A stretch of DNA of 64,000 nt. It comes from Effrenium voratum. Its lineage: Eukaryota; Sar; Dinophyceae; Suessiales; Symbiodiniaceae. Position 1 is the first letter of the stretch, and each line of letters opens with the position of its first letter. Positions 1 through 64,000 of the stretch are shown here, piece by piece. The position numbers and the translations under genes were made by a program. The DNA is taken from NCBI GenBank assembly GCA_963377175.1, contig CAUJNA010002924.1, forward strand, positions 707,968 through 771,967. The letters run 5' to 3'. Below the pieces are notes generated by a model. It did no database searches. It was given only the letters and a program-made list of their open reading frames with translations, and was not told where the DNA came from.

Positions 1-412
1 ACACAGCATACACCCACACACAACACACCACGGCATACACACACACACCACAACACAACACAACACAACACAACACAACACACCACAACACAACACAACA
101 CAACACAACACAACACAACATGCCACAACACACCACAACACAACACAACAAAACACAGCGCAGCGCAACGCAACGCAACACAGCACAGTACAGCAAAACA
201 CAGCCCAGCACAGCGCGGCAAGGCACAACACAACACAGCATACACCCACACACAACACACCACGGCATACACACACACACCACAACACAACACAACACAA
301 CACAACACAACACAACACAACACACCACAACACAACACAACACAACACAACACAACATGCCACAACACACCACAACACAACACAACACAACACACCGCGC
401 ACACACACACAC
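1..412. repeat. ACACAACACA-type microsatellite/minisatellite
   Basis: Almost pure A/C sequence made of ACACA and ACACAAC words. A longer unit is superimposed: the segment starting with acacagcatacacccacac at position 1 recurs near 232, so the tract is itself duplicated with a period of about 231 bp. The open frame through it encodes only HNTTQ-type low-complexity sequence and is not a gene. Confidence 0.95.
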
Positions 413-1244
413 ACATGTTCGATTTCCCACTAACTCCATCCTCATATGCTGTTTTTTCCCCCTAGTATCTTTAGGAACAAGTGATTTGAGGCATCGCACC
501 TTCGTAAAGTAAGCAATGGTCCGAGTCCAAGGCCAAGCCACAAATTCTTCTTTGGCCGCCCAAGCACTGTGCACTGACCAGCAAACGACTGGTCGGTGCC
601 GGTGCAGGCGTGTTTTACCATAGGAGAGCCCCGAACGGCACAGCGGTTTTCCTTTCCCATTAAAGCCACAAGAGCGGGGTGCCCTCAAAAACGACACACC
701 TGCATGTCAAAAAGCTCCAGGGTTGTCTTCTTGATCCTTTCCACCACCCAATGAAGACCTTCATTCAACACCACCGAAACCCATCAAGACCCTAGGTTTC
801 TGAAAATAATAATGGTTGTTGAACATTAAACTGGATGCTTCCGTTTTAAGGGGACTCCCAGCACAAAAAATAAAGTGCTTTTCCATTTGAGGTCTCTTTG
901 AAAGCACAAACTAGGCAGAGACCGGAAACAACGGAGAAAACAAACATAAGCTCAGGTGATATCCCCAACAGCATGCGGCGCTCTTTTTAGTGCTCGCACC
1001 ACCTCGCAACCCTTTTCAGCTGTTGGGGAACAAAACAACAAAAACAAACGCCACATGGACTCGACCTCGCACCTTCTTGCCGATGATCCTTCCCACCATG
1101 GCTTGGTCCACCTCAAAGACCTGCGTCTTGACTCAGCGCGTAAGGCATCCCAGAAAAATGCGCGGGTGGCTCAAAAACAGATGCCTAAAACGCCGATTTG
1201 TTGGGGGTCCTAACCCCAAAAAAAAGGACACACCCAAGTTTCCT
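413..1244. other. Unique intergenic stretch, nothing recognised
   Basis: Mixed-composition single-copy sequence. Short open frames on both strands carry no domain, no convincing splice context and no codon bias, so I see no supportable gene here. Confidence 0.5.
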
Positions 1245-1347
1245 GTGTGGCTCAAAAGTAGGGGTCCAAAATGGGTTGCCCTGGTAAGTGGAAACATGGG
1301 TACCGAAACCTGCAGCTTGCCCCTCCTGTTTTTTTTTGAGCCACACC
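1245..1347 (+). mobile_element. MITE-like short inverted-repeat element, copy 1
   Basis: Ends are inverted repeats, gtgtggctcaaaa at the left and ttttgagccacac at the right, around a core reading ccaaaatgggttgccctgg then taagtggaaacatgg and acctgcag. The same core with related ends occurs near 15.35 kb (inverted), 22.42 kb and, end-eroded, 12.33 kb. About 100 bp, non-coding. This is most simply a non-autonomous DNA element; the transposase family that would move it is unknown. Confidence 0.6.
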
Positions 1348-2290
1348 CCAATGCGGGGATGGCTTTCACCAATTCTCGAGTTTCGGGAAACAAGAGGACC
1401 GTTCTGAGGGTGCTACACATCTGGGTCCTATTTTGACCCATGAATGGGTTCTAACAAATGGAAACCAACAAGGCACGCTGCTTTTGAGGGTTTTAGAGAG
1501 ATAAGAAGCATCAGACTTGGGTGTCATTTTTCCGTGGGCCCACTCATCTTTGGTTTTAAAGGGAAGCCAAAAAGGAAACTCATCATTTTGCAGGCTCCTT
1601 TATTTGACGGACCCCAACCGAAGCAGGTGACTAGAAATCTTTGACCTGCGCAGTGGGCTCGGGTGCCTACTGACAACCGGCTGGATGAGCCGACTTTCTG
1701 AGAGCTTGCCCAATAGCGGTGATGCCAGCACTACACCTGGGTCAACAAAACTGAGATGACGTCAAAACACGCTGACAGCAGTCCGACATAGGGTAGGGAA
1801 CCTCACCATCAGTTGCGATGCAATGGCTCCTGTTTCCGTAAGCATATTGTTCGTATCCATCAGCTGATTGCCAAGCGCGTGATGCCATACAATATCTTAC
1901 AACATATTCATACGCATTCGCCATTTTAACGCATGCGTAAATATGACGCAAACATCTGCGTTGCTCACATAAAACTTGGATGCATCGGATGGCTGGCTCG
2001 AACCCACTCGCCTGCTGACTCTGCGCGGAATGCCACTGCTTGGCCCTGAGCTCGAATGCCAACGGGGCCAGTTCCTTGTTGGGCCCGTTTCGGTGCCAAC
2101 CAACGGGGCCCCGAACCTTGAGAGCCTTCGGACAGCGAAGGCTGGGCCAAGCTGATTTTTTATTGGCATCGCCGTCGGGCAAACTGCACTGCACGATTGC
2201 GGAACCGCGTGGAGCAACGAACACCTTGGCCACGGCAACAACTTCCGCCACAGAAACCAGCACCGTATCTACCCTCGGTTCCTTTCTGCT
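1348..2290. other. Non-coding stretch with a weak tRNA-like fossil
   Basis: Nothing coding is convincing. On the minus strand around 1995-2045 there is a B-box-like ggttcgagcc preceded by a poor A-box-like sequence, and the reverse frame contains the GFEPA signature often produced by translating tRNA T-arms. The stem pairing is poor, so at most this is a degenerate tRNA-derived relic. Confidence 0.25.
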
Positions 2291-2296
2291 CCCCTG

Positions 2297-2335
2297 CTAA
2301 AAGTTTAACTTTTAGTGGTTTAATGGAAAACCCAT
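2297..2335 (+). repeat. Small palindrome of the ctaaaag...cttttag family, copy 1
   Basis: The sequence gctaaaagtttaacttttag is a near-perfect hairpin followed by tggtttaatggaaa. A second copy with a slightly different loop and the same 3' neighbour (tgggtcaaatggaaa) lies at about 16484-16520, so the hairpin plus its tail is a dispersed unit rather than chance. Confidence 0.5.
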
Positions 2336-2339
2336 TAGT

Positions 2340-5281
2340 TGGCAAAAAGTTGAAGTCCTAACTCCAAGCAAAATGCAACAAAGTGTTACCCCAACTGAAC
2401 GATGCCTTCTAAAGGATTGCGATGCCTTCTCACTGGCACAAAAGCCAAGGGCCCTTGACTCAAACGTCCCCTTGCCACGCATGGGCAAACCCCAAGAGCT
2501 TGGTCCTGGCGCTCATACACATACCCACACCGAGAAGTATATATGTGTATAGATTTATGCGTGTATATATATATGCGAATGTATAGTGTACCAGAATGCA
2601 CCAAAATGCACCACAACAACAAGATGTATTATGAGAAAACAACACAATCTACCAATGCCGCCTATGCTTATGTCATAATATAACAAGCAACAACCACGCA
2701 ACATTTACTTTCAAACCACAATCTACCACACCAAAACACATAAACACAGAAGAACGACAAAGACATAACAACACAATCCACAAAAATATAGAACACACGA
2801 AGAATAAACGCGCCCATCCTGAATCACAAACACAACAACCGCACAACCACACATCTGTCAAATGAACTCCGTGAACTCGGGGAGACCCGAACAGCCCACA
2901 GCCCATGAGCTCCCATGAGCCAGAACTTGCTGGTTCTCAGAGAATGAGTTGGACTGACCCGCATGGCCCACATAAACCTTTTCTTTGGTGGTTTCCTTTT
3001 AGGGGGACCCCCAAACGCTTCATTCCCGAAACCCGGCCTCGGACATTCCTTACAGGCCTCCCTATATTTCCCCTTGAAACATCACTCCAAAAGGAAGCTC
3101 CTTTCCAATCGGCAACCAAAGGGTGATGTAGGGGAAATACAGAAAGCCCTGCCCTGAGGCGAGAAAAAGGAAAGCACCGAGAAACCCCGTTGACCCAGGG
3201 AGTCCGAGTGACACATTGAGGCGCTCCATGAGATGCTCACGCTGCTCGTGGAACCTACGGCTGGCTGCCGGCCGGTCAGTTCGATGCCAAGCCCTTGCTA
3301 GGCTGGTGTCGTTTTGGAGGCTACCCTTTTCAGGTTGCTTTAAAGGGAATCACAAGGAAAACAACAAAATTAGCGGGTCCTATCTTGACACATACCCAAC
3401 ATACTTTCAAGCATTTAGTTGTTTTTTTTGCTAGTGAACCCGGTAACCACATCCACCTCAAAATATCCTGCAACCAAACCAAACCAAACCTCCGGTAACT
3501 AACCATACAAGTGCCAGACTGAGACCCTTGGCACTCAGTGCTCCAAGGTTCCTTGATTTGCTTCCATCTCCATTCGCATGATATCATCCGTGGGGGGGAT
3601 TTCCCTTCCACGACAGGTGGCGCATGTTCACAGAATGCCAAGCAAGTGTTCAGACTGAATCGGCTTGGAAAACAATAAGTCCAGTAGCATTTATGAATTT
3701 GGGAGTGCATGCAATTTGCCTTAGCCTGCTTCAATCATCTTAGCATGAGACACCTTGCGGGTAGTTGCTTTCAAGTTTACCCGATGGGGGGACTTTGCTT
3801 GTGCCAGGCAGTAATGATACTTTGGGAGCAGTCCATTTGGCTGGCAGTTGCCCACGCGACGGGTTTCGAGGCCTCGTCACTCATCCAGCAGGCGCAAAGG
3901 CAAAAGCAAAGAAGAGCAGAATCAAAAGCACGAGTCACAACCACGCCAAGGAGAGCGACGACAACAACGGCGACGCCGACCAGAATCACAACAACGCCAA
4001 GAACAACCAGCCAAACAAGACAGCCATCGAGCCAACAAGCAACCGCAACGGAAACAACAGCGCACATGCTGGAAAGCATTAATTTTGTCCACGTGTTTTC
4101 GGCGGGCTGAATGCTTCTGGACATGGTAGCGCCTGGGGTCATAAACACATCTTCGCAAATACCGTCAGCATGAGTTGGTTGTCATGGCCATCAGCAGAAG
4201 CAGCCTGCTACAGCTGCAGCAGTCGCGGCAGTGACAGCAGAGGCAGCAGCGGCAGTAGCAGCAACAAGAAAACAAGTGACACGACATCCTCATCATCGTC
4301 ACGCTATTCGCTACTGCAATTCATCTCAGGCCGAGGCGTATTACACAAATCATACGCATCGCGACTTGCGCCAGCAGGCATCAACATGCATCATCGCAAG
4401 CAACAACTGAAGACACAGTTCATCACTTGCACAAGCTCTGCCTGCGAGTTTGTTGAAAGCACCAAACACACGCGATATGCATTGTTGTGTCCCGGCCTCT
4501 GCATCTCAATCTGGTACTTGAAATGGATCTGCCTCAGCTTCGCGCTTTGGACATTTGCAAGCGCAAGGCCCTTGGCATGGCTGCGCAACACAACTACCAA
4601 GCAGCTATCAGCATGCTGTCAAACAACCTTGCAGCGTCTGAATGGCGATGGACTGCTTGATTGGCATTATCTGGCATGTTCTGTGGAGGCAAATGATGGC
4701 TTGCCCGCCACGCATCTTTGAATCCCTTGTCTAAATCTCGTACCCAAGGAAGAACACCTGGCTCGTCTTTTAAACTGCCGAGATCAGTATCGTCTCGGAG
4801 GTCAATATTGATCTGCCATATCCAAACTTGTTGGAAGCCACTGATGCATGCCCACGGCTGCATCTGGGAGGGGCGCAGTTTTCAAATTCGCTTGCACTGA
4901 CTTTGGCTCTACAGCGCTCTGCGCTCTGCGCCTGTTTCGCAAAAGGGTCCCTGGAGCGCACTCCTTGGAAAGTCTTGGCGCGCTCCCGCTTCACATTGGG
5001 ACTGTTGAAACATGATACAACTGACTTTTGCCCGACCTTCGCTTTTGTCTTTAGAGGGGACAGCAGCTTGCAATCAAACCGCCGCCCGGCCCTTGGCATT
5101 TTCTCAGCTTCCCGGCTCCAAGAGCATGGTGGCTAAATGCACCGCGCGCTCCCCGCCAATGAGCAGCACCTTGACTGTGGGCGCCAAAAAAAAACTGACG
5201 GGCGCCTTTGGCGCATTTGAGTAGATAGTCCTACTACCTGGTCGCATGTTGTTTCTACTACCTCCAGTGGAGAGGTGAGAA
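2340..5281. other. Gene-poor stretch with no supportable gene
   Basis: Contains a short AT run near 2540-2580, A/C-rich sequence at 2640-2860, and an ACA/CAG-rich patch at 3890-4300 that creates open frames of low-complexity T, Q, S and N residues. None of the frames shows a domain or a splice pattern I can defend. Confidence 0.45.
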
Positions 5282-5378
5282 TAAGGGTACCCTTTTTTCT
5301 GTAGTCTATTTAGGGAACCCTCCCCCAAAAAGGGTAAAAGGGAACTACTGGGGGGACCTTGTCTAGTAAGGCCTGTGA
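5282..5378 (+). repeat. Dispersed approx. 95-bp repeat family, copy A
   Basis: The words gtagtctattt, agggaaccctccccc, an A run, then gggaactactggggggacc recur in the same order at 8934-9035. The shared span is about 95 bp with scattered differences and sits in otherwise unrelated flanks, as expected for an old dispersed element. Confidence 0.55.
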
Positions 5379-5679
5379 GAACCCTTGCTAGCCGTCTTGG
5401 TTGACCCAAACAACATTACGCTCAGGTTCAGTCAGGCCAAAAAAGCTGCTTTGTGGCACGCTCCTTGGCAAAACCGGCGCCCTCATGGCGTCCTTGGGGC
5501 ACCTCGAAAGGGCCCCTCTGAGAGGCAAGTGGGTCTTCCAGGGGTAGCTTTCAGCGTCCATGCCTGCCAGTGCCTCTTGCCGAGCAACTCTTGCCAAACT
5601 TGATAAGCGAATAATTGTATAAGGAGGACACCGGAATGTCACCAGTAGACCCAACGCATCCCGGTGGCAGAAGTTCCAA

Positions 5680-5800
5680 AGTTATAAGGACTATGAGTTC
5701 TTTCTTTTCTCGCACTTCATCTTTCTCTTTCTCTGCTTCTTGCTCTTCTCTTTCTCTCTTTATCTATCTTTCTTCTTGCTCTTCCTCCATTTTTGCCTGG
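5680..5800. repeat. Polypyrimidine (CTTT/CTCT) tract
   Basis: About 120 bp of C and T on the plus strand, mostly tttctcttt words, with a purine-only complement. Confidence 0.8.
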
Positions 5801-7650
5801 GTCGTCACTCATGGCCCTGGCCCCGGGTAATCTGCTGTTTTCTTAGACCTTCAGTCAGTTTCGCTCACGGACGCAGCGCTTTTCCTTGCGGAGCAGTTCT
5901 TTTCTTTTGGGGTTTGGGCGGCAAGGGGGGGCTGGGTGTGTGTGTGTGTGTGCGCGTAAACCAGACTCTCAGGCTCCAAGCGCGGCACAAGCATACAGGT
6001 ATTTGACACAGGTGAGAAGTGCCTGGGGCTTAGGCACGTGAACAAACACACGCTACACCTGGCGGCCTGATGCCATCTTTTTTATAGATTGGGAGCGCCG
6101 TCAAAGTGCATCGATCGCCGCGAAAAATCTCGGCTCGCGAGCCGTGCTCCTCAGCATGGCAGCGCAGCTGACAAGGCTGACCCTTGAGATGAAGATGCGG
6201 TGAGCAGAGAAGCTTGTAGCTAACGCAGCGCGTTGGCTGGGTACTTCAGACATACCAAACGGAAGGACACGGTTTGCACTAGCTCTCAACGCCACGCACA
6301 AGGTCGCGTCGTCATCCTCCGGGCCTGTCAGAGATGGAACTCCTCCTGCCAAGAACTTCTCTGTTTCAAGGAATTGACCTGCCTTGGAGGCTCCCCACCA
6401 GTTTTGACGCGAAGCTGGGTGCGCCTCTGTCAGCTCCTGCACATTCGCAATTAAGGCACCGCTCCTTAGCGCGCCGGACCCGGTCTTCTGCTGCCTCGTC
6501 AAGCGCTCGTCCGGCACTGGAGGCGAAAAAGGCCAGCTACCAAGACGCGTGCGGATGCTCTCTTCTGCTGCGAGAGCACTGAGGGCGTGATGCAGCTTAG
6601 GAAGCTCGACGCGAGCAGGCTTCTCACCATCAGGCGTGGTGTTCTTGTGTTTTCTGCCTGTCTTCAGAAAGGCGACCTGGCTTGTTTGCACTCAAACTCA
6701 GCGACATGAATAAGGGTGGCGCAGAAGTTGACTGGCTCCAACGACAGGACGGCGCCATTCGCGCAGGACAGTCTTCAAGCAGTCATGTCACGCGCGGGTA
6801 AAGCTACACAGCACTCCTACAATCTTGAAAGGGGGCTGCGAGTGGACGGCACAGTCATCCACAAACGCTGTGTGAGCCCCGGCGCAGTCAGAGCATCTGC
6901 ATCGCTGCGCTTCAGCCTGAGGCCAAGTTGGTCGCCGGCGCTCGGCCACAGAATTTTGGGATGTGCAGGCTGCAAGCCTTTGGATCGAGTCCAGGGGAAG
7001 TGTCACAGCTTGGGCCGAAGGCTGCAAGCTGCAGCTCCCATTTGCTGATGTCAAACACCGCAAGCCCAAAAAAAAAAACGAACGCGCCCTTCTCCCGAAA
7101 AAAAAAAAAATCGCGCGTCGGAGGGTGCGTGGCAGGTAGCCGGGGAGACATCAAACAAGAGGCGCCGAAGCAACAGGAGCACGTTTAGTCAGCCCCCAGA
7201 TCTGAGACTACGTGTGTTGCAGCGTGCGCTGCTGCAATACAACCGGACGCTTCAGCAATCCAAATATGCAATCTTAGCTTCCAAACATGCATTTTGAAGG
7301 CTTCAGCCCTGGTAAACATGCATTTGTATTCCTCGAGAAGCCCTTCAAAAAATGCATCTTTCAGGGGGTCCCCGGCAGAACAAATGCATATGTTTCGCTT
7401 GTAAAGATCCATTGTTCAAGGTTCACACTCCCCCAGAAGTCCTACAAAAATGCATGTTGAAGGTGTCAGCAATGCTTCCATCTTCGTCGTTTTCATTTGA
7501 CGCTACTTTAAACAGAAATTGCCAATCAAAACCAGCAGATGGCGGAAATATGGTTCTTTGCTTGCGTGGAAGGTCTCAGATACCTTTTCTCATGCCTGAA
7601 GCAAACTGATCGGGGCACCTACGCCGACTTAGCCTTGCTGGTCTTTGCCT
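5801..7650. other. Mostly featureless stretch
   Basis: Apart from the weak frame at 6101-6691 and a short GT run at 5936-5953, I see nothing that supports a gene. Two A runs at about 7068-7110 are simple homopolymers. Confidence 0.4.
6101..6691 (-). CDS. Weak candidate open frame, unknown
   Basis: A 196-codon open frame in non-repetitive sequence, the longest such frame in the first 14 kb. The deduced protein is of mixed composition, with no membrane segment, signal peptide or motif that I recognise. It has no clear splice borders, and the opposite strand is also partly open, as is common in GC-rich DNA. It may be a real exon or chance; I cannot assign a function. Confidence 0.2.
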   Translation of the reverse strand: MQTSQVAFLKTGRKHKNTTPDGEKPARVELPKLHHALSALAAEESIRTRLGSWPFSPPVPDERLTRQQKTGSGALRSGALIANVQELTEAHPASRQNWWGASKAGQFLETEKFLAGGVPSLTGPEDDDATLCVALRASANRVLPFGMSEVPSQRAALATSFSAHRIFISRVSLVSCAAMLRSTAREPRFFAAIDAL

Positions 7651-7659
7651 ATCTCTTCT

Positions 7660-7985
7660 GGTTCTCTATCTATCTATCTATCTATCTATCTACGTACCAA
7701 CCTATCTGTTCAGATCTACTTTTGCATCTATCTATGTACCTATATGTCTATCTGTTCATATTTCTGCCTAGTCTTTCCACCTATTTACCTGGCTGTATGC
7801 CCTTAAAAGATGTATCCATGTGTCATCCTGTTTCTTTACCGACGCATGCGGTTTATCTCTCGATCTAACTAGTTTGCGATCTTTCTATCCATTCATCTAT
7901 CTGCCTGTGTGTGTGTGTATAGGTCTATCCACCTGTCTACCTACCCGTCTATCTATCTACCTACCTTTCCATGTGTCCTATCTAC
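7660..7985. repeat. (CTAT)n microsatellite, interrupted
   Basis: Tetranucleotide CTAT/TCTA repeats with many point interruptions. Open frames here encode only YLSIYL low-complexity sequence. Confidence 0.9.
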
Positions 7986-7999
7986 CTGTCTAATCTGTC

Positions 8000-8315
8000 T
8001 AATCAATCAACCAAACCGTTTATCTGGCAATCAATCAATATGTTGATCAATCCATTCATCCATCCATCCAATCAATCAATCAGTCAATCAATCCAATCCA
8101 ATCCAATCCAATCCAATCCAATCCAATCCAATCCAATCCAATCCAATCCATCCAATCAATGAATCTAATCAAATCAAATCAAATCAAATCAAACCAAACC
8201 AAATCAAATCAAGTCAATCAATCCACCGATCAATCAATCAATCAATCTAGCCATCCATCCAGCCATCCAGCCATCCAGCCATCCAGCCATCCATCCATCC
8301 ATCCATCCATCAACC
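8000..8315. repeat. AATC / AATCC / ATCC compound microsatellite
   Basis: The motif moves from aatc through an almost perfect run of pentamer atcca (about 8088-8150) to aaatc and then catc/atcc. This step-wise drift of motif length along one tract suggests repeated slippage plus point mutation. Confidence 0.9.
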
Positions 8316-8933
8316 TACATTAGAAGCAGAAATATTCCTCTTGCACGTGACTGATCAAGTTCCCATGTCCAACACTCATCACACATGTGAGCCATATCAT
8401 CAACTTGGTACCAACGGACCCTACCCAAAACCCACGTCACCCTCGGCCTCAGGATCCTGTGTGCTGCCCATCTCCACATTGGTGCCTCAAGCAAACATTC
8501 CAGAGCCTCGATCGAAATGGAACCCCTCGACCAGGAAAAAAGTGAAAGGACGGACTCAAGAAATCGGTTCCGTCCAAATTAAAAACCACCCTGGAACCCA
8601 CACAACCCACATTGATTTTCCGTGTGACCTACACATTGCCATGACTTTTGTTTCCGCAACCTTCAACCCACACAACCCCACACAACCACAACCCACCAAA
8701 GGATTGTCCTTGTGACCCGCACATGCCGTTTGTTTCCTTTCCGCGCCGACCTGCACTCAGGCGACAGCAGTTGGCCACCAGCAAGTTGCACTTGTGCTGC
8801 ACGTGGCTTAGGCAGCCGGAGGAGTCCTGAGCTCGTCCAGCGAACGAGCACGGCCAAGGCTCGGTCTGTGGGTGTCCCGTGGAATGCAAAGGAGTCATCT
8901 AGGTCCTCCAGTAGGCAAGCTAGAATAAGTTGG
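8316..8933. other. Unique stretch, nothing recognised
   Basis: Contains several cacacaaccc words at 8590-8700 but no supportable gene or structured element. Confidence 0.4.
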
Positions 8934-9035
8934 TACCCGTATGTTTTCGTTGTTTTTCGGTAGTCTATTTTCGTAGGGGAACCCTCCCCCCAAAAAAAAG
9001 GGGTGAGAAAGGGCACCACTGGGGGACCTAGTCAT
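8934..9035 (+). repeat. Dispersed approx. 95-bp repeat family, copy B
   Basis: Second copy of the family at 5282-5378: ggtagtctatttt, ggggaaccctcccccc, an A run, and gggcaccactgggggacc in the same order and orientation. Confidence 0.55.
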
Positions 9036-12000
9036 GAAAGTCATGGGGCCATTCGGAACCTGGAACTTACAAATATGGATCCTCTGGGACATCTTTCACA
9101 GGCCTTTGACATCTCAGGCTGCTGTGTAAGTGAATGCAAGCAAGCTGCTTGCAAGGACAACATGCACGACCCATCCATGATTGCTCACCTAAATCATCCC
9201 ATATCTGACCGAGCATGATGGATGAGGGAAGGTCAAAACAGGGATTTGGACCCCAAAAATGGTGGCTTTCCTTGTAGTTTCCCCTTCACATTTGAGCAGC
9301 CTATTGGTTACTATAGGCTTTGACATAAGTAACCCCAATGAAACCAGGCAGTAGAACCTACCAACATGGCCCTTGCGGCTCCTTTCGCGGAAGGTTGGGC
9401 GCTTACTTGTCACCGCGCCTGCGAGCGGATCCACACGTGAAGATCGGAGTCGATCGGCAGCAGCCTGGCAAATCCCAGTTGCGCTGCCCGTCCTCCCATA
9501 GCGTCCGTGAGACCCAGAAGATCAATCTAAAGAGTACCCACTGTCAGAAGCCATGTTAATGAGCGGGAGGGTAGTCATCCATTTTCCTGTTCAGTACAAA
9601 AAGGATCGTGTCCCGGCTACCTATACTACAGGGAAATGGAATCGCTAGATTACGGAGTGGATCCAGTGACCTCTATAGGACTATCCAGTTGTTTGATCTA
9701 GGTTTTACATTGTCGTGTTCCCGGTACTGGGTAACTGGATTTTTTGGGTTTCCAGGTGGCAAAGGGTATATTCAGGGTGGCTGCAAGACATGTCTGCAAC
9801 TCAAAATATCAGACTCTCACCAGAAGGTCACCATGTTCAAGAGCAAAAACATGTTCCGACGGCATGTTTGGCAAGTTGCGGGGCTTTTCTTTGGTGTAAT
9901 GCAGCACCAGGTGCATGTTGATAAGCTTCCGATGCCACTCGCACGCAAACTCAGGTAGTGATCAAGTCTCTGGTTCGATGCGGGACTTGGCAAGGCAAAG
10001 CTCTGATCTACCAAGAGTTGTCCCATATTTTGAGCTAACATGATGTGCCAGATGTTGCAAAAGGCGGGGCGACGGCATGGTCCGTTTGATCGCACAATGC
10101 CGAAGCAGCTGCAGAACAGTACTTACTCAAGCAATGTTGTTTAAGCTGTCCATGAGATACAGGGACGTGAATCAGAATCACTGTGTGTAACGTGATATTC
10201 ATTTGGTGGGCGCAAAACATCCACACCATGTGTGAACATGCTCAAGCCATCATTTCCGTTTGGCAGCAGCACTTGTTCAATGACATCCGCATAGCCTACA
10301 GTACAAACATCTGAAGGAAAACAACACTTAGTCGCTCATATGTCGATTGAGGCAATGTTAGAACTAGTGAACCGTAGTTGTTCAGTGGCACGCTGTTCCC
10401 CTGTTTGATGGGTTCCTAAAGAAGGTCAACCCAAAAGTAGCCCCAAAAAAAGGGTTCGGAAGCTTGCCAATTGCTCAAGCAAATAGTAGACATGTCCAGT
10501 TCACGTACAGTCTCTTGTACGTCTTTCAACCGACCAACGAGCTCCGCTTTTGGGACCGTCGGGGGGGTTTTGGACCAGGGACAAAACTGGCTGGTCAGCA
10601 AGGAATGAGGGAATGACCCCCTATAAGTTCCCCAAATGGTTCATTCCGAACACCTCGGTCATTCTCTATCGCACCAGCAAATTTTTATCTTGGTATTCCC
10701 CTCGAAAATCCGGGGTACCAACTCAACAAGTAAGCCAGAAACCATTCAGGGTTCCCTGTATTCTGACATCCCCAAGCGGTTCATGCCTAACCCCCGGAAG
10801 AACACCCGAGAACACTCCATCCCTCCGCTCACCGCTCGATCCCCGCTCCGATGGATCCGACTCGACGCGACGACCGACTCCCGCGCTTTCGCTGCACCGT
10901 GGAGAGGTCCAAGGGCTGCTCCGCGCTGCTGCGCCGCAGCGCGGTCTTCTCCACGATGAGGTCCTCCGAAGCGGGTTGCTGGAGGGCTGGGCAGCCAGGT
11001 GGTTGACCTCAAGGGTGAGTTTTCTTTAAACAAATATGGCTGTGGCTGAACAAATGCACCCAAAATGGCACCTTGGTAGATGGAAACAAAGATCAACAAC
11101 AGGTAGCCCCAGCTGTGTAACTTTGAGCATCGCAAATCCAGACATGTGGCTTGCCCCCTTGGCAAAGCATGAGTTGAACCAATCCAACTGGCTTCGATGC
11201 ATGCGTAGGTCGCTTCCCGCGGCCGAAACCGCAAGGCACTTCGGCCTCTCAATGACCCCTCAGCAAGGTTCGTACTCAATACTCAGGGTTCGCTACTAAA
11301 GGCCATGTTGCCAGCATTTGGGCAACTGCCAATTGCGAATAGAGTGCATCATGTGCTTCTGAATGAAAAACACACGCAAAATGTATATTGAGAATATACA
11401 TGTACAAAAAACAATATATACATACTAAATAGTTTCATATTACTTGGGCTCCTCTTTCATACATACCGTTTACATACCCAATGTGTGATTGATTTGTATG
11501 GCTGTTCCTTGGACAGCAGGCTAAGAACCAACACACACGGCTCATGTACCTCTTTGGTCGCCATCTACTCACGAATGCGTGTGACTCAGTGGTGAAAACC
11601 TGTTCCGCGGTTCCGCTCGATCTCTCTCCGTCTCCACTTCCACCCGTGGTGCGTCTTTTTGATGGGGCACTTTTCAGCTCGGTCTCGCGGGGAAGCCAAA
11701 AGGAGCAACCAATCATTTTGGATTCCGGTCCCCATTTTGACACATACCCATGTGGATGTTGTCATCAAATCTCTCGTGATGCTTAATGGACCCAGAAGCC
11801 CAGTGACGAACAGGGCACCGGTTTTGGTCGGTCTATGCTTTCACGAGCAGCCCACCATTAAGAATGAGACACAGCAACCTGGGTGGTTTCGACAGCTCCT
11901 GCTTGCCCTTCTGCGTGGGGTCGAAGGTGATAAAGTAGAAAGAGTTCTTGATGCTCTTCACTTTGCCTCGGTGCAGATGGTTGTCCCTCAACGATCTCGT

Positions 12001-12330
12001 TGAGCAGCGCAAAACAAAACCCGAGCCGACTTGGGGTACCAACATGGTAATCAAGGTTTATGTAGGCACTGCCACAAACTCCGTCAAACCAGGTATCAGC
12101 ATGGCCAACAGATTTCTTTTTTTCTATGCGCTTCTCAGTTGGGACGGGTGAAACCCGATTTGACTACTGGGATGAACCACCTATTTATATCTATGTACTG
12201 GTGCAGGATTTTGTCCATCCACACCAGGAAGTGGTTAACAAATCCAGTCGCTTCCTTGTCAGCCTTTTCTGGTGCAACGCATGCTAGCTTTGATTCTAAA
12301 GCCATTAGCCATGCAAATTGCATCTGGTCG
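9036..12330. other. Gene-poor stretch
   Basis: Mainly unique sequence. One candidate first exon is listed separately at 10851. A degenerate relative of the MITE-like core (ccaaaatggcaccttgg then tagatggaaac) is visible at about 11055-11105. I support nothing else. Confidence 0.4.
10851..11015 (+). CDS. Candidate exon ending at a canonical donor, unknown
   Basis: GC-rich, non-repetitive sequence open in two plus frames, ending immediately before gtgagttttc, a textbook 5' splice site. One frame starts with ATG at 10851; the other is open through the donor and is rich in L, R and A. No domain is recognisable. The only support is composition plus the donor, so this is a weak call. Confidence 0.25.
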
Positions 12331-12410
12331 TGGGTCAACAAAAGGTACCCAAAATGGGTTGCCCTGGTAAAGGGGAACATGGACTAGAACCTGCGGTCCA
12401 ATTCCTGGTG
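12331..12410 (+). mobile_element. MITE-like short element, eroded copy
   Basis: Left end tgggtcaacaaaa followed by the family core: ggtacccaaaatgggttgcc, ctggtaaaggggaacatgg, acctgcggtcc and then tggtttaat. The right inverted end is lost. It resembles the copies at 1245 and 22419. Confidence 0.5.
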
Positions 12411-12699
12411 GTTTAATCTGTTAAAGGCGAACTTGGTCCTCACTGCAAACTCTGAACATGTTGTGGGCTGATAAAGCCCAGAAATCCTCTCTACCTTGAG
12501 GAGGGTTAGCTGTCCCCCGATTCCATTTTGCAAGTCGATCTACCCTTTCTGCAGCCTGAAGGGGAAACCCGGAAAAAACTAGACCACGGTTGGCCCGAAA
12601 GCAGAACATCGCAAGCGAGGTCGGCTCAACGCTGCAGGATGCGTTCTTTTTCCCTACACGAAGCATTCGTGAAGCAAGCGCGAGACAGCACCAGGCAAG

Positions 12700-12905
12700 G
12701 TGCTCTGTGCAAGTTGCTCTGTGCAAGTTGCTCTGTGCAAGTTGCTCTGTGCAAGTTGCTCTGCGTAAGTTGCCCCTGCGCAAGTTGCTCTGCGCAAGTT
12801 GCTCTAGGCAAGGCGCTCTGCGCAAACTGGTCGGTGCAAGTTGGTCTGCGCAAGTTGCTCTGTGCAACTTGCTCTGCGCAAGTTGCTCTGCGCAAGTTGC
12901 TTTAA
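12700..12905. repeat. 14-bp tandem repeat (gctctgtgcaagtt)
   Basis: About 14 copies of a 14-bp unit with drift between gctctgtgcaagtt, gctctgcgcaagtt and gtcggtgcaagtt. Both strands are open in several frames, which is a property of the unit and not evidence of a gene. Confidence 0.9.
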
Positions 12906-12936
12906 AATGCAAGTTGCATCTTGCGACGCCCGCCCG

Positions 12937-13016
12937 CGGACCAGGGAGGAATCGAACCCGCGACCCGCCGGTTCCGGGAGCAGGCGCGCGAACCACGAGA
13001 CAACTCCCGAGGACCA
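12937..13016 (-). other. tRNA-like sequence (degenerate tRNA or SINE head)
   Basis: Read on the minus strand, this has an A-box-like tgtctcgtggttcgcgc followed about 35 bases later by an exact Pol III B box, ggttcgattcc. A five-base stem gggag/ctccc can close the outside. The T stem and acceptor do not pair fully, so it is probably not a working tRNA gene. It lies exactly between two unrelated tandem arrays (12700-12905 and 13035-13450), which fits a tRNA-derived retroposon head or a tRNA pseudogene caught in repeat expansion. Confidence 0.4.
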
Positions 13017-13034
13017 GTTCGAACAACAAAAGTC

Positions 13035-13450
13035 GCAAAAAACCTCGAGTTTTTGCACCTCGACCACGCCGATCCCCGCAGAGGGTTGCGCGGGCACCGC
13101 AGAAATCGCAAAAAACCATGGGTTTTTGCACCTCGACCACGCCGATCCCCGCAGAGGGTCGCGCGAGCACCGCAGAAATCGCAAAAACCATGCTTTTTGC
13201 ACCTCGACCACGCCGATCCGCGCAGAGGGTCGCGCAAGCATGTTAAAAATCGCCAAAAACCTCGAGTTTTTGCACCTCGACCACGCCGATCCCCGCAGAG
13301 GGTCGCGCGGGAACTTTAGAAATCGCAAAAAACCATGGGTTTTTGCACCTTGACCACGCCGATCCCCGCAGAGGGTCGCGCGGGAACTTTAGAAATCGCA
13401 AAAAACCAGGGGTTTTTGCACCTCGACCACGCCGATCCCCGCAGAGGGTC
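13035..13450. repeat. Approx. 73-bp tandem repeat with an internal palindrome in each unit
   Basis: Six units of 71-74 bp sharing cacctcgaccacgccgat and ccccgcagagggtcgcgcg. Each carries a hairpin of the form gcaaaaaa-N6-tttttgc whose arms are conserved while the centre varies: ctcgag in two units, ccatgg in two, ccatgc in one and ccaggg in one. Confidence 0.9.
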
Positions 13451-13559
13451 GATTTTCGTGTAGTGTCGTCGGCACTACCCCGCCGCCCTAAGAAGAGATT
13501 TTAACTCCTCGCAAGTCAATTGCACTTGACTCCTTGCACTTGCAACTTGCACTTGACTC

Positions 13560-13695
13560 CTTGCTTGTTTCAAGGAGTCATTGCAAGGAGTCATTGCAAG
13601 GAGTCATTGCAAGGAGTCATGGCAAGGAGTCATTGCAAGGAGTCATTGCAAGGAGTCATTGCAAGGAGTCATTGCAAGGAGTCATGAGAGCCATT
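13560..13695 (+). repeat. 13-bp tandem array ggagtcattgcaa, forward arm
   Basis: About ten near-identical copies of ggagtcattgcaa. The same unit appears in opposite orientation at 13905-14275, so the two arrays form a long fold-back structure. Confidence 0.9.
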
Positions 13696-13904
13696 GCAAG
13701 TTGCAAGGAGCCAAGTGCATGGAGTCAAGTGCAAGTCGCAAGTGCACGGAGTTAAGTGCAAGTTGCAAGTGCAAGGAGCCAAGTGCAAGGAGCCAAGTGC
13801 ATGGAGTCAAGTGCAAGTTGCAAGTGCATGGAGTCAAGTGCAAGTTGCAAGTGCATGGAGTCAAGTGCAAGTTGCAATTGCAAGGAGTCAAGTGCAAGTT
13901 GCAA
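13696..13904. repeat. Spacer array of caagtgcaagttg / catggagt words
   Basis: Between the two inverted 13-mer arrays lie irregular repeats of caagtgcaagttgcaagtgcatggagt, 10-27 bp periods. They share the ttgcaa and ggagt words with the flanking arrays, suggesting one ancestral unit. Confidence 0.8.
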
Positions 13905-14275
13905 TCCTTGCCATGACTCCTTGCAATGACTCCTTGCAATGACTCCTTGCAATGACTCCTTGCAATGACTCCTTGCAATGACTCCTTGCATGACTCCTTG
14001 CAATGACTCCTTGCAATGACTCCTTGCAATGACTCCTTGCAATGACTCCTTGCAATGACTCCTTGCAATGACTCCTTGCAATGACTCCTTGCAATGACTC
14101 CTTGCAATGACTCCTTGCAATGACTCCTTGCAATGACTCCTTGCAATGGCTCCTTGCAATGACTCCTTGCAATGACTCCTTGCAATGACTCCTTGCAATG
14201 ACTTTCATGATGATGATTCCTTGCAATGACTCCTTGCAATGACTTTCATGATGCTGATTCCTTGCAATGACACCT
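13905..14275 (-). repeat. 13-bp tandem array ttgcaatgactcc, inverted arm
   Basis: About 27 copies of the reverse complement of the 13560-13695 unit, ending in a degraded part with tttcatgatgatgattcc. The open frames on the minus strand read as CKESLQGVIARSH repeats and are not genes. Confidence 0.9.
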
Positions 14276-14279
14276 TGTA

Positions 14280-15347
14280 ATGACTCTCATGAGAACAACT
14301 CAAGTGAACCCAGCGGAAGAACCCTTCGCCATGCTTTCGGGAAAAAACAAAAAACAAACAGGATGGTTTTTTTGTCAGGGGATCCCAGCATGGTATTTCT
14401 GCGTTTTGGCTTCCCTTCGCCAACCCAAAATGGGGCCAGCCAACCAAAAAAGAACAGACACAAAGACCCACACTGACAGATCCCTCTCTCTGGGCTCCTC
14501 CCTCCTTCCTGTTTTTTTCTCCGCGGCCATGAAAATTCGGGCGGCCGCGCCTAAGGCCCAACCACTGGGACTGGACTCCGTGGCCGAGAGCAGCACCTCG
14601 ACCACCTGAACTCGCCACAGGACGTGGCCCTTGTGCCCGCTGGCGCCTAAGGGAAGCCAAGAAAATCTTAAAATCGGGTTCGTATAGGGGTTGAGTTGAT
14701 TTTCAGAATTTCTGGGTATGGGGCTTGAATTGATGCATGACCCATGTATGGCTCTTGTCTATTGACGATTAACCACGTGTGTTATTAACAATTAATATGC
14801 CTGTTATCATTGGTTGTGTTTTGTAGAAGTGGTAATCATCTTGGTTGACACGCCCTTGTGGCGGTTCGAAAGGCAAGCCAAAAAGAACTCTATTTCAATA
14901 TTAGAGCTTTAGAGACATGCCCTTTGCGGCTGGGCATGAAAGGGAAAACGGACACCCAGCTTCTTTCAAGATGGCAGTTTGTTGGATTTTCTCAATATGC
15001 AGCTTGTGGACAGGGGATTCATGCGCATCATGATTGAAACTGTCCGATTCGAAAATTCATCGCATGCGGAGTGCGAAAGGGCGCCGTTGAAGTGGCCTGC
15101 TTGCAGGGCTGGAAGAACTGCGAACGGTGGCTGCACCTTGGGCCCAACAATATCAACCCCCAAAACAAAGCTGTCCCTTGGTTTCCTCTTTTTTGAACAC
15201 ATACCAAAAGAACTACAAAGCGCCGTCCCTTGGTTTCCTACCACCTCCACACAAAACATGGGACTTCCCCCGCCTCGTCCACCTGCGGATCGAAATCATC
15301 GGCGCTCTCCTTGCGGGCTTCTCACCCGGAAACCATCCACTTGGGTT
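14280..15347. other. Gene-poor stretch
   Basis: Mixed unique sequence. A frame starting at 14979 is open for about 200 codons but runs straight through the MITE-like copy at 15348, so it is unlikely to be a real exon over its full length. Nothing else stands out. Confidence 0.4.
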
Positions 15348-15438
15348 TGGCTCAAAATCAATCAGGAGGGGTTACGCAGGTGTTGGTCCATGTTTCCACT
15401 GGCCAGGGTTCCATTTTGGTACCGTTTTTTTGAGCCAC
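15348..15438 (-). mobile_element. MITE-like short inverted-repeat element, copy 2
   Basis: In inverted orientation relative to the copy at 1245: ends ggctcaaaat and tttttttgagccac, with the core tggtaccaaaatggaaccctgg, ccagtggaaacatgg and acacctgcg on the minus strand. The TIRs are recognisable although the left one has drifted. Confidence 0.55.
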
Positions 15439-16483
15439 AGCCATTTGCGTTCCGCACACTCGGCGATCCCTGTCGCTTGGGATCCGAGGAACGGTTGACA
15501 GGCAAGTTTTGCCCGTGTCAGCCTTGCAAAAAGAAGATCAGCGCGCCACGATTTGCGTTGCACCGGGTGATTGAATCGCACACTGATTCGTGATCCAAGT
15601 TCAATCATCTCATTCGCGGACCAACGAACGGATCCTGGCTGCAGCAAGAAGCACAGCTAAGGCCCCAAGGTCAGATTCAGATTGCAAGCCACAGTATGGC
15701 CATGAAATTCTGTAGGGAACACCCTGGAAAATGGTTAGCAAACATTAACCCCCCACCTAAATGATGTCCACCAAACGTGCCAGTCCTAAAAAATACAATC
15801 AGATCAACATGTTGTCGTTTTGGTGCCAAGCGAGTTCGTCATGAAAAGGAAAGCCGCCAAACAAAGGCTGCTTTTGCATGTCATGTCGTTGGTTGTTTGC
15901 CGGTCTGCTATTTGCTTGATCCAAAGGGATGTGCACTGCCATTGGACATGAGTTTCAATCACTTGCGTGCATTTATGTTTGTGATACCCTTTCTGGTGCA
16001 ACCCCAAAAAAACAACGAGAACAGCAGGGCTTCGCAATATTCCCGCAGCCCCGTCCTCTGGCAAACGTCTCACTGAGGAGGACGGAACATCCCTCACAGG
16101 CCAAATGTCATCCTGGCGGATGTGAGACACGAACCAGAACAACAACATGAATTGTTTGAACATAAATCAAACAAATACCCACCCTTGTTGGAATTGAACA
16201 AAGTTTTGCTGAACATGTTTTGTTCCATCAAGATCATCTATCTGATCCTCACCCCAAATTCGTACCTTGGTGTCTTCTGAGGAACAACCCTACACTCAAG
16301 GAAGCCAAAGCTTACCAAACGACTCCTGGATGTGGCCACTTCACAATGGAAAGCAAGATCCATCCGGTCTTCAGTGTTTTTTCTTCCGACAGGCAGGGAG
16401 AGCCGACCATCTGAGAACAACAGTAAATGTGCTAAATAATCTCGCAGAACTCTTTTCTGGGCTGTCCGTTTTCAGATCCCCCG
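15439..16483. other. Gene-poor stretch with a weak minus-strand candidate
   Basis: The minus strand at about 16020-16130 is open and reads as a mixed-composition peptide (VSHIRQDDIWPVRDVPSS and on). It lies downstream of the channel gene in the same orientation, but has no clear acceptor, so I do not call it an exon. Confidence 0.25.
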
Positions 16484-16520
16484 CTAAAAGTTTTTAGCTT
16501 TTAGTGGGTCAAATGGAAAT
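16484..16520 (+). repeat. Small palindrome of the ctaaaag...cttttag family, copy 2
   Basis: gctaaaagtttttagctttt then agtgggtcaaatggaaa; the hairpin and its tail match the copy at 2297-2335. Confidence 0.5.
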
Positions 16521-16589
16521 CCAACCACTAAACACTAAAAGGCCAAAGAGCTAAGCGGATGGCTGGGAACCACCAAGTTTTACTCTTTA

Positions 16590-16741
16590 TCAGCATCCTG
16601 GAACAAAAATCCTCCATGGCCGGCTTTCTGTACTCGGCATTGTGTTTTCTCCATGGCAATTGTAGGTGAAACCCAGTCCTCAAAGCGAACTTTGATGTTG
16701 TCGTCCCCATTGATGTCAATCAGCTCGCTGCTGTACCTGCC
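16590..16741 (-). CDS. Candidate exon with an EF-hand-like acidic loop, unknown gene
   Basis: On the minus strand a tgggcag acceptor at about 16742 is followed by a frame of about 50 codons with convincing protein-like composition. It contains LIDINGDDNIKVRFEDW, which resembles an EF-hand loop (D-x-N-x-D at positions 1, 3 and 5, I at 8) but has the acidic residue one position late, so calcium binding is doubtful. The exon may belong with the candidate at 17310-17400 on the same strand. No gene identity is offered. Confidence 0.4.
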
Positions 16742-16768
16742 CATGCCAATCGCCATGGCTAGCATCCG

Positions 16769-17195
16769 CTAGCATCGGAGCAGAACCCGCTGCCCGGCAG
16801 GGTCGGGGATTTTTTGCGATCAAAGCAAATATAGAAATTGGGTTTGATAGTATAGAAGGATTATGTTTATACAATCGTAGTTAAAACTTAAACAAATCTA
16901 TTTGATTGACACCTTTTCAGCATCCTGACCTTCTTGCCGCCGTTTTCATCGGGCGAAGCATTGTGCCTCCAGAAGGCCGCTCATGATACTCCGCGTGAGC
17001 TGCTCGTAGAGTAGCGATATGAAGTCATGTCGTGATTAGACATTCGAAGGCATCACACAGCTGACATGCCGAGATCCAAGGTCCGAAGGCTGAGGGGAAA
17101 TCTCTGAAAGTCTCAAGTAGCACCTTACATGCGCATAGCCGGCTGCCTGCTTGACAACGATCGACTTGGCTCGTAAGGAATCACCAACCTTGGGA
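16769..17195. other. Unique stretch, nothing recognised
   Basis: AT-richer than its surroundings at 16815-16915. No gene, repeat or structured element found. Confidence 0.4.
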
Positions 17196-17309
17196 TCTTA
17201 TCCGATTGCTTGATGCTCCTCTTCCAAATCCAAGCCGAAGTGGGCAAAGCCCAAAACCCACTGTGGTTCTACCTGGTTAGTTTCATAGGCCTGGCTAGAA
17301 CACTCACCA

Positions 17310-17400
17310 AATAATAGCACCACCTGCTCCAATGGTTGCTCAAAGTCGTTGGTGGACCATGAACCCCCCAAGTCACGTCCATCAAAGACTCCCTTACTAC
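17310..17400 (-). CDS. Candidate exon ending at gtgagt, unknown gene
   Basis: The minus strand reads GGSWSTNDFEQPLEQVVLLF and then meets ggtgagtgttc, which offers two possible 5' splice sites (gtgagt or gtgttc). Composition is protein-like and non-repetitive. With the gtgttc donor the phase matches the acceptor of the candidate exon at 16741, so the two may be neighbours in one minus-strand gene. No family recognised. Confidence 0.35.
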
Positions 17401-17724
17401 TTCCTGAGTGGCCTGGCCAAAAAGAAAGACACAACTTTTGGTTCAGCACTCAAATGGTCTCCCCCCCAAAAAAAATATCCCCGCACCCAACCCCAAAAAA
17501 AAACGGTCTCCCCCCTAACCCCTCCCCCCCCAAAAAGAAAGAAAGAAAGAAGGAAACAATTGGAGGAACTCAGCACCTGAGACTCCACCCCGTCAGTCCC
17601 CACACCAACGAAACGGCTCCGACTCCTCTCGTCGGACGAATAGCCCGAGGCTCACCAGGTCGTGGACTTCTGATTCTTCCGCACCTCCACGGGTGTTCCA
17701 TGAAACCTCGGAAGTGGAGGAAAA

Positions 17725-18165
17725 GACCTTCATGGCTCCCTTTTTTTCTAGGAAGAGCCAAGAGGTATCTAGAGGTATCTAGAGGTACCAAAGGGTACCT
17801 GGGGAGCCAAAGGGGAAAGCAAAAAGACCTTGGCTCCGTTTTTCTGGGAAAGAGCCAAGAGGTATCAGGTACGGTACCTACAGGGTGCAGGTAGTTCCTG
17901 CTAGGGCCTTTAATGGAGGCACGCTCAAAGCGCCCGAGGTGCCGATTGCAACAAAGTGCTTTGACCTGAGGGTGCCCAGATTGTTCATGGTTCCCTTTTT
18001 CTGGGAAAGAGCCAGGAGGTATCAAGAGCCACCAAAAGACCCAAGAGATATCAAGAGCTCCTTTTTCTGGGACCCAAAAAGTATCAGGTACGCTACCAAG
18101 GGCTCCTGGCTGCTTTTTCTCGGGAAAGAGCCAACAGTCTTAGGTACGGTACCAAAGGGGACCTT
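17725..18165 (+). repeat. Degenerate repeat with a ggctc...gagcc hairpin, approx. 5 copies
   Basis: Copies near 17739, 17829, 17989, 18057 and 18107 share ggctcc-ttttt-ctgggaaagagcc followed by aagaggtatcaggtacggtacc. Spacing is irregular (about 50-160 bp). Each carries a short internal inverted repeat. The overlapping open frames are repeat-derived. Confidence 0.7.
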
Positions 18166-18594
18166 GGCAGCTAAAAAGCACCAATCCGACATGGGAATGG
18201 GCACCAGGAACTGTCGCATGCAAGTTATGCAGGCTCTTTCATCTTTCCAGGCATGGTGTATAATTGGATTATCGATGTTGAGGCTGCCTCATCAACCTTC
18301 TTTTTCGACCGTCAGACTAAAACCTCGAGTTTCGGCTTCTTTCACATCTTGCCAACTGACTTGGAAAAGGCTCTTTTTGAACGATGCAATCCATCGTTCC
18401 TCGCTTAAGCTCGTCTGTCTCCAAACATTCAGAAAGCCCCCGACTTCCTCTCGCCGAATGCTAAGCCAATGGCGCCATTCCGCTTCGCGAGCCCGCAAGC
18501 CGCCCAGGCGAGCTTGCTCGTTGCAGAAAAGAAATCGACTGACTGGAGTTAGCTTCGGGTCATTATGTCCGCACACCCAAAGATGCAAATATGC

Positions 18595-19258
18595 AAAGTT
18601 GACTTCGCGTACTACTTTCGTACTTAAAAGTTGCGATTCTCGAGCCCAAGCTGCGGAAGTGGACTTCACGTACTACTTTCGTACTTGAAAGTTGCGATTT
18701 TGGAGCCAGCTGCGAAAGTGGACTTCGCGTACGACTTTCGTACTTAAAAGTTGCGATTTCGAGCCCCGGCTGCAAAAGTGGACTTCGCGTACTTTTTTCG
18801 TACTTAAAAATTGCGATTTTCGAGCTCCAGCTGCGAAAGTGGACTTCGCGTGCTACTTTCGTACTTAAAAGTTGCGATTCTCGAGCCCCAGCTGCGAAAG
18901 TGGACTTCGCGTACTACTTTCGTACTTAAAAGTTGCGATTCTCGAGCCCCAGCTGCGGATGTGGACTTCACGTACTACTTTCGTACTAAGTTGCGATGTT
19001 CGAGCCCCGGCTGCGAAAGTGGACTTCGCGTACTTCTTTCGTACTTAAAAATTGCGATTTTCGAGCTCCAGCTGCGAAAGTGGACTTCGCGTGCTACTTT
19101 CGTACTTAAAAGTTGCGATTTTCAAGCCCCGGCTGTGAAAGTGGACTTCGCGTACTACTTTCGTAGTTAAAAGTTGCTTCATGTACTGCTTTCGTACTTA
19201 AAAGTTGCGATGTTCGAGCCCCAGCTGCGAAAGTGGACTTCACGTACTACTTTCATCT
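18595..19258. repeat. 60-bp tandem repeat (minisatellite)
   Basis: Eleven or so copies of a 59-61-bp unit with aagtggacttcgcgtactac, tttcgtacttaaaagttgcg and attttcgagccccagctgcg. Units differ by point changes and small indels. The last unit runs directly into the CTAT microsatellite at 19256. Confidence 0.95.
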
Positions 19259-19695
19259 ATATATCTTTTTATCTCTCTGTTTATCTATCTACCTATCTAT
19301 CTACCTATCCATCTATCTATCTATTTATCTATCTCTCTCTAACTAATTATCTACTTTCTATCTAGTCTGTCTATCTATCTATCTATCTATCTATCTATTT
19401 GTCTATCTATCTCTCTATCTCTCTATCTATCTATCTCTCTCTGTCTTTTGATCTATCGATCGATCCATCTATCTATCGATCTACATATCTACTTCTTACA
19501 TATCTACCTTTCTATCTACCTACCCATCTGTCTACCTATCTTTTTATTTTCATTTTATTTATCTATCTCTCTCTAACTATCTACTTTCTATCTAGTCTGT
19601 CTGTCTATCTATCAATCTATTTATCTATGTATCTGTCTACCTATCTACTTTCTATCTAATCTACCTATCTATCTATTTCTCTACCTATCTATTTT

Positions 19696-19726
<31 letters not shown>

Positions 19727-20216
19727 CTCTCTCTCTCTTTTGATCTATCGGTCTATCTATCTATCTATCCACCTATCTACTTCTTTATCTATCTATCTAT
19801 CTATCTATCTATCCATCTATCTATCTATCTTTCTCTCTCTCTCTCTCTACTTTCTTTCTAATCTATCTGTCTATGTACTTTCTATCTAATCTAATCTATC
19901 GATCGATCGATCTATCTATCTATCTATCTTTCTCTCTCTCTCTCTAACTACCTACTTTCTTTCTAATCTATCTATCTATCTATTTTCTATCTAATCTAAT
20001 TTGTCGATCGATGTATCTATCTATCTACTTATCTATCTATCTATCTCTTTATCTATCTCTTTATCTATCTATCTATCTATCTATCTCTTTATCTATCTAT
20101 CTTTCTCGCCTTGTATCTATCTATCTATCTCCATTTATTTGTCTATCTATCTACTTTCTATCTACTTTGTATATACTTTCTATCTACTTTCTATCTATCT
20201 ATCTAATCTATCTAAT

Positions 20217-20255
<39 letters not shown>

Positions 20256-20368
20256 GTCTATCTATTTCTCTATCTATCTATCTGTCTATCAATCTCTTCT
20301 CTATCTCTCTACCTGTCTATCTCTCTAACTATCTAGTTTCTTTCTAATCTATGTATCTATCTATCTGT
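19256..20368. repeat. Long (CTAT)n microsatellite
   Basis: More than 1.1 kb of ctat, ctct, tttct and cgat words with frequent interruptions. All frames encode SIYLSIYL-type low complexity. Confidence 0.97.
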
Positions 20369-20374
20369 ACCTAA

Positions 20375-20955
20375 ACTTGCGAAAGTGCAGCCCCTGCCAC
20401 GAAATCTGCACTTTGCACTTGACCTTGCGAAAATGCTGCCCCTGCCACGAAATCTGCACTTGACCTTGCGAAAGTGCTGCCCCTGCCACGAAATCTGCAC
20501 TTGACCTTGCGAAAGTGCTGCCCCTGCCACGAAATCTGCACTTGACCTTGCGAAAGTGCTGCCCCTGCCACGAAATCTGCAGTTGACCTTGCGAAAGTGC
20601 TGCCCCTGCCACGAAATCTGCACTTGACCTTGCGAAAGTGCTGCCCCTGCCACGAAATCTGCACTTGACCTTGCGAAAGTGCTGCCTCTGCCACGAAATC
20701 TGCACTTGACCTTGCGGAAGTGCTGCCCCTGCCACGAAATCTGCACTTGACCTTGCGAAAGTGCTGCCCCTGCCACGAAATCTGCACTTGACCTTGCGAA
20801 AGTGCTGCCCCTGCCACGAAATCTGTACTTGACCTTGCGAAAGTGCTGCCCCTGCCACGAAATCTGCACTTGACCTTGCGAACGTGCTGCACCTGCCACG
20901 AAATCTGTACTTGACCTTGCGAAAGTACTGCGCCTGCCACGGAATTCAATCCTTG
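20375..20955. repeat. 41-bp tandem repeat (minisatellite)
   Basis: About 14 copies of a 41-bp unit containing gaaatctgcacttgacc and ttgcgaaagtgctgcccctgcc. Because 41 is not a multiple of three, the long minus-strand open frames cycle through all three readings of the unit and are not evidence of a gene. Starts directly after the CTAT tract. Confidence 0.97.
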
Positions 20956-21254
20956 CGAAACCTTCGTGTTGCCGTGCCAATGGGCCCGCGCTGCGAACGT
21001 GATCCGACAATGGTCCGTCAATAGTCCGACAATGGTCCGACAATGGTCCGACCAGGCGCCGCGAACAGGCTAGCTGCCAGCTCTCCGGAGACACCAATTC
21101 ATGCACGGGGCCACGCTTTTTGCAGATTCCTTACTCCCACCACACGCGCGCGCGCATATTTTCTCGCGTGCTTGTTCCTTCTCTTCATCTGTCTCAGAGA
21201 GAGCTAGCTTTCAATTAGTCGCCGTAACACGGAAGTTCCTTCTAAACTTCCTTT
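20956..21254. other. Unique stretch with a short gtccgacaatg repeat
   Basis: Contains four copies of caatggtccg or close variants at 21009-21050 and otherwise unremarkable sequence. Confidence 0.5.
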
Positions 21255-21765
21255 GACTAGGACTCAAGCATACAACCACGAAATCATCCAACCACACAAC
21301 CGCACAAAAACACAATCACACAACCGCACAAGCATCCAACCACACAACTAAATAACCACACAACCATACAAACACACAGACACACAGACACACACGCACA
21401 CACACACACAAATACTTCACACAACCACACAACTACGCAACCACACCAACACACACACACAAATACACAAATACACCATTACACGTATATTATATGTTAC
21501 ATACACGAATACAAAACACACACACAGACAGACAAACACACAATCGCAAGAACAAGCACAAATACACGAAAACGCAAATACAAAACACAAATAACAATAT
21601 ACACAAATATACAATCACGCAAATACGCAATGACATAGAATACACACATATACAACACAACACACAAATACACAAACACACCAACACGCAAACACGCAAA
21701 CACACCCGCACACACACACACACAAACATACAAGCGCACAAACACGCAAAATCACAAAGGCATGG
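21255..21765. repeat. ACACAA-type A/C-rich microsatellite
   Basis: Long run of cacaca, acacaacc and aaatacac words, similar in kind to the tract at 1-412 but without its 231-bp superperiod. Confidence 0.9.
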
Positions 21766-22138
21766 CACCCATCTGCTCAAGCATCCAGAGATTCTCTCCG
21801 CCTGAGACAGCTGACAAATGACCCAAGACCAATATAATGTGAGCACCTTTGTGGGCCAAGCCAACCATTGGGAGTTGCGCAAACACACATGCAAACGCCT
21901 AGCGTGACTGAAAGCGCACCAACACATATAAACACCGATACCAGTGCGTGATTTGAGTATGAGACAGGTTCTGAACCATTCGGATGGCAATGTGGTCTCT
22001 GGCCGGGCCCAATGGTTGCGCATACAGCGTGTCACACGTTGGACGCTCAAGATTCGATCATGCCACGCCGAAGCTCAAGGTGAAACATGTCTGCCTGCCT
22101 CAACCTTGACTTGTGGAACATCGCAACGGCATGTGGCT
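21766..22138. other. Unique stretch, nothing recognised
   Basis: No supportable gene or repeat. Confidence 0.4.
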
Positions 22139-22246
22139 GTGGGTCAAAACCAATGGTACCATTTTGGTGTAGGTGCACCACCCATTTCAGTCTATTTTAG
22201 TGGATTGGAATGTTCACTGGGGGTACGATTTGGATTTTGACCCATG
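22139..22246 (+). mobile_element. MITE-like inverted-repeat element with tgggtcaaaa ends
   Basis: Left end gtgggtcaaaacc and right end ggattttgacccatgg form inverted repeats around about 80 bp. The ends match those of the copy at 22419 but the core differs (tggtaccattttggtg), so this may be a related subfamily. Confidence 0.5.
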
Positions 22247-22418
22247 GCCATGTCAGTCCTTATTGGGAAGGTCTGACCAAAGAGCTTCCTCTTGAATGGC
22301 GTCTACCACCTTCCGGGCGTGTTCCGCTGCTGCGCGCTGAGTGGCCCAATTCCTAGCGTGGAAGCAAACAAAAATCGTGCCACACGTTTTTGGTATCGAT
22401 CGGTGGCTACACTTGGCT

Positions 22419-22516
22419 GTGGGTCAAAAATAGGTACCCGAAATGAAACCCTGGTAAATAGAAGCAAGGACTAAAACCTGCGGTCTCCTGATGGTTTCAT
22501 TTTGATCCATACCCAC
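22419..22516 (+). mobile_element. MITE-like short inverted-repeat element, copy 3
   Basis: Left end gtgggtcaaaa, right end ttttgatccatacccac. The core has ggtacccgaaatgaaaccctgg, taaatagaagcaagg, actaaaacctgcgg and tctcctgatgg. It is the cleanest match to the copies at 1245, 12331 and 15348. Confidence 0.6.
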
Positions 22517-22594
22517 TTCTTCAGGTACAAAACCAACTGCGAACAGCGAGTGAAAAGGAAGAGAAATGGAGTACAAATCGGGTGTACGGCATAC

Positions 22595-22785
22595 TTTTTA
22601 TCACGCCGAGATGCTGGCATAGGCACTCTCCAAATGATTTAGCCGTCATGACTGCCAGGCAGGAGTAATCCTCGGCAACCAGGTCACCCATGTAGATCCA
22701 GGGAGTCCATAAGCACACCTCTGCCAGCCACTGTGTGTCATCCACGAGGTCCTTCTTCTCACCTCGGTGCAGAGACAAAGTCTCT
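22595..22785 (-). CDS. Channel exon: end of cyclic-nucleotide-binding domain
   Basis: The frame reads WLAEVCLWTPWIYMGDLVAE, then DYSCLAVMTAKSFGECLCQH, which is the late beta-roll and final helix of a CNBD as found in CNG/HCN/EAG-type channels (the W-x-E-x-x-L-W-T-x-W pattern is one I recognise from dinoflagellate channels). It would sit on the cytoplasmic side and gate or tune the channel; whether it binds cAMP or cGMP cannot be told because the phosphate-binding cassette exon was not found. A canonical gtatgc donor follows the exon at 22594. The acceptor is uncertain: a cag at about 22814 or an ag at about 22781 are both possible. Confidence 0.65.
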
Positions 22786-22795
22786 TCGTCCCGCT

Positions 22796-24429
22796 TACCC
22801 TGAAACACCATTCCAAAAGCGTACCCAAGCACAAAGGGATCTAATGGGAGCGCGGGCATGTGCAACTTGCAATCAAGTCTGCGCGCGACGAACTTGTGTT
22901 CATTTGCCGCGGACAAAAGACACGGAAACATTGGCCCCTCAGGTTTTGTGCGGAACTTGGGGTCTGCGCGCAGTTGCGGAAAGTCCTGTTGCCCTTTCTT
23001 TGGGTCGAGGGGCCTGAAAACAGCAAAAACAGGACACCTGTCTCCAAATCGTTGCTTTATTGCTTGAGCATACCAGGTGTGCTCTTCAAGCAGGCTCAAA
23101 GCGGCCAAGGCTTCAATGGCCAAGTAACGATGGACGTGCCGTCTGTGCGATTTGTGGAGAGGTAGGTGAATCCGACGACCATGAAACCAACAAAGCCAAT
23201 CACAGCTTCGCAGTGCGTTGGTCAAACGCCAACTAGGCGACATAAAGAGGACGCCCGTGCTGGAGAGACGCGCGTGCGTGTGCATGTGTGTGTGTGTCAG
23301 CAGCTTTTCAGTTGCGGTAGCTTTCGACTTACAGCTTCCTGGCCTTTCCGGAGTTCACATGGAAAGGAAAGGACAGATCAACTCAGCCGGGCGGGTCGAG
23401 AACATGTTCCAGCTGACGTGTCACCAAGTTGTGGCAAAGCCAGGCACGGAAGGCAGCCCGCAATGTATTGCTTGGCAACACGCCACGTCGCTGCCAAACG
23501 CGACGTGGCGATCTTGCCATATATCCACGCGCGCATGTGTCACATGTTTTGGTTGGTGCACTTTGCGTGCTACTCTTCTGCAGGGGGCTGCGAAGATGCA
23601 ACTTGACTTACGCTAAAAGGTTGTAACTTTCAAGCTCTACGAGGGTCCTTGAGCGCTACCCGTGTCCATCCGAAATGTATCGCTCCAGGATTCGCTCCGG
23701 AGACTTCCTGCACATCCACTCGCAGCGAACGTGTTTTTGCAGAACTGTTGGTGACTTCCTGCACATCCACTCGCAAGGTGGGTCATAATCAAAACCCGGT
23801 ATTAAAGTGGTCTACCCAGAACTATGGGAAGAACTAAGAAGGCGTAACCTTCAGCTACCCGGGTTCTGATTGTGGCTCACATGAGGACATGCTGACTTTA
23901 ACAGCGCACGCGTTGGCGCTTGCAAGGAATGGGACAATTTCAGCGGGCTGTCCGTGACGCATGCTGCGCTGGACCAACCCATTTGTTGTTCGGGTCTTCC
24001 TTAACTCACAGCCGACTAAATCAACATTGGAAGTGTGCCATCTACTTGCCACGTCTTTCTAAAGGGACCCCCTCTCAAAAAAACGGGAAAAAAAGACACG
24101 CCCCTTCACTCAACTGAGGTAGTAAGCGATCCGCCCCTGCACCTTGAGGTAGGCAAAATCTGCGGAAGATCCGCCGAGGAAAACCACCTCTCCTTTCGCC
24201 TGAGATTTTGACTGTTGGGGGTTAAAGCCACGAACTGAGGTTGTTCCCCTTTGAGCTACTACTTTGGGGATGGCGTTGGCATAATGGCGCCAGTGCTAGG
24301 CTTATCGACCGAAGCAAAGCGGGCCTGCTCTCCCCTGAAACAAGATCAGGTACACACGGAATCCCGCCAGGACACAATAGGACACACAACTAGTTGACAC
24401 AGCGACATTGAGAAGTTTTCCAGCAAAGC
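22796..24429. other. Intronic stretch of the channel gene
   Basis: The minus-strand frame continues open from the CNBD exon up to about 23285, including a protein-like stretch (IEALAALSLLEEHTWYAQAIK) at 23030-23115 that might be another exon. The missing early CNBD beta strands should lie in this interval, but I cannot place them with confidence. Confidence 0.35.
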
Positions 24430-24514
24430 AGCCACGACCATGTCACGCAGTGCGTTGGTGGCAATCTCATGCAAGATCTTGAATGTTTGCACGTCATCGC
24501 TGGCCAGCAGATTC
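24430..24514 (-). CDS. Channel exon: C-linker to CNBD junction
   Basis: After a gcatcag acceptor the frame reads NLLASDDVQTFKILHEIATN followed by ALRDMVVAA. This matches the helix that leads from the C-linker into the CNBD in channels of this class. The first base completes a CAG codon begun by the preceding exon, giving ISFLQ-NLLASDD across the junction. The 3' border is uncertain, somewhere between about 24425 and 24440. Confidence 0.6.
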
Positions 24515-25820
24515 CTGATGCCCGACACACGTTCCATCCCGCGCGGCTTGGCGAAATGCGAGATGCGCAGAACCGCAAATCGACAAAAAAGATGCAGGAG
24601 ATTCCAAACTTCAGCCATCTCAACATGGGGACCCCATGGGACCCCTTCCCCTGGGGTGTGGTGGCTTTTCTGATTGAGTTCCTGGACTCCCATCAAACGT
24701 TGCGAATCGTGATACAACAAAAAGGGCCTAACCCCACAGACCTTCAACCCCATGGAAAGGGGGAGATTCCAACTTGTATCACAGAAGTCGGGATAAACTT
24801 CGAGTGATCCCGCAACTCTCATTCCGATGGGTGCAAGCCCGGTTGAAACAATCACCGCCTTGGGTTCCAAAAATGGAGGAGCGCTTGCATCCTGACATCC
24901 AGAAGCCCCAAACCAACGTTTTCCAGTGGGCTCTGTAACAAAATGATCCATCCGCTTTGGTCTCAAAGGGACATTAAGAACTGTGTGCTATTTAGCATCG
25001 AGTCATATTGCCTGTTAGCTGATGTATCCCTTCAATGGCAGGCAGAAAAGAGTCTCAACATGGCGTCCCACAAATCAATATGCAACATCCGTTGTGGGAC
25101 TTGCCGTTCCTGTTGATTGTGCTGATGCAATGCTGCTGAAACGCTCTTATTTTAAGGCGTGTGTTTCACCGAGAGCGAAGCCAAAGCCGAGGACGGTGAG
25201 TGAAGAGAGGGCTGGGAAGTGACCACGATTTTGACGCCTTTCCTGCACAGCAGGGATAAACAGTGCTAGTCAAGTGAACGATGAAATCAAACTGTGATGT
25301 GTGGATCGAATCTCAAATGTTGGTCTCCAATGCTTGCTAAAGATCCACATCAGCCCACAGTCAGTCTCTGTGTCTGTCATTCCATTTCCCGGATCGCAGT
25401 AGAACCTTGTGCATGCACGAAGCATCGCTGCAACCCTTCACGTGCCAACTTTGCACTGGCTGATTGAGTTCTTCTCTGAACAGTCAGGTTCTGGCTGGGC
25501 TGCGATCTTACTGTAGTTATTTACTGTCTGCAGTGTTTCGCACGTGAGCCTCCGTGACAAAGCAATGCAACACTCAAACAACAATGCCACCCAAACATCA
25601 AACTTTAAAAGCTCAATACTATCTGGGCAACCCGCTAGTTGTACAACACTTCGTTTCAGCATTCATGCCCAGACTCAAAGTGAGCCCTGTCGGTGGTTCG
25701 ATGGGCAGGGAAGGAGTGGCATGAGCCACTGAACCATCCAACTGGTTTCCCCAACGCCGATCCGTGAGTCAACCCTGTGCGGCTCCTTCCCTCTTCAACC
25801 CCCGTGTTTTCCCGAGAATC
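24515..25820. other. Intron of the channel gene, no other feature
   Basis: Begins (minus strand) with gattctcggg, so a GA-AG intron if the junction is right. Unique sequence; short open frames on both strands show no domain. Confidence 0.45.
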
Positions 25821-25952
25821 TGAAGGAAACTGATCTTGCTCAGGGCGTTGCGGAATCTGGCGAAGTAGAGCTCACTTCTCAGCTGCTGCGACAGGAGCTC
25901 CAACAGTGGCACCTTCAAATCCGAGGATTTCGCCTGCTGCTTGAGGGCATAC
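25821..25952 (-). CDS. Channel exon: second half of the C-linker
   Basis: Acceptor cttgcaag, then a 132-base exon reading YALKQQAKSSDLKVPLLELL and continuing SQQLRSELYFARFRNALSKI. This amphipathic helical sequence corresponds to the distal C-linker that couples the pore helices to the CNBD. It completes a codon from the exon at 38331, 12.4 kb away, giving RFLQHQ-YALKQQ in perfect phase, and ends with two bases that the exon at 24514 completes. The apparent donor is GA (gattct); a GT is not available near the border. Confidence 0.75.
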
Positions 25953-26035
25953 CTTGCAAGCACACGCCATGTGCGGGTGAATCCATACCTTCGGCCTAGT
26001 TGGACATGGGTATGTGGTATGCGCCTTTGAATATA

Positions 26036-26075
26036 TATATATATATTTATTTATTTATATATATATATATATGTA
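26036..26075. repeat. AT/TTTA microsatellite
   Basis: Run of atatatat, tttatttattta and atatat immediately before the satellite array begins. Confidence 0.85.
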
Positions 26076-26139
26076 TATCCGCCGACCCCGCCTAGGAGCA
26101 TGCTCAGGCGGGGCGGCGCCTGGGATACCGAAGGTCCCA

Positions 26140-27420
26140 TCGAATGGTCGTAGGTGCGCTAGCTTTCTGCCAGGCTGGTCGGTCGCTGCAATGGTGTTTG
26201 CTGCTGCTCTCTCTCTGTCGCCCTGGCCCTGCCTCGGCGGTTCTCGCGCTTGCTGCGAGGCTGTGGCTGCCGGGCTCTGGCTAGTCTGCACTGCGCTTCT
26301 TAGTGGTTTTCGAAGGTGCCGTTAGGCACCCTCCGAGCGTCCCTGTTCGGTCCCTTTTCCGTCGCTTTTTGCACGCCGTGCCACTGTGCTTGGGTCCAGC
26401 GGGGGGGCGCCCTGGCTGGCGTGCCTTAGCTGCTCTTGTGCTTGCTGCAGGGCTTTGGCTGCGAGGCCCTGGCGAGTCTTCTTAGTGGGTTTCGAAGGTA
26501 CCGTTAGGCACCCTCCAAGCCTCAATTTTCGGCTCTTTTTCGGTCCCTTTTTCCACGCCGTGCCACTGCGCTTGGGTCTAGCGGAGGGCGCCTTGGCTGG
26601 CTGCGCCCTGGCCGTGCCTTAGCTGCTCTTGTGCTTGCTGCAGGGCTCTGGCTGCGAGGCCCTGGCGAGTCTGGTTTCGAAGGTACCGTTAGGCACCCTG
26701 CAAGCCTCAATGTTCGGCTCTTTTTCGGTCCCTTTTTGCACGCCGTGCCACTGCGCTTGGGTCTAGCGGAGGGCGCCCTGGCTGGCTGCGCCCTGGCCGT
26801 GCCTTAGCTGCTCTTGTGCTTGCTGCAGGGCTTTGGCTGCGAGGCCCTGGCGAGTCTTCTTCGTGGGTTTCGAAGGTACCGTTAGGCACCCTCGAAGCGG
26901 CTCTTTTTCGGTCCCTTTTTGCACGCCGTGCCACTGCTTGGGTCTAGCGGAGGGCGCCCTGGCTGGCTGCGCCCTGGCCGTGCCTTAGCTGCTCTTGTGC
27001 TTGCTGCAGGGCTGCGAGGCCCTGGCGAGTCTTCTTCGTGGGTTTCGAAGGTACCGTTAGGCACCCTCGAAGCCTCAATTTTCGGCTCTTTTTCGGGGGG
27101 GGTCTAGCCGAGGGCGCCTTGGCTGGCTGCGCCCTGGCCGTGCCTTAGCTGCTCTTGTGCTTGCTGCAGGGCTTTGGCTGCAAGGCCCTGGCGAGTCTTC
27201 TTAGTGGGTTTCGAAGGTACCGTTAGGCACCCTGCAAGCCTCAATTTTCGGCTCTTTTTCGGTCCCTTTTTGCACGCCGTGCCACTGCGCTTGGGTCTAG
27301 CGGAGGGCGCCCTGGCTGGCTGCGCCCTGGCCGTGCCTTAGCTGCTCTTGTGCTTGCTGCAGGGCTTTGGCTGCGAGGCCCTGGCGAGTCTTCTTTGTGG
27401 GTTTCGAAGGTACCGTTAGG
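26140..27420 (+). repeat. Satellite array, left block (unit approx. 180-195 bp)
   Basis: About seven head-to-tail units, each with ggctctttttcggtcccttt, ttgcacgccgtgccactgcg, cttgggtctagcggagggcg, ctggctggctgcgccctggc, cttgctgcagggctttggct and gtgggtttcgaaggtaccgt in that order. Spacing of the gcacgccgtgcc word is 181-186 bp, with one truncated unit near 27090. The block stops at ...accgttagg, exactly where the foldback element starts. Confidence 0.95.
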
Positions 27421-27431
27421 CCCAGTCCTTC
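27421..27431 (+). repeat. Left terminal inverted repeat of the foldback element
   Basis: cccagtccttc, exact reverse complement of 34715-34725. Preceded by the gg target duplication at 27419-27420. Confidence 0.75.
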
Positions 27432-27690
27432 TTTAAGCGCTGGTTTCAGCACTGATTCGCGAATCAGCGCTGGTTTGACAAGGAAAAGTAGGGTTTTTGT
27501 GTCGGATCAGCGCTGATCCACTCGAGCAAGCGCTGAAACCTTCGAATAAGCGCCGGTTTCAGCACGGATTCGTCGAATCCACGCCAAGATGGCAAGGATC
27601 CAAGTTGACACTGATTCGACGAATCCTCGTCACGTGACAGGGCTTCGATGAGCCCTTGTTGGGTTGACACTGATTCGGCGGGTCAAACTG
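27432..27690 (+). repeat. Subterminal cgaatcctcg / agcgctga motif cluster, left
   Basis: Contains repeated gattcg, cgaatc, agcgctga and cgaatcctcgtca words, several of them palindromic (for example tgattcgcgaatca). The same words occur just inside the right end at 34620-34715. Clustered subterminal motifs like these are typical transposase-binding sites in DNA transposons, which is an inference here. Confidence 0.55.
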
Positions 27691-28329
27691 CAAACAAAAA
27701 ACAGGAGCTTAAGCTTCCTTGGGCCTGCGAAGGGAATGCGTGATGAGTTAAATTTGACAATTTTGGAATGAGCAACATCAGTATTATTTTACATTAGCAC
27801 GTGCGTGCTCTTGACCAATTGGCTGTGAGCATCCTGTAACTGATTCGTTTTGAAAAGAAGGCTGAGTTTGTGAGCACATGGACCATGAAAGGAGCTGCGG
27901 TGATGCAGGCGCACTTTGTCTATCGCGAGCGAGCTGCGCAGTCCTGCGCCCGGTCAATCCTGCTGCAAAAGTGGAACTTACGGAGCTGCCTCCTCTTCTT
28001 TTTTGTTTGCTTTTGCCACGAGCCCGCCAGGAAAAAGAGGTTGGGCTATTTTAGGCGGTCTCGCTTTCTCTTTCTCTTTCAGGCTCTCAAGAAGTTGTGC
28101 ATCCTAACGTCAGTAGAGTATCCATCTTACCTCCATATATTTTCCTAATCCTTTCTCACATTAGGTGCCACAGGGTGGACAAGTTTATGCGCTAGACGCG
28201 GCAGAAAGTTTTGACTTCTGACAGCCGGAATCACGGCTTGTTGCGTCGGTTTGCTGTCCACTTAGGCCGCAGCCGTGAAGTGCGAAGGAGACGAAAAGGA
28301 AAGGAGCGCAGAGCTCCTCCTTGTGTTCC

Positions 28330-28862
28330 TAAAAGGAGAGAGAAAGAGAAAGAGAAAGAGAACGAAGAGAATAATACAGAAGAACAGCGGAAGAGGAAGA
28401 GAAAGAACACGAGCAAGACAAAAAGAAAGGTAGCGAGAAAAAGAAAGATAAAGAACAAAAGACAGAGAAAAAAGAGAAAAAGAGAAGGAGACAAAGAGAG
28501 AAAGAGAGAAAGAAAGAAAATAAAAGAAAAGAAAGAAAGACAGAAAGAAAGACATAAAGACGGAAAGAAAGAAAGACAGACATAAAGAAAGAAAGCAAAG
28601 CAACAAAGACAGAAAGAAAGAAAGACAGAAAGAAGGAAATAAAGAAAGAAGGAAAGAAAGAAATAATGAAAGAAAGAAAGAAAGAAAGACAGAAAGACAG
28701 ACAGAAAGAAAGAAGTAAATGAAAGAAATAAAGAACTAATGACATAACGAAGGAACAAGGAGAACGACAGACAGACAAACAGACAGACAGAAAGAAAGAA
28801 AGACAGAAGTAAAGAAAGAAACAAATAAAGAACTAATGACATAACGAAAGCAAATGGCGAAC

Positions 28863-28896
<34 letters not shown>

Positions 28897-29210
28897 AATA
28901 AAGAAAGAAAGAAAAATAAAGAAAGGGAAAGATAAATACATAATCATTTACAGAAAGAAAGACATAGCAAGGAATAAATAAATCAATAAAGAAAGAAAGA
29001 CACAATCAATGAGTAAAGAAATGAATGAATAAACAAGAAATGTTTGAATAAAGACATGAATAAATACAATAAAGAAAGAAAGAACGGAAGACACAGAGAA
29101 CGAGAGAAATACCAAGACAAAGAGAAAGAGAGATACAAAGACGAAGATAAAGAGAAAACGAGAGAAAGATAAAGATAAATAGAGAGAGAGAGAGAGAGAA
29201 ACAGAGAAGG
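28330..29210. repeat. Polypurine (AAAG/GAAA)n tract in left arm
   Basis: About 880 bp, nearly all purine on the plus strand, with agaaagaaag and gacagaca words. Mirror-type purine tracts of this length can form triplex structures. The FLSFFLS-type frames on the minus strand are low complexity, not genes. Confidence 0.9.
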
Positions 29211-29234
29211 GGAAAACAAGCCTGCTGCAAACTA

Positions 29235-29625
29235 TCGTTCTTATAGTTTTGAAACGTCTGCCAACCGGCTTCGCAGGCTTCACGGGTGTACAAACTGTTC
29301 CCTTTCTTTTACTTTTGTCGTTGGTTGATGTTTGGTACTTGGACCAAGCCCTGGGACCCTCCCATTTCCCCAGCATTGCCCTGAGATTGCTTGCGGTGTC
29401 TCTCCTGTTTTTGTTCCTTCGCTTGATGTTGATTTTCTTTGTGCCTTTGCAGGCGTCACCTGGCCAACATGTTCTAGTTATGTTCAAAACACTGTTCATC
29501 ACCTTTGCTTTCCCTTTTCTCATGGGAACTTTGTTATCTTCATTGCGTTTGCCTTCTTTGGGTTTGGTGGCGTGGAAATTTACGAAAACATGATGAACCA
29601 GAAAAAAAGGGCTGCTGGCTTTCAA
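29235..29625 (-). CDS. Conserved basic open frame in left arm, unknown
   Basis: A frame of about 125 codons encoding a strongly basic, lysine- and arginine-rich peptide (contains KPKEGKRNEDNKVPMRKGKA and INIKRRNKNRRDTASNLRAM). An almost identical frame is present in the right arm at 32868-33270 in mirror orientation, with only a few replacements. No family recognised. High arm identity alone explains the conservation, and the opposite strand is also open (a hydrophobic frame), so selection on this protein is unproven. Confidence 0.25.
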
Positions 29626-29894
29626 TTGGTCCCTTGGCCAGGGTGGATGGTGATGGAATTATGCCAGATAGTATGAACATATTTTTTGCAGGCGTCCCAC
29701 TTAAAACATGATATGGGTCAAATTGTTTTTTGCAAAATTTGATCAACGATGCGTTGGATCAAAATTGATCAAACATGAATTGCTGGGAAGCACGTGGAAT
29801 TGAGAGCGAACCCAAAAATGGAACGCTAACTAGTTTTCCCTGTGTGGTTGCGAGTTCTAGGGAAAATCATGTTGAGCCATCTTAATTGAAATCA

Positions 29895-30040
29895 AAACCC
29901 CTCGAAAAGAGGGTGTCAACCCCTCGAAAAGAGGGTGTCAACCCCTCGAAAAGAGGGTGTCACCTACGGCAACTGTAACCGCGACTCCTTGGGAAGAGGG
30001 TGTCACTCTTGGCCCAACACCCCTTGAGAAAAGGGTGCCA
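29895..30040. repeat. Tandem cccctcgaaaagagggtgtca repeats, left arm
   Basis: Three exact copies of acccctcgaaaagagggtgt followed by two diverged ones (cccttgagaaaagggtgcca). Each unit is a small palindrome (ccctcgaaaagaggg). Mirrored at 32480-32615. Confidence 0.85.
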
Positions 30041-30229
30041 TCCATGATAATTATTTCGTCGAAATACTTTAACACATAAAGACATGTAGTCACCAATTTG
30101 TCTGACAAAAGATTGGGCTGCAAAATGTTGAGACCACAGAAAGTTGTAGTCCAAATATGTTCCTTAATTGTATTGCATTTGTCAAAAGATGTTCAACTAT
30201 CCCAAATTGTAATTACCAACTTATTTGTC

Positions 30230-30960
30230 AAGCATTTGGCCTGCAAATGCTTGAGGCCGCCGCACATGTGTAGTCCAAATATGTTCCTTAAATAACAAGT
30301 TGCTGTCAATTCTTTGGCCCGCAAATGTTTGAGGCCACAAGAGGCTATAACCCCGGATTGTCCCTTTCTCTATTTTTGAATTTGTTGGCCCACAAAAATG
30401 TGTAGTCACCAATCCCTTTTGTCATACATTTGGCCTGCAACATGTTGAGGTCACAGCGCATTGTAGTCCGGAAATGTTGCTTAACTATACTTTCAACATA
30501 TGTTGGCCCATAAACATGTAGTCACATGTTTTGTCAAGTTGTTGGCCTGCTAACTTTTGAGGCCACAGTTGCAGTCCAACAAATGCTCAATGTCAAGCAT
30601 TTGGCCTGCAAATGTTTGAGGCTGCCGTAAATGTGTAGTCCAAATATGTTCCTTAAATAGCAAGTTGCAGTCACCAATTTGTCTGTCAAATCTTTGGCCC
30701 GCAAATGTTTGAGGCCACAAGAGGCTATAACCCCGGATTGTCCCTTTCTCTAATTTGTTGGCCCGCAAACATGTGTAGTTACCAATCCCTTTTGTCATAC
30801 ATTTGGCCTGCAACATGTTGAGGTCACTGGACATTGTGGTCCGGAGATGTTCCTTAACCGTACTTTCGAAATATGTAGGCCTATAAACATGCAGTTACAT
30901 GTTCTGTCACATATTTGGCCTGCAAACTTTTGAGGCCACAGGAAGTTGTAGTCCACAATT
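30230..30960. repeat. Approx. 370-bp higher-order repeat, left arm
   Basis: The word ttggcctgcaaatgtttgagg or a variant occurs at about 30236, 30316, 30429, 30541, 30599, 30693, 30801 and 30913. The fifth to eighth copies repeat the first to fourth at 363-377 bp, so four different sub-units of 58-113 bp form a higher-order unit that is present twice. Confidence 0.75.
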
Positions 30961-31574
30961 CTCAATTAACACACATGTAGCCACCATTGTGTTTTTGTTC
31001 AACTATGTGTCCTGCAACATTATGGGGCCACCCACACAAAAAAGTAAAACGGTTAGGGGCATCACCCGGGAATATGATTGTTAAATAGTTGTTAAATTTT
31101 AACATCCATTTAACATCATTTAACATCCAATTACCTTTAAAAGTAAATGACAATTGATGTTAAATGTTGTTAAATTGATGTTAAAATTTAACATCAATTT
31201 AACATGTATGGGAAATATAATTTAGGGACATCCCTGGATTACAATTTCCTGTGGGCTCAACCTGTTGAAGGCCACATATTTGACAGAAGGGAATTTCTGG
31301 GATGCGTTTGCAGGCCAACTATTTGACAAACCATGTGACTACATGTGTATGGGCCAGCATATGTTGAAGGTATAGTTAAGGAACATCTCTGGACTACAGT
31401 TTCCTGTGGCCTCAACATTTTGCAGACCAAATGTATGACAAAGGACATTGGTGACTACACAATTTCATGGGCCAACAAATTTAAGAAAAGAAAGGGACAT
31501 TCCTGGGTTACAGTTTCTTGTGGCCTCAAACATTTCAAAGCCAAGGATTTGACCGTTCAATTGGGAACATAGTT
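30961..31574. other. Loop of the foldback element
   Basis: Sequence between the mirrored arms. It contains relatives of the ggcctgcaaa sub-units and a cluster of ttaacatc words at 31085-31205, including a 37-bp perfect palindrome. No open frame of interest. Confidence 0.65.
31168..31204. repeat. 37-bp perfect palindrome near the centre of the foldback
   Basis: Eighteen-base arms (tgttaaattgatgttaaa and its complement tttaacatcaatttaaca) flank a single central A. It lies within a cluster of ttaacat words and about 80 bp from the geometric centre of the large inverted repeat. Confidence 0.85.
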
Positions 31575-32867
31575 GGACTACAACTTCCTGTGGCCTCAAA
31601 GGGTTTGCAGGCCAAATATGTGACAGAACATGTAACTGCATGTTTATGTGCCTACATATGTTGAAAGTATAGTTAAGGAACATCTCCGGACTACAATGCG
31701 CTGTGACCTCAACATGTTGCAGGCCAAATGTATGACACAAGAAATTGGAAACTACACAATTTTATGTGCCAGCAAATTCCAAAAACAAAACGGAGTTACA
31801 GTCTCTTGCGGCCTCAAACATATGCAGGCCAAAGCTTTGACAAACAAATTGGTGACTGCAATTGTTGAATTAAGGACGATATTTGGACTACAAATTTACG
31901 GCGGCCTCGAACATTTGCAGGCCAAATGCTTGACATTGAGCATTTGTTGGACTGCAACTTCCTGTGGCCTCAAAAGTTAGCAGGCCAAAAACTTGACAAA
32001 ACATGTGACTACATGTCTATGGGCCAACATATGTCCAAAGTACGGGTAAGGAACATCTCTGGACCACAATGCGCTGTGACCTCAACATGTTGCAGGCCAA
32101 ATGTATGACAAAAGGGATTGGTAACTACACATTTTTGTGGGCCAACACATTCAAAAATAGAGAAAGGGACAATCCGGGGTTATAGCCTCTTGTGGCCTCA
32201 AACATTTGCGGGCCAAAGAATTGACAGCAACTTGTTATTTAAGGAACATATTTGGACTACACATGTGCGGCGGCGTCAAGCATTTGCAGGCCAAATGCTT
32301 GACAAATAAGTTGGTAATTACAATTTGGGATAGTTGAACATCTTTTGACAAATGCAATACAATTAAGGAACATATTTGGACTACAACTTTCTGTGGTCTC
32401 AACATTTTGCAGCCCAAACTTGTGTCAGACAAATTGGTGACTACATGTTTTATGTGTTAAAGTATTTCGACGAAATAATTATCATGGATGGCACCCTTTT
32501 CTCAAGGGGTTTTGGGCCAAGAGTGACACCCTCTTCCCAAGGAGTCGCGGTTACTCGTGGGTGACACCCTCTTTTCGAGGGGTTGACACCCTCTTTTCGA
32601 GGGGTTTTGATTTCAATTAAGATGGCCCAACATGATTTGCCCTAGAACTCGCAACCACACAGGGAAAACTAGTTAGCGTTCCATGTTTGGGGTTCGCTCT
32701 CAATTCCACGTGCTTCCCAGCAATTCATTTGTGATCAATTTTGATCCAACGCATCGTTGATCAAAATTTGCAAAAACAAGTTGACCCATATCATGTTTTA
32801 AGTGGGACGCCTGCAAAAAATATGTTCATACTATCTGGCATAATTCCAGCACCATCCACCCTGGCCA

Positions 32868-33270
32868 ATGGACCAATTGAAAGCCAGCAACCCATTTTTT
32901 TTGGTTCATCATGTTTTCATAAATTTCCACGCCACCAAACCCAAAGAAGGCAAACGCAATGAAGATAACAAAGTTCCCATGAGAAAAGGGAAAGCAAAGG
33001 TGATGAAAAGTGTTTTGAACATAACTGCGACATGTTGGCCAGGTGACGCCTGCAAAGGCACAAAGAAAATCAACATCAAGCGAAGGAACAAAAACAGGAG
33101 AGACACCGCAAGCAATCTCAGGGCAATGCTGGGGAAATGGGAGGGTCCCAGGGCTTGGTCCAAGTACCAAACATCAACCAAAGACAAAAGTAAAAGAAAG
33201 GGAACAGTTTGTACACCCGTGAAGCCGGCGAAGCCGGTTGGCAGACGTTTCAAAACTAGAAGAACGATAG
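32868..33270 (+). CDS. Conserved basic open frame in right arm, unknown
   Basis: Mirror copy of the frame at 29235-29625, starting with an ATG at 32868. The deduced basic peptide keeps the same length and nearly all residues, including the CWPGDACKGTKKINIKRRNK stretch. The frame runs on into the CTCT tract, where it becomes low complexity. As with the left copy, function and translation are unproven. Confidence 0.25.
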
Positions 33271-33298
33271 TTTGCAGCAGGCTTGTTTTCCCCTTCTC

Positions 33299-33299
<1 letters not shown>

Positions 33300-33351
<52 letters not shown>

Positions 33352-34082
33352 TTATCTCACTTTGTCTTTGTCTTTGTTTCTCTCTTTCTCATTGTCTTTT
33401 TATTTGTCATGTTCTTTCTCTTTCTCTCTTGCTCTCTTGCAATCTTTATCTCTTTATCTTTCTCTCTTTGCCTCTTTCTCTCCTTCTCTCCTTCTCTCTT
33501 TCTCTTTGTCTTGTTATTCCTTGCTTTCTAAATTCATGTCTTGATTTATTTATTTATGTTTTCTTTCTTTAGGTATTTATGTTTGTCTTTCTTTATTTAT
33601 AGTTATTTATGCATGTCTTTCTTTTTGTTGATTTGTTTCGTCATTTCTTTCTTCATTTATTTCATTGTTTTCTGTATTGGTTTATCTCTTTATATCATTG
33701 TGTTTTTTATTTCTTGAGTTATTTCTTTCTTTATGTCTTCCTTTCGTTGTTTATGTTCCTTCTTTGTTTCGTTATTTATGTGTTTAGGTATTTCTTTCTT
33801 TATTTATTTTTCGTTATTTCGTTATTTCTTTCTTTCTTTCTGTCTTTCTTTCTTTCTTTCTTTTTTATTATGTTTTCTTTCTTTCTGTCTTTTTGTCTTT
33901 CTCTCTCTCTTTCTATCTTTCTTTCTTCATCTTTCTCTGTCTCTTTCTCTTGCGCATTTTTCACTTCTTTCTCTTTCCCGCTCTCTTGTTGTTTTTATCT
34001 TTCTCTTCCTCTTCATATTTCCCTTTCTCTTCTTTTTCTCTTCTTTTTCTTTCTCGTCATCTCTCTCTCTCTCTCTCCCCTT
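33300..34082. repeat. Polypyrimidine (CTTT/CTCT)n tract in right arm
   Basis: Nearly 800 bp of C and T on the plus strand, mirroring the purine tract at 28330-29210. Frames reading FLSFFL are low complexity. Confidence 0.9.
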
Positions 34083-34619
34083 TTTGGAACAAGGAGGAGC
34101 CCTGCGCTCCTTTTGGAGCTGACAGCCCTTGCCTTGCGCCTTGCAGCAAGTGTTCTTTTCATCTCCTTCGCGCGTCACCGCTGCGGCCTGGGAGTGGAAA
34201 CAGGAATGCCATTTGTTTTTTGAGCGGGGTGAAACATGCAAATGTCTGAAACTGATTAAGTGGGCACAAAGCGCGCAAGTGCAAGCTTTCAGGAGCTAGC
34301 GACTACCTTCTTTTCGCGTACAATCAAGCACATTTAGGAGCAAGCGGCTTCCTGATTTTTGCTTACGGGCTATAGAGACTGTAGGAGGAGCCCAAGGCAT
34401 CCTACGCTTTGTGCTAATGACAAAACATGTCACGCAACTAATCGTCTGAACAAACTCTGTTTCCAGCGGATTCTGCAACAGTATATAAAGCGAATATCAT
34501 GCGAAGATGTGCCCGAGGCATCTGCGATATGGAAATGGAAAGTCATGCCATGCAACAAAACTCAGCGAATATACCACGAGCATGCGCAGCTGACCCACGT
34601 CGGTTGACACGGATCCACG

Positions 34620-34714
34620 TCAACCCGAATCCTCGTCAAGCGTTTTTTACACGAATCCTCGTCAACTCGAATCAGCGCTGAAAAAAACGAATCCTCGCCA
34701 TCGAATCCTCGCCG
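34620..34714 (+). repeat. Subterminal cgaatcctcg motif cluster, right
   Basis: Five cgaatcctcg or cgaatcagcgctga words within 95 bp, matching the left subterminal cluster at 27432-27690. Confidence 0.55.
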
Positions 34715-34725
34715 GAAGGACTGGG
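34715..34725 (-). repeat. Right terminal inverted repeat of the foldback element
   Basis: gaaggactggg, exact reverse complement of 27421-27431, followed by the gg duplication at 34726-34727. Confidence 0.75.
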
Positions 34726-36596
34726 GGCACCCTCGAAGCCTCAATTTTCGGCTCTTTTTCGGTCCCTTTTTGCACGCCGTGCCACTGCGCTTGGGTCTAG
34801 CGGAGGGCGCCCTTGCTTTGGCTGCGAGGCCCTGGCGAGTCTTCTTAGTGGGTTTCGAAGGTACCGTTAGGCGCCCTGCAACCCTCAATGTTCGGTCCCT
34901 TTTCCGTCGCTTTTTGCACGCCGTGCCACTGCGCTTGGGTCCAGCGGGGGGGCGCCCTGGCTGGCTGCGCCCTGGCCGTGCCTTAGCTGCTCTTGTGCTT
35001 GCTGCAGGGCTTTGGCTGCGAGGCCCTGGCGAGTCTTCTTAGTGGGTTTCGAAGGTACCGTTAGGCACCCTGCAAGCCTCAATTTTCGGCTCTTTTTCGG
35101 TCCCTTTTTGCACGCCGTGCCACTGCGCTTGGGTCTAGCGGAGGGCGCCCTGGCTGGCTGCGCCCTGGCCGTGCCTTAGCTGCTCTTGTGCTTGCTGCAG
35201 GGCTTTGGCTGCGAGGCCCTGGCGAGTCTTCTTAGTGGGTTTCGAAGGTACCGTTAGGCACCCTCGAAGCCTCAATTTTCAGCTCTTTTTCGGTCCCTTT
35301 TTGCACGCCGTGCCACTGCGCTTGGGTCTAGCGGAGCTGCTCTTGTGCTTGCTGCAGGGCTTGGCTGCTTGGCTCTTCTTAGTGGGTTTCGAAGGTACCA
35401 CCTGCAAGCCTCAATGTTCGGCTCTTTTTCGGTCCCTTTTTGCACGCCGTGCCACTGCGCTTGGGTCTAGCGGAGGGCGCCCTGGCTGGCTGCGCCCTGG
35501 CCGTGCCTTAGCTGCTCTTGTGCTTGCTGCAGGGCTTTGGCTGCGAGGCCCTGGCGAGTCTTCTTAGTGGGTTTCGAAGGTACCGTTAGGCACCCTGCAA
35601 GCCTCAATGTTCGGCTCGGCTCTTTTTCGGTCCCTGTTTGCACGCCGTGCCACTGCGCTTGGGTCTAGCAGAGGGCGCCCTGGCTGGCTGCTGCCCTGGC
35701 CGTGCCTTAGCTGCTCTTGTGCTTGCTGCAGGGCTTTGGCTGCGCGACCCTCAAAGCCTCAATTTTCGGCTCTTTTTCGGTCCCTTGCTTTGGCTGCGAG
35801 GCCCTGGCGAGTCTTCTTAGTGGGTTTCGAAGGTACCGTTAAGCACCCTCCGAGCGTCCCTGTTCGGTCCCTTTTCCGTCGCTTTTTGCACGCCGTGCCA
35901 CTGCGCTTGGGTCCAGCGGGGGGGCGCCCTGGCTGGCTGCGCCCTGGCCGTGCCTTAGCTGCTCTTGTGCTTGCTGCAGGGCTTTGGCTGCGAGGCCCTG
36001 GCGAGTCTTCTTAGTGGGTTTCGAAGGTACCGTTAGGCACCCTGCAAGCCTCAATTTTCGGCTCTTTTTCGGTCCCTTTTTGCACGCCGTGCCACTGTGC
36101 TTGGGTCTAGCGGAGGGCGCCCTGGCTGGCTGCGCCCTGGCTGGCTGCGCCCTGGCCGTGCCTTAGCTGCTCTTGTGCTTGCTGCAGGGCTTTGGCTGCG
36201 AGGCCCTGGCGAGTCTTCTTCGTGGGTTTCGAAGGTACCGTTAGGCACCCTCGAAGCCTCAATTTTCAGCTCTTTTTCGGTCCCTTTTTGCACGCCTTGC
36301 CACTGCGCTTGGGCTAGCGGAGGGCGCCCTGGCTTTGGCTGCGAGGCCCTGGCGAATCTTCTGAGTGGGTTTCGAAGGTACCGTTAGGCACCCTCCGAGC
36401 GTCCCTGTTCGGTCCCGTTTCCGTTCGCTTTTTGCACGCCGTGCCACTGCGCTTGGGTCCAGCGGGGGGGTGCCCTGGCTGGCTGCGCCCTGGCCGTGCC
36501 TTAGCTGCTCTTGTGCTTGCTGCAGAGCTTTGGCTGCGCCCTGGCGAATCGTCTTAGTGGGTTTCGAAGGTACCGTTAGGCACCCTGCAAGCCTGC
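34726..36596 (+). repeat. Satellite array, right block
   Basis: About ten units in the same orientation as the left block, resuming in exact phase after the foldback. Unit length varies from about 140 to 210 bp because of internal deletions and one duplicated ctggctggctgcgcc segment near 36125. Two unit subtypes alternate: one with caagcctcaattttcggctc, the other with ccgagcgtccctgttcggtc. Confidence 0.95.
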
Positions 36597-37337
36597 CGAA
36601 TGATAAGCACACCCGCTCAAGAGCACCCGCTCGGCACTGCACACATGCCTGCCAAACGATACGCACACCCGCTCAAGAGCGCCCGCTCACACTGCACACG
36701 TGCCTGCCAAATGATAAGCACGCCCGCTCAAGAGCACCCGCTCAGCACTGCACACATGCCTGCCAAATGATAAGCACACCCGCTCAGCACTGCACACATG
36801 CCCGCCAAATCATAAGCGCACCCGCTCAGGAGCACCCGCTCAGCACTGCACACACGCCTGCCACATGATAAGCACACCCGCTCAAGAGCAACCGCTCAGC
36901 ACTGCACACATGCCTGCCAAATGATAAGCACGCCCGCTCAGCACTGCACACATGCCTGCCAAATGATAAGCGCACCCGCTCAAGAGCACCCGCTCAGCAC
37001 TGCACACACGCCTGCCAAATGATAAGCACACCCGCTCAGCACTGCACACATGCCTGCCAAATGATAAGCACACCCGCTCAAGAGCACCCGCTCAGCACTG
37101 CACACACGCCTGTCAAATGATAAGCACACCCGCTCAAGAGCAACCGCTCAGCCCTGCACACACGCCTGCCAAATGATAAGCACACCCGCTCAGCACTGCA
37201 CACATGCCTGCCAAATGATAAGCACACCCGCTCAAGAGCACCCGCTCAGCACTGCACACACGCCTGTCTAATGATAAGCACACCCGCTCAAGAGCAACCG
37301 CTCAGCACTGCACGCACGCCTGCCAAATGATAAGCAC
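36590..37337 (+). repeat. 57-bp / 42-bp tandem repeat
   Basis: Units read tgccaaatgataagcacacc, cgctcaagagcacccgctca and gcactgcacacatgcc. A shorter version lacks the internal 14-15 bases (aagagcacccgctc), so 57- and 42-bp units alternate over about 14 copies. It adjoins the last satellite unit. Confidence 0.95.
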
Positions 37338-38330
37338 TGGTGAGCTTTGCGCAAGCGCCAGGATGGCGTGAGAAGCTGTAGCAGCACGTTGCTGTCACGA
37401 GCCAGGATGGCATAAGAAACTTTAGCAGCATGTCGCTGTCACGGAAGTGTAAGAAAAAGCACGGCGAATTCTGCATACGAGACTGTTTGCCTGAATCACA
37501 CTGTAAACGACATGAAACGGACTTGGAATTGGTAGGAAAGCAGCATTTTTGAAAGCACTGTTTATGGTGACATCGAACAAAACCCTGTAAAACGCGCGGT
37601 TTTTGAACAGCGCCCAGCAGCGCAACCATCAGATTGCGCGGGTCCGTTCCGATCCCGCTGCAGCAGCTGCAGTGCCAAACGGAAGGAGGGCGAGAAAACA
37701 ATTTCCATCTACATGAAACACTTTCCATCAAATTCGCTTGATTTCAAAGGGCAAGTAGACTAACCCATAGCCTATGGGATGATTGCCAGCCCCTGCCCAA
37801 AGGAAGGGTCGGCGGCACCTGGGCGCTAGCCCATTCTATTATCTGAGGGGCTAGGGGGTACGCGGGTTGGAGGTTTGTTGTCTGCTCAAACCAACTGGTG
37901 TAGGTTGCATCAAGACTGGCTCCTTGGAAAAAATCTCGACTGTACAAAATCTTTGGAGGGTGCTACGCAAATTTGTTCAAGGTAAGCCAGGGAGATAGCG
38001 AGGCGAGGGGAGGGGAGGGAGGCAAGCTGAGAGGGAGAGGACGCGTGCGCTTTTCTGATGATGTCTTGTTGCACATGTTGGCAAGCATATCGACGGGTGA
38101 ACTGCATAAGAGTCGAACATGTTGGACTGACTAGCCGGCTGCCAGTGATTGTGTGTTGCACAATTACGCGTACTTTGCCAAGCCGCGCCCGAAACCCATT
38201 CACCTTTGACTCCGCTTTCAAATGGCTGCAAAGATCGGCAATAGGCCTTCCCAAACCTCCTGCTAAAATGGCCCTTTTGGAGGTGTGAGTTGGAATCCGG
38301 CTTGCATTCATATCTGATCAACCAGCTTGC
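37338..38330. other. Intronic unique stretch
   Basis: Two partial repeats of caggatggc-taagaa at 37360-37440 and a gggagg purine patch at 38000-38040. No gene recognised. Confidence 0.4.
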
Positions 38331-38472
38331 TGGTGCTGCAAGAACCGCGTGATCCTTTGGTTCAGCCCCTGGGGAATGTCGTTGTGTACCAGGTATTGCC
38401 GCATCAAGCGGAACTCCGTGGTCTCGTCCTCCTTGATCTTGCTGAGACCAGTCATCAATGAGGTCATTGTAC
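38331..38472 (-). CDS. Channel exon: S6 end and first half of the C-linker
   Basis: Acceptor tgcccag at 38473, then a 142-base exon reading TMTSLMTGLSKIKEDETTEF and RLMRQYLVHNDIPQGLNQRI. The helix following S6 in CNG/HCN-type channels has this character, with a charged region after a T-S-L turn. It ends after cagcacca with a gcaagc donor, one of the two common dinoflagellate donor types. Phase fits the exons on both sides. Confidence 0.8.
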
Positions 38473-38594
38473 CTGGGCAAACAACCTCTGTCTCGAGTTC
38501 CAAAGGCGCATGCAACCGTTGCTGGCCAACAATGCAATGTGCAAACCAAAAACACGACTGCCGTTGGCAGCACACACTAGTGGCGCGAAGCGGC

Positions 38595-38750
38595 TGATCA
38601 ATGTGGAATAAGTAATCAGCGATTTGAAGGAAATGAGCACAGCAAAGGCCAGCTCCAGCGTGGAGAGCGGCAAAATATCGCTGGACCCCACGCTCAATTG
38701 CGCGAACGCCCAATTCAGGCACGTCAAGTACCTCGGGTTGAGCTCACACA
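38595..38750 (-). CDS. Channel exon: pore helix, selectivity filter and S6
   Basis: Reads YLTCLNWAFAQLSVGSSDIL and PLSTLELAFAVLISFKSLIT. The W-A-x-x-Q-L pattern followed by SVGSSD occupies the place of the pore helix and the K+ filter TVGYGD; the glycine is kept but the G-Y-G centre is not, so ion selectivity cannot be assumed to be potassium. S6 follows as a hydrophobic segment. The donor is GC (gccgct), a weaker site than the others; the acceptor cggag at 38751 was chosen because it keeps phase with the exon at 39532. Confidence 0.75.
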
Positions 38751-38864
38751 CTCCGCACTTCCAGAAAAGCAATCTCACGGTGAGGAACCGGCGACTTGTC
38801 TGTGAACAGTAATATACGTTGCAAGCGCAAAACCCGCGCCGCAAACTTTCAACAAGCAAGCGAG

Positions 38865-39136
38865 CAAGCGAACCAGTAAGAAAGAAAGCCAACGAGCAGA
38901 AAGAGCCAGCAAAGCCAACCAAACAAACAAACAACCAACCAACCAACCCACCCACCCACCCACCCGCCCACCCGCCCACCCGCCCACCCACCCACCCACC
39001 CACCCACCAACCCACCAACCCACCAACCCACCAACCCACCAACCCACCAACCCACCAACCAACCAGCCAACCAAACAACCAACCACCCAGCCAGCCAAGC
39101 CAAGCGAAGCCAAGCCAAGCCAAGCCAGCCAGGCAA

Positions 39137-39235
<99 letters not shown>

Positions 39236-39240
39236 ACAGC
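38865..39240. repeat. Compound (AACC)n-(ACCC)n-(AAGC)n microsatellite in channel intron
   Basis: Motif changes in steps from aacc through caccc and caacc to a long pure run of aagc (about 39128-39230, some 26 copies). Lies in the intron between the turret and pore exons. Long frames reading CLLACLLA or KQASKQAS are low complexity. Confidence 0.95.
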
Positions 39241-39507
39241 AAACGGCAACCGTGCACTGACTCCCAAACAAACAGGGTGACAAACCAAAATGACAACTTT
39301 TCCACCAACAGAAACTCAAACAAACAGCGCAACCACACATAATCGAACACCAAGAACACAAACAACAAACACCTCAGTGCGGGGCTGGACACACAAACAA
39401 AGAAGCACACGCGCACACCGGCACAACAAATCAAATTTGCCAGCTGGCCAGCTTGCTAACACAAAGCGCACAGCCAAGAGCTAGCATGCCAAAAAGCGCA
39501 GCATAAA

Positions 39508-39520
39508 GGGGGGGGGGGGG
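39508..39520 (+). repeat. G13 homopolymer beside a splice donor
   Basis: Thirteen consecutive G on the plus strand, so C13 on the transcribed minus strand, starting only 11 bases inside the intron after the donor of the turret exon at 39531. Confidence 0.9.
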
Positions 39521-39531
39521 CGCGATGCAAC

Positions 39532-39623
39532 CAAGATACTGCTGCTCAAATGGCTCGGTATCCACTTTGTGACGAGTCACCCAGGACTCTGACTCCAGAA
39601 GCCCAATACCGAACCATGCACAC
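39532..39623 (-). CDS. Channel exon: S5 end and turret
   Basis: Acceptor tgctgag at 39624, 92 bases, reading CAWFGIGLLESESWVTRHKV and then DTEPFEQQYL. The C-x-W-F/Y-x-I-G pattern after a hydrophobic helix is the usual end of S5 in this channel class, followed by a polar turret with a conserved W. Donor gttgca. It completes the serine codon split by the intron from the exon at 40062, giving HLVS-CAWFGIG. Confidence 0.8.
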
Positions 39624-39829
39624 CTCAGCAAAAACATGGGGGAGTCAAGCGCGCAACAGCGTTTTGATTGTTCTTTGCCTGAATTTATTGGTGTCTTTCG
39701 TTGCTTGCTTGCCCGTTTGCTTGCTCAGCGTTTGTAATTTTGTTTGTGTTGAATTGTTGTTGTTTGTTTGCTTGCTTTGTGCGTTTGTTTGCCTGTCCGC
39801 CCATCTGTGTCTGCGCTGTGTCTTCTCTG

Positions 39830-40000
39830 CCTTTCTGTCTGTCTGTGGGTCTCTGTCTGTCTGTCTGTGTGTCTGTCCGTCTCTCTCTGCCTATCTGTCC
39901 ATCTGTCTCTGCCTGTCCGCCCGTCGTCCGTCTCTGTTTGCCTGTGTGTGTCTGTCTCTCTGTCTGTCTGTCTGTCTGTTGTGTTCGTTTGTTGGTTTGG
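39830..40000. repeat. (TGTC)n / (CTGT)n microsatellite in channel intron
   Basis: Interrupted run of tgtc, ctgt and cctg words between the two S5 exons. Frames reading CLSVCLSV are low complexity. Confidence 0.9.
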
Positions 40001-40061
40001 TTGTATGCCTGCCTCAGCGAGAAAGGTGCGGGGCATGTCAAGCATATGTTGGCCAGGACAC

Positions 40062-40159
40062 GATACAAGGTGGTTGTGAATCAAGAGGCGAGCGATACCA
40101 CCAATCAGGCTGTAGTAGAGACTGGCCGCCTGGGAGTGCAGGAGCTCCTGGAAGACTTC
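40062..40159 (-). CDS. Channel exon: S4-S5 linker and S5
   Basis: Acceptor tcactgag at 40160, 98 bases, reading EVFQELLHSQAASLYYSLIG then GIARLLIHNHLVS. It begins with the amphipathic S4-S5 linker and continues into S5, whose N-H pair before the end is a common feature of related channels. Donor gtgtcc. Joined in phase 0 to the S4 exon at 41513 and in phase 2 to the exon at 39623. Confidence 0.75.
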
Positions 40160-41512
40160 CTCAGTGAGACGCCTCACGGCAAAACTTTCTTGCATTTCTG
40201 GTCCTGCTGTGGATGGACGAAGTCCTGCAACACCTAAGAGACCCTGGAATTATGTTTACCATGTAAATAACAACGAACAGTGGTTTCCCATCGTTTCAAC
40301 GTGGTGCATGATTTCGTCCATCCAGAGTATTCCGAGTGTTTTTCAATCAAAGCCAAAGGGAAACCAACCATCTGAAGGGGTGCCTAAACACCACTATGTG
40401 CTCGCCGTTGTCCTCACTTCCCAACTGGGGTGCCTGTCAAAATAGGGCACTCCTTTGGCTTCGGTTTCCCTTTAGTAGCTCTAATATTGGACCTAAATTG
40501 GACCTGAATATTGGACCTGAATTAGCGTGACACCCCCCCCCCCCGCAACAAAGGGTAAACAAACAGCGCCACCAGTCGCTTGGATCCTCTTTAATGGAAA
40601 CAAGTGGAAAAAGGTGGAAAAAGGGTGGGGTCTGGGTTTCGATCAGGGTTGGGTCAGCGTTGCCAATTCTGCGCAGCCTTGCTTTTTTCTGGGGAGGGTG
40701 TAAAACAAACACAGTCTATTTTGGGGTCCCTGTGTCCCAGCATCCTTTGGGACCACAACTGTCTAGAATGGATGTGCCGTTTGCAAATGCGTGCCCAACA
40801 TCTATCTTTCTTGGCTGCCGGCGCCCAGTTCGGGTGGAAAAAGATGGGTACGTGTTTCTTTGAGGGCACCTTTTCAGGTTGGCTGGGGGGGAAGCCCCCC
40901 CCCAAATTAATTTGTGACATGCCCAAATGGGTGTTGGGTTGCGCAAGGCCAACTCACGGCAACTTGGAGTGGAATGACAGCCGATCGGTTGCCTCCACCA
41001 CAAATTCTTCCACTTCCTGTCGGGTACTATAGCGCTCGAAGATGTTACTGTGGACGAACGAAACCCTGCACCACTTGGACACCCTGCGAGACCATTGCTT
41101 GTTGGTAGTTGCAGGGGAATCATCATTCCAGGGTTTCTTAGGTGATGCGAAATGGATTGCGTCCATCCGCAGTAGCAAGTAGGAGGCTAACTCTAACACT
41201 GAACTTAATGCTAAACATGCCGGAGGCCCCGACTCAACTTGAAGCCCATGCCGAACTCGAGCACAAACTCACTTGCGCCAGGGTTCCCCTTGTTGTTCCC
41301 CTTGAACACCTCACCTCTCTCAAAGAAACCCAGGAAACTCACCTTCAACTTGAGTGGGCCAACAAGGTGATGTTCAACCCACACACCAAAAAACACAATG
41401 GATGGGGGCCCCTGACCCTTGTGCACGAACCAAAGCTTCTCGCTCTGCTGTGTAGGGCTGACTGTTTGGTTTTCTTCCCCCGCTTTTTGATCCACATCCA
41501 AGACTCGTTGAC
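40160..41512. other. Channel intron between S4 and S5 exons
   Basis: Unique sequence except for a C run at 40534-40545 and the aattggacctgaatattgga duplication at about 40486-40525. No further exon recognised. Confidence 0.45.
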
Positions 41513-41826
41513 TCGACGAAGCTTGACCCAGCGCAGCATGCGCACCAGCCGCAAGAATCGGAGGAGTTGCAAAGTCCTTGACCATTGGACTAGTTCTCCC
41601 TGCTGTCCCATGGCGTCGATCCAAAGAATGCACCAGTCCAGAGAAATGAGGAGGATGTCGAAGCACATCCAGGTCTTGGCGTAGTGTAAGGCGGCCGTCC
41701 ACTGATCCATGACAAGTGCACCCTGGATGTAGCAGCCGGTGAAAAATCGCAGTTCCAGAAGAGCTGTGTGGACTTGTCCAGGAACACCATAAATGGCCCT
41801 GGTTCAAAGCTGAAAACCTTGGCTTC
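41513..41826 (-). CDS. Channel exon: S2, S3 and S4 voltage sensor, with a frameshift
   Basis: Begins after a ctgtgcag acceptor and ends before gtcaac. The first 28 codons (EAKVFSFEPGPFMVFLDKST and on to FWNCDF) enter S2. After a one-base shift the frame continues TGCYIQGALVMDQWTAALHY, S3 as TWMCFDILLISLDWCILWID, and S4 as RTLQLLRFLRLVRMLRWVKL with a positive residue at nearly every third position, the hallmark of a voltage sensor. The exon is 314 bases; one more base would make 105 whole codons with both borders in phase 0, so a single T is missing from the run at 41742-41746. This could be a pseudogene lesion or a homopolymer error in the assembly. Confidence 0.85.
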
Positions 41827-43054
41827 CTGCACAGCCCAATTGTGTAAATAAAACGCTCGAGGTGTTATATTTTGCATTAAACGCTCGAACGTGCTGTAAC
41901 ACTCGAGAAAACGCACAGCCACATGGCGTCTGCCACGTATAATCTATATCCTACATGGCAGAGTGTCCGCGGAAAGCAAGCGCGTGGCACGGTTCGAGCG
42001 ATCGTACAAAATTGCGCAGAATGGCGCAGATTTCCGGCATAAGGTTTGCGTACGCGCGCGTGTGAGGCATTGAAGCATGATGGAAGGGGCGCCCTGCAAA
42101 TTTAAAATGCTTTCTAGACCCACGCGTATGGCCTTATTTTGTCATTACGGAGTTTCACGGCTATACTTGCAATAGCGTTCATGAACAAATACGGCCCATG
42201 GCCGGACAAACATGGCCATACGGGCAAATACGGCCGCCGCCCCACCCCCTTGAAAAAGCGATCCTGTGTGCAAGGGGTTAAACAAACGCTGTGGTCTATT
42301 TGCATGCATGGGATTCATGCGTTGTGGGGGCCATGTGCATTTTCAAAAGCAGTGCTTTGTTGTTCGGCCTCTGTGATTGCAAGGGGGAACACCTGTTAAA
42401 ATCAAGCGTTTGTTTTTCTATTGCCCGGGTAAACCATGCAGGGCCAAATGTTTTTCATGGCCATTTTGGGTACCATGCACACGCGCTTTGCCCATGTGTG
42501 AAAATTGTGTTTCTCGCTGACCGGCGCTCGATCTGCTCTAGCGATTTGCGGTCATGGATCATGGTGCACGCGTGTGTTTCATAGATTTGCGGTCATCATG
42601 GATCACGGGCATGCATGTGTTTCATAGCTATGTGCGGTCATCATGCATGCATGGATCACGGGTGCATGCACATGTTTTGCCAGCGACGCCCCGGCCATGC
42701 ATGCATGCGTGGATCGCAGTGCGGATGGCCTGCACCTCAGAATTGCGTTGAGTCTGCATGGTCATGTGTTTTGTTTTCAGACATTTTCTTTGCATGAGAT
42801 GTGCACCTTTGCAATGAGCGCTGCATGCGTGCGCTGCCATATCAGCTGTGTGCGCTGGGCGCCATCATGATGGCCACTCCGGCGCGCCATGTGGCTACGC
42901 CGAACTCGCGCAGCCGCACGCCGCATGAGCATGGTGGTGGAGGCTGCATTTGGGTTCTTCGCTCGAACGTGTTTAAAAACGAAATTCAGTGTTAACTCAG
43001 GTGATAAACTCACACATATTCATATACGAAATTCATGCATGATTCGATGGTACA
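41827..43054. other. Upstream intron or 5' region of the channel gene
   Basis: Contains imperfect inverted words aaacgctcgaggtgttat and taacactcgagaaaacgc at 41850-41915, and many catgcatg words at 42560-42720. The S1 exon and start codon should lie here or further right, but I could not recognise them. Confidence 0.4.
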
Positions 43055-43855
43055 TTATTAGTTAACACATACACACACACACAGAAACATACATATACCA
43101 CCTGCATACATAAGTGCATACATATAGATATATATATATATACATACATATGACACACATACACACATACATCTTATACATACGTACATACATACATGCC
43201 ACACCCGTTACATATCTCCATTGCGGGGTCAAAATTCACAACTTGCAAGTGCAGTTCCATGCATGGCTGATGAGTCCACGCAGTTCCTGTCACTGTCAGG
43301 TCGAATTACAACTCGTTACTGTGGATCTGCTGGATGTTGCTGTCCATGATTTGGTCCATGTGCACATATGTACATATACATACATACATACATACATATA
43401 TACATACATACATACATACATACATACATACATACATACATACATACATACATACACACACATACACACATACATACATACATACATACATACATACATA
43501 CATACATACATACATACATACATACATACACACATACACACACATACACAATTTAGAATATATGTGTACATACATGCATACATGCATACATACTTACATA
43601 TACATACATATATACATATATACACACATACATACATGCACACATTACATGTACATATACGCACACATAAACACATACATGTACATACATACACGCACAT
43701 ATTACATACATGCATACATACATGCATACATGCATACATACATACATACACACACACACACATACATACATACATGCATGCATACATACACACATACATA
43801 TACATGCATATAGCACACATGCACGTGCACATGTACACACATATACATATGCAAA
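43055..43855. repeat. Long (ACAT)n microsatellite
   Basis: About 800 bp of acat/taca with a unique island of about 180 bp at 43195-43370. It separates the minus-strand channel gene from the plus-strand genes to the right. YIHTYIHT and CMYVCMYV frames are low complexity. Confidence 0.95.
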
Positions 43856-44780
43856 CGTGTCTGCGCACCCTGCAGGCCGGTCGCCGGTGATGACGGTGTA
43901 CAGCCCGGCGACAGAGGTCAGCCTTGGGCCTTCGGGCTCTCCGACGGTGGTTGGCTCGAGCCCTGGGACGCAGGACGGGTTTGTCGCATCGATCAGTTGT
44001 GCTTTTTCTTCAACCCTGCTTTTAAAACAGGCTATTCTTCAACCCTGCTTTCAACCCTGCTTTTCTTCAACCCTAGCTCTCCCTTCACCAGGAGCCGGTT
44101 GCGCCGCGCCCTGCTGCAGCCCCTACGGTGCCTTCCACATGGCTGCGTGGCGGCTATCTTGCTGCACCTCCTGCAGCGCTTCATGGACTTCATGTTGCTG
44201 CGCATGTTCCTCTTGGTGGTGGAGGTGGATTGGCTCATGGGCCTCTTGCTGCTGGCTTGCACCCTGGTGGCTGCGGCTTGGCTCATGGGCCTCTTTCTGG
44301 TGGAGGCGGAGGGCCTCTTTCTGGCGGAGGCGGACATGCTCTTCTTGGTGGCTCGCATCCTGGTGGAGTGTTGGCTCTTGGCGGGCATCCCGGTGCTGCG
44401 TTGGCTCTTGGGCCTCTTGGTGTGTATCACGCACATGGAGGTCTTGCTGGGGCCCTTGCTGGATCACATCTTCCTCATGGAGGTGAAGCCTTGGTTGGAC
44501 CCATGCTTCAGGTTGGGCCGCAGGTGGCTGGGCTGCCATATGGTCATGGGCTTCAGCCGCATGGTGCGCCGCAGATGCTGCAGCTTGCTGGGGCGCATCC
44601 TCCCGGGTCCATGGGCCAGGCTGTTGCTGGCAGTACAGTTTTGGGTTTGCCGCCAAATGTCGTGGTGCTCGCGCCGTCAGGGCTGCGAGTAGGGGGCCCA
44701 TCCTGCTCTTTGGGAGTGAACCACTCGGAGAGCGGGCCTCCAGGCTGTGAGGCCAAATGGGGGCCTTTCAGGTGCGTGCA
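43856..44780. other. GC-rich stretch with repetitive coding look, unassigned
   Basis: All six frames are long and open because of a tandem-like ctcttgg-tggagg-cctcttgct texture at 44190-44450. Both strands give low-complexity products (H/L/G-rich or E/H/Q-rich), so I do not choose one as a gene. Three caaccctgcttt words occur at 44015-44075. Confidence 0.4.
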
Positions 44781-44951
44781 GGAGAAGCCGGCTCCTCCGT
44801 TGCGGAGCCCGAACATGAAGCTGGCGTCTCCTCTGGCTCTGCCGAGCCCAGATTTGAGGAAGCCGGCATCTCCGAAGTTTCCGCCGAAGAACAGGCCGAA
44901 GTCAAAGATGGTGCCGCCTGTGCCATCTTCATGGCAATGATCAAGGATTGG
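44781..44951 (+). CDS. Candidate exon, acidic alanine/glutamate-rich
   Basis: Follows a gtgcgtgcag acceptor and precedes gtgagaggtg, a good donor. The frame reads AGSSVAEPEHEAGVSSGSAE and on to EEQAEVKDGAACAIFMAMIK. Composition is protein-like and acidic. This may be the first recognisable exon of the plus-strand gene that ends at 47666. No family recognised. Confidence 0.4.
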
Positions 44952-45662
44952 TGAGAGGTGAAAAAAGAAGTTGTGTCATGTTCTCATGTAGCGTCAATTG
45001 CATTTGCTTGAGTTGCGTTTCATTGCCGTCCTTGGCCCAACGTTGAACCACGTGTGAGAGCAGATGCGTGCCCAGGCCACTCTTCCAGATTTGCATCGTT
45101 GGCCTCAATCTCAGCTTGAGCTGCGCCCCAGCCATCAGCCATATCAGATTGCGTGCGCTGTTCCTTTCAGGCCTCAGAGGCGGCAAGCACCTGATCCGAT
45201 TTGCCCGGAACTCAGATTCATGGGCATGATCTTGAGCCCTTGATGCATCAATCCCTGGTGCACATGCCTGCCAACAAACTTAATCTTGTGTGTGCAAGCA
45301 AGGTGTGATTTGATGCGGACATGTCCAAGCGCCGCAAGATCCTTCTGGCAGGAGCTCTGTTGCCTGCACGATGCATGGATGCCTCATGCGCGCATGACAC
45401 GCGTTGTGGGAACATCATTGTGCTTGGTGCCGTTGCCTAAGCTGTGATCCACTATTAATTGACACCATGTTTCAATGGATAGCCAACCAGCTAAACTAGG
45501 AAAGGGGAATTGAATGTCCGAAGGTTGAATTGCCACCTGATCTTTGATGTGTGGCACAAAATAGATGCAACCTTTTTTGGGGAAACCACATCCTGATTGC
45601 AGAAAAGGGAGTAGGGGTACCAGAACCACTTGAAGATTGCTTTGTGCTGCTGCTAGGGCTTG
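44952..45662. other. Intronic or intergenic, with one weak exon
   Basis: A plus frame at 45328-45430 reads SKRRKILLAGALLPARCMDA and SCAHDTRCGNIIVLGA, which is protein-like, but its splice borders are unclear. Confidence 0.3.
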
Positions 45663-45885
45663 AAGCCAGTGTTTGCGGGCGCAGCATGGGCCGCTCGAGG
45701 GGCACATCCGAGAAGCACTTGACGGCCGAGGAAATCAACGCGCTGTCAGCTTCAGTGATCCTGCCTGCGGAGCTGAGGGGCCGGGTCTCAGTGGACTGCG
45801 GGCTGCTGTTCAACAGCTTTGCCTCCAAGAGCACCTTGAACTTGACCTTGTCTGACTCCACCGATTGTCCAGATACATTTGTTGT
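45663..45885 (+). CDS. Candidate exon of an unrecognised gene
   Basis: Plus frame reading GRSRGTSEKHLTAEEINALS then ASVILPAELRGRVSVDCGLL. Protein-like composition, non-repetitive, preceded by cttgaag. The donor side is unclear, near 45880. It lies a short intron ahead of the next exon, so both likely belong to one gene. Function unknown. Confidence 0.45.
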
Positions 45886-45917
45886 TGATCACATTTGTAT
45901 GTTGCTCCGCTTCCAGC

Positions 45918-46108
45918 GCTGTTGCACGCTCAGGCTCTGCCCTGAGCAAGGAAGCCATCCGGGAGTTCACTTGGATTTTGAGGCCGCTCATCCAGACATC
46001 GCCAGCTCAGCCCCTTGCGTCGCCCAGCTTGTTTGCGGTCACATCGAATCTTTTGAGCGGCTTGGATGTTCCAGAAGGCAAGCTGTGGCTGCTGACCTAC
46101 GACCTGAG
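45918..46108 (+). CDS. Candidate exon of the same unrecognised gene
   Basis: Acceptor cgcttccag at 45917, then AVARSGSALSKEAIREFTWI followed by LRPLIQTSPAQPLASPSLFA and a leucine-rich end, closing before gtgcttgc. Reads as a folded helical protein; no domain recognised. Confidence 0.5.
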
Positions 46109-46583
46109 GTGCTTGCTGCAGTGACACAGCAGCAAAATACAAACAACCACATCCTTCCCATGGCTTGGTGCTAAATTGTTGCTTGTGAAGTTTTAGGGTT
46201 TTTGCATATGTCGTCGTCAAAGCACCTCAAAACTTTGCAAGTGGCTGAGCATTTGTTTGCGTGCTATCTGTGTTTTGATCTTGCACTTCTTAGGACAAGG
46301 GAGCAAGCCATAGCAAAAAGACATTGTTTTGTCAAACTGTTTCAAATACTCCCTGGTAAGTATTAATGTGGATGGAAAGCCTTGTTTGGGCCATCCTTGC
46401 ATTTGCACAATTTCCGGCCCCGATCACTTAAAACCAGCCACACCATCTTGCAAGTGAGGAATTGTCGAAGCCCTACAAATCGTTTGGGGCAACATTTTAG
46501 CAGTGGGTGGTGCCAAGACATTTCTGAAGGTGCCCTATGTCTTCGCTCCGATCTTAAACCTTGGCCATCTGCGTGACGCCCAG
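46109..46583. other. Intron, nothing recognised
   Basis: Single-copy sequence without open frames of note between two candidate exons. Confidence 0.4.
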
Positions 46584-46735
46584 GTATCTTCGCAAGGTCT
46601 GGAGGCAATGCGTGTACCACAAGAAGCACGGCGATTGGCCGCAGTGGGTGGTCACGGACGAGGAGGTACTTGATCTCATGCAGACCATGGAGCGCTCCGC
46701 TGATGAGGATTGCAAGATCTGGGGGCTGGCGCCTT
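46584..46735 (+). CDS. Candidate exon of the same unrecognised gene
   Basis: After gtgacgcccag the frame reads YLRKVWRQCVYHKKHGDWPQ then WVVTDEEVLDLMQTMERSAD and DEDCKIWG. Strong codon-like composition rich in W, H and charged residues. No family recognised. Confidence 0.5.
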
Positions 46736-46869
46736 GTTTTAACCTATAGGCAGTTTGCGCGAGAGTCAGCGCGTGCTTGTGTGTCTTAGGATCCTGCAGA
46801 GCTGGATCTGGAGCGCGAGAGCTCTGACAGCAAGGCGTGCACAAGCGCTTGAACCAGAGCTTGTTTTCA

Positions 46870-47132
46870 GAGTTGCGCAGGCTGTGGGTCCCAGCCAGCT
46901 TCGCCGTGATGTGGTTCGTGGACTGCAAGGCAAAGTTGTACAGATCCTTGATGATGAGGACAATGCTGCAGCAGGCCTGGTCAATCCGTCTAAGGGCAGT
47001 GAACACACATGGCGCCTGGCTGCATCAGGCTCCAATATGCCAGTAGATGCAGTGACTGAGCTTAAGGCTGCTCGATTGCAACAAGCTTGGCGCACCAATT
47101 CATTGCAAGCGCACCGGCGCTCTTGTGCTTGT
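46870..47132 (+). CDS. Candidate exon of the same unrecognised gene
   Basis: Plus frame reading RVAQAVGPSQLRRDVVRGLQ, then GKVVQILDDEDNAAAGLVNP and VTELKAARLQQAWRTNSLQA; donor gtgagg at 47133. The 5' border is uncertain because the frame is open further upstream; cttgttttcag at 46869 is a good acceptor. Function unknown. Confidence 0.45.
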
Positions 47133-47270
47133 GTGAGGTTGGTGAGCGGCCGCACGCCCCTGATGCGATAGACTCCATGGCTCTCACTGCAGAGCCGGAC
47201 TTCGTCAAGGATCTCAGCTAGGGCTTGCAGTAGGGGTGTGTCTTTGCTCAAGCGCCTGCAGGAAGTCCAA

Positions 47271-47325
47271 GACAAGCTGGAGCAAGAGGTTGAGGCGCCT
47301 GCGGAGCCTACCAGTGCTTTCCTTA
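47271..47325 (+). CDS. Short candidate exon
   Basis: After gcgcctgcag the frame reads EVQDKLEQEVEAPAEPTSAF, a charged likely-helical peptide. Donor unclear. Probably joins the terminal exon that starts near 47394. Confidence 0.35.
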
Positions 47326-47393
47326 TATGCTTTCGAAGCAATGGCATGCCTTGCATTATCTCGTGATCTGGTCCATGCATGCGTGCTTCAGGA

Positions 47394-47666
47394 CAGAAGC
47401 GGTTGAAGCAGGAGCTCAGGCCGGCGCAAGCGAAAGCAAAGGCGAAGGCGAAGCTGATGCGGTACCTCGTCAAGACAGCCAACAAGTCCTCCGGAGTGAT
47501 TGTCAGCCTCTTCGACAGGGATGAGAAGAACCAACTGTGTCAGCTGATCACCTCCCAAAAAGAGGACGCGAAAGAGATTTGCACTGCCTTGGCCAACCGA
47601 TTGAACAGCGGCGATGTCTCTGTTGCAGATGCTGTTGCAGAAGTAAAGAAGCACAAAGGCTTGTGA
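47394..47666 (+). CDS. Terminal exon of the unrecognised gene, basic and helical
   Basis: Acceptor tcaggacag, then KRLKQELRPAQAKAKAKAKL, MRYLVKTANKSSGVIVSLFD, and an end reading SVADAVAEVKKHKGL before a TGA at 47664-47666. Highly protein-like, lysine-rich at the start, helical throughout. It closes a multi-exon plus-strand gene running from about 44.8 or 45.6 kb. No function is offered. Confidence 0.55.
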   Translation, partial: QKRLKQELRPAQAKAKAKAKLMRYLVKTANKSSGVIVSLFDRDEKNQLCQLITSQKEDAKEICTALANRLNSGDVSVADAVAEVKKHKGL

Positions 47667-48047
47667 CTTGAGGCATGAAGCATGCCCGCAGAAACCGGCG
47701 CAAAACAGTCCGAGCGCCAGTGGCCACACGTGCATCATGATCACCCTGAATGGGCAGTCCGTTTGTTGTCTGAGCGCAATGCCTGACAGGACGCGATGAT
47801 GCTTCGGGGGCAGCATCAACACCATCTGTGACCAGGTGCGCCTGCAATGCACCTGCCCGGTTGCCAGCCTGTGCGCGACATTGGTTGGCCACTTGCCCCT
47901 GGCGCTTGAACTTGCAATTGCGTCCAAACTTTGAGGCTCATGCTTGGTTGTGGAACGTTGCAGATTGACAATCGTACACCAAGGCAAAATCACTTCTTTC
48001 CAACATCTCACACGCTTCACCTTGACACATCCATTTGTGTGGCAAAC
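47667..48047. other. Intergenic or intron, nothing recognised
   Basis: Unique sequence between the TGA at 47666 and the next coding segment. No element seen. Confidence 0.4.
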
Positions 48048-48360
48048 ATGGATTGCGTTTCGCCACCGCATTTTGTGCTGCGGGCTTTGCTGGACCAGCT
48101 GAGCGCCCAAGACCTGAAGGACATTTATGGCTTCGTGGCCTTAGATTTCCCTTGGGTGCTGATTGAGCTTTGCGTGCATGCAATGGTTCTCCGCTCAGTT
48201 GGCAACAGCACGTTCGTCCCACTCTTTCCTGCTGATGTGTGGTGCATCGAACTATTCGCCGGCAAGCATGGTTCAGCCCGGGTTGCAAAAGCTTTCCTTG
48301 AACTTGGTTGCTCTGCCATCGCCTTCGACTTGGAGCGAACCATGGCCAGCATGGAAAAAC
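48048..48360 (+). CDS. SAM-methyltransferase-like protein, first exon seen
   Basis: ATG at 48048 opens a frame reading MDCVSPPHFVLRALLDQLSA and later VWCIELFAGKHGSARVAKAF, LELGCSAIAFD. The E-L-F-A-G segment followed by a helix and an acidic strand end matches motif I of class I SAM-dependent methyltransferases, closest in style to C5-cytosine DNA methyltransferases (D/E-L-F-A-G). This type of segment is widespread in dinoflagellate proteins I know. Ends before gcaagt, an ideal GC donor, with one leftover base that the next exon completes. The true gene start may lie further upstream. Confidence 0.55.
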
Positions 48361-48440
48361 GCAAGTCTGCATGCATGTCAGTCAATGCCCTATCCTACGT
48401 GCTGGCCGCTAAGGATCGGAAAGCCATAACCTGTGCGAAG
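48361..48440 (+). other. GC-AG intron (80 bp)
   Basis: Starts gcaagt, ends gcgaag. It is required to move from frame 0 to frame 2 and gives a smooth join, MEK-H-SGLLSVLVAVLSLRCG. Confidence 0.5.
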
Positions 48441-48945
48441 ACAGCGGCCTGCTCAGCGTGCTTGTCGCAGTGCTCTCCTTACGGTGTGGAGCTCTACTGC
48501 ACATGGGGACAGTGTGCACGTCATTCACGTGGGTGAATGCTGGCACACACCAACGATCGGTTGCATTCCCTCTGGGAGCGTCAAGAGAGTATGTGCAGGT
48601 GGGAAGCGTTCTTGCTGCGCGATCTGCGCTAATCGCACTACTCACATGGGGTGTTGGTGCAGTGTGGACCCTGGAGCAGCCATTGCGGAGCTTGATGAGT
48701 CAGTTGCCATCGTGGCAAATGGTGATCGGCTATTTTAAAGAAGCTGAACAAATTCACGGGTGGCCTAATGCTTCTGTGAAGATGAGTCCACTGGCAATGG
48801 CTGCTTTCCGAGCACCCAGCCTGAAACCAACTGCCATATTTTCCAATGAGGTTCTGCAGTCCTTGGTCGACATGCCAGCCCTACCTCCAGGACAACGGCC
48901 TGCTCTACTAGCGCCAGTGACCAAGATGTGGCTTGATCAAACACA
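48441..48945 (+). CDS. SAM-methyltransferase-like protein, second exon
   Basis: Reads SGLLSVLVAVLSLRCGALLH, then GTVCTSFTWVNAGTHQRS, LGASREYVQVGSVLAARSAL, WTLEQPLRSLM and later FRAPSLKPTAIFSNE. The VCTSF segment sits where motif IV (P-C) of C5 DNA methyltransferases would be, and LEQP where motif VI (E-N-V/P) would be; this alignment is inferred and the proline before the cysteine is missing, so catalysis is uncertain. The same block is common in dinoflagellate proteins. The frame runs into CACA repeats after 48945, where an intron probably begins. Confidence 0.55.
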
Positions 48946-49040
48946 CACAAACACACACCCACACACGCAATCACCTTGACTGTTTTGAAAAAATGGATCT
49001 CTTATTTTGAGCGCACGCACACACACACACCAGGAGGTTC
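48946..49040. repeat. CACA microsatellite patches
   Basis: Two runs of acacac at 48945-48975 and 49017-49030 in the presumed intron. Confidence 0.7.
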
Positions 49041-49379
49041 CAAAAGAGGCCATTGATTTCAAGCTCTTTTAGCTCTCCTTGTGTTGGGATTTGCTATGGT
49101 GTGTTGAAGGTGATGCTGGAGCATTCGCAATGCTTTGAGCCAACCACAAAAGCGTCGGGGGTGCAAAAGCGTAAGGGGTGCTTCACAAGGCCGCTGCCTT
49201 TTGAGCCAATGGTCGCCCTCAAGATTAGTCCTTGTTTCAGCAAGTCACATTGTGTAAAAGGCCTCCAGGCCAGCATCCATTGTTTGATCCTGTCAACTAA
49301 GACACACTCAATGCGTTCGTCCACCTGTTGCCTCATTGAAACGCCGTGAGCAACCGAGGACAACCAACTCTGCTGGCGA

Positions 49380-49448
49380 GCGCAAATGCCAGGGCGCTGC
49401 TGCACTCAAATGCACACAAGACTACACAGCGGAGCGCGTTCCTCAGAT
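49380..49448 (+). CDS. Candidate exon following the methyltransferase-like segment
   Basis: Reads RKCQGAAALKCTQDYTAE. In dinoflagellate relatives that I recall, a short basic segment with L-K-x-T-Q-x-Y-T follows the methyltransferase-like block, which supports the call. Borders are approximate. Confidence 0.35.
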
Positions 49449-49559
49449 CGGCCTAAAGCGCACCCTCCCACGTTGCAACAAAGCCCCAGGTTTGGAAGAG
49501 CTCTGGCTTTGTGGTGGCGTGCAAATTCGCCGGCGTTCGCTGCGGCCGGAAGAAGCAGG

Positions 49560-49732
49560 AGGCGGTGGTGTCTCCTGTACGATCTATCAATGCCGGAGCT
49601 GAAGGATAGAATTGCGAGCTACAGTCAAAGGACACATGTGGCATTTGCTGAGGGGCAAATTGTGCCACTCCTGCACAAGCTTCGGCTGCAGCATCTGCGG
49701 CGATCACAAGCGTGTGGGATTGTAATTGACTA
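49560..49732 (+). CDS. Weak candidate exon
   Basis: Plus frame reading LYDLSMPELKDRIASYSQRT and HVAFAEGQIVPLLHKLRLQH, closing with a TAG at 49730. Protein-like but with no clear acceptor or family. Confidence 0.3.
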
Positions 49733-49854
49733 GGGTCACACATGCGCACGAGTGCGTGTGTGCAATTCAGCTGCAGACCGCCATGCACACGCAGTCCAAA
49801 ACATTTTGAGCTTGACTGCCATGATTTTTCAGTTTAGGGTGTGATGAAACCGCC

Positions 49855-50012
49855 TGCTAGACCGTGACCAGACCGTGACCAGCCGTGACCGGCCGTGACC
49901 AGGCCGTGACCAAAAAAAACACTCCTACATTTTAATGAACACGCTACCCGTGACCAGCCGTGACCGGCCGTGACCAGCCGTGACCGACCGTGACCGACCG
50001 TGACCAAACCAC
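49855..50012. repeat. ccgtgaccag tandem repeat in two blocks
   Basis: About six copies of ccgtgacc(a/g)g at 49858-49912 and seven at 49947-50006, separated by aaaaaacactcctacatttt and flanking words. The purine/pyrimidine pattern differs between blocks only at the last bases of the unit. Confidence 0.85.
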
Positions 50013-50109
50013 ACCCCCATCGCAACGGGTTGTAAACACAGCTGACAGCATATGTGTCAGCTTGAGCATTGTGACTGTTGCAATGTTGGTCAATCCTAGA
50101 TTGAGCCCA

Positions 50110-50252
50110 CATCACGGCTGACAACAGTGTAGTAGTACGGCTGATAACATGTTGTCATGATTGATATAGTGTGGGCGGCTGATATCAAGGAGAAACTCAG
50201 CACGGCTGATAACATGTCAGGTTTGTTTCCCACAGTACGACTGATAACATCA
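50110..50252 (+). repeat. Dispersed cggctgataacat words
   Basis: acggctgacaacagtg, acggctgataacatgttg, gcggctgatatcaa, acggctgataacatgtca and acgactgataacatcagc occur at irregular spacing of 20-45 bp. Too irregular for a plain minisatellite; could be degenerate tandem copies or protein-binding sites. Confidence 0.5.
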
Positions 50253-50520
50253 GCGTGCGTAGTGACAGCTGCATGCAGCTTGATGTCATGGCCCATTGCG
50301 CATGTCACTCACAAGAGCATGTGCCGCTGCAGCGTTTTTCCCTTTTTACGTCAGCTAGCTGACCAGGTCAGGGCATGTCTGTTAAAGAAGAAGCGCCCTT
50401 CACGCAGTGCCTGACCAACGACCCATACCTTGTGGGTATGGTGCTTGATGCCTATGCCTCTGGTCAACCAGGCCGAAAACCACACACGTGCTTAAGTTCG
50501 CTTGTCTTCTCCTTGCGCAG

Positions 50521-50613
50521 GCGAGACCCAGCCCAGCGAGGCCGAGACACAGCCAGGAACGCTACTCATGGACGCTGGCGATGGGCCTGGGCCTTCCAGC
50601 ACACAACCGACAT
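50521..50613 (+). CDS. Q-rich protein, exon a
   Basis: Acceptor cttgcgcag at 50520, frame reading GETQPSEAETQPGTLLMDAG then DGPGPSSTQP, donor gtaggt at 50614. Acidic, disordered-looking. One base carries over and is completed by the next exon (T with TG). Confidence 0.5.
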
Positions 50614-50776
50614 GTAGGTTATGTTTGCTTGCTGAGGCAACAGGTGAATTTGTGCGACAAGCTGCAGCCCATGCCACATGGACGAACCATGGACAGCTTG
50701 GCTACACATGGTGAGACTCAGCAGGCAGGGCTGGCGTAGCGATTTGATTTACATTAGACCGCACGTGTTCTGACAG

Positions 50777-50841
50777 TGCAGGAGTCAATGGATGTGACTT
50801 CACCCTGGCCGCTCGATGAGCGAATGTACCAGCAAGAGCAG
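50777..50841 (+). CDS. Q-rich protein, exon b
   Basis: Acceptor tctgacag, frame reading QESMDVTSPWPLDERMYQQE, ending in phase 0 before gcaacg, a GC donor. Joins the large exon as EQ-GWNPEQLQQQ. Confidence 0.5.
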
Positions 50842-50945
50842 GCAACGTGTCTCCACACATGGCATGCTTACGCAGCGAACTGGTTGTGATGGCTGATGTT
50901 GCGTGCAAGTCTGCATCCAACAGTAATTTCTTTGACATCCCGCAG

Positions 50946-52954
50946 GGGTGGAACCCTGAGCAGTTGCAGCAGCAACACGATGCTGCTGCACAACTGGCGC
51001 AGAGCTCATTGCCCCATGTGATGCAGCCACTGCAGCAACTGCCTGAGGCAGTCTCGCCGAACGAGCCACATGGTGGCCAGTTGCAACAAGCTTCTGGCTA
51101 TCCCCAGCAACAGCAGCAGCAGCAAGAGCGGCAGCAACAATCTGTTCCGCCACAGCCCATGGCCCCGTTGCAATCTGCTACTGCAGGTGGCCCCCAGCAT
51201 CAACAGCAGCAACTGCAGCAGCATCGAGATGCTCATCTACAGCCCTCAGCCCCGTTGCAGCCAGAGCAGCAGCAACAGCAGCAGCATCCCGCGGCCCCGT
51301 TGCAACAGCAGCAGCAAAATGCTCCGCTACAGCCCTCGGCCCCATTGCAGCCAGCCACTACTGCGCCACAGCAACAACAACAATCTGCTCCGATGCAGCC
51401 CGCAGCCTTGCTGCAGCATCACCAGCAGCAACAGCAGCCACAGCAGCAGCAGCAAGCTGCCCCGCTGCAACCCGCAGCCCCGTTGCAATCTGCAACTGCA
51501 GGTTGCCCCCAGCATCAACAGCGCCAGCAGCCTGCCGCCCCACTGCAGCCCACAGCCCCGTTACAATTTGCCCAGCATCAACAGCAGCTGCAGCAATCTG
51601 CTACTGGTTGCCCCCTGCAGCAGCAACCACGCCAAGCTGCCCCGTTGCAGCCCACAGCCCCGTTGCAGCAGCAGCAGCAGCAGCACGATGCCCCGTTACA
51701 GCCCCAGCAGCAACACCAACAGACCTTGTCGCAACAAGCGTCTCTCAATGGCCAGCAGCAACAGCAGGCGCTGCAGCAGCAGCAGCAGCAGCAGCAAGCT
51801 GCTCCACTTCAGCCCGCAGCCCCGTTGCAACCTGCTAGTTGCCCCCAGCATCAACAGCAGCAGCAGACGCAGCAAGATGCTCTGCCACACGCAGTGGCCC
51901 CGCAGCAACCATCCACTTCCGGCTGCCCTCAGCAGCAGCAGCATCAGCAGCAGCAGCAGCAAGCTGCCCCACTTCAGCCCGCGGCCCCGTTGGATGCCCC
52001 ACCACATCCGGTGGCCCCACAGCCGCAATCCACTTCTGGCTGCCCCCAGCAGCAGCAGCAGCAGCAGCAAGCTGCACCACTTCAGCCCCCAGCCCCGTTG
52101 GATGCTCCACCACATCCGGTGGCCCCGCAAGCTGCTCCACTTCAGCCTGCAGCCCCGCCCAGCATCAACAGCAGCCACACGCAGTGGCCCCGCAGCAGCA
52201 ATCCACTTCCGGTAGCCCTCAGCAGCAGCAGCAGCAGCAAGCTGCCCCACTTCAGCCCGCAGCCCCGTTGCAGCCAAGTTGCCCCCAGCAGCAGCAGATG
52301 CAGCTAGATGCGCCACACGCAGTAGCCCCGCAGCAGCCCGGCTGCCCTCAGCAACAGCAGCAGCCGCAGCAGCAGCCTCCAGCCACGAAGCAGGAGGTCT
52401 TCGCATCCGACCCCTTGCAGCAGCATCAGCAACACACAACACAGAACGCAAATGCCGCAGTTGCCGATGCACTCCTTCGCGAAAAAGCAGCAGGCCCCTC
52501 AGAGGACCCTGATGCGCAGCTGAAGGCTATGGGCTGGGGAGTTCCAAAAACCTGCCGGCCTGACGGTGGCAATACTGCGGCTCAGGCTCACCAGCAGCAG
52601 AAGCAGCTTGCTATGGCCCAGGAGCCGCCTCAGGTGCTCAATTCTTTAAAGTCGCCGGTCGCGCTGCCGCCATCAGCAGGGCAGTACAGCAGGAGGGCGG
52701 CGGCCAACTTGATTGGGCGCCTGCGAGCAAACCCTCAGCGCGTCAAAGAAACGCCTCTAGCCGCCTTGGTGTTTGATGAGGGCCGCAAATCAGAGCTCAT
52801 TGACCTTCTTTGCCAACACAGCGGCGACCTGCAGCAAGCAGGCCTAACATTGCAAGTGCACGAGGAACACAGCTCCTCGCAAGCGCATCGCAAACGCGCA
52901 GTGCGATGGACCAAAAAGCAGATGGAAGACGCGTACGGGGCAGACGCAGCGCAG
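50946..52954 (+). CDS. Q/P-rich protein, large CAG-repeat exon with internal frameshift
   Basis: Begins GWNPEQLQQQHDAAAQLAQS after a cgcag acceptor. Most of it encodes glutamine runs separated by AAPLQPAAPLQ-type units. Near 52155 the frame must change (from codons starting at multiples of 3 to +2) for the reading to continue as PQHQQQPHAVAPQQQSTSG; the local sequence looks like a repeat unit that lost part of its middle, an out-of-frame deletion. After about 52390 the protein is complex: EVFASDPLQQHQQHTTQNAN, then ANLIGRLRANPQRVKETPLA and a basic KRAVRWTKKQMEDAYG segment known to me from other dinoflagellate proteins. Ends at a GC donor in phase 0. Likely a disordered, possibly nuclear protein. 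Confidence 0.6.
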
Positions 52955-53541
52955 GCAAATCTCCCCACCCGCGTCGCTGACTCTTGTTTCTTCAACCTTC
53001 GCAACACACGAACGAAGCCTGAACACGACACGGGCAACACAAGAGCGCAGCCTCAATGAGTGAAGCCCACAAACCCCGCTTGTTCGACGCCCCGCTCGCT
53101 GCCTTGGCCTGTTTCTCTGGAGCCGTCATGGGAGCACAAAGAAGCAACGGGCATGGTGGAAGATGATGAGAACTGCCCAGGCCGGGTATATTCTCATTCT
53201 CCCACATGTGTGGTTTGCGTGCTGCTGCAGGTGGAATTGTTTACTTGATGGCGCAGAAAGAAGACGAAGAGGCATCTGCCTCGAGTCATCGCAGCTTTGT
53301 CACGCACAACAGTCTCACCACACACCCATTGCGATAGTCTCACAGTGTTTCCAAACATGTCTCTACGCAGTGTGTTTACATGCGTGCCTAAGGAAAAACA
53401 TTGGCGACTACGCAGAGCAGAGTCGATGACACGCAAGCAGCGGACGTCGCAATGTTGATGCCGCTTTGTTTGCATTCGCTCAGATTTTATATGCGTGCAA
53501 TTTGCGCGCAGCATTTGATGACATGCGTGCATGTTAGGCAG
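52955..53541 (+). other. Probable GC-AG intron of the Q-rich gene
   Basis: Starts gcaaatctcc and ends atgttaggcag; both neighbours are in phase 0. The frame also stays open to a TGA at 53057-53059, so an unspliced end is the alternative. Confidence 0.4.
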
Positions 53542-53838
53542 CTCCAGCGGACCAATAAAAGGGCAGCAGCGGCGCCGGCGACGCCATCATCGACAACGGC
53601 ATCCACTCCGAACCCCACCACGCCTCTGGAACACCAGCTGCCACCAGCAAAGAAAAGCAAAACTGGCGGGCGGCGAGCGCAAACACAGGAGCCCACAGGG
53701 GCCCTGGCTAAGGGCCGTGATATGACCTCCAAACTGCTCAAAAAGAAGAGCGAGGCAAGCAACTTGGCGCTCACATTGGCATCTGTGCCTTATGCGGATG
53801 CGCTCAGAGAGGAAATGCGATCCTACGCTGAGAAGTTT
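53542..53838 (+). CDS. Q-rich protein, exon d, with a nuclear-localisation-like stretch
   Basis: Ninety-nine codons in phase 0. Reads LQRTNKRAAAAPATPSSTTA, then LPPAKKSKTGGRRAQTQEPT, whose PPAKKSK is a classical NLS-like motif, and ends with a helical KKKSEASNLALTLASVPYAD. The likely donor is GA (gagcca). Joins the next exon as EKF-EEPYLPFVKEM. Confidence 0.5.
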
Positions 53839-54494
53839 GAGCCATTGGGCTGCATTAAATTAGGATTCGTTTCGTTTTGCGCAAGGTTTTTGGGATCATC
53901 TTCGATTTTGATTTTTCCTGTATATCCCATAAACCTGGCACTGCGCTGTGTCGCGTTCTTGTGGTCCCAGGTCCTTTTTTGAGGAGGCAAATCTGGCGCC
54001 AAAAAACGCCTCTCAAAACTGCATATTTTTCGCAGTTGATTGTGGAGTTTCTCTTTATGTGCATCGGATTTTCGGTTTTTGGCTCGAGAAATAAGGATCT
54101 TTAACAAAGCTGGTAAACATTCCCACTCGCGCAAAATCGGTACTTGTTCAACACAGGCTGCCCCATTTGTTGGTTACAACGGTTAAAGCCTTTGCCAATG
54201 ATGATTGAGTTCCCAGACCTTGTTGCCCCCATTTCCGAGTCCTGGCATTCTCAAGTTTGCGGCCACCTTGTCAACAACTCTCCTAGCACCAGCAACTCAT
54301 GCGTTACTGGTATTTGCGTGTCTCTACTGTAAGCCCGCGTTTCCCGGACTGCTTTCTTGCTTTCGCACCACTCGATTAGGCGCTTGTACCTGAGTGTGAA
54401 CACGCTGGTCAACGATCAGATTGAGCAGGACTATGCATGTGCATGCCACAAGCTTGATAGCTGTACTCTTTCCGCGTGTATGCATGCGCTGCAG
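53839..54494. other. Intron of the Q-rich gene
   Basis: Unique sequence. A frame at 54400-54470 reads NDQIEQDYACACHKLDS and might be an alternative exon. Nothing else. Confidence 0.35.
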
Positions 54495-54644
54495 GAAGAG
54501 CCTTACTTGCCATTCGTGAAGGAGATGCTGGCTCTGACAAAGCAATACGAGAAGCCGCACGCAGCGGCAAATGCAATTTGCAAGCAGCTGACAAAAAAGC
54601 CTGCAGCCAAGGGCAAAGCCAAGGCCAAGGCAGCAGCGCAGTAG
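54495..54644 (+). CDS. Q-rich protein, terminal exon
   Basis: Acceptor gcgctgcag, frame EEPYLPFVKEMLALTKQYEK, PHAAANAICKQLTKKPAAKG and a lysine/alanine tail, then TAG. Amphipathic helix followed by a basic tail. The alternative is that a larger gene continues into the transposase-like exons without this stop. Confidence 0.5.
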   Translation, partial: EEPYLPFVKEMLALTKQYEKPHAAANAICKQLTKKPAAKGKAKAKAAAQ

Positions 54645-55140
54645 GGGCCGTGCAGCGGTTGAGTTTGAAGAGTGATGCTTGTTAAATGTGGAACATAGTA
54701 GAAGCACTTTTGCTGAGATCTCGCCGCATGGCCATTTTGCTTGGTTGGTGCTTGCGCGCCTGCGATAGGCGTGCTGGGTGTGCTTTGCATTAAGTGTGCA
54801 TGTGTGTGTTAAAAAAACATCCCTACCCGTGCTGATACGCAGTTTTCGCGAGGTAGCTATAGCAAAGCCAGGGTTAGCATGCTGCGCAGGCAGCGCGATC
54901 CTTAACTTGCGAAGGCTAAGTCTGCAAATCGCTGACGTGCTTGCGAAAAAGAAAGTGTCAGCGCGCTTGCGCGTGCTGAGCCAATGTATTTTTTGCTTTT
55001 GACATTCATGCCAAGAAGCCCCTCACGCAGGTCAGATGATCAACCAGCTCAACGAGATCTGAATCGGACTTACCGGGCAAAGATGTGACTTGGCAATTTT
55101 GGGTGTCTTGCAAACGGCTTTTGCCTGTTGAGTTTCTGCG
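54645..55140. other. Intergenic or intron, nothing recognised
   Basis: Unique sequence with a short gtgtgtg run at 54798. Confidence 0.4.
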
Positions 55141-55690
55141 TTGCCCAAAACGGGCGTCCGTTCAAGTGAAGAAAGGTCGGTCAATGGGAACAGAACATGC
55201 TTCCAGCCCCTGCATGGCCAGCGTCAAGAAATCTTGAGGTCCATCGATGAATTGGACAGCGCAGGAGTGCGCGGTGTGGCAGAACGCATTGGCAGCGGGA
55301 AGCTGTCAGTTCAAGCAGCTGCAAGCTGCGCGCAAGATTTCTTGAAAGATGGATCGCAAGGGCGCAGTCTCAGGCAGCTTGCAACTTCTTCCCGGGAGAG
55401 AGATTTTTTCAGGTGGATACGCTTGCCCATCGACATTTACCGCGCGAAGCTGCCTTTGCAGCTGAGGGGCGGCAAAGCAGCAGAGCCTCGTGTAGAACCA
55501 AGCCTGGTCAGCATGATCTTACCAAGTGACATGCTTTGTGCCTTGCACAAAGCTGGCCCGGCTGTGTTTGAGGAATGTTTGGGAAACAATTTTGGAATGC
55601 TCTGGCACGCAGCTGGCCGTGATGTGGATCCATTTGCAGTACCTTTGATTTTTCATGAAGACGCAGTTCCACATTTCACAGGAGGGGCGG
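55141..55690 (+). CDS. DDE-transposase-like protein, exon 1
   Basis: Open throughout. Reads HGQRQEILRSIDELDSAGVR, SVQAAASCAQDFLKDGSQGR, FFRWIRLPIDIYRAKLPLQL, LPSDMLCALHKAGPAVFEEC and VPLIFHEDAVPHFTGG. In dinoflagellate relatives an R-L-P-I segment and an L-P-x-E/D-x-x-x-x-L segment precede a strand ending in H-G/E-D, which I take as the first catalytic aspartate of a CACTA/Plavaka- or KDZ-like DDE fold. The 5' border is open; the donor lies between about 55680 and 55695. Confidence 0.55.
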
Positions 55691-55875
55691 GAAATTTGCA
55701 AATGGCGACGTTGCATGTTGGAATTTTCGTGTTGCGCAAACATGTGCAGGCATAAGCTAGGCGTGCGTTCGGGCACACACTGACAAGCGTTGCTCACATT
55801 AATGGAGTGCAGCTCCCTGCGTTTAGATGCGTCACCTATGCATTAACTTTTGGCTGGAGCAAATTCTGGCCCCGA
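55691..55875 (+). other. Intron between transposase-like exons 1 and 2
   Basis: Ends ggccccgaag. The donor is GA or GC type; the exact base cannot be fixed from phase alone. Confidence 0.4.
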
Positions 55876-56095
55876 AGGAGAGACAGCCACGGTCTATAGC
55901 TGGTCATCTGGGTGCGTCCGCGGTGACTCGTGGATTACAAGGCAGTGCGTGGCAATCCTTGGTACTTCTCTCCTTGTTGATGCCACCAGGTCTGCCATTT
56001 GCAAAGTCATTGCCTGGGACTTGCAGCAAATCAAAAAAGGGCAGTGGGACGCCCTCGATGAGAATGGCGAACCTCACAAGCCCGGGTCCGCTAGA
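55876..56095 (+). CDS. DDE-transposase-like protein, exon 2
   Basis: Reads GETATVYSWSSGCVRGDSWI, RQCVAILGTSLLVDATRSAI, KVIAWDLQQIKKGQWDALDE and NGEPHKPGSAR. The Y-S-W-S-S segment soon after the first aspartate, followed by a helix with W, is characteristic of the dinoflagellate family. Ends before gcaaag, a GC donor in phase 0. Confidence 0.55.
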
Positions 56096-56386
56096 GCAAA
56101 GCTAGCTGGCAAACAGATGCCAGTGAAGGCAGTCGCTTGTCTATGTTTGCAACGTGTCTACTGCCAAGAGAGTTTTGTTTAAGTTCCTTGGAAGTTTGAG
56201 CAGTTTGTGTAACTTCATGCGCAACTAGCGAAGGCGGTCACTTGCAGCGATGTTTGAAATGTGTCTACCGATTCACGCACTTTCCTAGACCATCCAAAGT
56301 TTGAACAAGGTGTGCAACTTTGTGTGTCGGCTATTGATTTGTGAGGGTGTTTATGTGTAGCGTTTTGAAAATTGAAGCGTGCCCAG
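56096..56386 (+). other. Probable GC-AG intron (291 bp)
   Basis: gcaaag to gtgcccag. Contains two copies of gtttgagca-aggtg/agtttgtg-caactt words near 56196 and 56300, an internal short duplication. Confidence 0.4.
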
Positions 56387-57436
56387 GAATTTGCTTTCTG
56401 GAAGGGTGACATGGAGGCACACATGACGGCGCATTTACTTCAACGCGGGAGACGGTGGTATCGATGCAGCCGATGCTGCGACTTTTGCATGTGCACTGCA
56501 GACCTGCGTGCTCCTGAGCTGTCCTGGGGTGACCTTACAGCGAACGCTTTATGGAAACACACGCTCACAATGACGGACCACAACGATCCTTCGCCTTGGT
56601 GTCAAATTGCAGATTTTCAGAAAGATAGACGGCTGCTTGACCTCATGCATGTGGTACACTCAGGCGTGCTGCGCGACCAAATTGCGTCTATGCTCTTTGA
56701 CGTGTTCGAGGAAGGGTCGCTGCGCAAGTTCTACGGGATGCCTGCCGCAGCAACTGTTGACGAGGTGCTGTGCGTGGTGAGCTTTCACGCCCAACGCTGG
56801 GCAAATGACAACAGCATGGAGTTGCGCATCGGCACTTTGACTTCAGCTGCGCTTGGAAGGCATGAGCACTCTCGTTGGCCATATCCTGAGCTGTCCTCGC
56901 GTGTCAAAGCTGCCAAAACCAGAACATTATTTGCCTTTTGCGTGTTTTTGATGACGCGCCTTGCACACCCACGTCATGTGCCCCTGGACATTTTGCCACA
57001 CGCGAAAGCGCGAGCCGTTTGTTTTTGGGCCTTGGACGTTGCCTTGTCCATCTGGAACAAGTCAACTCTGTGTGTGCTCAGCGTTGAGGAAACCGTGGTC
57101 TCAGTGTGGCTCTGCAAATTGCACTCCACTGCCTACCAATGGCTGTCGGTGAAGTGCATGCGTGACCGCAGGCTCTTGTACAAAGTGCGCCCAAAAACGC
57201 ACTACTTTTGTCACATCACTGATTGGGTGGCTCAAAGCCACTTCAATCCGCAGACCCTCAGCAATTTTTGCGATGAGGATTTTATGGGCAAGACCCGAAA
57301 CATTGCGGCTGCCTGCCACGGATCCACTTACATGACAAACTGGGCGCGAAGGTATGCCCTGAAACGAGGCCTTGCGTGGACAAAGAGAGCGGCTTTTTTT
57401 GACAACACGCTTGCATGGACGTTTGCGTATCTATAG
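56387..57436 (+). CDS. DDE-transposase-like protein, exon 3 with the second acidic motif
   Basis: About 350 codons to a TAG at 57434-57436. Contains a C-x2-C and further cysteines (WYRCSRCCDFCMCTADLRAP), a zinc-ribbon-like cluster that interrupts the catalytic fold in related proteins; DRRLLDLMHVVHSGVLRDQI, where D-x-M-H matches the second catalytic aspartate of CACTA/Plavaka-type transposases; and RPKTHYFCHITDWV followed by NFCDEDFMGKTRNIAA, where the acidic E-D-F before a K/R-rich helix could hold the third catalytic residue. Family assignment is from memory of motifs, not from a search. The frame is intact here. Confidence 0.6.
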   Translation, partial: EFAFWKGDMEAHMTAHLLQRGRRWYRCSRCCDFCMCTADLRAPELSWGDLTANALWKHTLTMTDHNDPSPWCQIADFQKDRRLLDLMHVVHSGVLRDQIASMLFDVFEEGSLRKFYGMPAAATVDEVLCVVSFHAQRWANDNSMELRIGTLTSAALGRHEHSRWPYPELSSRVKAAKTRTLFAFCVFLMTRLAHPRHVPLDILPHAKARAVCFWALDVALSIWNKSTLCVLSVEETVVSVWLCKLHSTAYQWLSVKCMRDRRLLYKVRPKTHYFCHITDWVAQSHFNPQTLSNFCDEDFMGKTRNIAAACHGSTYMTNWARRYALKRGLAWTKRAAFFDNTLAWTFAYL

Positions 57437-58655
57437 GTGCAACATTCATGCAAAGGATGCGTGATTATATATATATATATGAGGACGAACCTTTTGGTCT
57501 TGTTTAGGCATATGAACGCCCGTAAAAACAGGTGTGCAGTTTTTGTTTGCCAACGCACGCAAGTAGCTTGTTGATATGTTTGTGAACTTCGGCAGGATTA
57601 AACCTTTGCTTAAACGTTTGCATGTTGATAATTCTGTGGATCGAGGTGTGCTGTCTGGACACAAAATTACAAACCTTTGTGGCGGCATAGTTATTTGCCC
57701 ACGTTGATCCAACAATCAGTATATTTGAGGGATTGTTTGCATTACTTGCCACGAGACACGCGTAGCATGATTGATGCTCTGTTGTGCGTCCCGCAGTACT
57801 GAGCACGTGGTAGCTTGCGCTCCCAAAATAGAAGAGTGCCAACTTGTGATTATAGGCACATCCTTGAAAGTTTGTGCGCTTGGCTTTGCTGGCGCAGGCG
57901 GTGTGTTGTCGCTACACTCCGTGCAGTTAGCCAAATGGGCGCGCTTAGCAGTCTCAAGTTTAAGCTAGCAAACACGGAAAACGCTCGTGCACGCTTCAGC
58001 TGCCGAACAAACGCTCGACTTCTTTTTTTCCTGCGGTAGAGTGTTTTAAAAACGCTCAACCGCCAATTTGGGCTGTCCAGGTTCGCTGGGACACGCCCTT
58101 CAAGCTTGGCAACCACACGAGTTTGCCCCTAGATTCATCGGCAGTTTCTGCGGAAGGTGGAGGTTCCCGGGCCCCTTGCACCAGCTGCGCCCTGCCGACA
58201 AGGAGCTTGAAGCGGAACCACGATCAAGTCGTGAAGGACGCAAACTGCCAAGACCAGGTTCCAGGCGGTGCGAAAAACGCCCCGTGCAGCATGAACTGTT
58301 GCAGCCCTTGGGTTTCACATCCGCCCTCCAAAAGTCTGGTTGCGTTGCTAGGACTCCGGCCCCGGACCCGGAGGTTCGCTGGCAGAAAGTGTTGTATTTC
58401 TCAACACATGCAAACGAGGTGGGGTAATGAAAGGATGACAAGATGAACACATAAGCTAGATGCCACCCTGACATTGTTGCAAACCAGTTGCGCTTCACCA
58501 ACATCAAAATTGATCTTCTTCAGCAAAAACTCAGAACCATATTTAAACAGTTGGTTCTTAGGGATTGTGTTCCAGCAAAAAAAACGAGACGGAGGGAGGA
58601 AACTTTAAAATATGACAACCATAGCTTGGAGGACGCTTCTTTTCCCCTTGTCTCC
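57437..58655. other. Mostly unique, one weak candidate
   Basis: AT run at 57463-57480. Several aaaacgctcg/acgctcaac words at 57975-58045 recall those at 41850-41915. A plus frame at 58160-58425 reads LHQLRPADKELEAEPRSSRE and VRWQKVLYFSTHANEVG, protein-like but without defensible borders. Confidence 0.35.
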
Positions 58656-58952
58656 CTATCTGATCTCTCTCTCTCTCTCTCTTTTTCTCTTCTTGTTTCC
58701 CTTCCCCACTCTCTTCTTGTTTTCCCTGTCTCTCTTCCTATGTCTGTTCCCCTTTCTCGTTCTCCTGCGATTTATCTTTCTCTTCTCTTCCTCTTTCTCT
58801 TTCTCCTTCTCCTTTCTTCTCTTTCGCATTCTCGTTTCATGGTCCTGTTTCCCTCTCTCCGTAGCATCATCTTCCTCTTTCTCTTCCTCTGTCTGTCTGT
58901 CTGTCTTTCATTTTTCTTTCTTTATTTATTTCTTTCTTCTTTTCTTCTTTCT

Positions 58953-59028
<76 letters not shown>

Positions 59029-59215
59029 CTCTTTCCTGCTGCCTATATTTGTTATGTTTCTGTTTATTAAAACAGTGATTTATTATCCTTCTTCTCTTTC
59101 TTTCTTTCTTTATTTCTTTCTTGACTTTTATCTTTATGTATTTTCTTTCTGTATTTATTTCTTTCCTTCTATCTGTTCTTTCTTTCTTCTTTTATTTCCC
59201 GCTCTCGCTCCCTCT
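58656..59215. repeat. Polypyrimidine (CTTT/CTCT)n tract
   Basis: Over 500 bp of C and T including a pure cttt run at 58973-59030. Similar in composition to the tract in the right arm of the foldback element. Confidence 0.95.
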
Positions 59216-59254
59216 CTCCCCTAAAGCTCGCGAAAGTGAACGCATGCAAAAAGA

Positions 59255-59545
59255 CAACCGAGTTTTTTTCAGACTGACCCCCTGAAAGTTTGCAGAGGGT
59301 TCTGCAGGCGAAGTGCAAAACCACAACACAACACGAACTTGTTCGAGTTCGACCCACCAAAAGTCCGCAGAGCGTTCAGCTTTTCATAGTTGGCAAGCTG
59401 AAAAACGCAAAACAAGACTAGTTTTGTCTTTTCTTTTGACTTTTCTTTTTCGGTCGACCCCCCCCCTCCCGCAAGTCTGCGGTCGTAAAAACACCACGAT
59501 GCTTTGAGGGCCGACTTGCCCAAAGTGCACAAAGGGTTCTTGTCT
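59255..59545 (+). repeat. Degenerate approx. 85-bp repeat, 4 copies
   Basis: The sequence actgaccccctgaaagtttg/cagagggttc recurs with drift as tcgacccaccaaaagtccg/cagagcgttc, then cgaccccccccctcccgcaa/gtctgcgg, then gccgacttgcccaaagtgca/caaagggttc, at roughly 70-110 bp spacing. Copies are too diverged for an active minisatellite. Confidence 0.55.
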
Positions 59546-62500
59546 TTCCTACCTGTTTCAGGAGCAACGCATGCATTTCTGAGAAAGAGCCAACCTCATG
59601 CAGCTCAAGCAGCACTACGGAAGTTTCTGGTTAAAGTTCTTTTGATGAATCTAATCATTGGTTCATGAAGTGTTCAGCTCTCCAAAAAAAGTAGAACGCC
59701 AAAAGGGGCGGCAGGTCGCCAAGCTTATTAGCAGCGTGTATGGTCACAACTCCTGCCAGCGCATTGCAAACATGTGTCTCGAACAGTTTCAGATTTTTCG
59801 TGTCTCTCACTTTGTGTACACATTTCTATACATATATTTGTCCATGAGATGTGTGTCTACGTGTAAAGATACATAGAAGGCAGCGGGGCCTGCAAATGGG
59901 TACAGGAGTGCTGCTAAATATTTCGCGGAGAAAAAAACAAAACAAAACAAACACACCCGCATTTCTTTGGCAGACTTCGCGGATCTGTTGCGGGCACCAA
60001 ACAACGGTCCAAGTTGTGAGTCCTTGAAAGGACCTTTCGATCCATACCCACACGTATCCGTTGCAAAAAATCTCTGTTGCAGGAACACATCAAGCAGAAA
60101 AAGGCATACTATCAGTGGTAGGCGCCAGTCTGCTCGCAGTACAGCCTCGCTTTTTTAATGCACCGAATATCTATCTTCTCGAGGTGATCCAAAGGTGTTG
60201 AACGGATGCGTTTCAGGGACACATTTGGGTGTGCTTTTTGGAGTGTACTCCTTTATGTTTGTTGGGGGTCCCCCTATTTTGACACACAATACCAATTTCT
60301 CCGCACCTTTTGCAAGGTGCCTGAAGCATAGCTTGGACATACCAACTATGCGAATATTCACAAAGCACGCCCGTTGCAACATACTTAAAGGAAGAACACC
60401 CAAAAGCGAGCAAGAGAACTGTCCAATGTGAACGAATGTGAACCTTAATACCTCCGGGAAAATGACAATTAAAACATGACATATTCAGGAATCCCGCAAA
60501 AAAACACCTCATTTTACCCCCGGATTGACCATTTCAGCCAAGACGCTGCCCGCTCCCTTTGTTTTCGGTGAAGTCGATGGCCATTCCGGTTCAGCAAGGT
60601 CAAACTGCGCCAGTGCGTCCTGGGGAGACTAAAAAAAGGGACTGCTCATATAGGGCTGTAACACATGGGTTCTTTTCGGATGCGAAAGAAGTGTACTCGT
60701 TTATCGAAACCCGCTTAGTAGATCCCTTGAAACGGGCCCTCTGATGGGTGCCCGCAAGCATCTATACAGACACTGCTTGCAAACAGCAACAGGGTCGACA
60801 TCAAAACCGGGCCCTAAAGGGGTCCATCCCACATGTGCGAAATCAAGAGGGCGGGCGGATCGACTTCAGGTTGGAAGTGCTTCTTACTGACCGACATGGG
60901 ACTGTCTCAACAGAAAACCAACATTTGCTCAAACGCCCTTACACCGAACGCAACTGCTCAATTTTCGGCTGACCAACCCTTGTCCACGGAGACGGTCCGC
61001 GCAGATGTGCATTTGCCCAAGTTCTCCTTTTGCCTGGGCCAAAGGAGCCGACAAGAACAGCCCAAACTGCATCCGACACCTACTCAAACAAGCCACCAGA
61101 TTCGCCGCGACTGTCTTGAAGAATTCCCAACCCCAATGGAAAACGCAAGGGAGAACCATGCCCAACCACACTACTCTGGGGTCTTTGTCCCCTTCTCGGA
61201 ACGTGCAAAGTGCTGCGTTCGCCCCTGTCCGAGTCGAAATGAGGCCAAAGCACCTGCGTCTTCGGTAGCACCGGTGGGGGGCGAGCTCAACATTGGTGAG
61301 AGTAAGTCCTTCAGCTGGACTGTTCCTCAAGTGCCCAGTGGCCATGGGAAAAAAGGACATCCTTTCTTGGTTGGTTGACTTTAAAGGGGCACCCTTCCAA
61401 AAAAACAAAAAACAAAAAACAGGCACCCCTGGGCCACTGGGATTCCTTGAGCAGATTTGCAGACTCCCGTAGAAAACAAAGTGGTGGCACAAAGGCTTTC
61501 TATTCACGCACCAGCGGAAGGCAGGAGGTGGACCACCCTCCCGCTACGCATTACCTGTGTGATAATTATTCTTTGCTGATTCCTTAAACAAGGTGCTTTC
61601 AAAAAGAAAACTATGAACCAAATCTGCTAATCCAGACTGTGCGTCCCTCGTGTCTGTGTGTCTAGTAATGTCTTGATCACAACTTCCCGCTTCTCTGCGA
61701 CGCTGGGCAAATAGTGCCTCAGGTGCGACTCGCCCACTACCTGAACCCCTGCAATCCAAATTGCGCCTGTTGCGGAAAGCTTACGGCGACTCTGCTTCGC
61801 CGAGCCATGTGCAGCGAAGCCAACTGACTGCACGCCGCCATGCAGTCCCAGGTCATGTGCATAGCCTCAGAAACCCAACCAGATACCCCTTTCCTTCGAA
61901 AAACCCAAGCCCTTCCAACCCACCAACAAATACGCACCAACCCCCTTATGCCATGAAAGGTTTGCGGTTCCATGGGCTGCAAAAGCAACAACAACAACAA
62001 CAACAACAATACACTAAACAAGCGCACATTTCTGTGCAACCGCGGCATCTTCTACATTGTGCGCAGGCTGTAGTGTATGGTTTTAATTCCATCACGCTCG
62101 GAGGCCCTGCGGCGGAAATCGCGCAACGGAAGGACCCCTTCTGGGGCGGGGACTGAACAAAACGACTGCGCTTCTCATTTTTGGATGGGCCGTGGGGAGG
62201 CCATGAAGCGGACAGTGAAAAATGACAGGAGCAGATATCTGAGCGGTCGCCAAGCCGGTGAGCAGCAGCGCGGCACAAACGAAGGGTGTGAATAGCATAT
62301 GCGGCCACCAAGGGCAAGAACAAGAAGAACCAATGTCTACAACATCGCAAACAATTTTCTTTTGGAGAAGTGATCAAGCTGAGCGACAGGGGGTGCTTCG
62401 CACTTCTGCCAAGAAGGTGTTTCGCCAGAAAAGAATCTGCCGGTGTTAGCTGGGCGCTGCCCCTGTGAAGCAGGAAGGCGGCTCTACGACGCTGAGACGC

Positions 62501-62595
62501 AGCAACACCCGGAGGTTTGGGGGGCATCCGGGTCGATTGCTGTCTGAGCAAGCTGTTTTGCTGATACGGATTCCTTTTTGTCTGCAACTTGGTGT
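59546..62595. other. Gene-poor stretch
   Basis: Unique sequence with A runs near 59930 and 61400 and an (AAC)n run at 61985-62012. Overlapping frames exist on both strands at 60830-61510 but none has a domain or splice support. Confidence 0.4.
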
Positions 62596-62805
62596 CAAAT
62601 GCAGCCGGGGCCCCCGGAGTCCACCGCAGAAGAACTTTGTCAGTTCAAGCTAACAAGGGCATGTGATCGCGAGCGGCTCATCCGCTGGACTAGGAAGTAC
62701 GTGGAGCTGGCCCGGCGCGCTCGCGGAAAACACATCACTGCGGCGCTTCTCAGCAAAGGCCTTTTGGCTTTGCGTTCCAGAGTCGAGACGTCGTGCCACT
62801 CTGCA
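62596..62805 (+). CDS. Weak candidate exon
   Basis: Plus frame reading PESTAEELCQFKLTRACDRE, LIRWTRKYVELARRARGKHI then TAALLSKGLLALRSRVETSC. Basic, helical and protein-like, ending with a TAG at 62806. No family or splice border is clear. Confidence 0.3.
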
Positions 62806-62825
62806 TAGAGCAAGCCGGGCCAGGA

Positions 62826-63060
62826 CAGCTTTAGTTGGAAGCGACCAGCGCGTTGAGTGCATGGCCGCGCGGCTGGAAAAAGCAGCGGCGCAGCCAGCTC
62901 TTGTCAGGTCAGCGGACCACATCATGCACTGGATTCTACAGTGTTGGTGCACCAGCACCGGAAACGAGCAAACGCTGGAAGCTCTTGCCCGCTACAGGTC
63001 TTCTGTCGAAGACAGCATGGAGCCTGCAAAGTGCTACTCCGACCTGACCCCCAAACACCT
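62826..63060 (+). CDS. Weak candidate exon
   Basis: Plus frame reading VECMAARLEKAAAQPALVRS, ADHIMHWILQCWCTSTGNEQ and LEALARYRSSVEDSMEPAKC. It is protein-like and lies just after the previous candidate in another frame, so the two may be exons of one gene. Function unknown. Confidence 0.3.
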
Positions 63061-64000
63061 TGCTAAAACGGGAACCCTTCTGCTATGCATTCGGGGAGAA
63101 CAAAAAACAAGAAGGAGAAAACCGGGTGCCACGTGTCCAGGTGGCAATCTGCCAATCTCTGATGTAGCTCCCAGAAGAGACCTCGTGGATTTTCCTCCAT
63201 GGGCTACGGGTACTACGCCTATCTTGGCATTGCCCGCCCAGAGCCCGACTCGCAAGTGGTGGCGCTGTGAAGTGCTCGCTCCGCCCCAACAAGTGTTTTG
63301 CTCCTTAGACCTGTGTAGGAGGAAACGCACCAAAAATGCGTCCAAAGGTCGAAAAGGGGCGATAAGGTCACACCAAAGCCAAGTCGCAAACCCATTCTCA
63401 CACAAGCAGGCTTGGGCATGCAGTATGGACCATTCAGCCCACAGCACAACTGACACGCTCGCAATGAAAATTATCATCCAAGAAAATGTGACCCAAACCT
63501 GGTAAACGCAGCAAGCATGCATGTGCCTTAAATGACTATGAGCTTTGGGGCGACCCTTTGACTGATACTTGCGGTATTGAACACTAAGGTTTCTGTCTTG
63601 GGGCGTCTTTGTCGGGGGCAATCCTGTTTGGATGGGCTCAAAGCAAAACCAAAGGACATCAACCATTTTGGGGGCTCCCTAATTTTGAGACAACCCCTTT
63701 CAATGTGATTCAAGCCAGGCTTGAGGCAAGTGCAAGCATAATTATCTTTGAAAGAGTTGCCGCGTCAATCGAACATGCTGCTTCGGGTGGAAAGCGTCTG
63801 TATGTGCACATGTAAGCATTACAAGCTTCTGGCTTACCAACTCTCGTCTGCGTAGGTGGCCACACTGCGTTTCTGTTTAGAGTCTACCTGTCTGAAGTTG
63901 CATTGATCATACGTTTCTCCACATGTTCGACGTACTTCCCACAAATGTAGGCACCTTCAGGAATTGCCCGCCCGACATCCCACCCAAACCCGATCTCCTT
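63061..64000. other. Unique stretch, nothing recognised
   Basis: The previous frame stays open to 63505 but loses protein-like character. No repeat or gene supported. Confidence 0.35.

Follow-up and report, generated by a model that had tools for sequence, protein, structure and literature searches.

A dinoflagellate transposon family with a near-palindromic interior, seen as a 7.3-kb insert in a satellite array of Effrenium voratum

Dinoflagellate genomes are huge and rich in repeats, and their chromatin is unusually packed. Foldback transposons seem undescribed in this group, none having been found in the open-access literature that we searched and judged partly by titles. Tetris, a foldback element of Drosophila virilis, is non-autonomous, lacks coding capacity and contains internal tandem repeats; its long terminal inverted repeats (TIRs) extend to the termini, its target duplications measure 8 to 10 bp, satellite DNA is its product, and no autonomous partner was found for it (PMC4079207). 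Galileo, of the P superfamily, has long, internally repetitive inverted repeats, with terminal TIRs of about 0.3 to 1.2 kb, 7-bp duplications and a known transposase, and its authors proposed recombination and conversion among copies (PMC3573991). CACTA/EnSpm elements combine short TIRs ending in CACTA/G with subterminal direct and inverted repeats and 3-bp duplications, while the wider CMCT clade mostly ends in CA..TG and duplicates 2 to 5 bp (PMC8978399, PMC10741241, PMC12730594). The PHIS elements (PIF/Harbinger-ISL2EU-Spy) are defined by a Harbinger-type DDE transposase; related elements give 0-, 2- or 3-bp duplications (PMC12730594). Dinoflagellate introners reside in introns; their inverted ends are short, their direct repeats span a few bases, and they have no transposase (PMC7789003, PMC10666404).

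The insert described here belongs to a genuine transposon family whose general type is known but whose layout is unusual. It lies in a 64-kb stretch of E. voratum DNA (the window), where it occupies 7,305 bp (27421 to 34725) and splits a satellite array between GTTAGG and CACCCTCG. Its ends and their immediate flanks are as follows.

27419–27420, no strand: left copy of the putative GG (or GGC) target duplication, from direct sequence reading and the empty site
27421–27431, plus strand: left TIR, CCCAGTCCTTC, an exact match to the other end
34715–34725, minus strand: right TIR, GAAGGACTGGG, an exact match to the other end
34726–34727, no strand: GG repeated on the right, second copy of the putative target duplication, from direct sequence reading

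The 11-bp TIRs, exactly as the sequence-only reading had placed them, are identical at 11/11 bases at the boundaries set by the satellite. Exact CCCAGTCCTTC occurs twice in the window, at these two positions and in these two orientations; with up to two mismatches allowed, the window holds 17 matches against 17.15 expected. Thus, the ends are distinctive only because the break in the satellite sets both boundaries independently. The termini are CCC..GGG, and the CCAGTC that they contain presumably resembles the end of rice mPing. The proposal of a clean insertion into the satellite also held: when 150 bp from each flank were joined and one GG was dropped, the reconstructed empty site could be aligned to other units of the array straight through the join, the best alignment covering 315 columns at 92.4% identity with 16 gaps. 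A search for empty sites found 15 intact ones in the array, 13 reading GTTAGGCACCCT and two being one-base variants of it. As for the proposed 2-bp duplication, GG does stand on both sides of the insert, but GGC is also a possible reading, because C is both the satellite base that comes next and the base with which the element starts; the duplication was observed at one site, where a 2-bp match has a chance of 1 in 16.

One giant near-palindrome of ~5.9 kb (28264 to 34189) spans most of the element, and outside it lie end segments of ~840 bp on the left and ~535 bp on the right.

27432–27720, no strand: left subterminal region, with seven GATTCG/CGAATC sites and facing pairs at three places
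27721–28263, no strand: left end segment, without homology to the right one (33 to 51% in the global arm alignment)
28264–31078, plus strand: left arm of the foldback, from arm alignments
31079–31204, no strand: apex hairpin at the junction of the arms, 82% self-complementary and marked by its DNA fold z score
31205–34189, minus strand: right arm of the foldback, from arm alignments
34190–34595, no strand: right end segment, without homology to the left one in the global arm alignment
34596–34714, no strand: right subterminal region, with five GATTCG sites in a single orientation

Inverted arms of about 2.7 kb had been noticed before; they are present, but their length is nearer 2.9 to 3.0 kb, and they meet in a hairpin with its apex near 31140 (z = −9.34 for the DNA fold of 31060 to 31225). 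A single gapped alignment of 2,680 columns pairs 28300–30955 with 34113–31574 at 84.7% identity. Without gaps, the arms match in blocks of 610 bp (95%), 490 bp (97%) and 133 bp (97%), and the middles of the arms are 97% alike. Apart from the TIR, the outer segments of the two sides are 33 to 51% identical or unalignable, and the subterminal motif is the sole other sequence that they have in common. Of the 25 GATTCG sites in the window, 12 fall within the terminal 430 bp of the element and 13 are spread over the other 63,570 bp, a concentration for which the Fisher P value of 3e-20 is too good, as the 430-bp terminal windows were picked after the motif had been noticed.

The arms themselves contain several kinds of sequence.

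28335–29215, plus strand: purine-rich tract of the left arm, 76 to 91% purine per 100 bp over 28300–29199
29222–29895, plus strand: unique DNA of the left arm, nearly identical to the right arm
29896–29962, plus strand: 22-bp minisatellite of the left arm, three copies
30073–31010, plus strand: palindromic minisatellite of the left arm, with a higher-order period of ~373 bp
33290–34085, minus strand: pyrimidine-rich tract of the right arm, 8 to 25% purine per 100 bp over 33300–34099

These features bear out the purine/pyrimidine tract, the minisatellites and the higher-order repeat of the sequence-only reading, a lag of ~373 bp being the strongest in either arm. The left-arm sequence at 29222–29890 differs from the right arm at 20 of 668 sites, and the 22-bp minisatellite has a right-arm counterpart of two copies (32562 to 32606). 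A pyrimidine tract at 58.6 to 59.2 kb was considered as a second copy and rejected, since its match is confined to simple sequence.

To identify other copies, we searched predicted proteins, using as a probe the minus-strand ORF of the left-arm unique DNA (29222 to 29895); no whole second copy was found among these proteins. Arm matches were obtained for seven ORFs on five contigs, possibly from more than one species, at 92 to 99% identity. All seven could be assigned to a side (three left, four right), each matching one side at 97 to 100% and the other at 52% at most among the matches listed, and on two of the five contigs a left arm is accompanied by a right one. Element ends were recovered at three further sites, in ORFs on three other contigs: two right ends with different flanks (P0050 and P0051) and one left end with yet another flank (P0052), in which 31 element residues are identical. 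In each, the match stops at the element end and the ORF runs on into an unrelated flank, and the three flanks resemble neither one another nor the satellite. Copies sharing the same ends therefore exist, as judged by this protein proxy. In the automatic alignment, P0052 was carried past the element end into its flank, where identity was 46% and gaps occurred; the flank alone gave no satellite match. The outermost C is retained in all three end ORFs, so a CA..TG (CMCT-like) terminus was dropped; the alternative of an end reading GGCCCAG at a TTA target was likewise discarded, as no GG precedes the CCC in these ORFs. Among viral contigs, none of 81 pattern matches to the arm protein was confirmed and the 20-base subterminal pattern was not found, and no phage record matched the element.

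Unsplit hairpin reads are a known source of large inverted repeats, and such a read, or a mis-joined inverted copy, might have created the foldback during assembly. The arms, however, differ from each other across their gapped alignment, the same left/right differences recur on other contigs, where every arm ORF is one-sided among the matches listed, two contigs have one arm of each side, and the exact ends were found again elsewhere. Paired arms together with recurring ends on other contigs argue strongly against an artefact, to which we assign a nearly negligible probability. An introner-like, intron-making transposon that landed in a satellite would fit the host group, the location of the P0052 copy inside an ORF, and the introners of Amoebophrya, which are described as having 8- to 20-nt inverted repeats and 3- to 5-nt direct repeats without a transposase (PMC7789003). 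Nonetheless, the sole complete insertion is in satellite rather than an intron, it is 7.3 kb long with a giant palindrome, and its duplication is 2 to 3 bp, which leaves this origin with a very small probability.

It is also conceivable, though with a small probability, that the element is or recently was autonomous and belongs to a known superfamily (e.g., CMCT/EnSpm or PIF/Harbinger-like), its transposase being too diverged for Pfam or lost, with the palindrome replacing the coding region. CACTA elements typically pair short ends with subterminal repeats (PMC8978399), and a 2- or 3-bp duplication, here read from one site, is compatible with both CMCT and PHIS (PMC12730594). Yet the CCC..GGG ends, with their conserved outermost C, are neither CACTA/G nor CA..TG, and the likeness to PHIS is drawn from duplication length. 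Furthermore, the only element ORFs of transposase size are low-complexity ones, and the arm ORF is apparently noncoding, as 8 of its 11 changed codons are nonsynonymous. In agreement with the earlier impression that no transposase is visible, Pfam gave no match above the curated cutoff in six frames of the element or in the three end ORFs and ten ORFs of the window. Two window ORFs had weak Pfam matches far under the cutoff. Rfam at gathering scores identified no family within the 64-kb window, and a spliced-leader relic, which would have spoken for the host group, was not found (best, 15/21).

We consider it very probable that the insert represents a nonautonomous class II (TIR) cut-and-paste DNA transposon family that has a palindromic interior and is mobilized by a transposase supplied in trans. 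Such a transposase, encoded elsewhere, would excise the element after binding to its 11-bp ends and to subterminal sites of the GATTCG type, and would reinsert it at a target cut with a stagger of 2 or 3 bp. The interior, a near-palindrome inside unduplicated end segments, would be a passenger; an inverted duplication centered on a small hairpin, the apex near 31140, is its probable origin, and gene conversion may keep the arm middles alike. The insert has one foldback hallmark, long inverted repeats holding internal tandem repeats, and lacks another, since these repeats stop short of the termini. It resembles Tetris in its apparent non-autonomy, in content and in its tie to satellite DNA, but has an 11-bp TIR, an internal palindrome and a satellite as target rather than product (PMC4079207). 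It resembles Galileo in its repetitive inverted repeats but not in terminal TIRs or known transposase (PMC3573991), and its 2- or 3-bp duplication departs from the 7 to 10 bp of Mutator/P (Galileo) foldback elements (PMC4079207, PMC3573991). The GG/GG flanks are not the TA duplication of Tc1/mariner, and an 11-bp TIR with CCC..GGG ends differs from the absent TIR, A-T insertion and 5'-TC..CTRR of Helitrons (PMC10741241). The opinion that no transposon family could be named is right only at the superfamily level, since structurally foldback elements are already a known kind. The family would make it possible to study how 6-kb palindromes are tolerated in dinoflagellate chromatin and whether they are preserved by conversion between the arms, and its motif-rich ends offer a handle toward the transposase.

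A further idea, which we put forward tentatively and regard as rather unlikely, is that the family maintains its ~6-kb hairpin interior, which would then not be a scar: the arms would convert each other, and the element would benefit from the foldback or from its double-stranded RNA. If so, each copy would mend one half from its other half, and foldback or double-stranded RNA might keep the cargo intact or steer small-RNA silencing. Arm-to-arm gene conversion is suggested by sequence comparison: of 1,313 sites in the middles of the arms, 38 differ, against 43 of 296 and 14 of 69 in the stretches that adjoin them on either side (the latter nearer 11% under local alignment). The mosaic arms P0044 and P0045 do not prove conversion, because one ancestral set of the four diagnostic residues (N, R, K, R) can account for both mixtures without exchange. 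At the residue before KVP, both N and S are seen in left arms as well as in right arms.

The satellite array extends over ~26.3-36.6 kb of the window in units of ~185-210 bp; it is interrupted after GTTAGG at 27420 and restarts with GGCACCCTCG at 34726. The 7,305-bp insert between these points begins with CCCAGTCCTTC and ends with GAAGGACTGGG. Exact copies of the terminal 11-mer occur in the window at the element's two ends only, and loose matches numbered 17, versus 17.15 expected. Because both boundaries are set by the satellite, the exact 11-base inverted match at the ends is not due to chance. When the insert and one GG were taken out, the resulting satellite sequence aligned across the junction with other units; the intact target site was present 15 times, with 13 of the 15 identical. 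The target duplication can be read as GG or, if the terminal inverted repeat (TIR) is taken as 10 bp, as GGC; both fit the data. A different minisatellite with nested 14-, 42-, and 56-bp periods (36591-37337) starts directly at the satellite's right edge.

Predicted proteins were used as a proxy for DNA in looking for other copies. A query with the arm ORF, which lies in unique arm DNA, returned 7 proteins out of 19 candidates, all from ENA, with 92-99% identity over 63-94% of the query. Their tails extend into the purine/pyrimidine tract, where the left and right arms differ, and all seven matched one side at 97-100% and the opposite side at ≤52% among the matches listed. A query with the element ends returned 3 proteins out of 283 candidates.

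Predicted proteins on other contigs that match the element
Left-arm proteins (n = 3): P0043, P0044, P0047
Right-arm proteins (n = 4): P0045, P0046, P0048, P0049
P0050: ...IIQKH then PQSFRRGF, enters via the right end
P0051: ...SVSAKT then QSFRRGF, enters via the right end
P0052: ...DAEHH then PSPSLSAGF, enters via the left end

A left arm is paired with a right arm on each of two contigs, of 128,871 and 483,476 bases. In P0047, sequence from position ~30.2 kb in the window's arm is joined to that from position ~29.49 kb; thus, an internal stretch seems to be deleted from this copy. In comparisons to E 1, the flanks of the three end-crossing proteins matched neither one another nor the satellite, and the P0052 flank gave a single weak match at 24.3 kb of the window (E 0.26). 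We take P0052 and P0047, each from a contig listed at 132,300 bases, to be on one contig. The element copy in P0052 terminates an ORF of 240 residues that belongs to no assigned family and may be a disrupted gene. Altogether, at least four insertion sites were seen, the window's included, with pieces on seven contigs besides the window's, these contigs being distinguished by listed size in bases alone and possibly coming from more than one species or assembly. Codon logic gives the base that adjoins the terminus, when read inward, as G and C for the window, C for P0050, A for P0051, and C or T for P0052. These bases vary among copies; therefore, GG is no fixed target.

Of the 25 GATTCG/CGAATC sites in 64 kb, 12 lie within the element's terminal 300 and 130 bp (7 in the first 300 bp and 5 in the last 130 bp, windows picked after the motif had been noticed); outside the element there are at most 2 per 300-bp window. 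The longer form GAGGATTCG is present five times, always close to the element ends. These clusters resemble the subterminal repeats of several DNA transposons, CACTA elements among them (PMC8978399), and a transposase may bind them.

The interior, 28264-34189, is a single inverted duplication, with 35-bp outer blocks at 89% identity followed by 84.7% over 2,680 columns. In a global alignment, arm identity per 100 bp was 51-81% in the purine/pyrimidine tract, 90-100% in 29122-30621, 73-90% in 30622-31021, and 49% in the final 100 bp before the chosen midpoint, the site of the apex hairpin (fold z -9.34). The arms contain unique DNA, a 22-bp minisatellite, and a palindromic minisatellite of ~373-bp period. 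Between left and right arms, the arm ORF has 13 differences in 453 sites (3, 4, and 6 at codon positions 1, 2, and 3), nonsynonymous in 8 of 11 changed codons; it behaves as non-coding, with no sign of protein-level constraint in these small numbers. Unlike in classical foldbacks, the end segments outside the arms are non-homologous, the arm alignment finding no homology there beyond the TIR.

The arm middles differ at 38 of 1,313 sites, versus 43/296 and 14/69 in the adjoining stretches (Fisher P of 1e-12 and 1e-7), the 14/69 stretch showing only 11% divergence in local alignment. This unevenness suggests conversion between the arm middles; the adjoining stretches are repeat-rich or short, and faster change there may alone account for it. 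Amino-acid mosaics of the arm proteins are no proof of conversion. From the sequences compared, the two tracts seem to have diverged from each other before the family spread, because each side's tract is near-constant among copies while the left and right tracts of one copy are different.

A unit with exact ends occurs at several unrelated sites and carries a giant palindrome, and no transposase domain was detected in it by Pfam in six frames. Cut-and-paste by a transposase encoded elsewhere would move it. Foldback is a structural kind occurring in several superfamilies; most foldbacks are seemingly Mutator, with exceptions, according to the paper on Tetris (PMC4079207). At 2 or 3 bp, the element's duplication falls short of the Mutator and P lengths, and it is other than TA. 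According to PMC12730594, the wider CACTA/EnSpm clade (CMCT) has duplications of 2-5 bp and mostly CA..TG ends, and PIF/Harbinger-ISL2EU-Spy (PHIS) has duplications of 0, 2, or 3 bp. The duplication size is compatible with both, but the element's CCC ends weaken a CMCT placement. We filed it among non-autonomous TIR elements, with a foldback-like architecture and no superfamily assigned. It is a real multi-copy transposon whose giant internal palindrome is unusual, although its general kind is already known; no report of a dinoflagellate foldback or palindromic element was found in the open-access papers searched or named by the titles listed.

No spliced-leader relic was found in the window. 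A 355-aa ORF (56369-57436) had no Pfam match above cut-off and matched 42 protein clusters, the closest (99%) probably from the window's own contig. Its named matches, at 47-60% identity, are Durusdinium trenchii (two), Cladocopium goreaui, and the EukProt entry Skav217556, which we take to be Symbiodinium/Fugacium kawagutii; two of them span only about one third of the query. From these matches, we take the window's DNA to be that of a dinoflagellate. The ORF is a member of a multi-copy dinoflagellate protein family. Further minisatellites cluster at 12695-14286, including facing 13-bp units around 13905 (CAAGGAGTCATTG then TCCTTGCAATGAC), possibly a smaller inverted structure. Overlapping long ORFs in several frames at 50820-53059 are CAG-repeat-rich (polyglutamine/proline type), and a second long pyrimidine tract at 58600-59230 stands without the element's flanks or arms.
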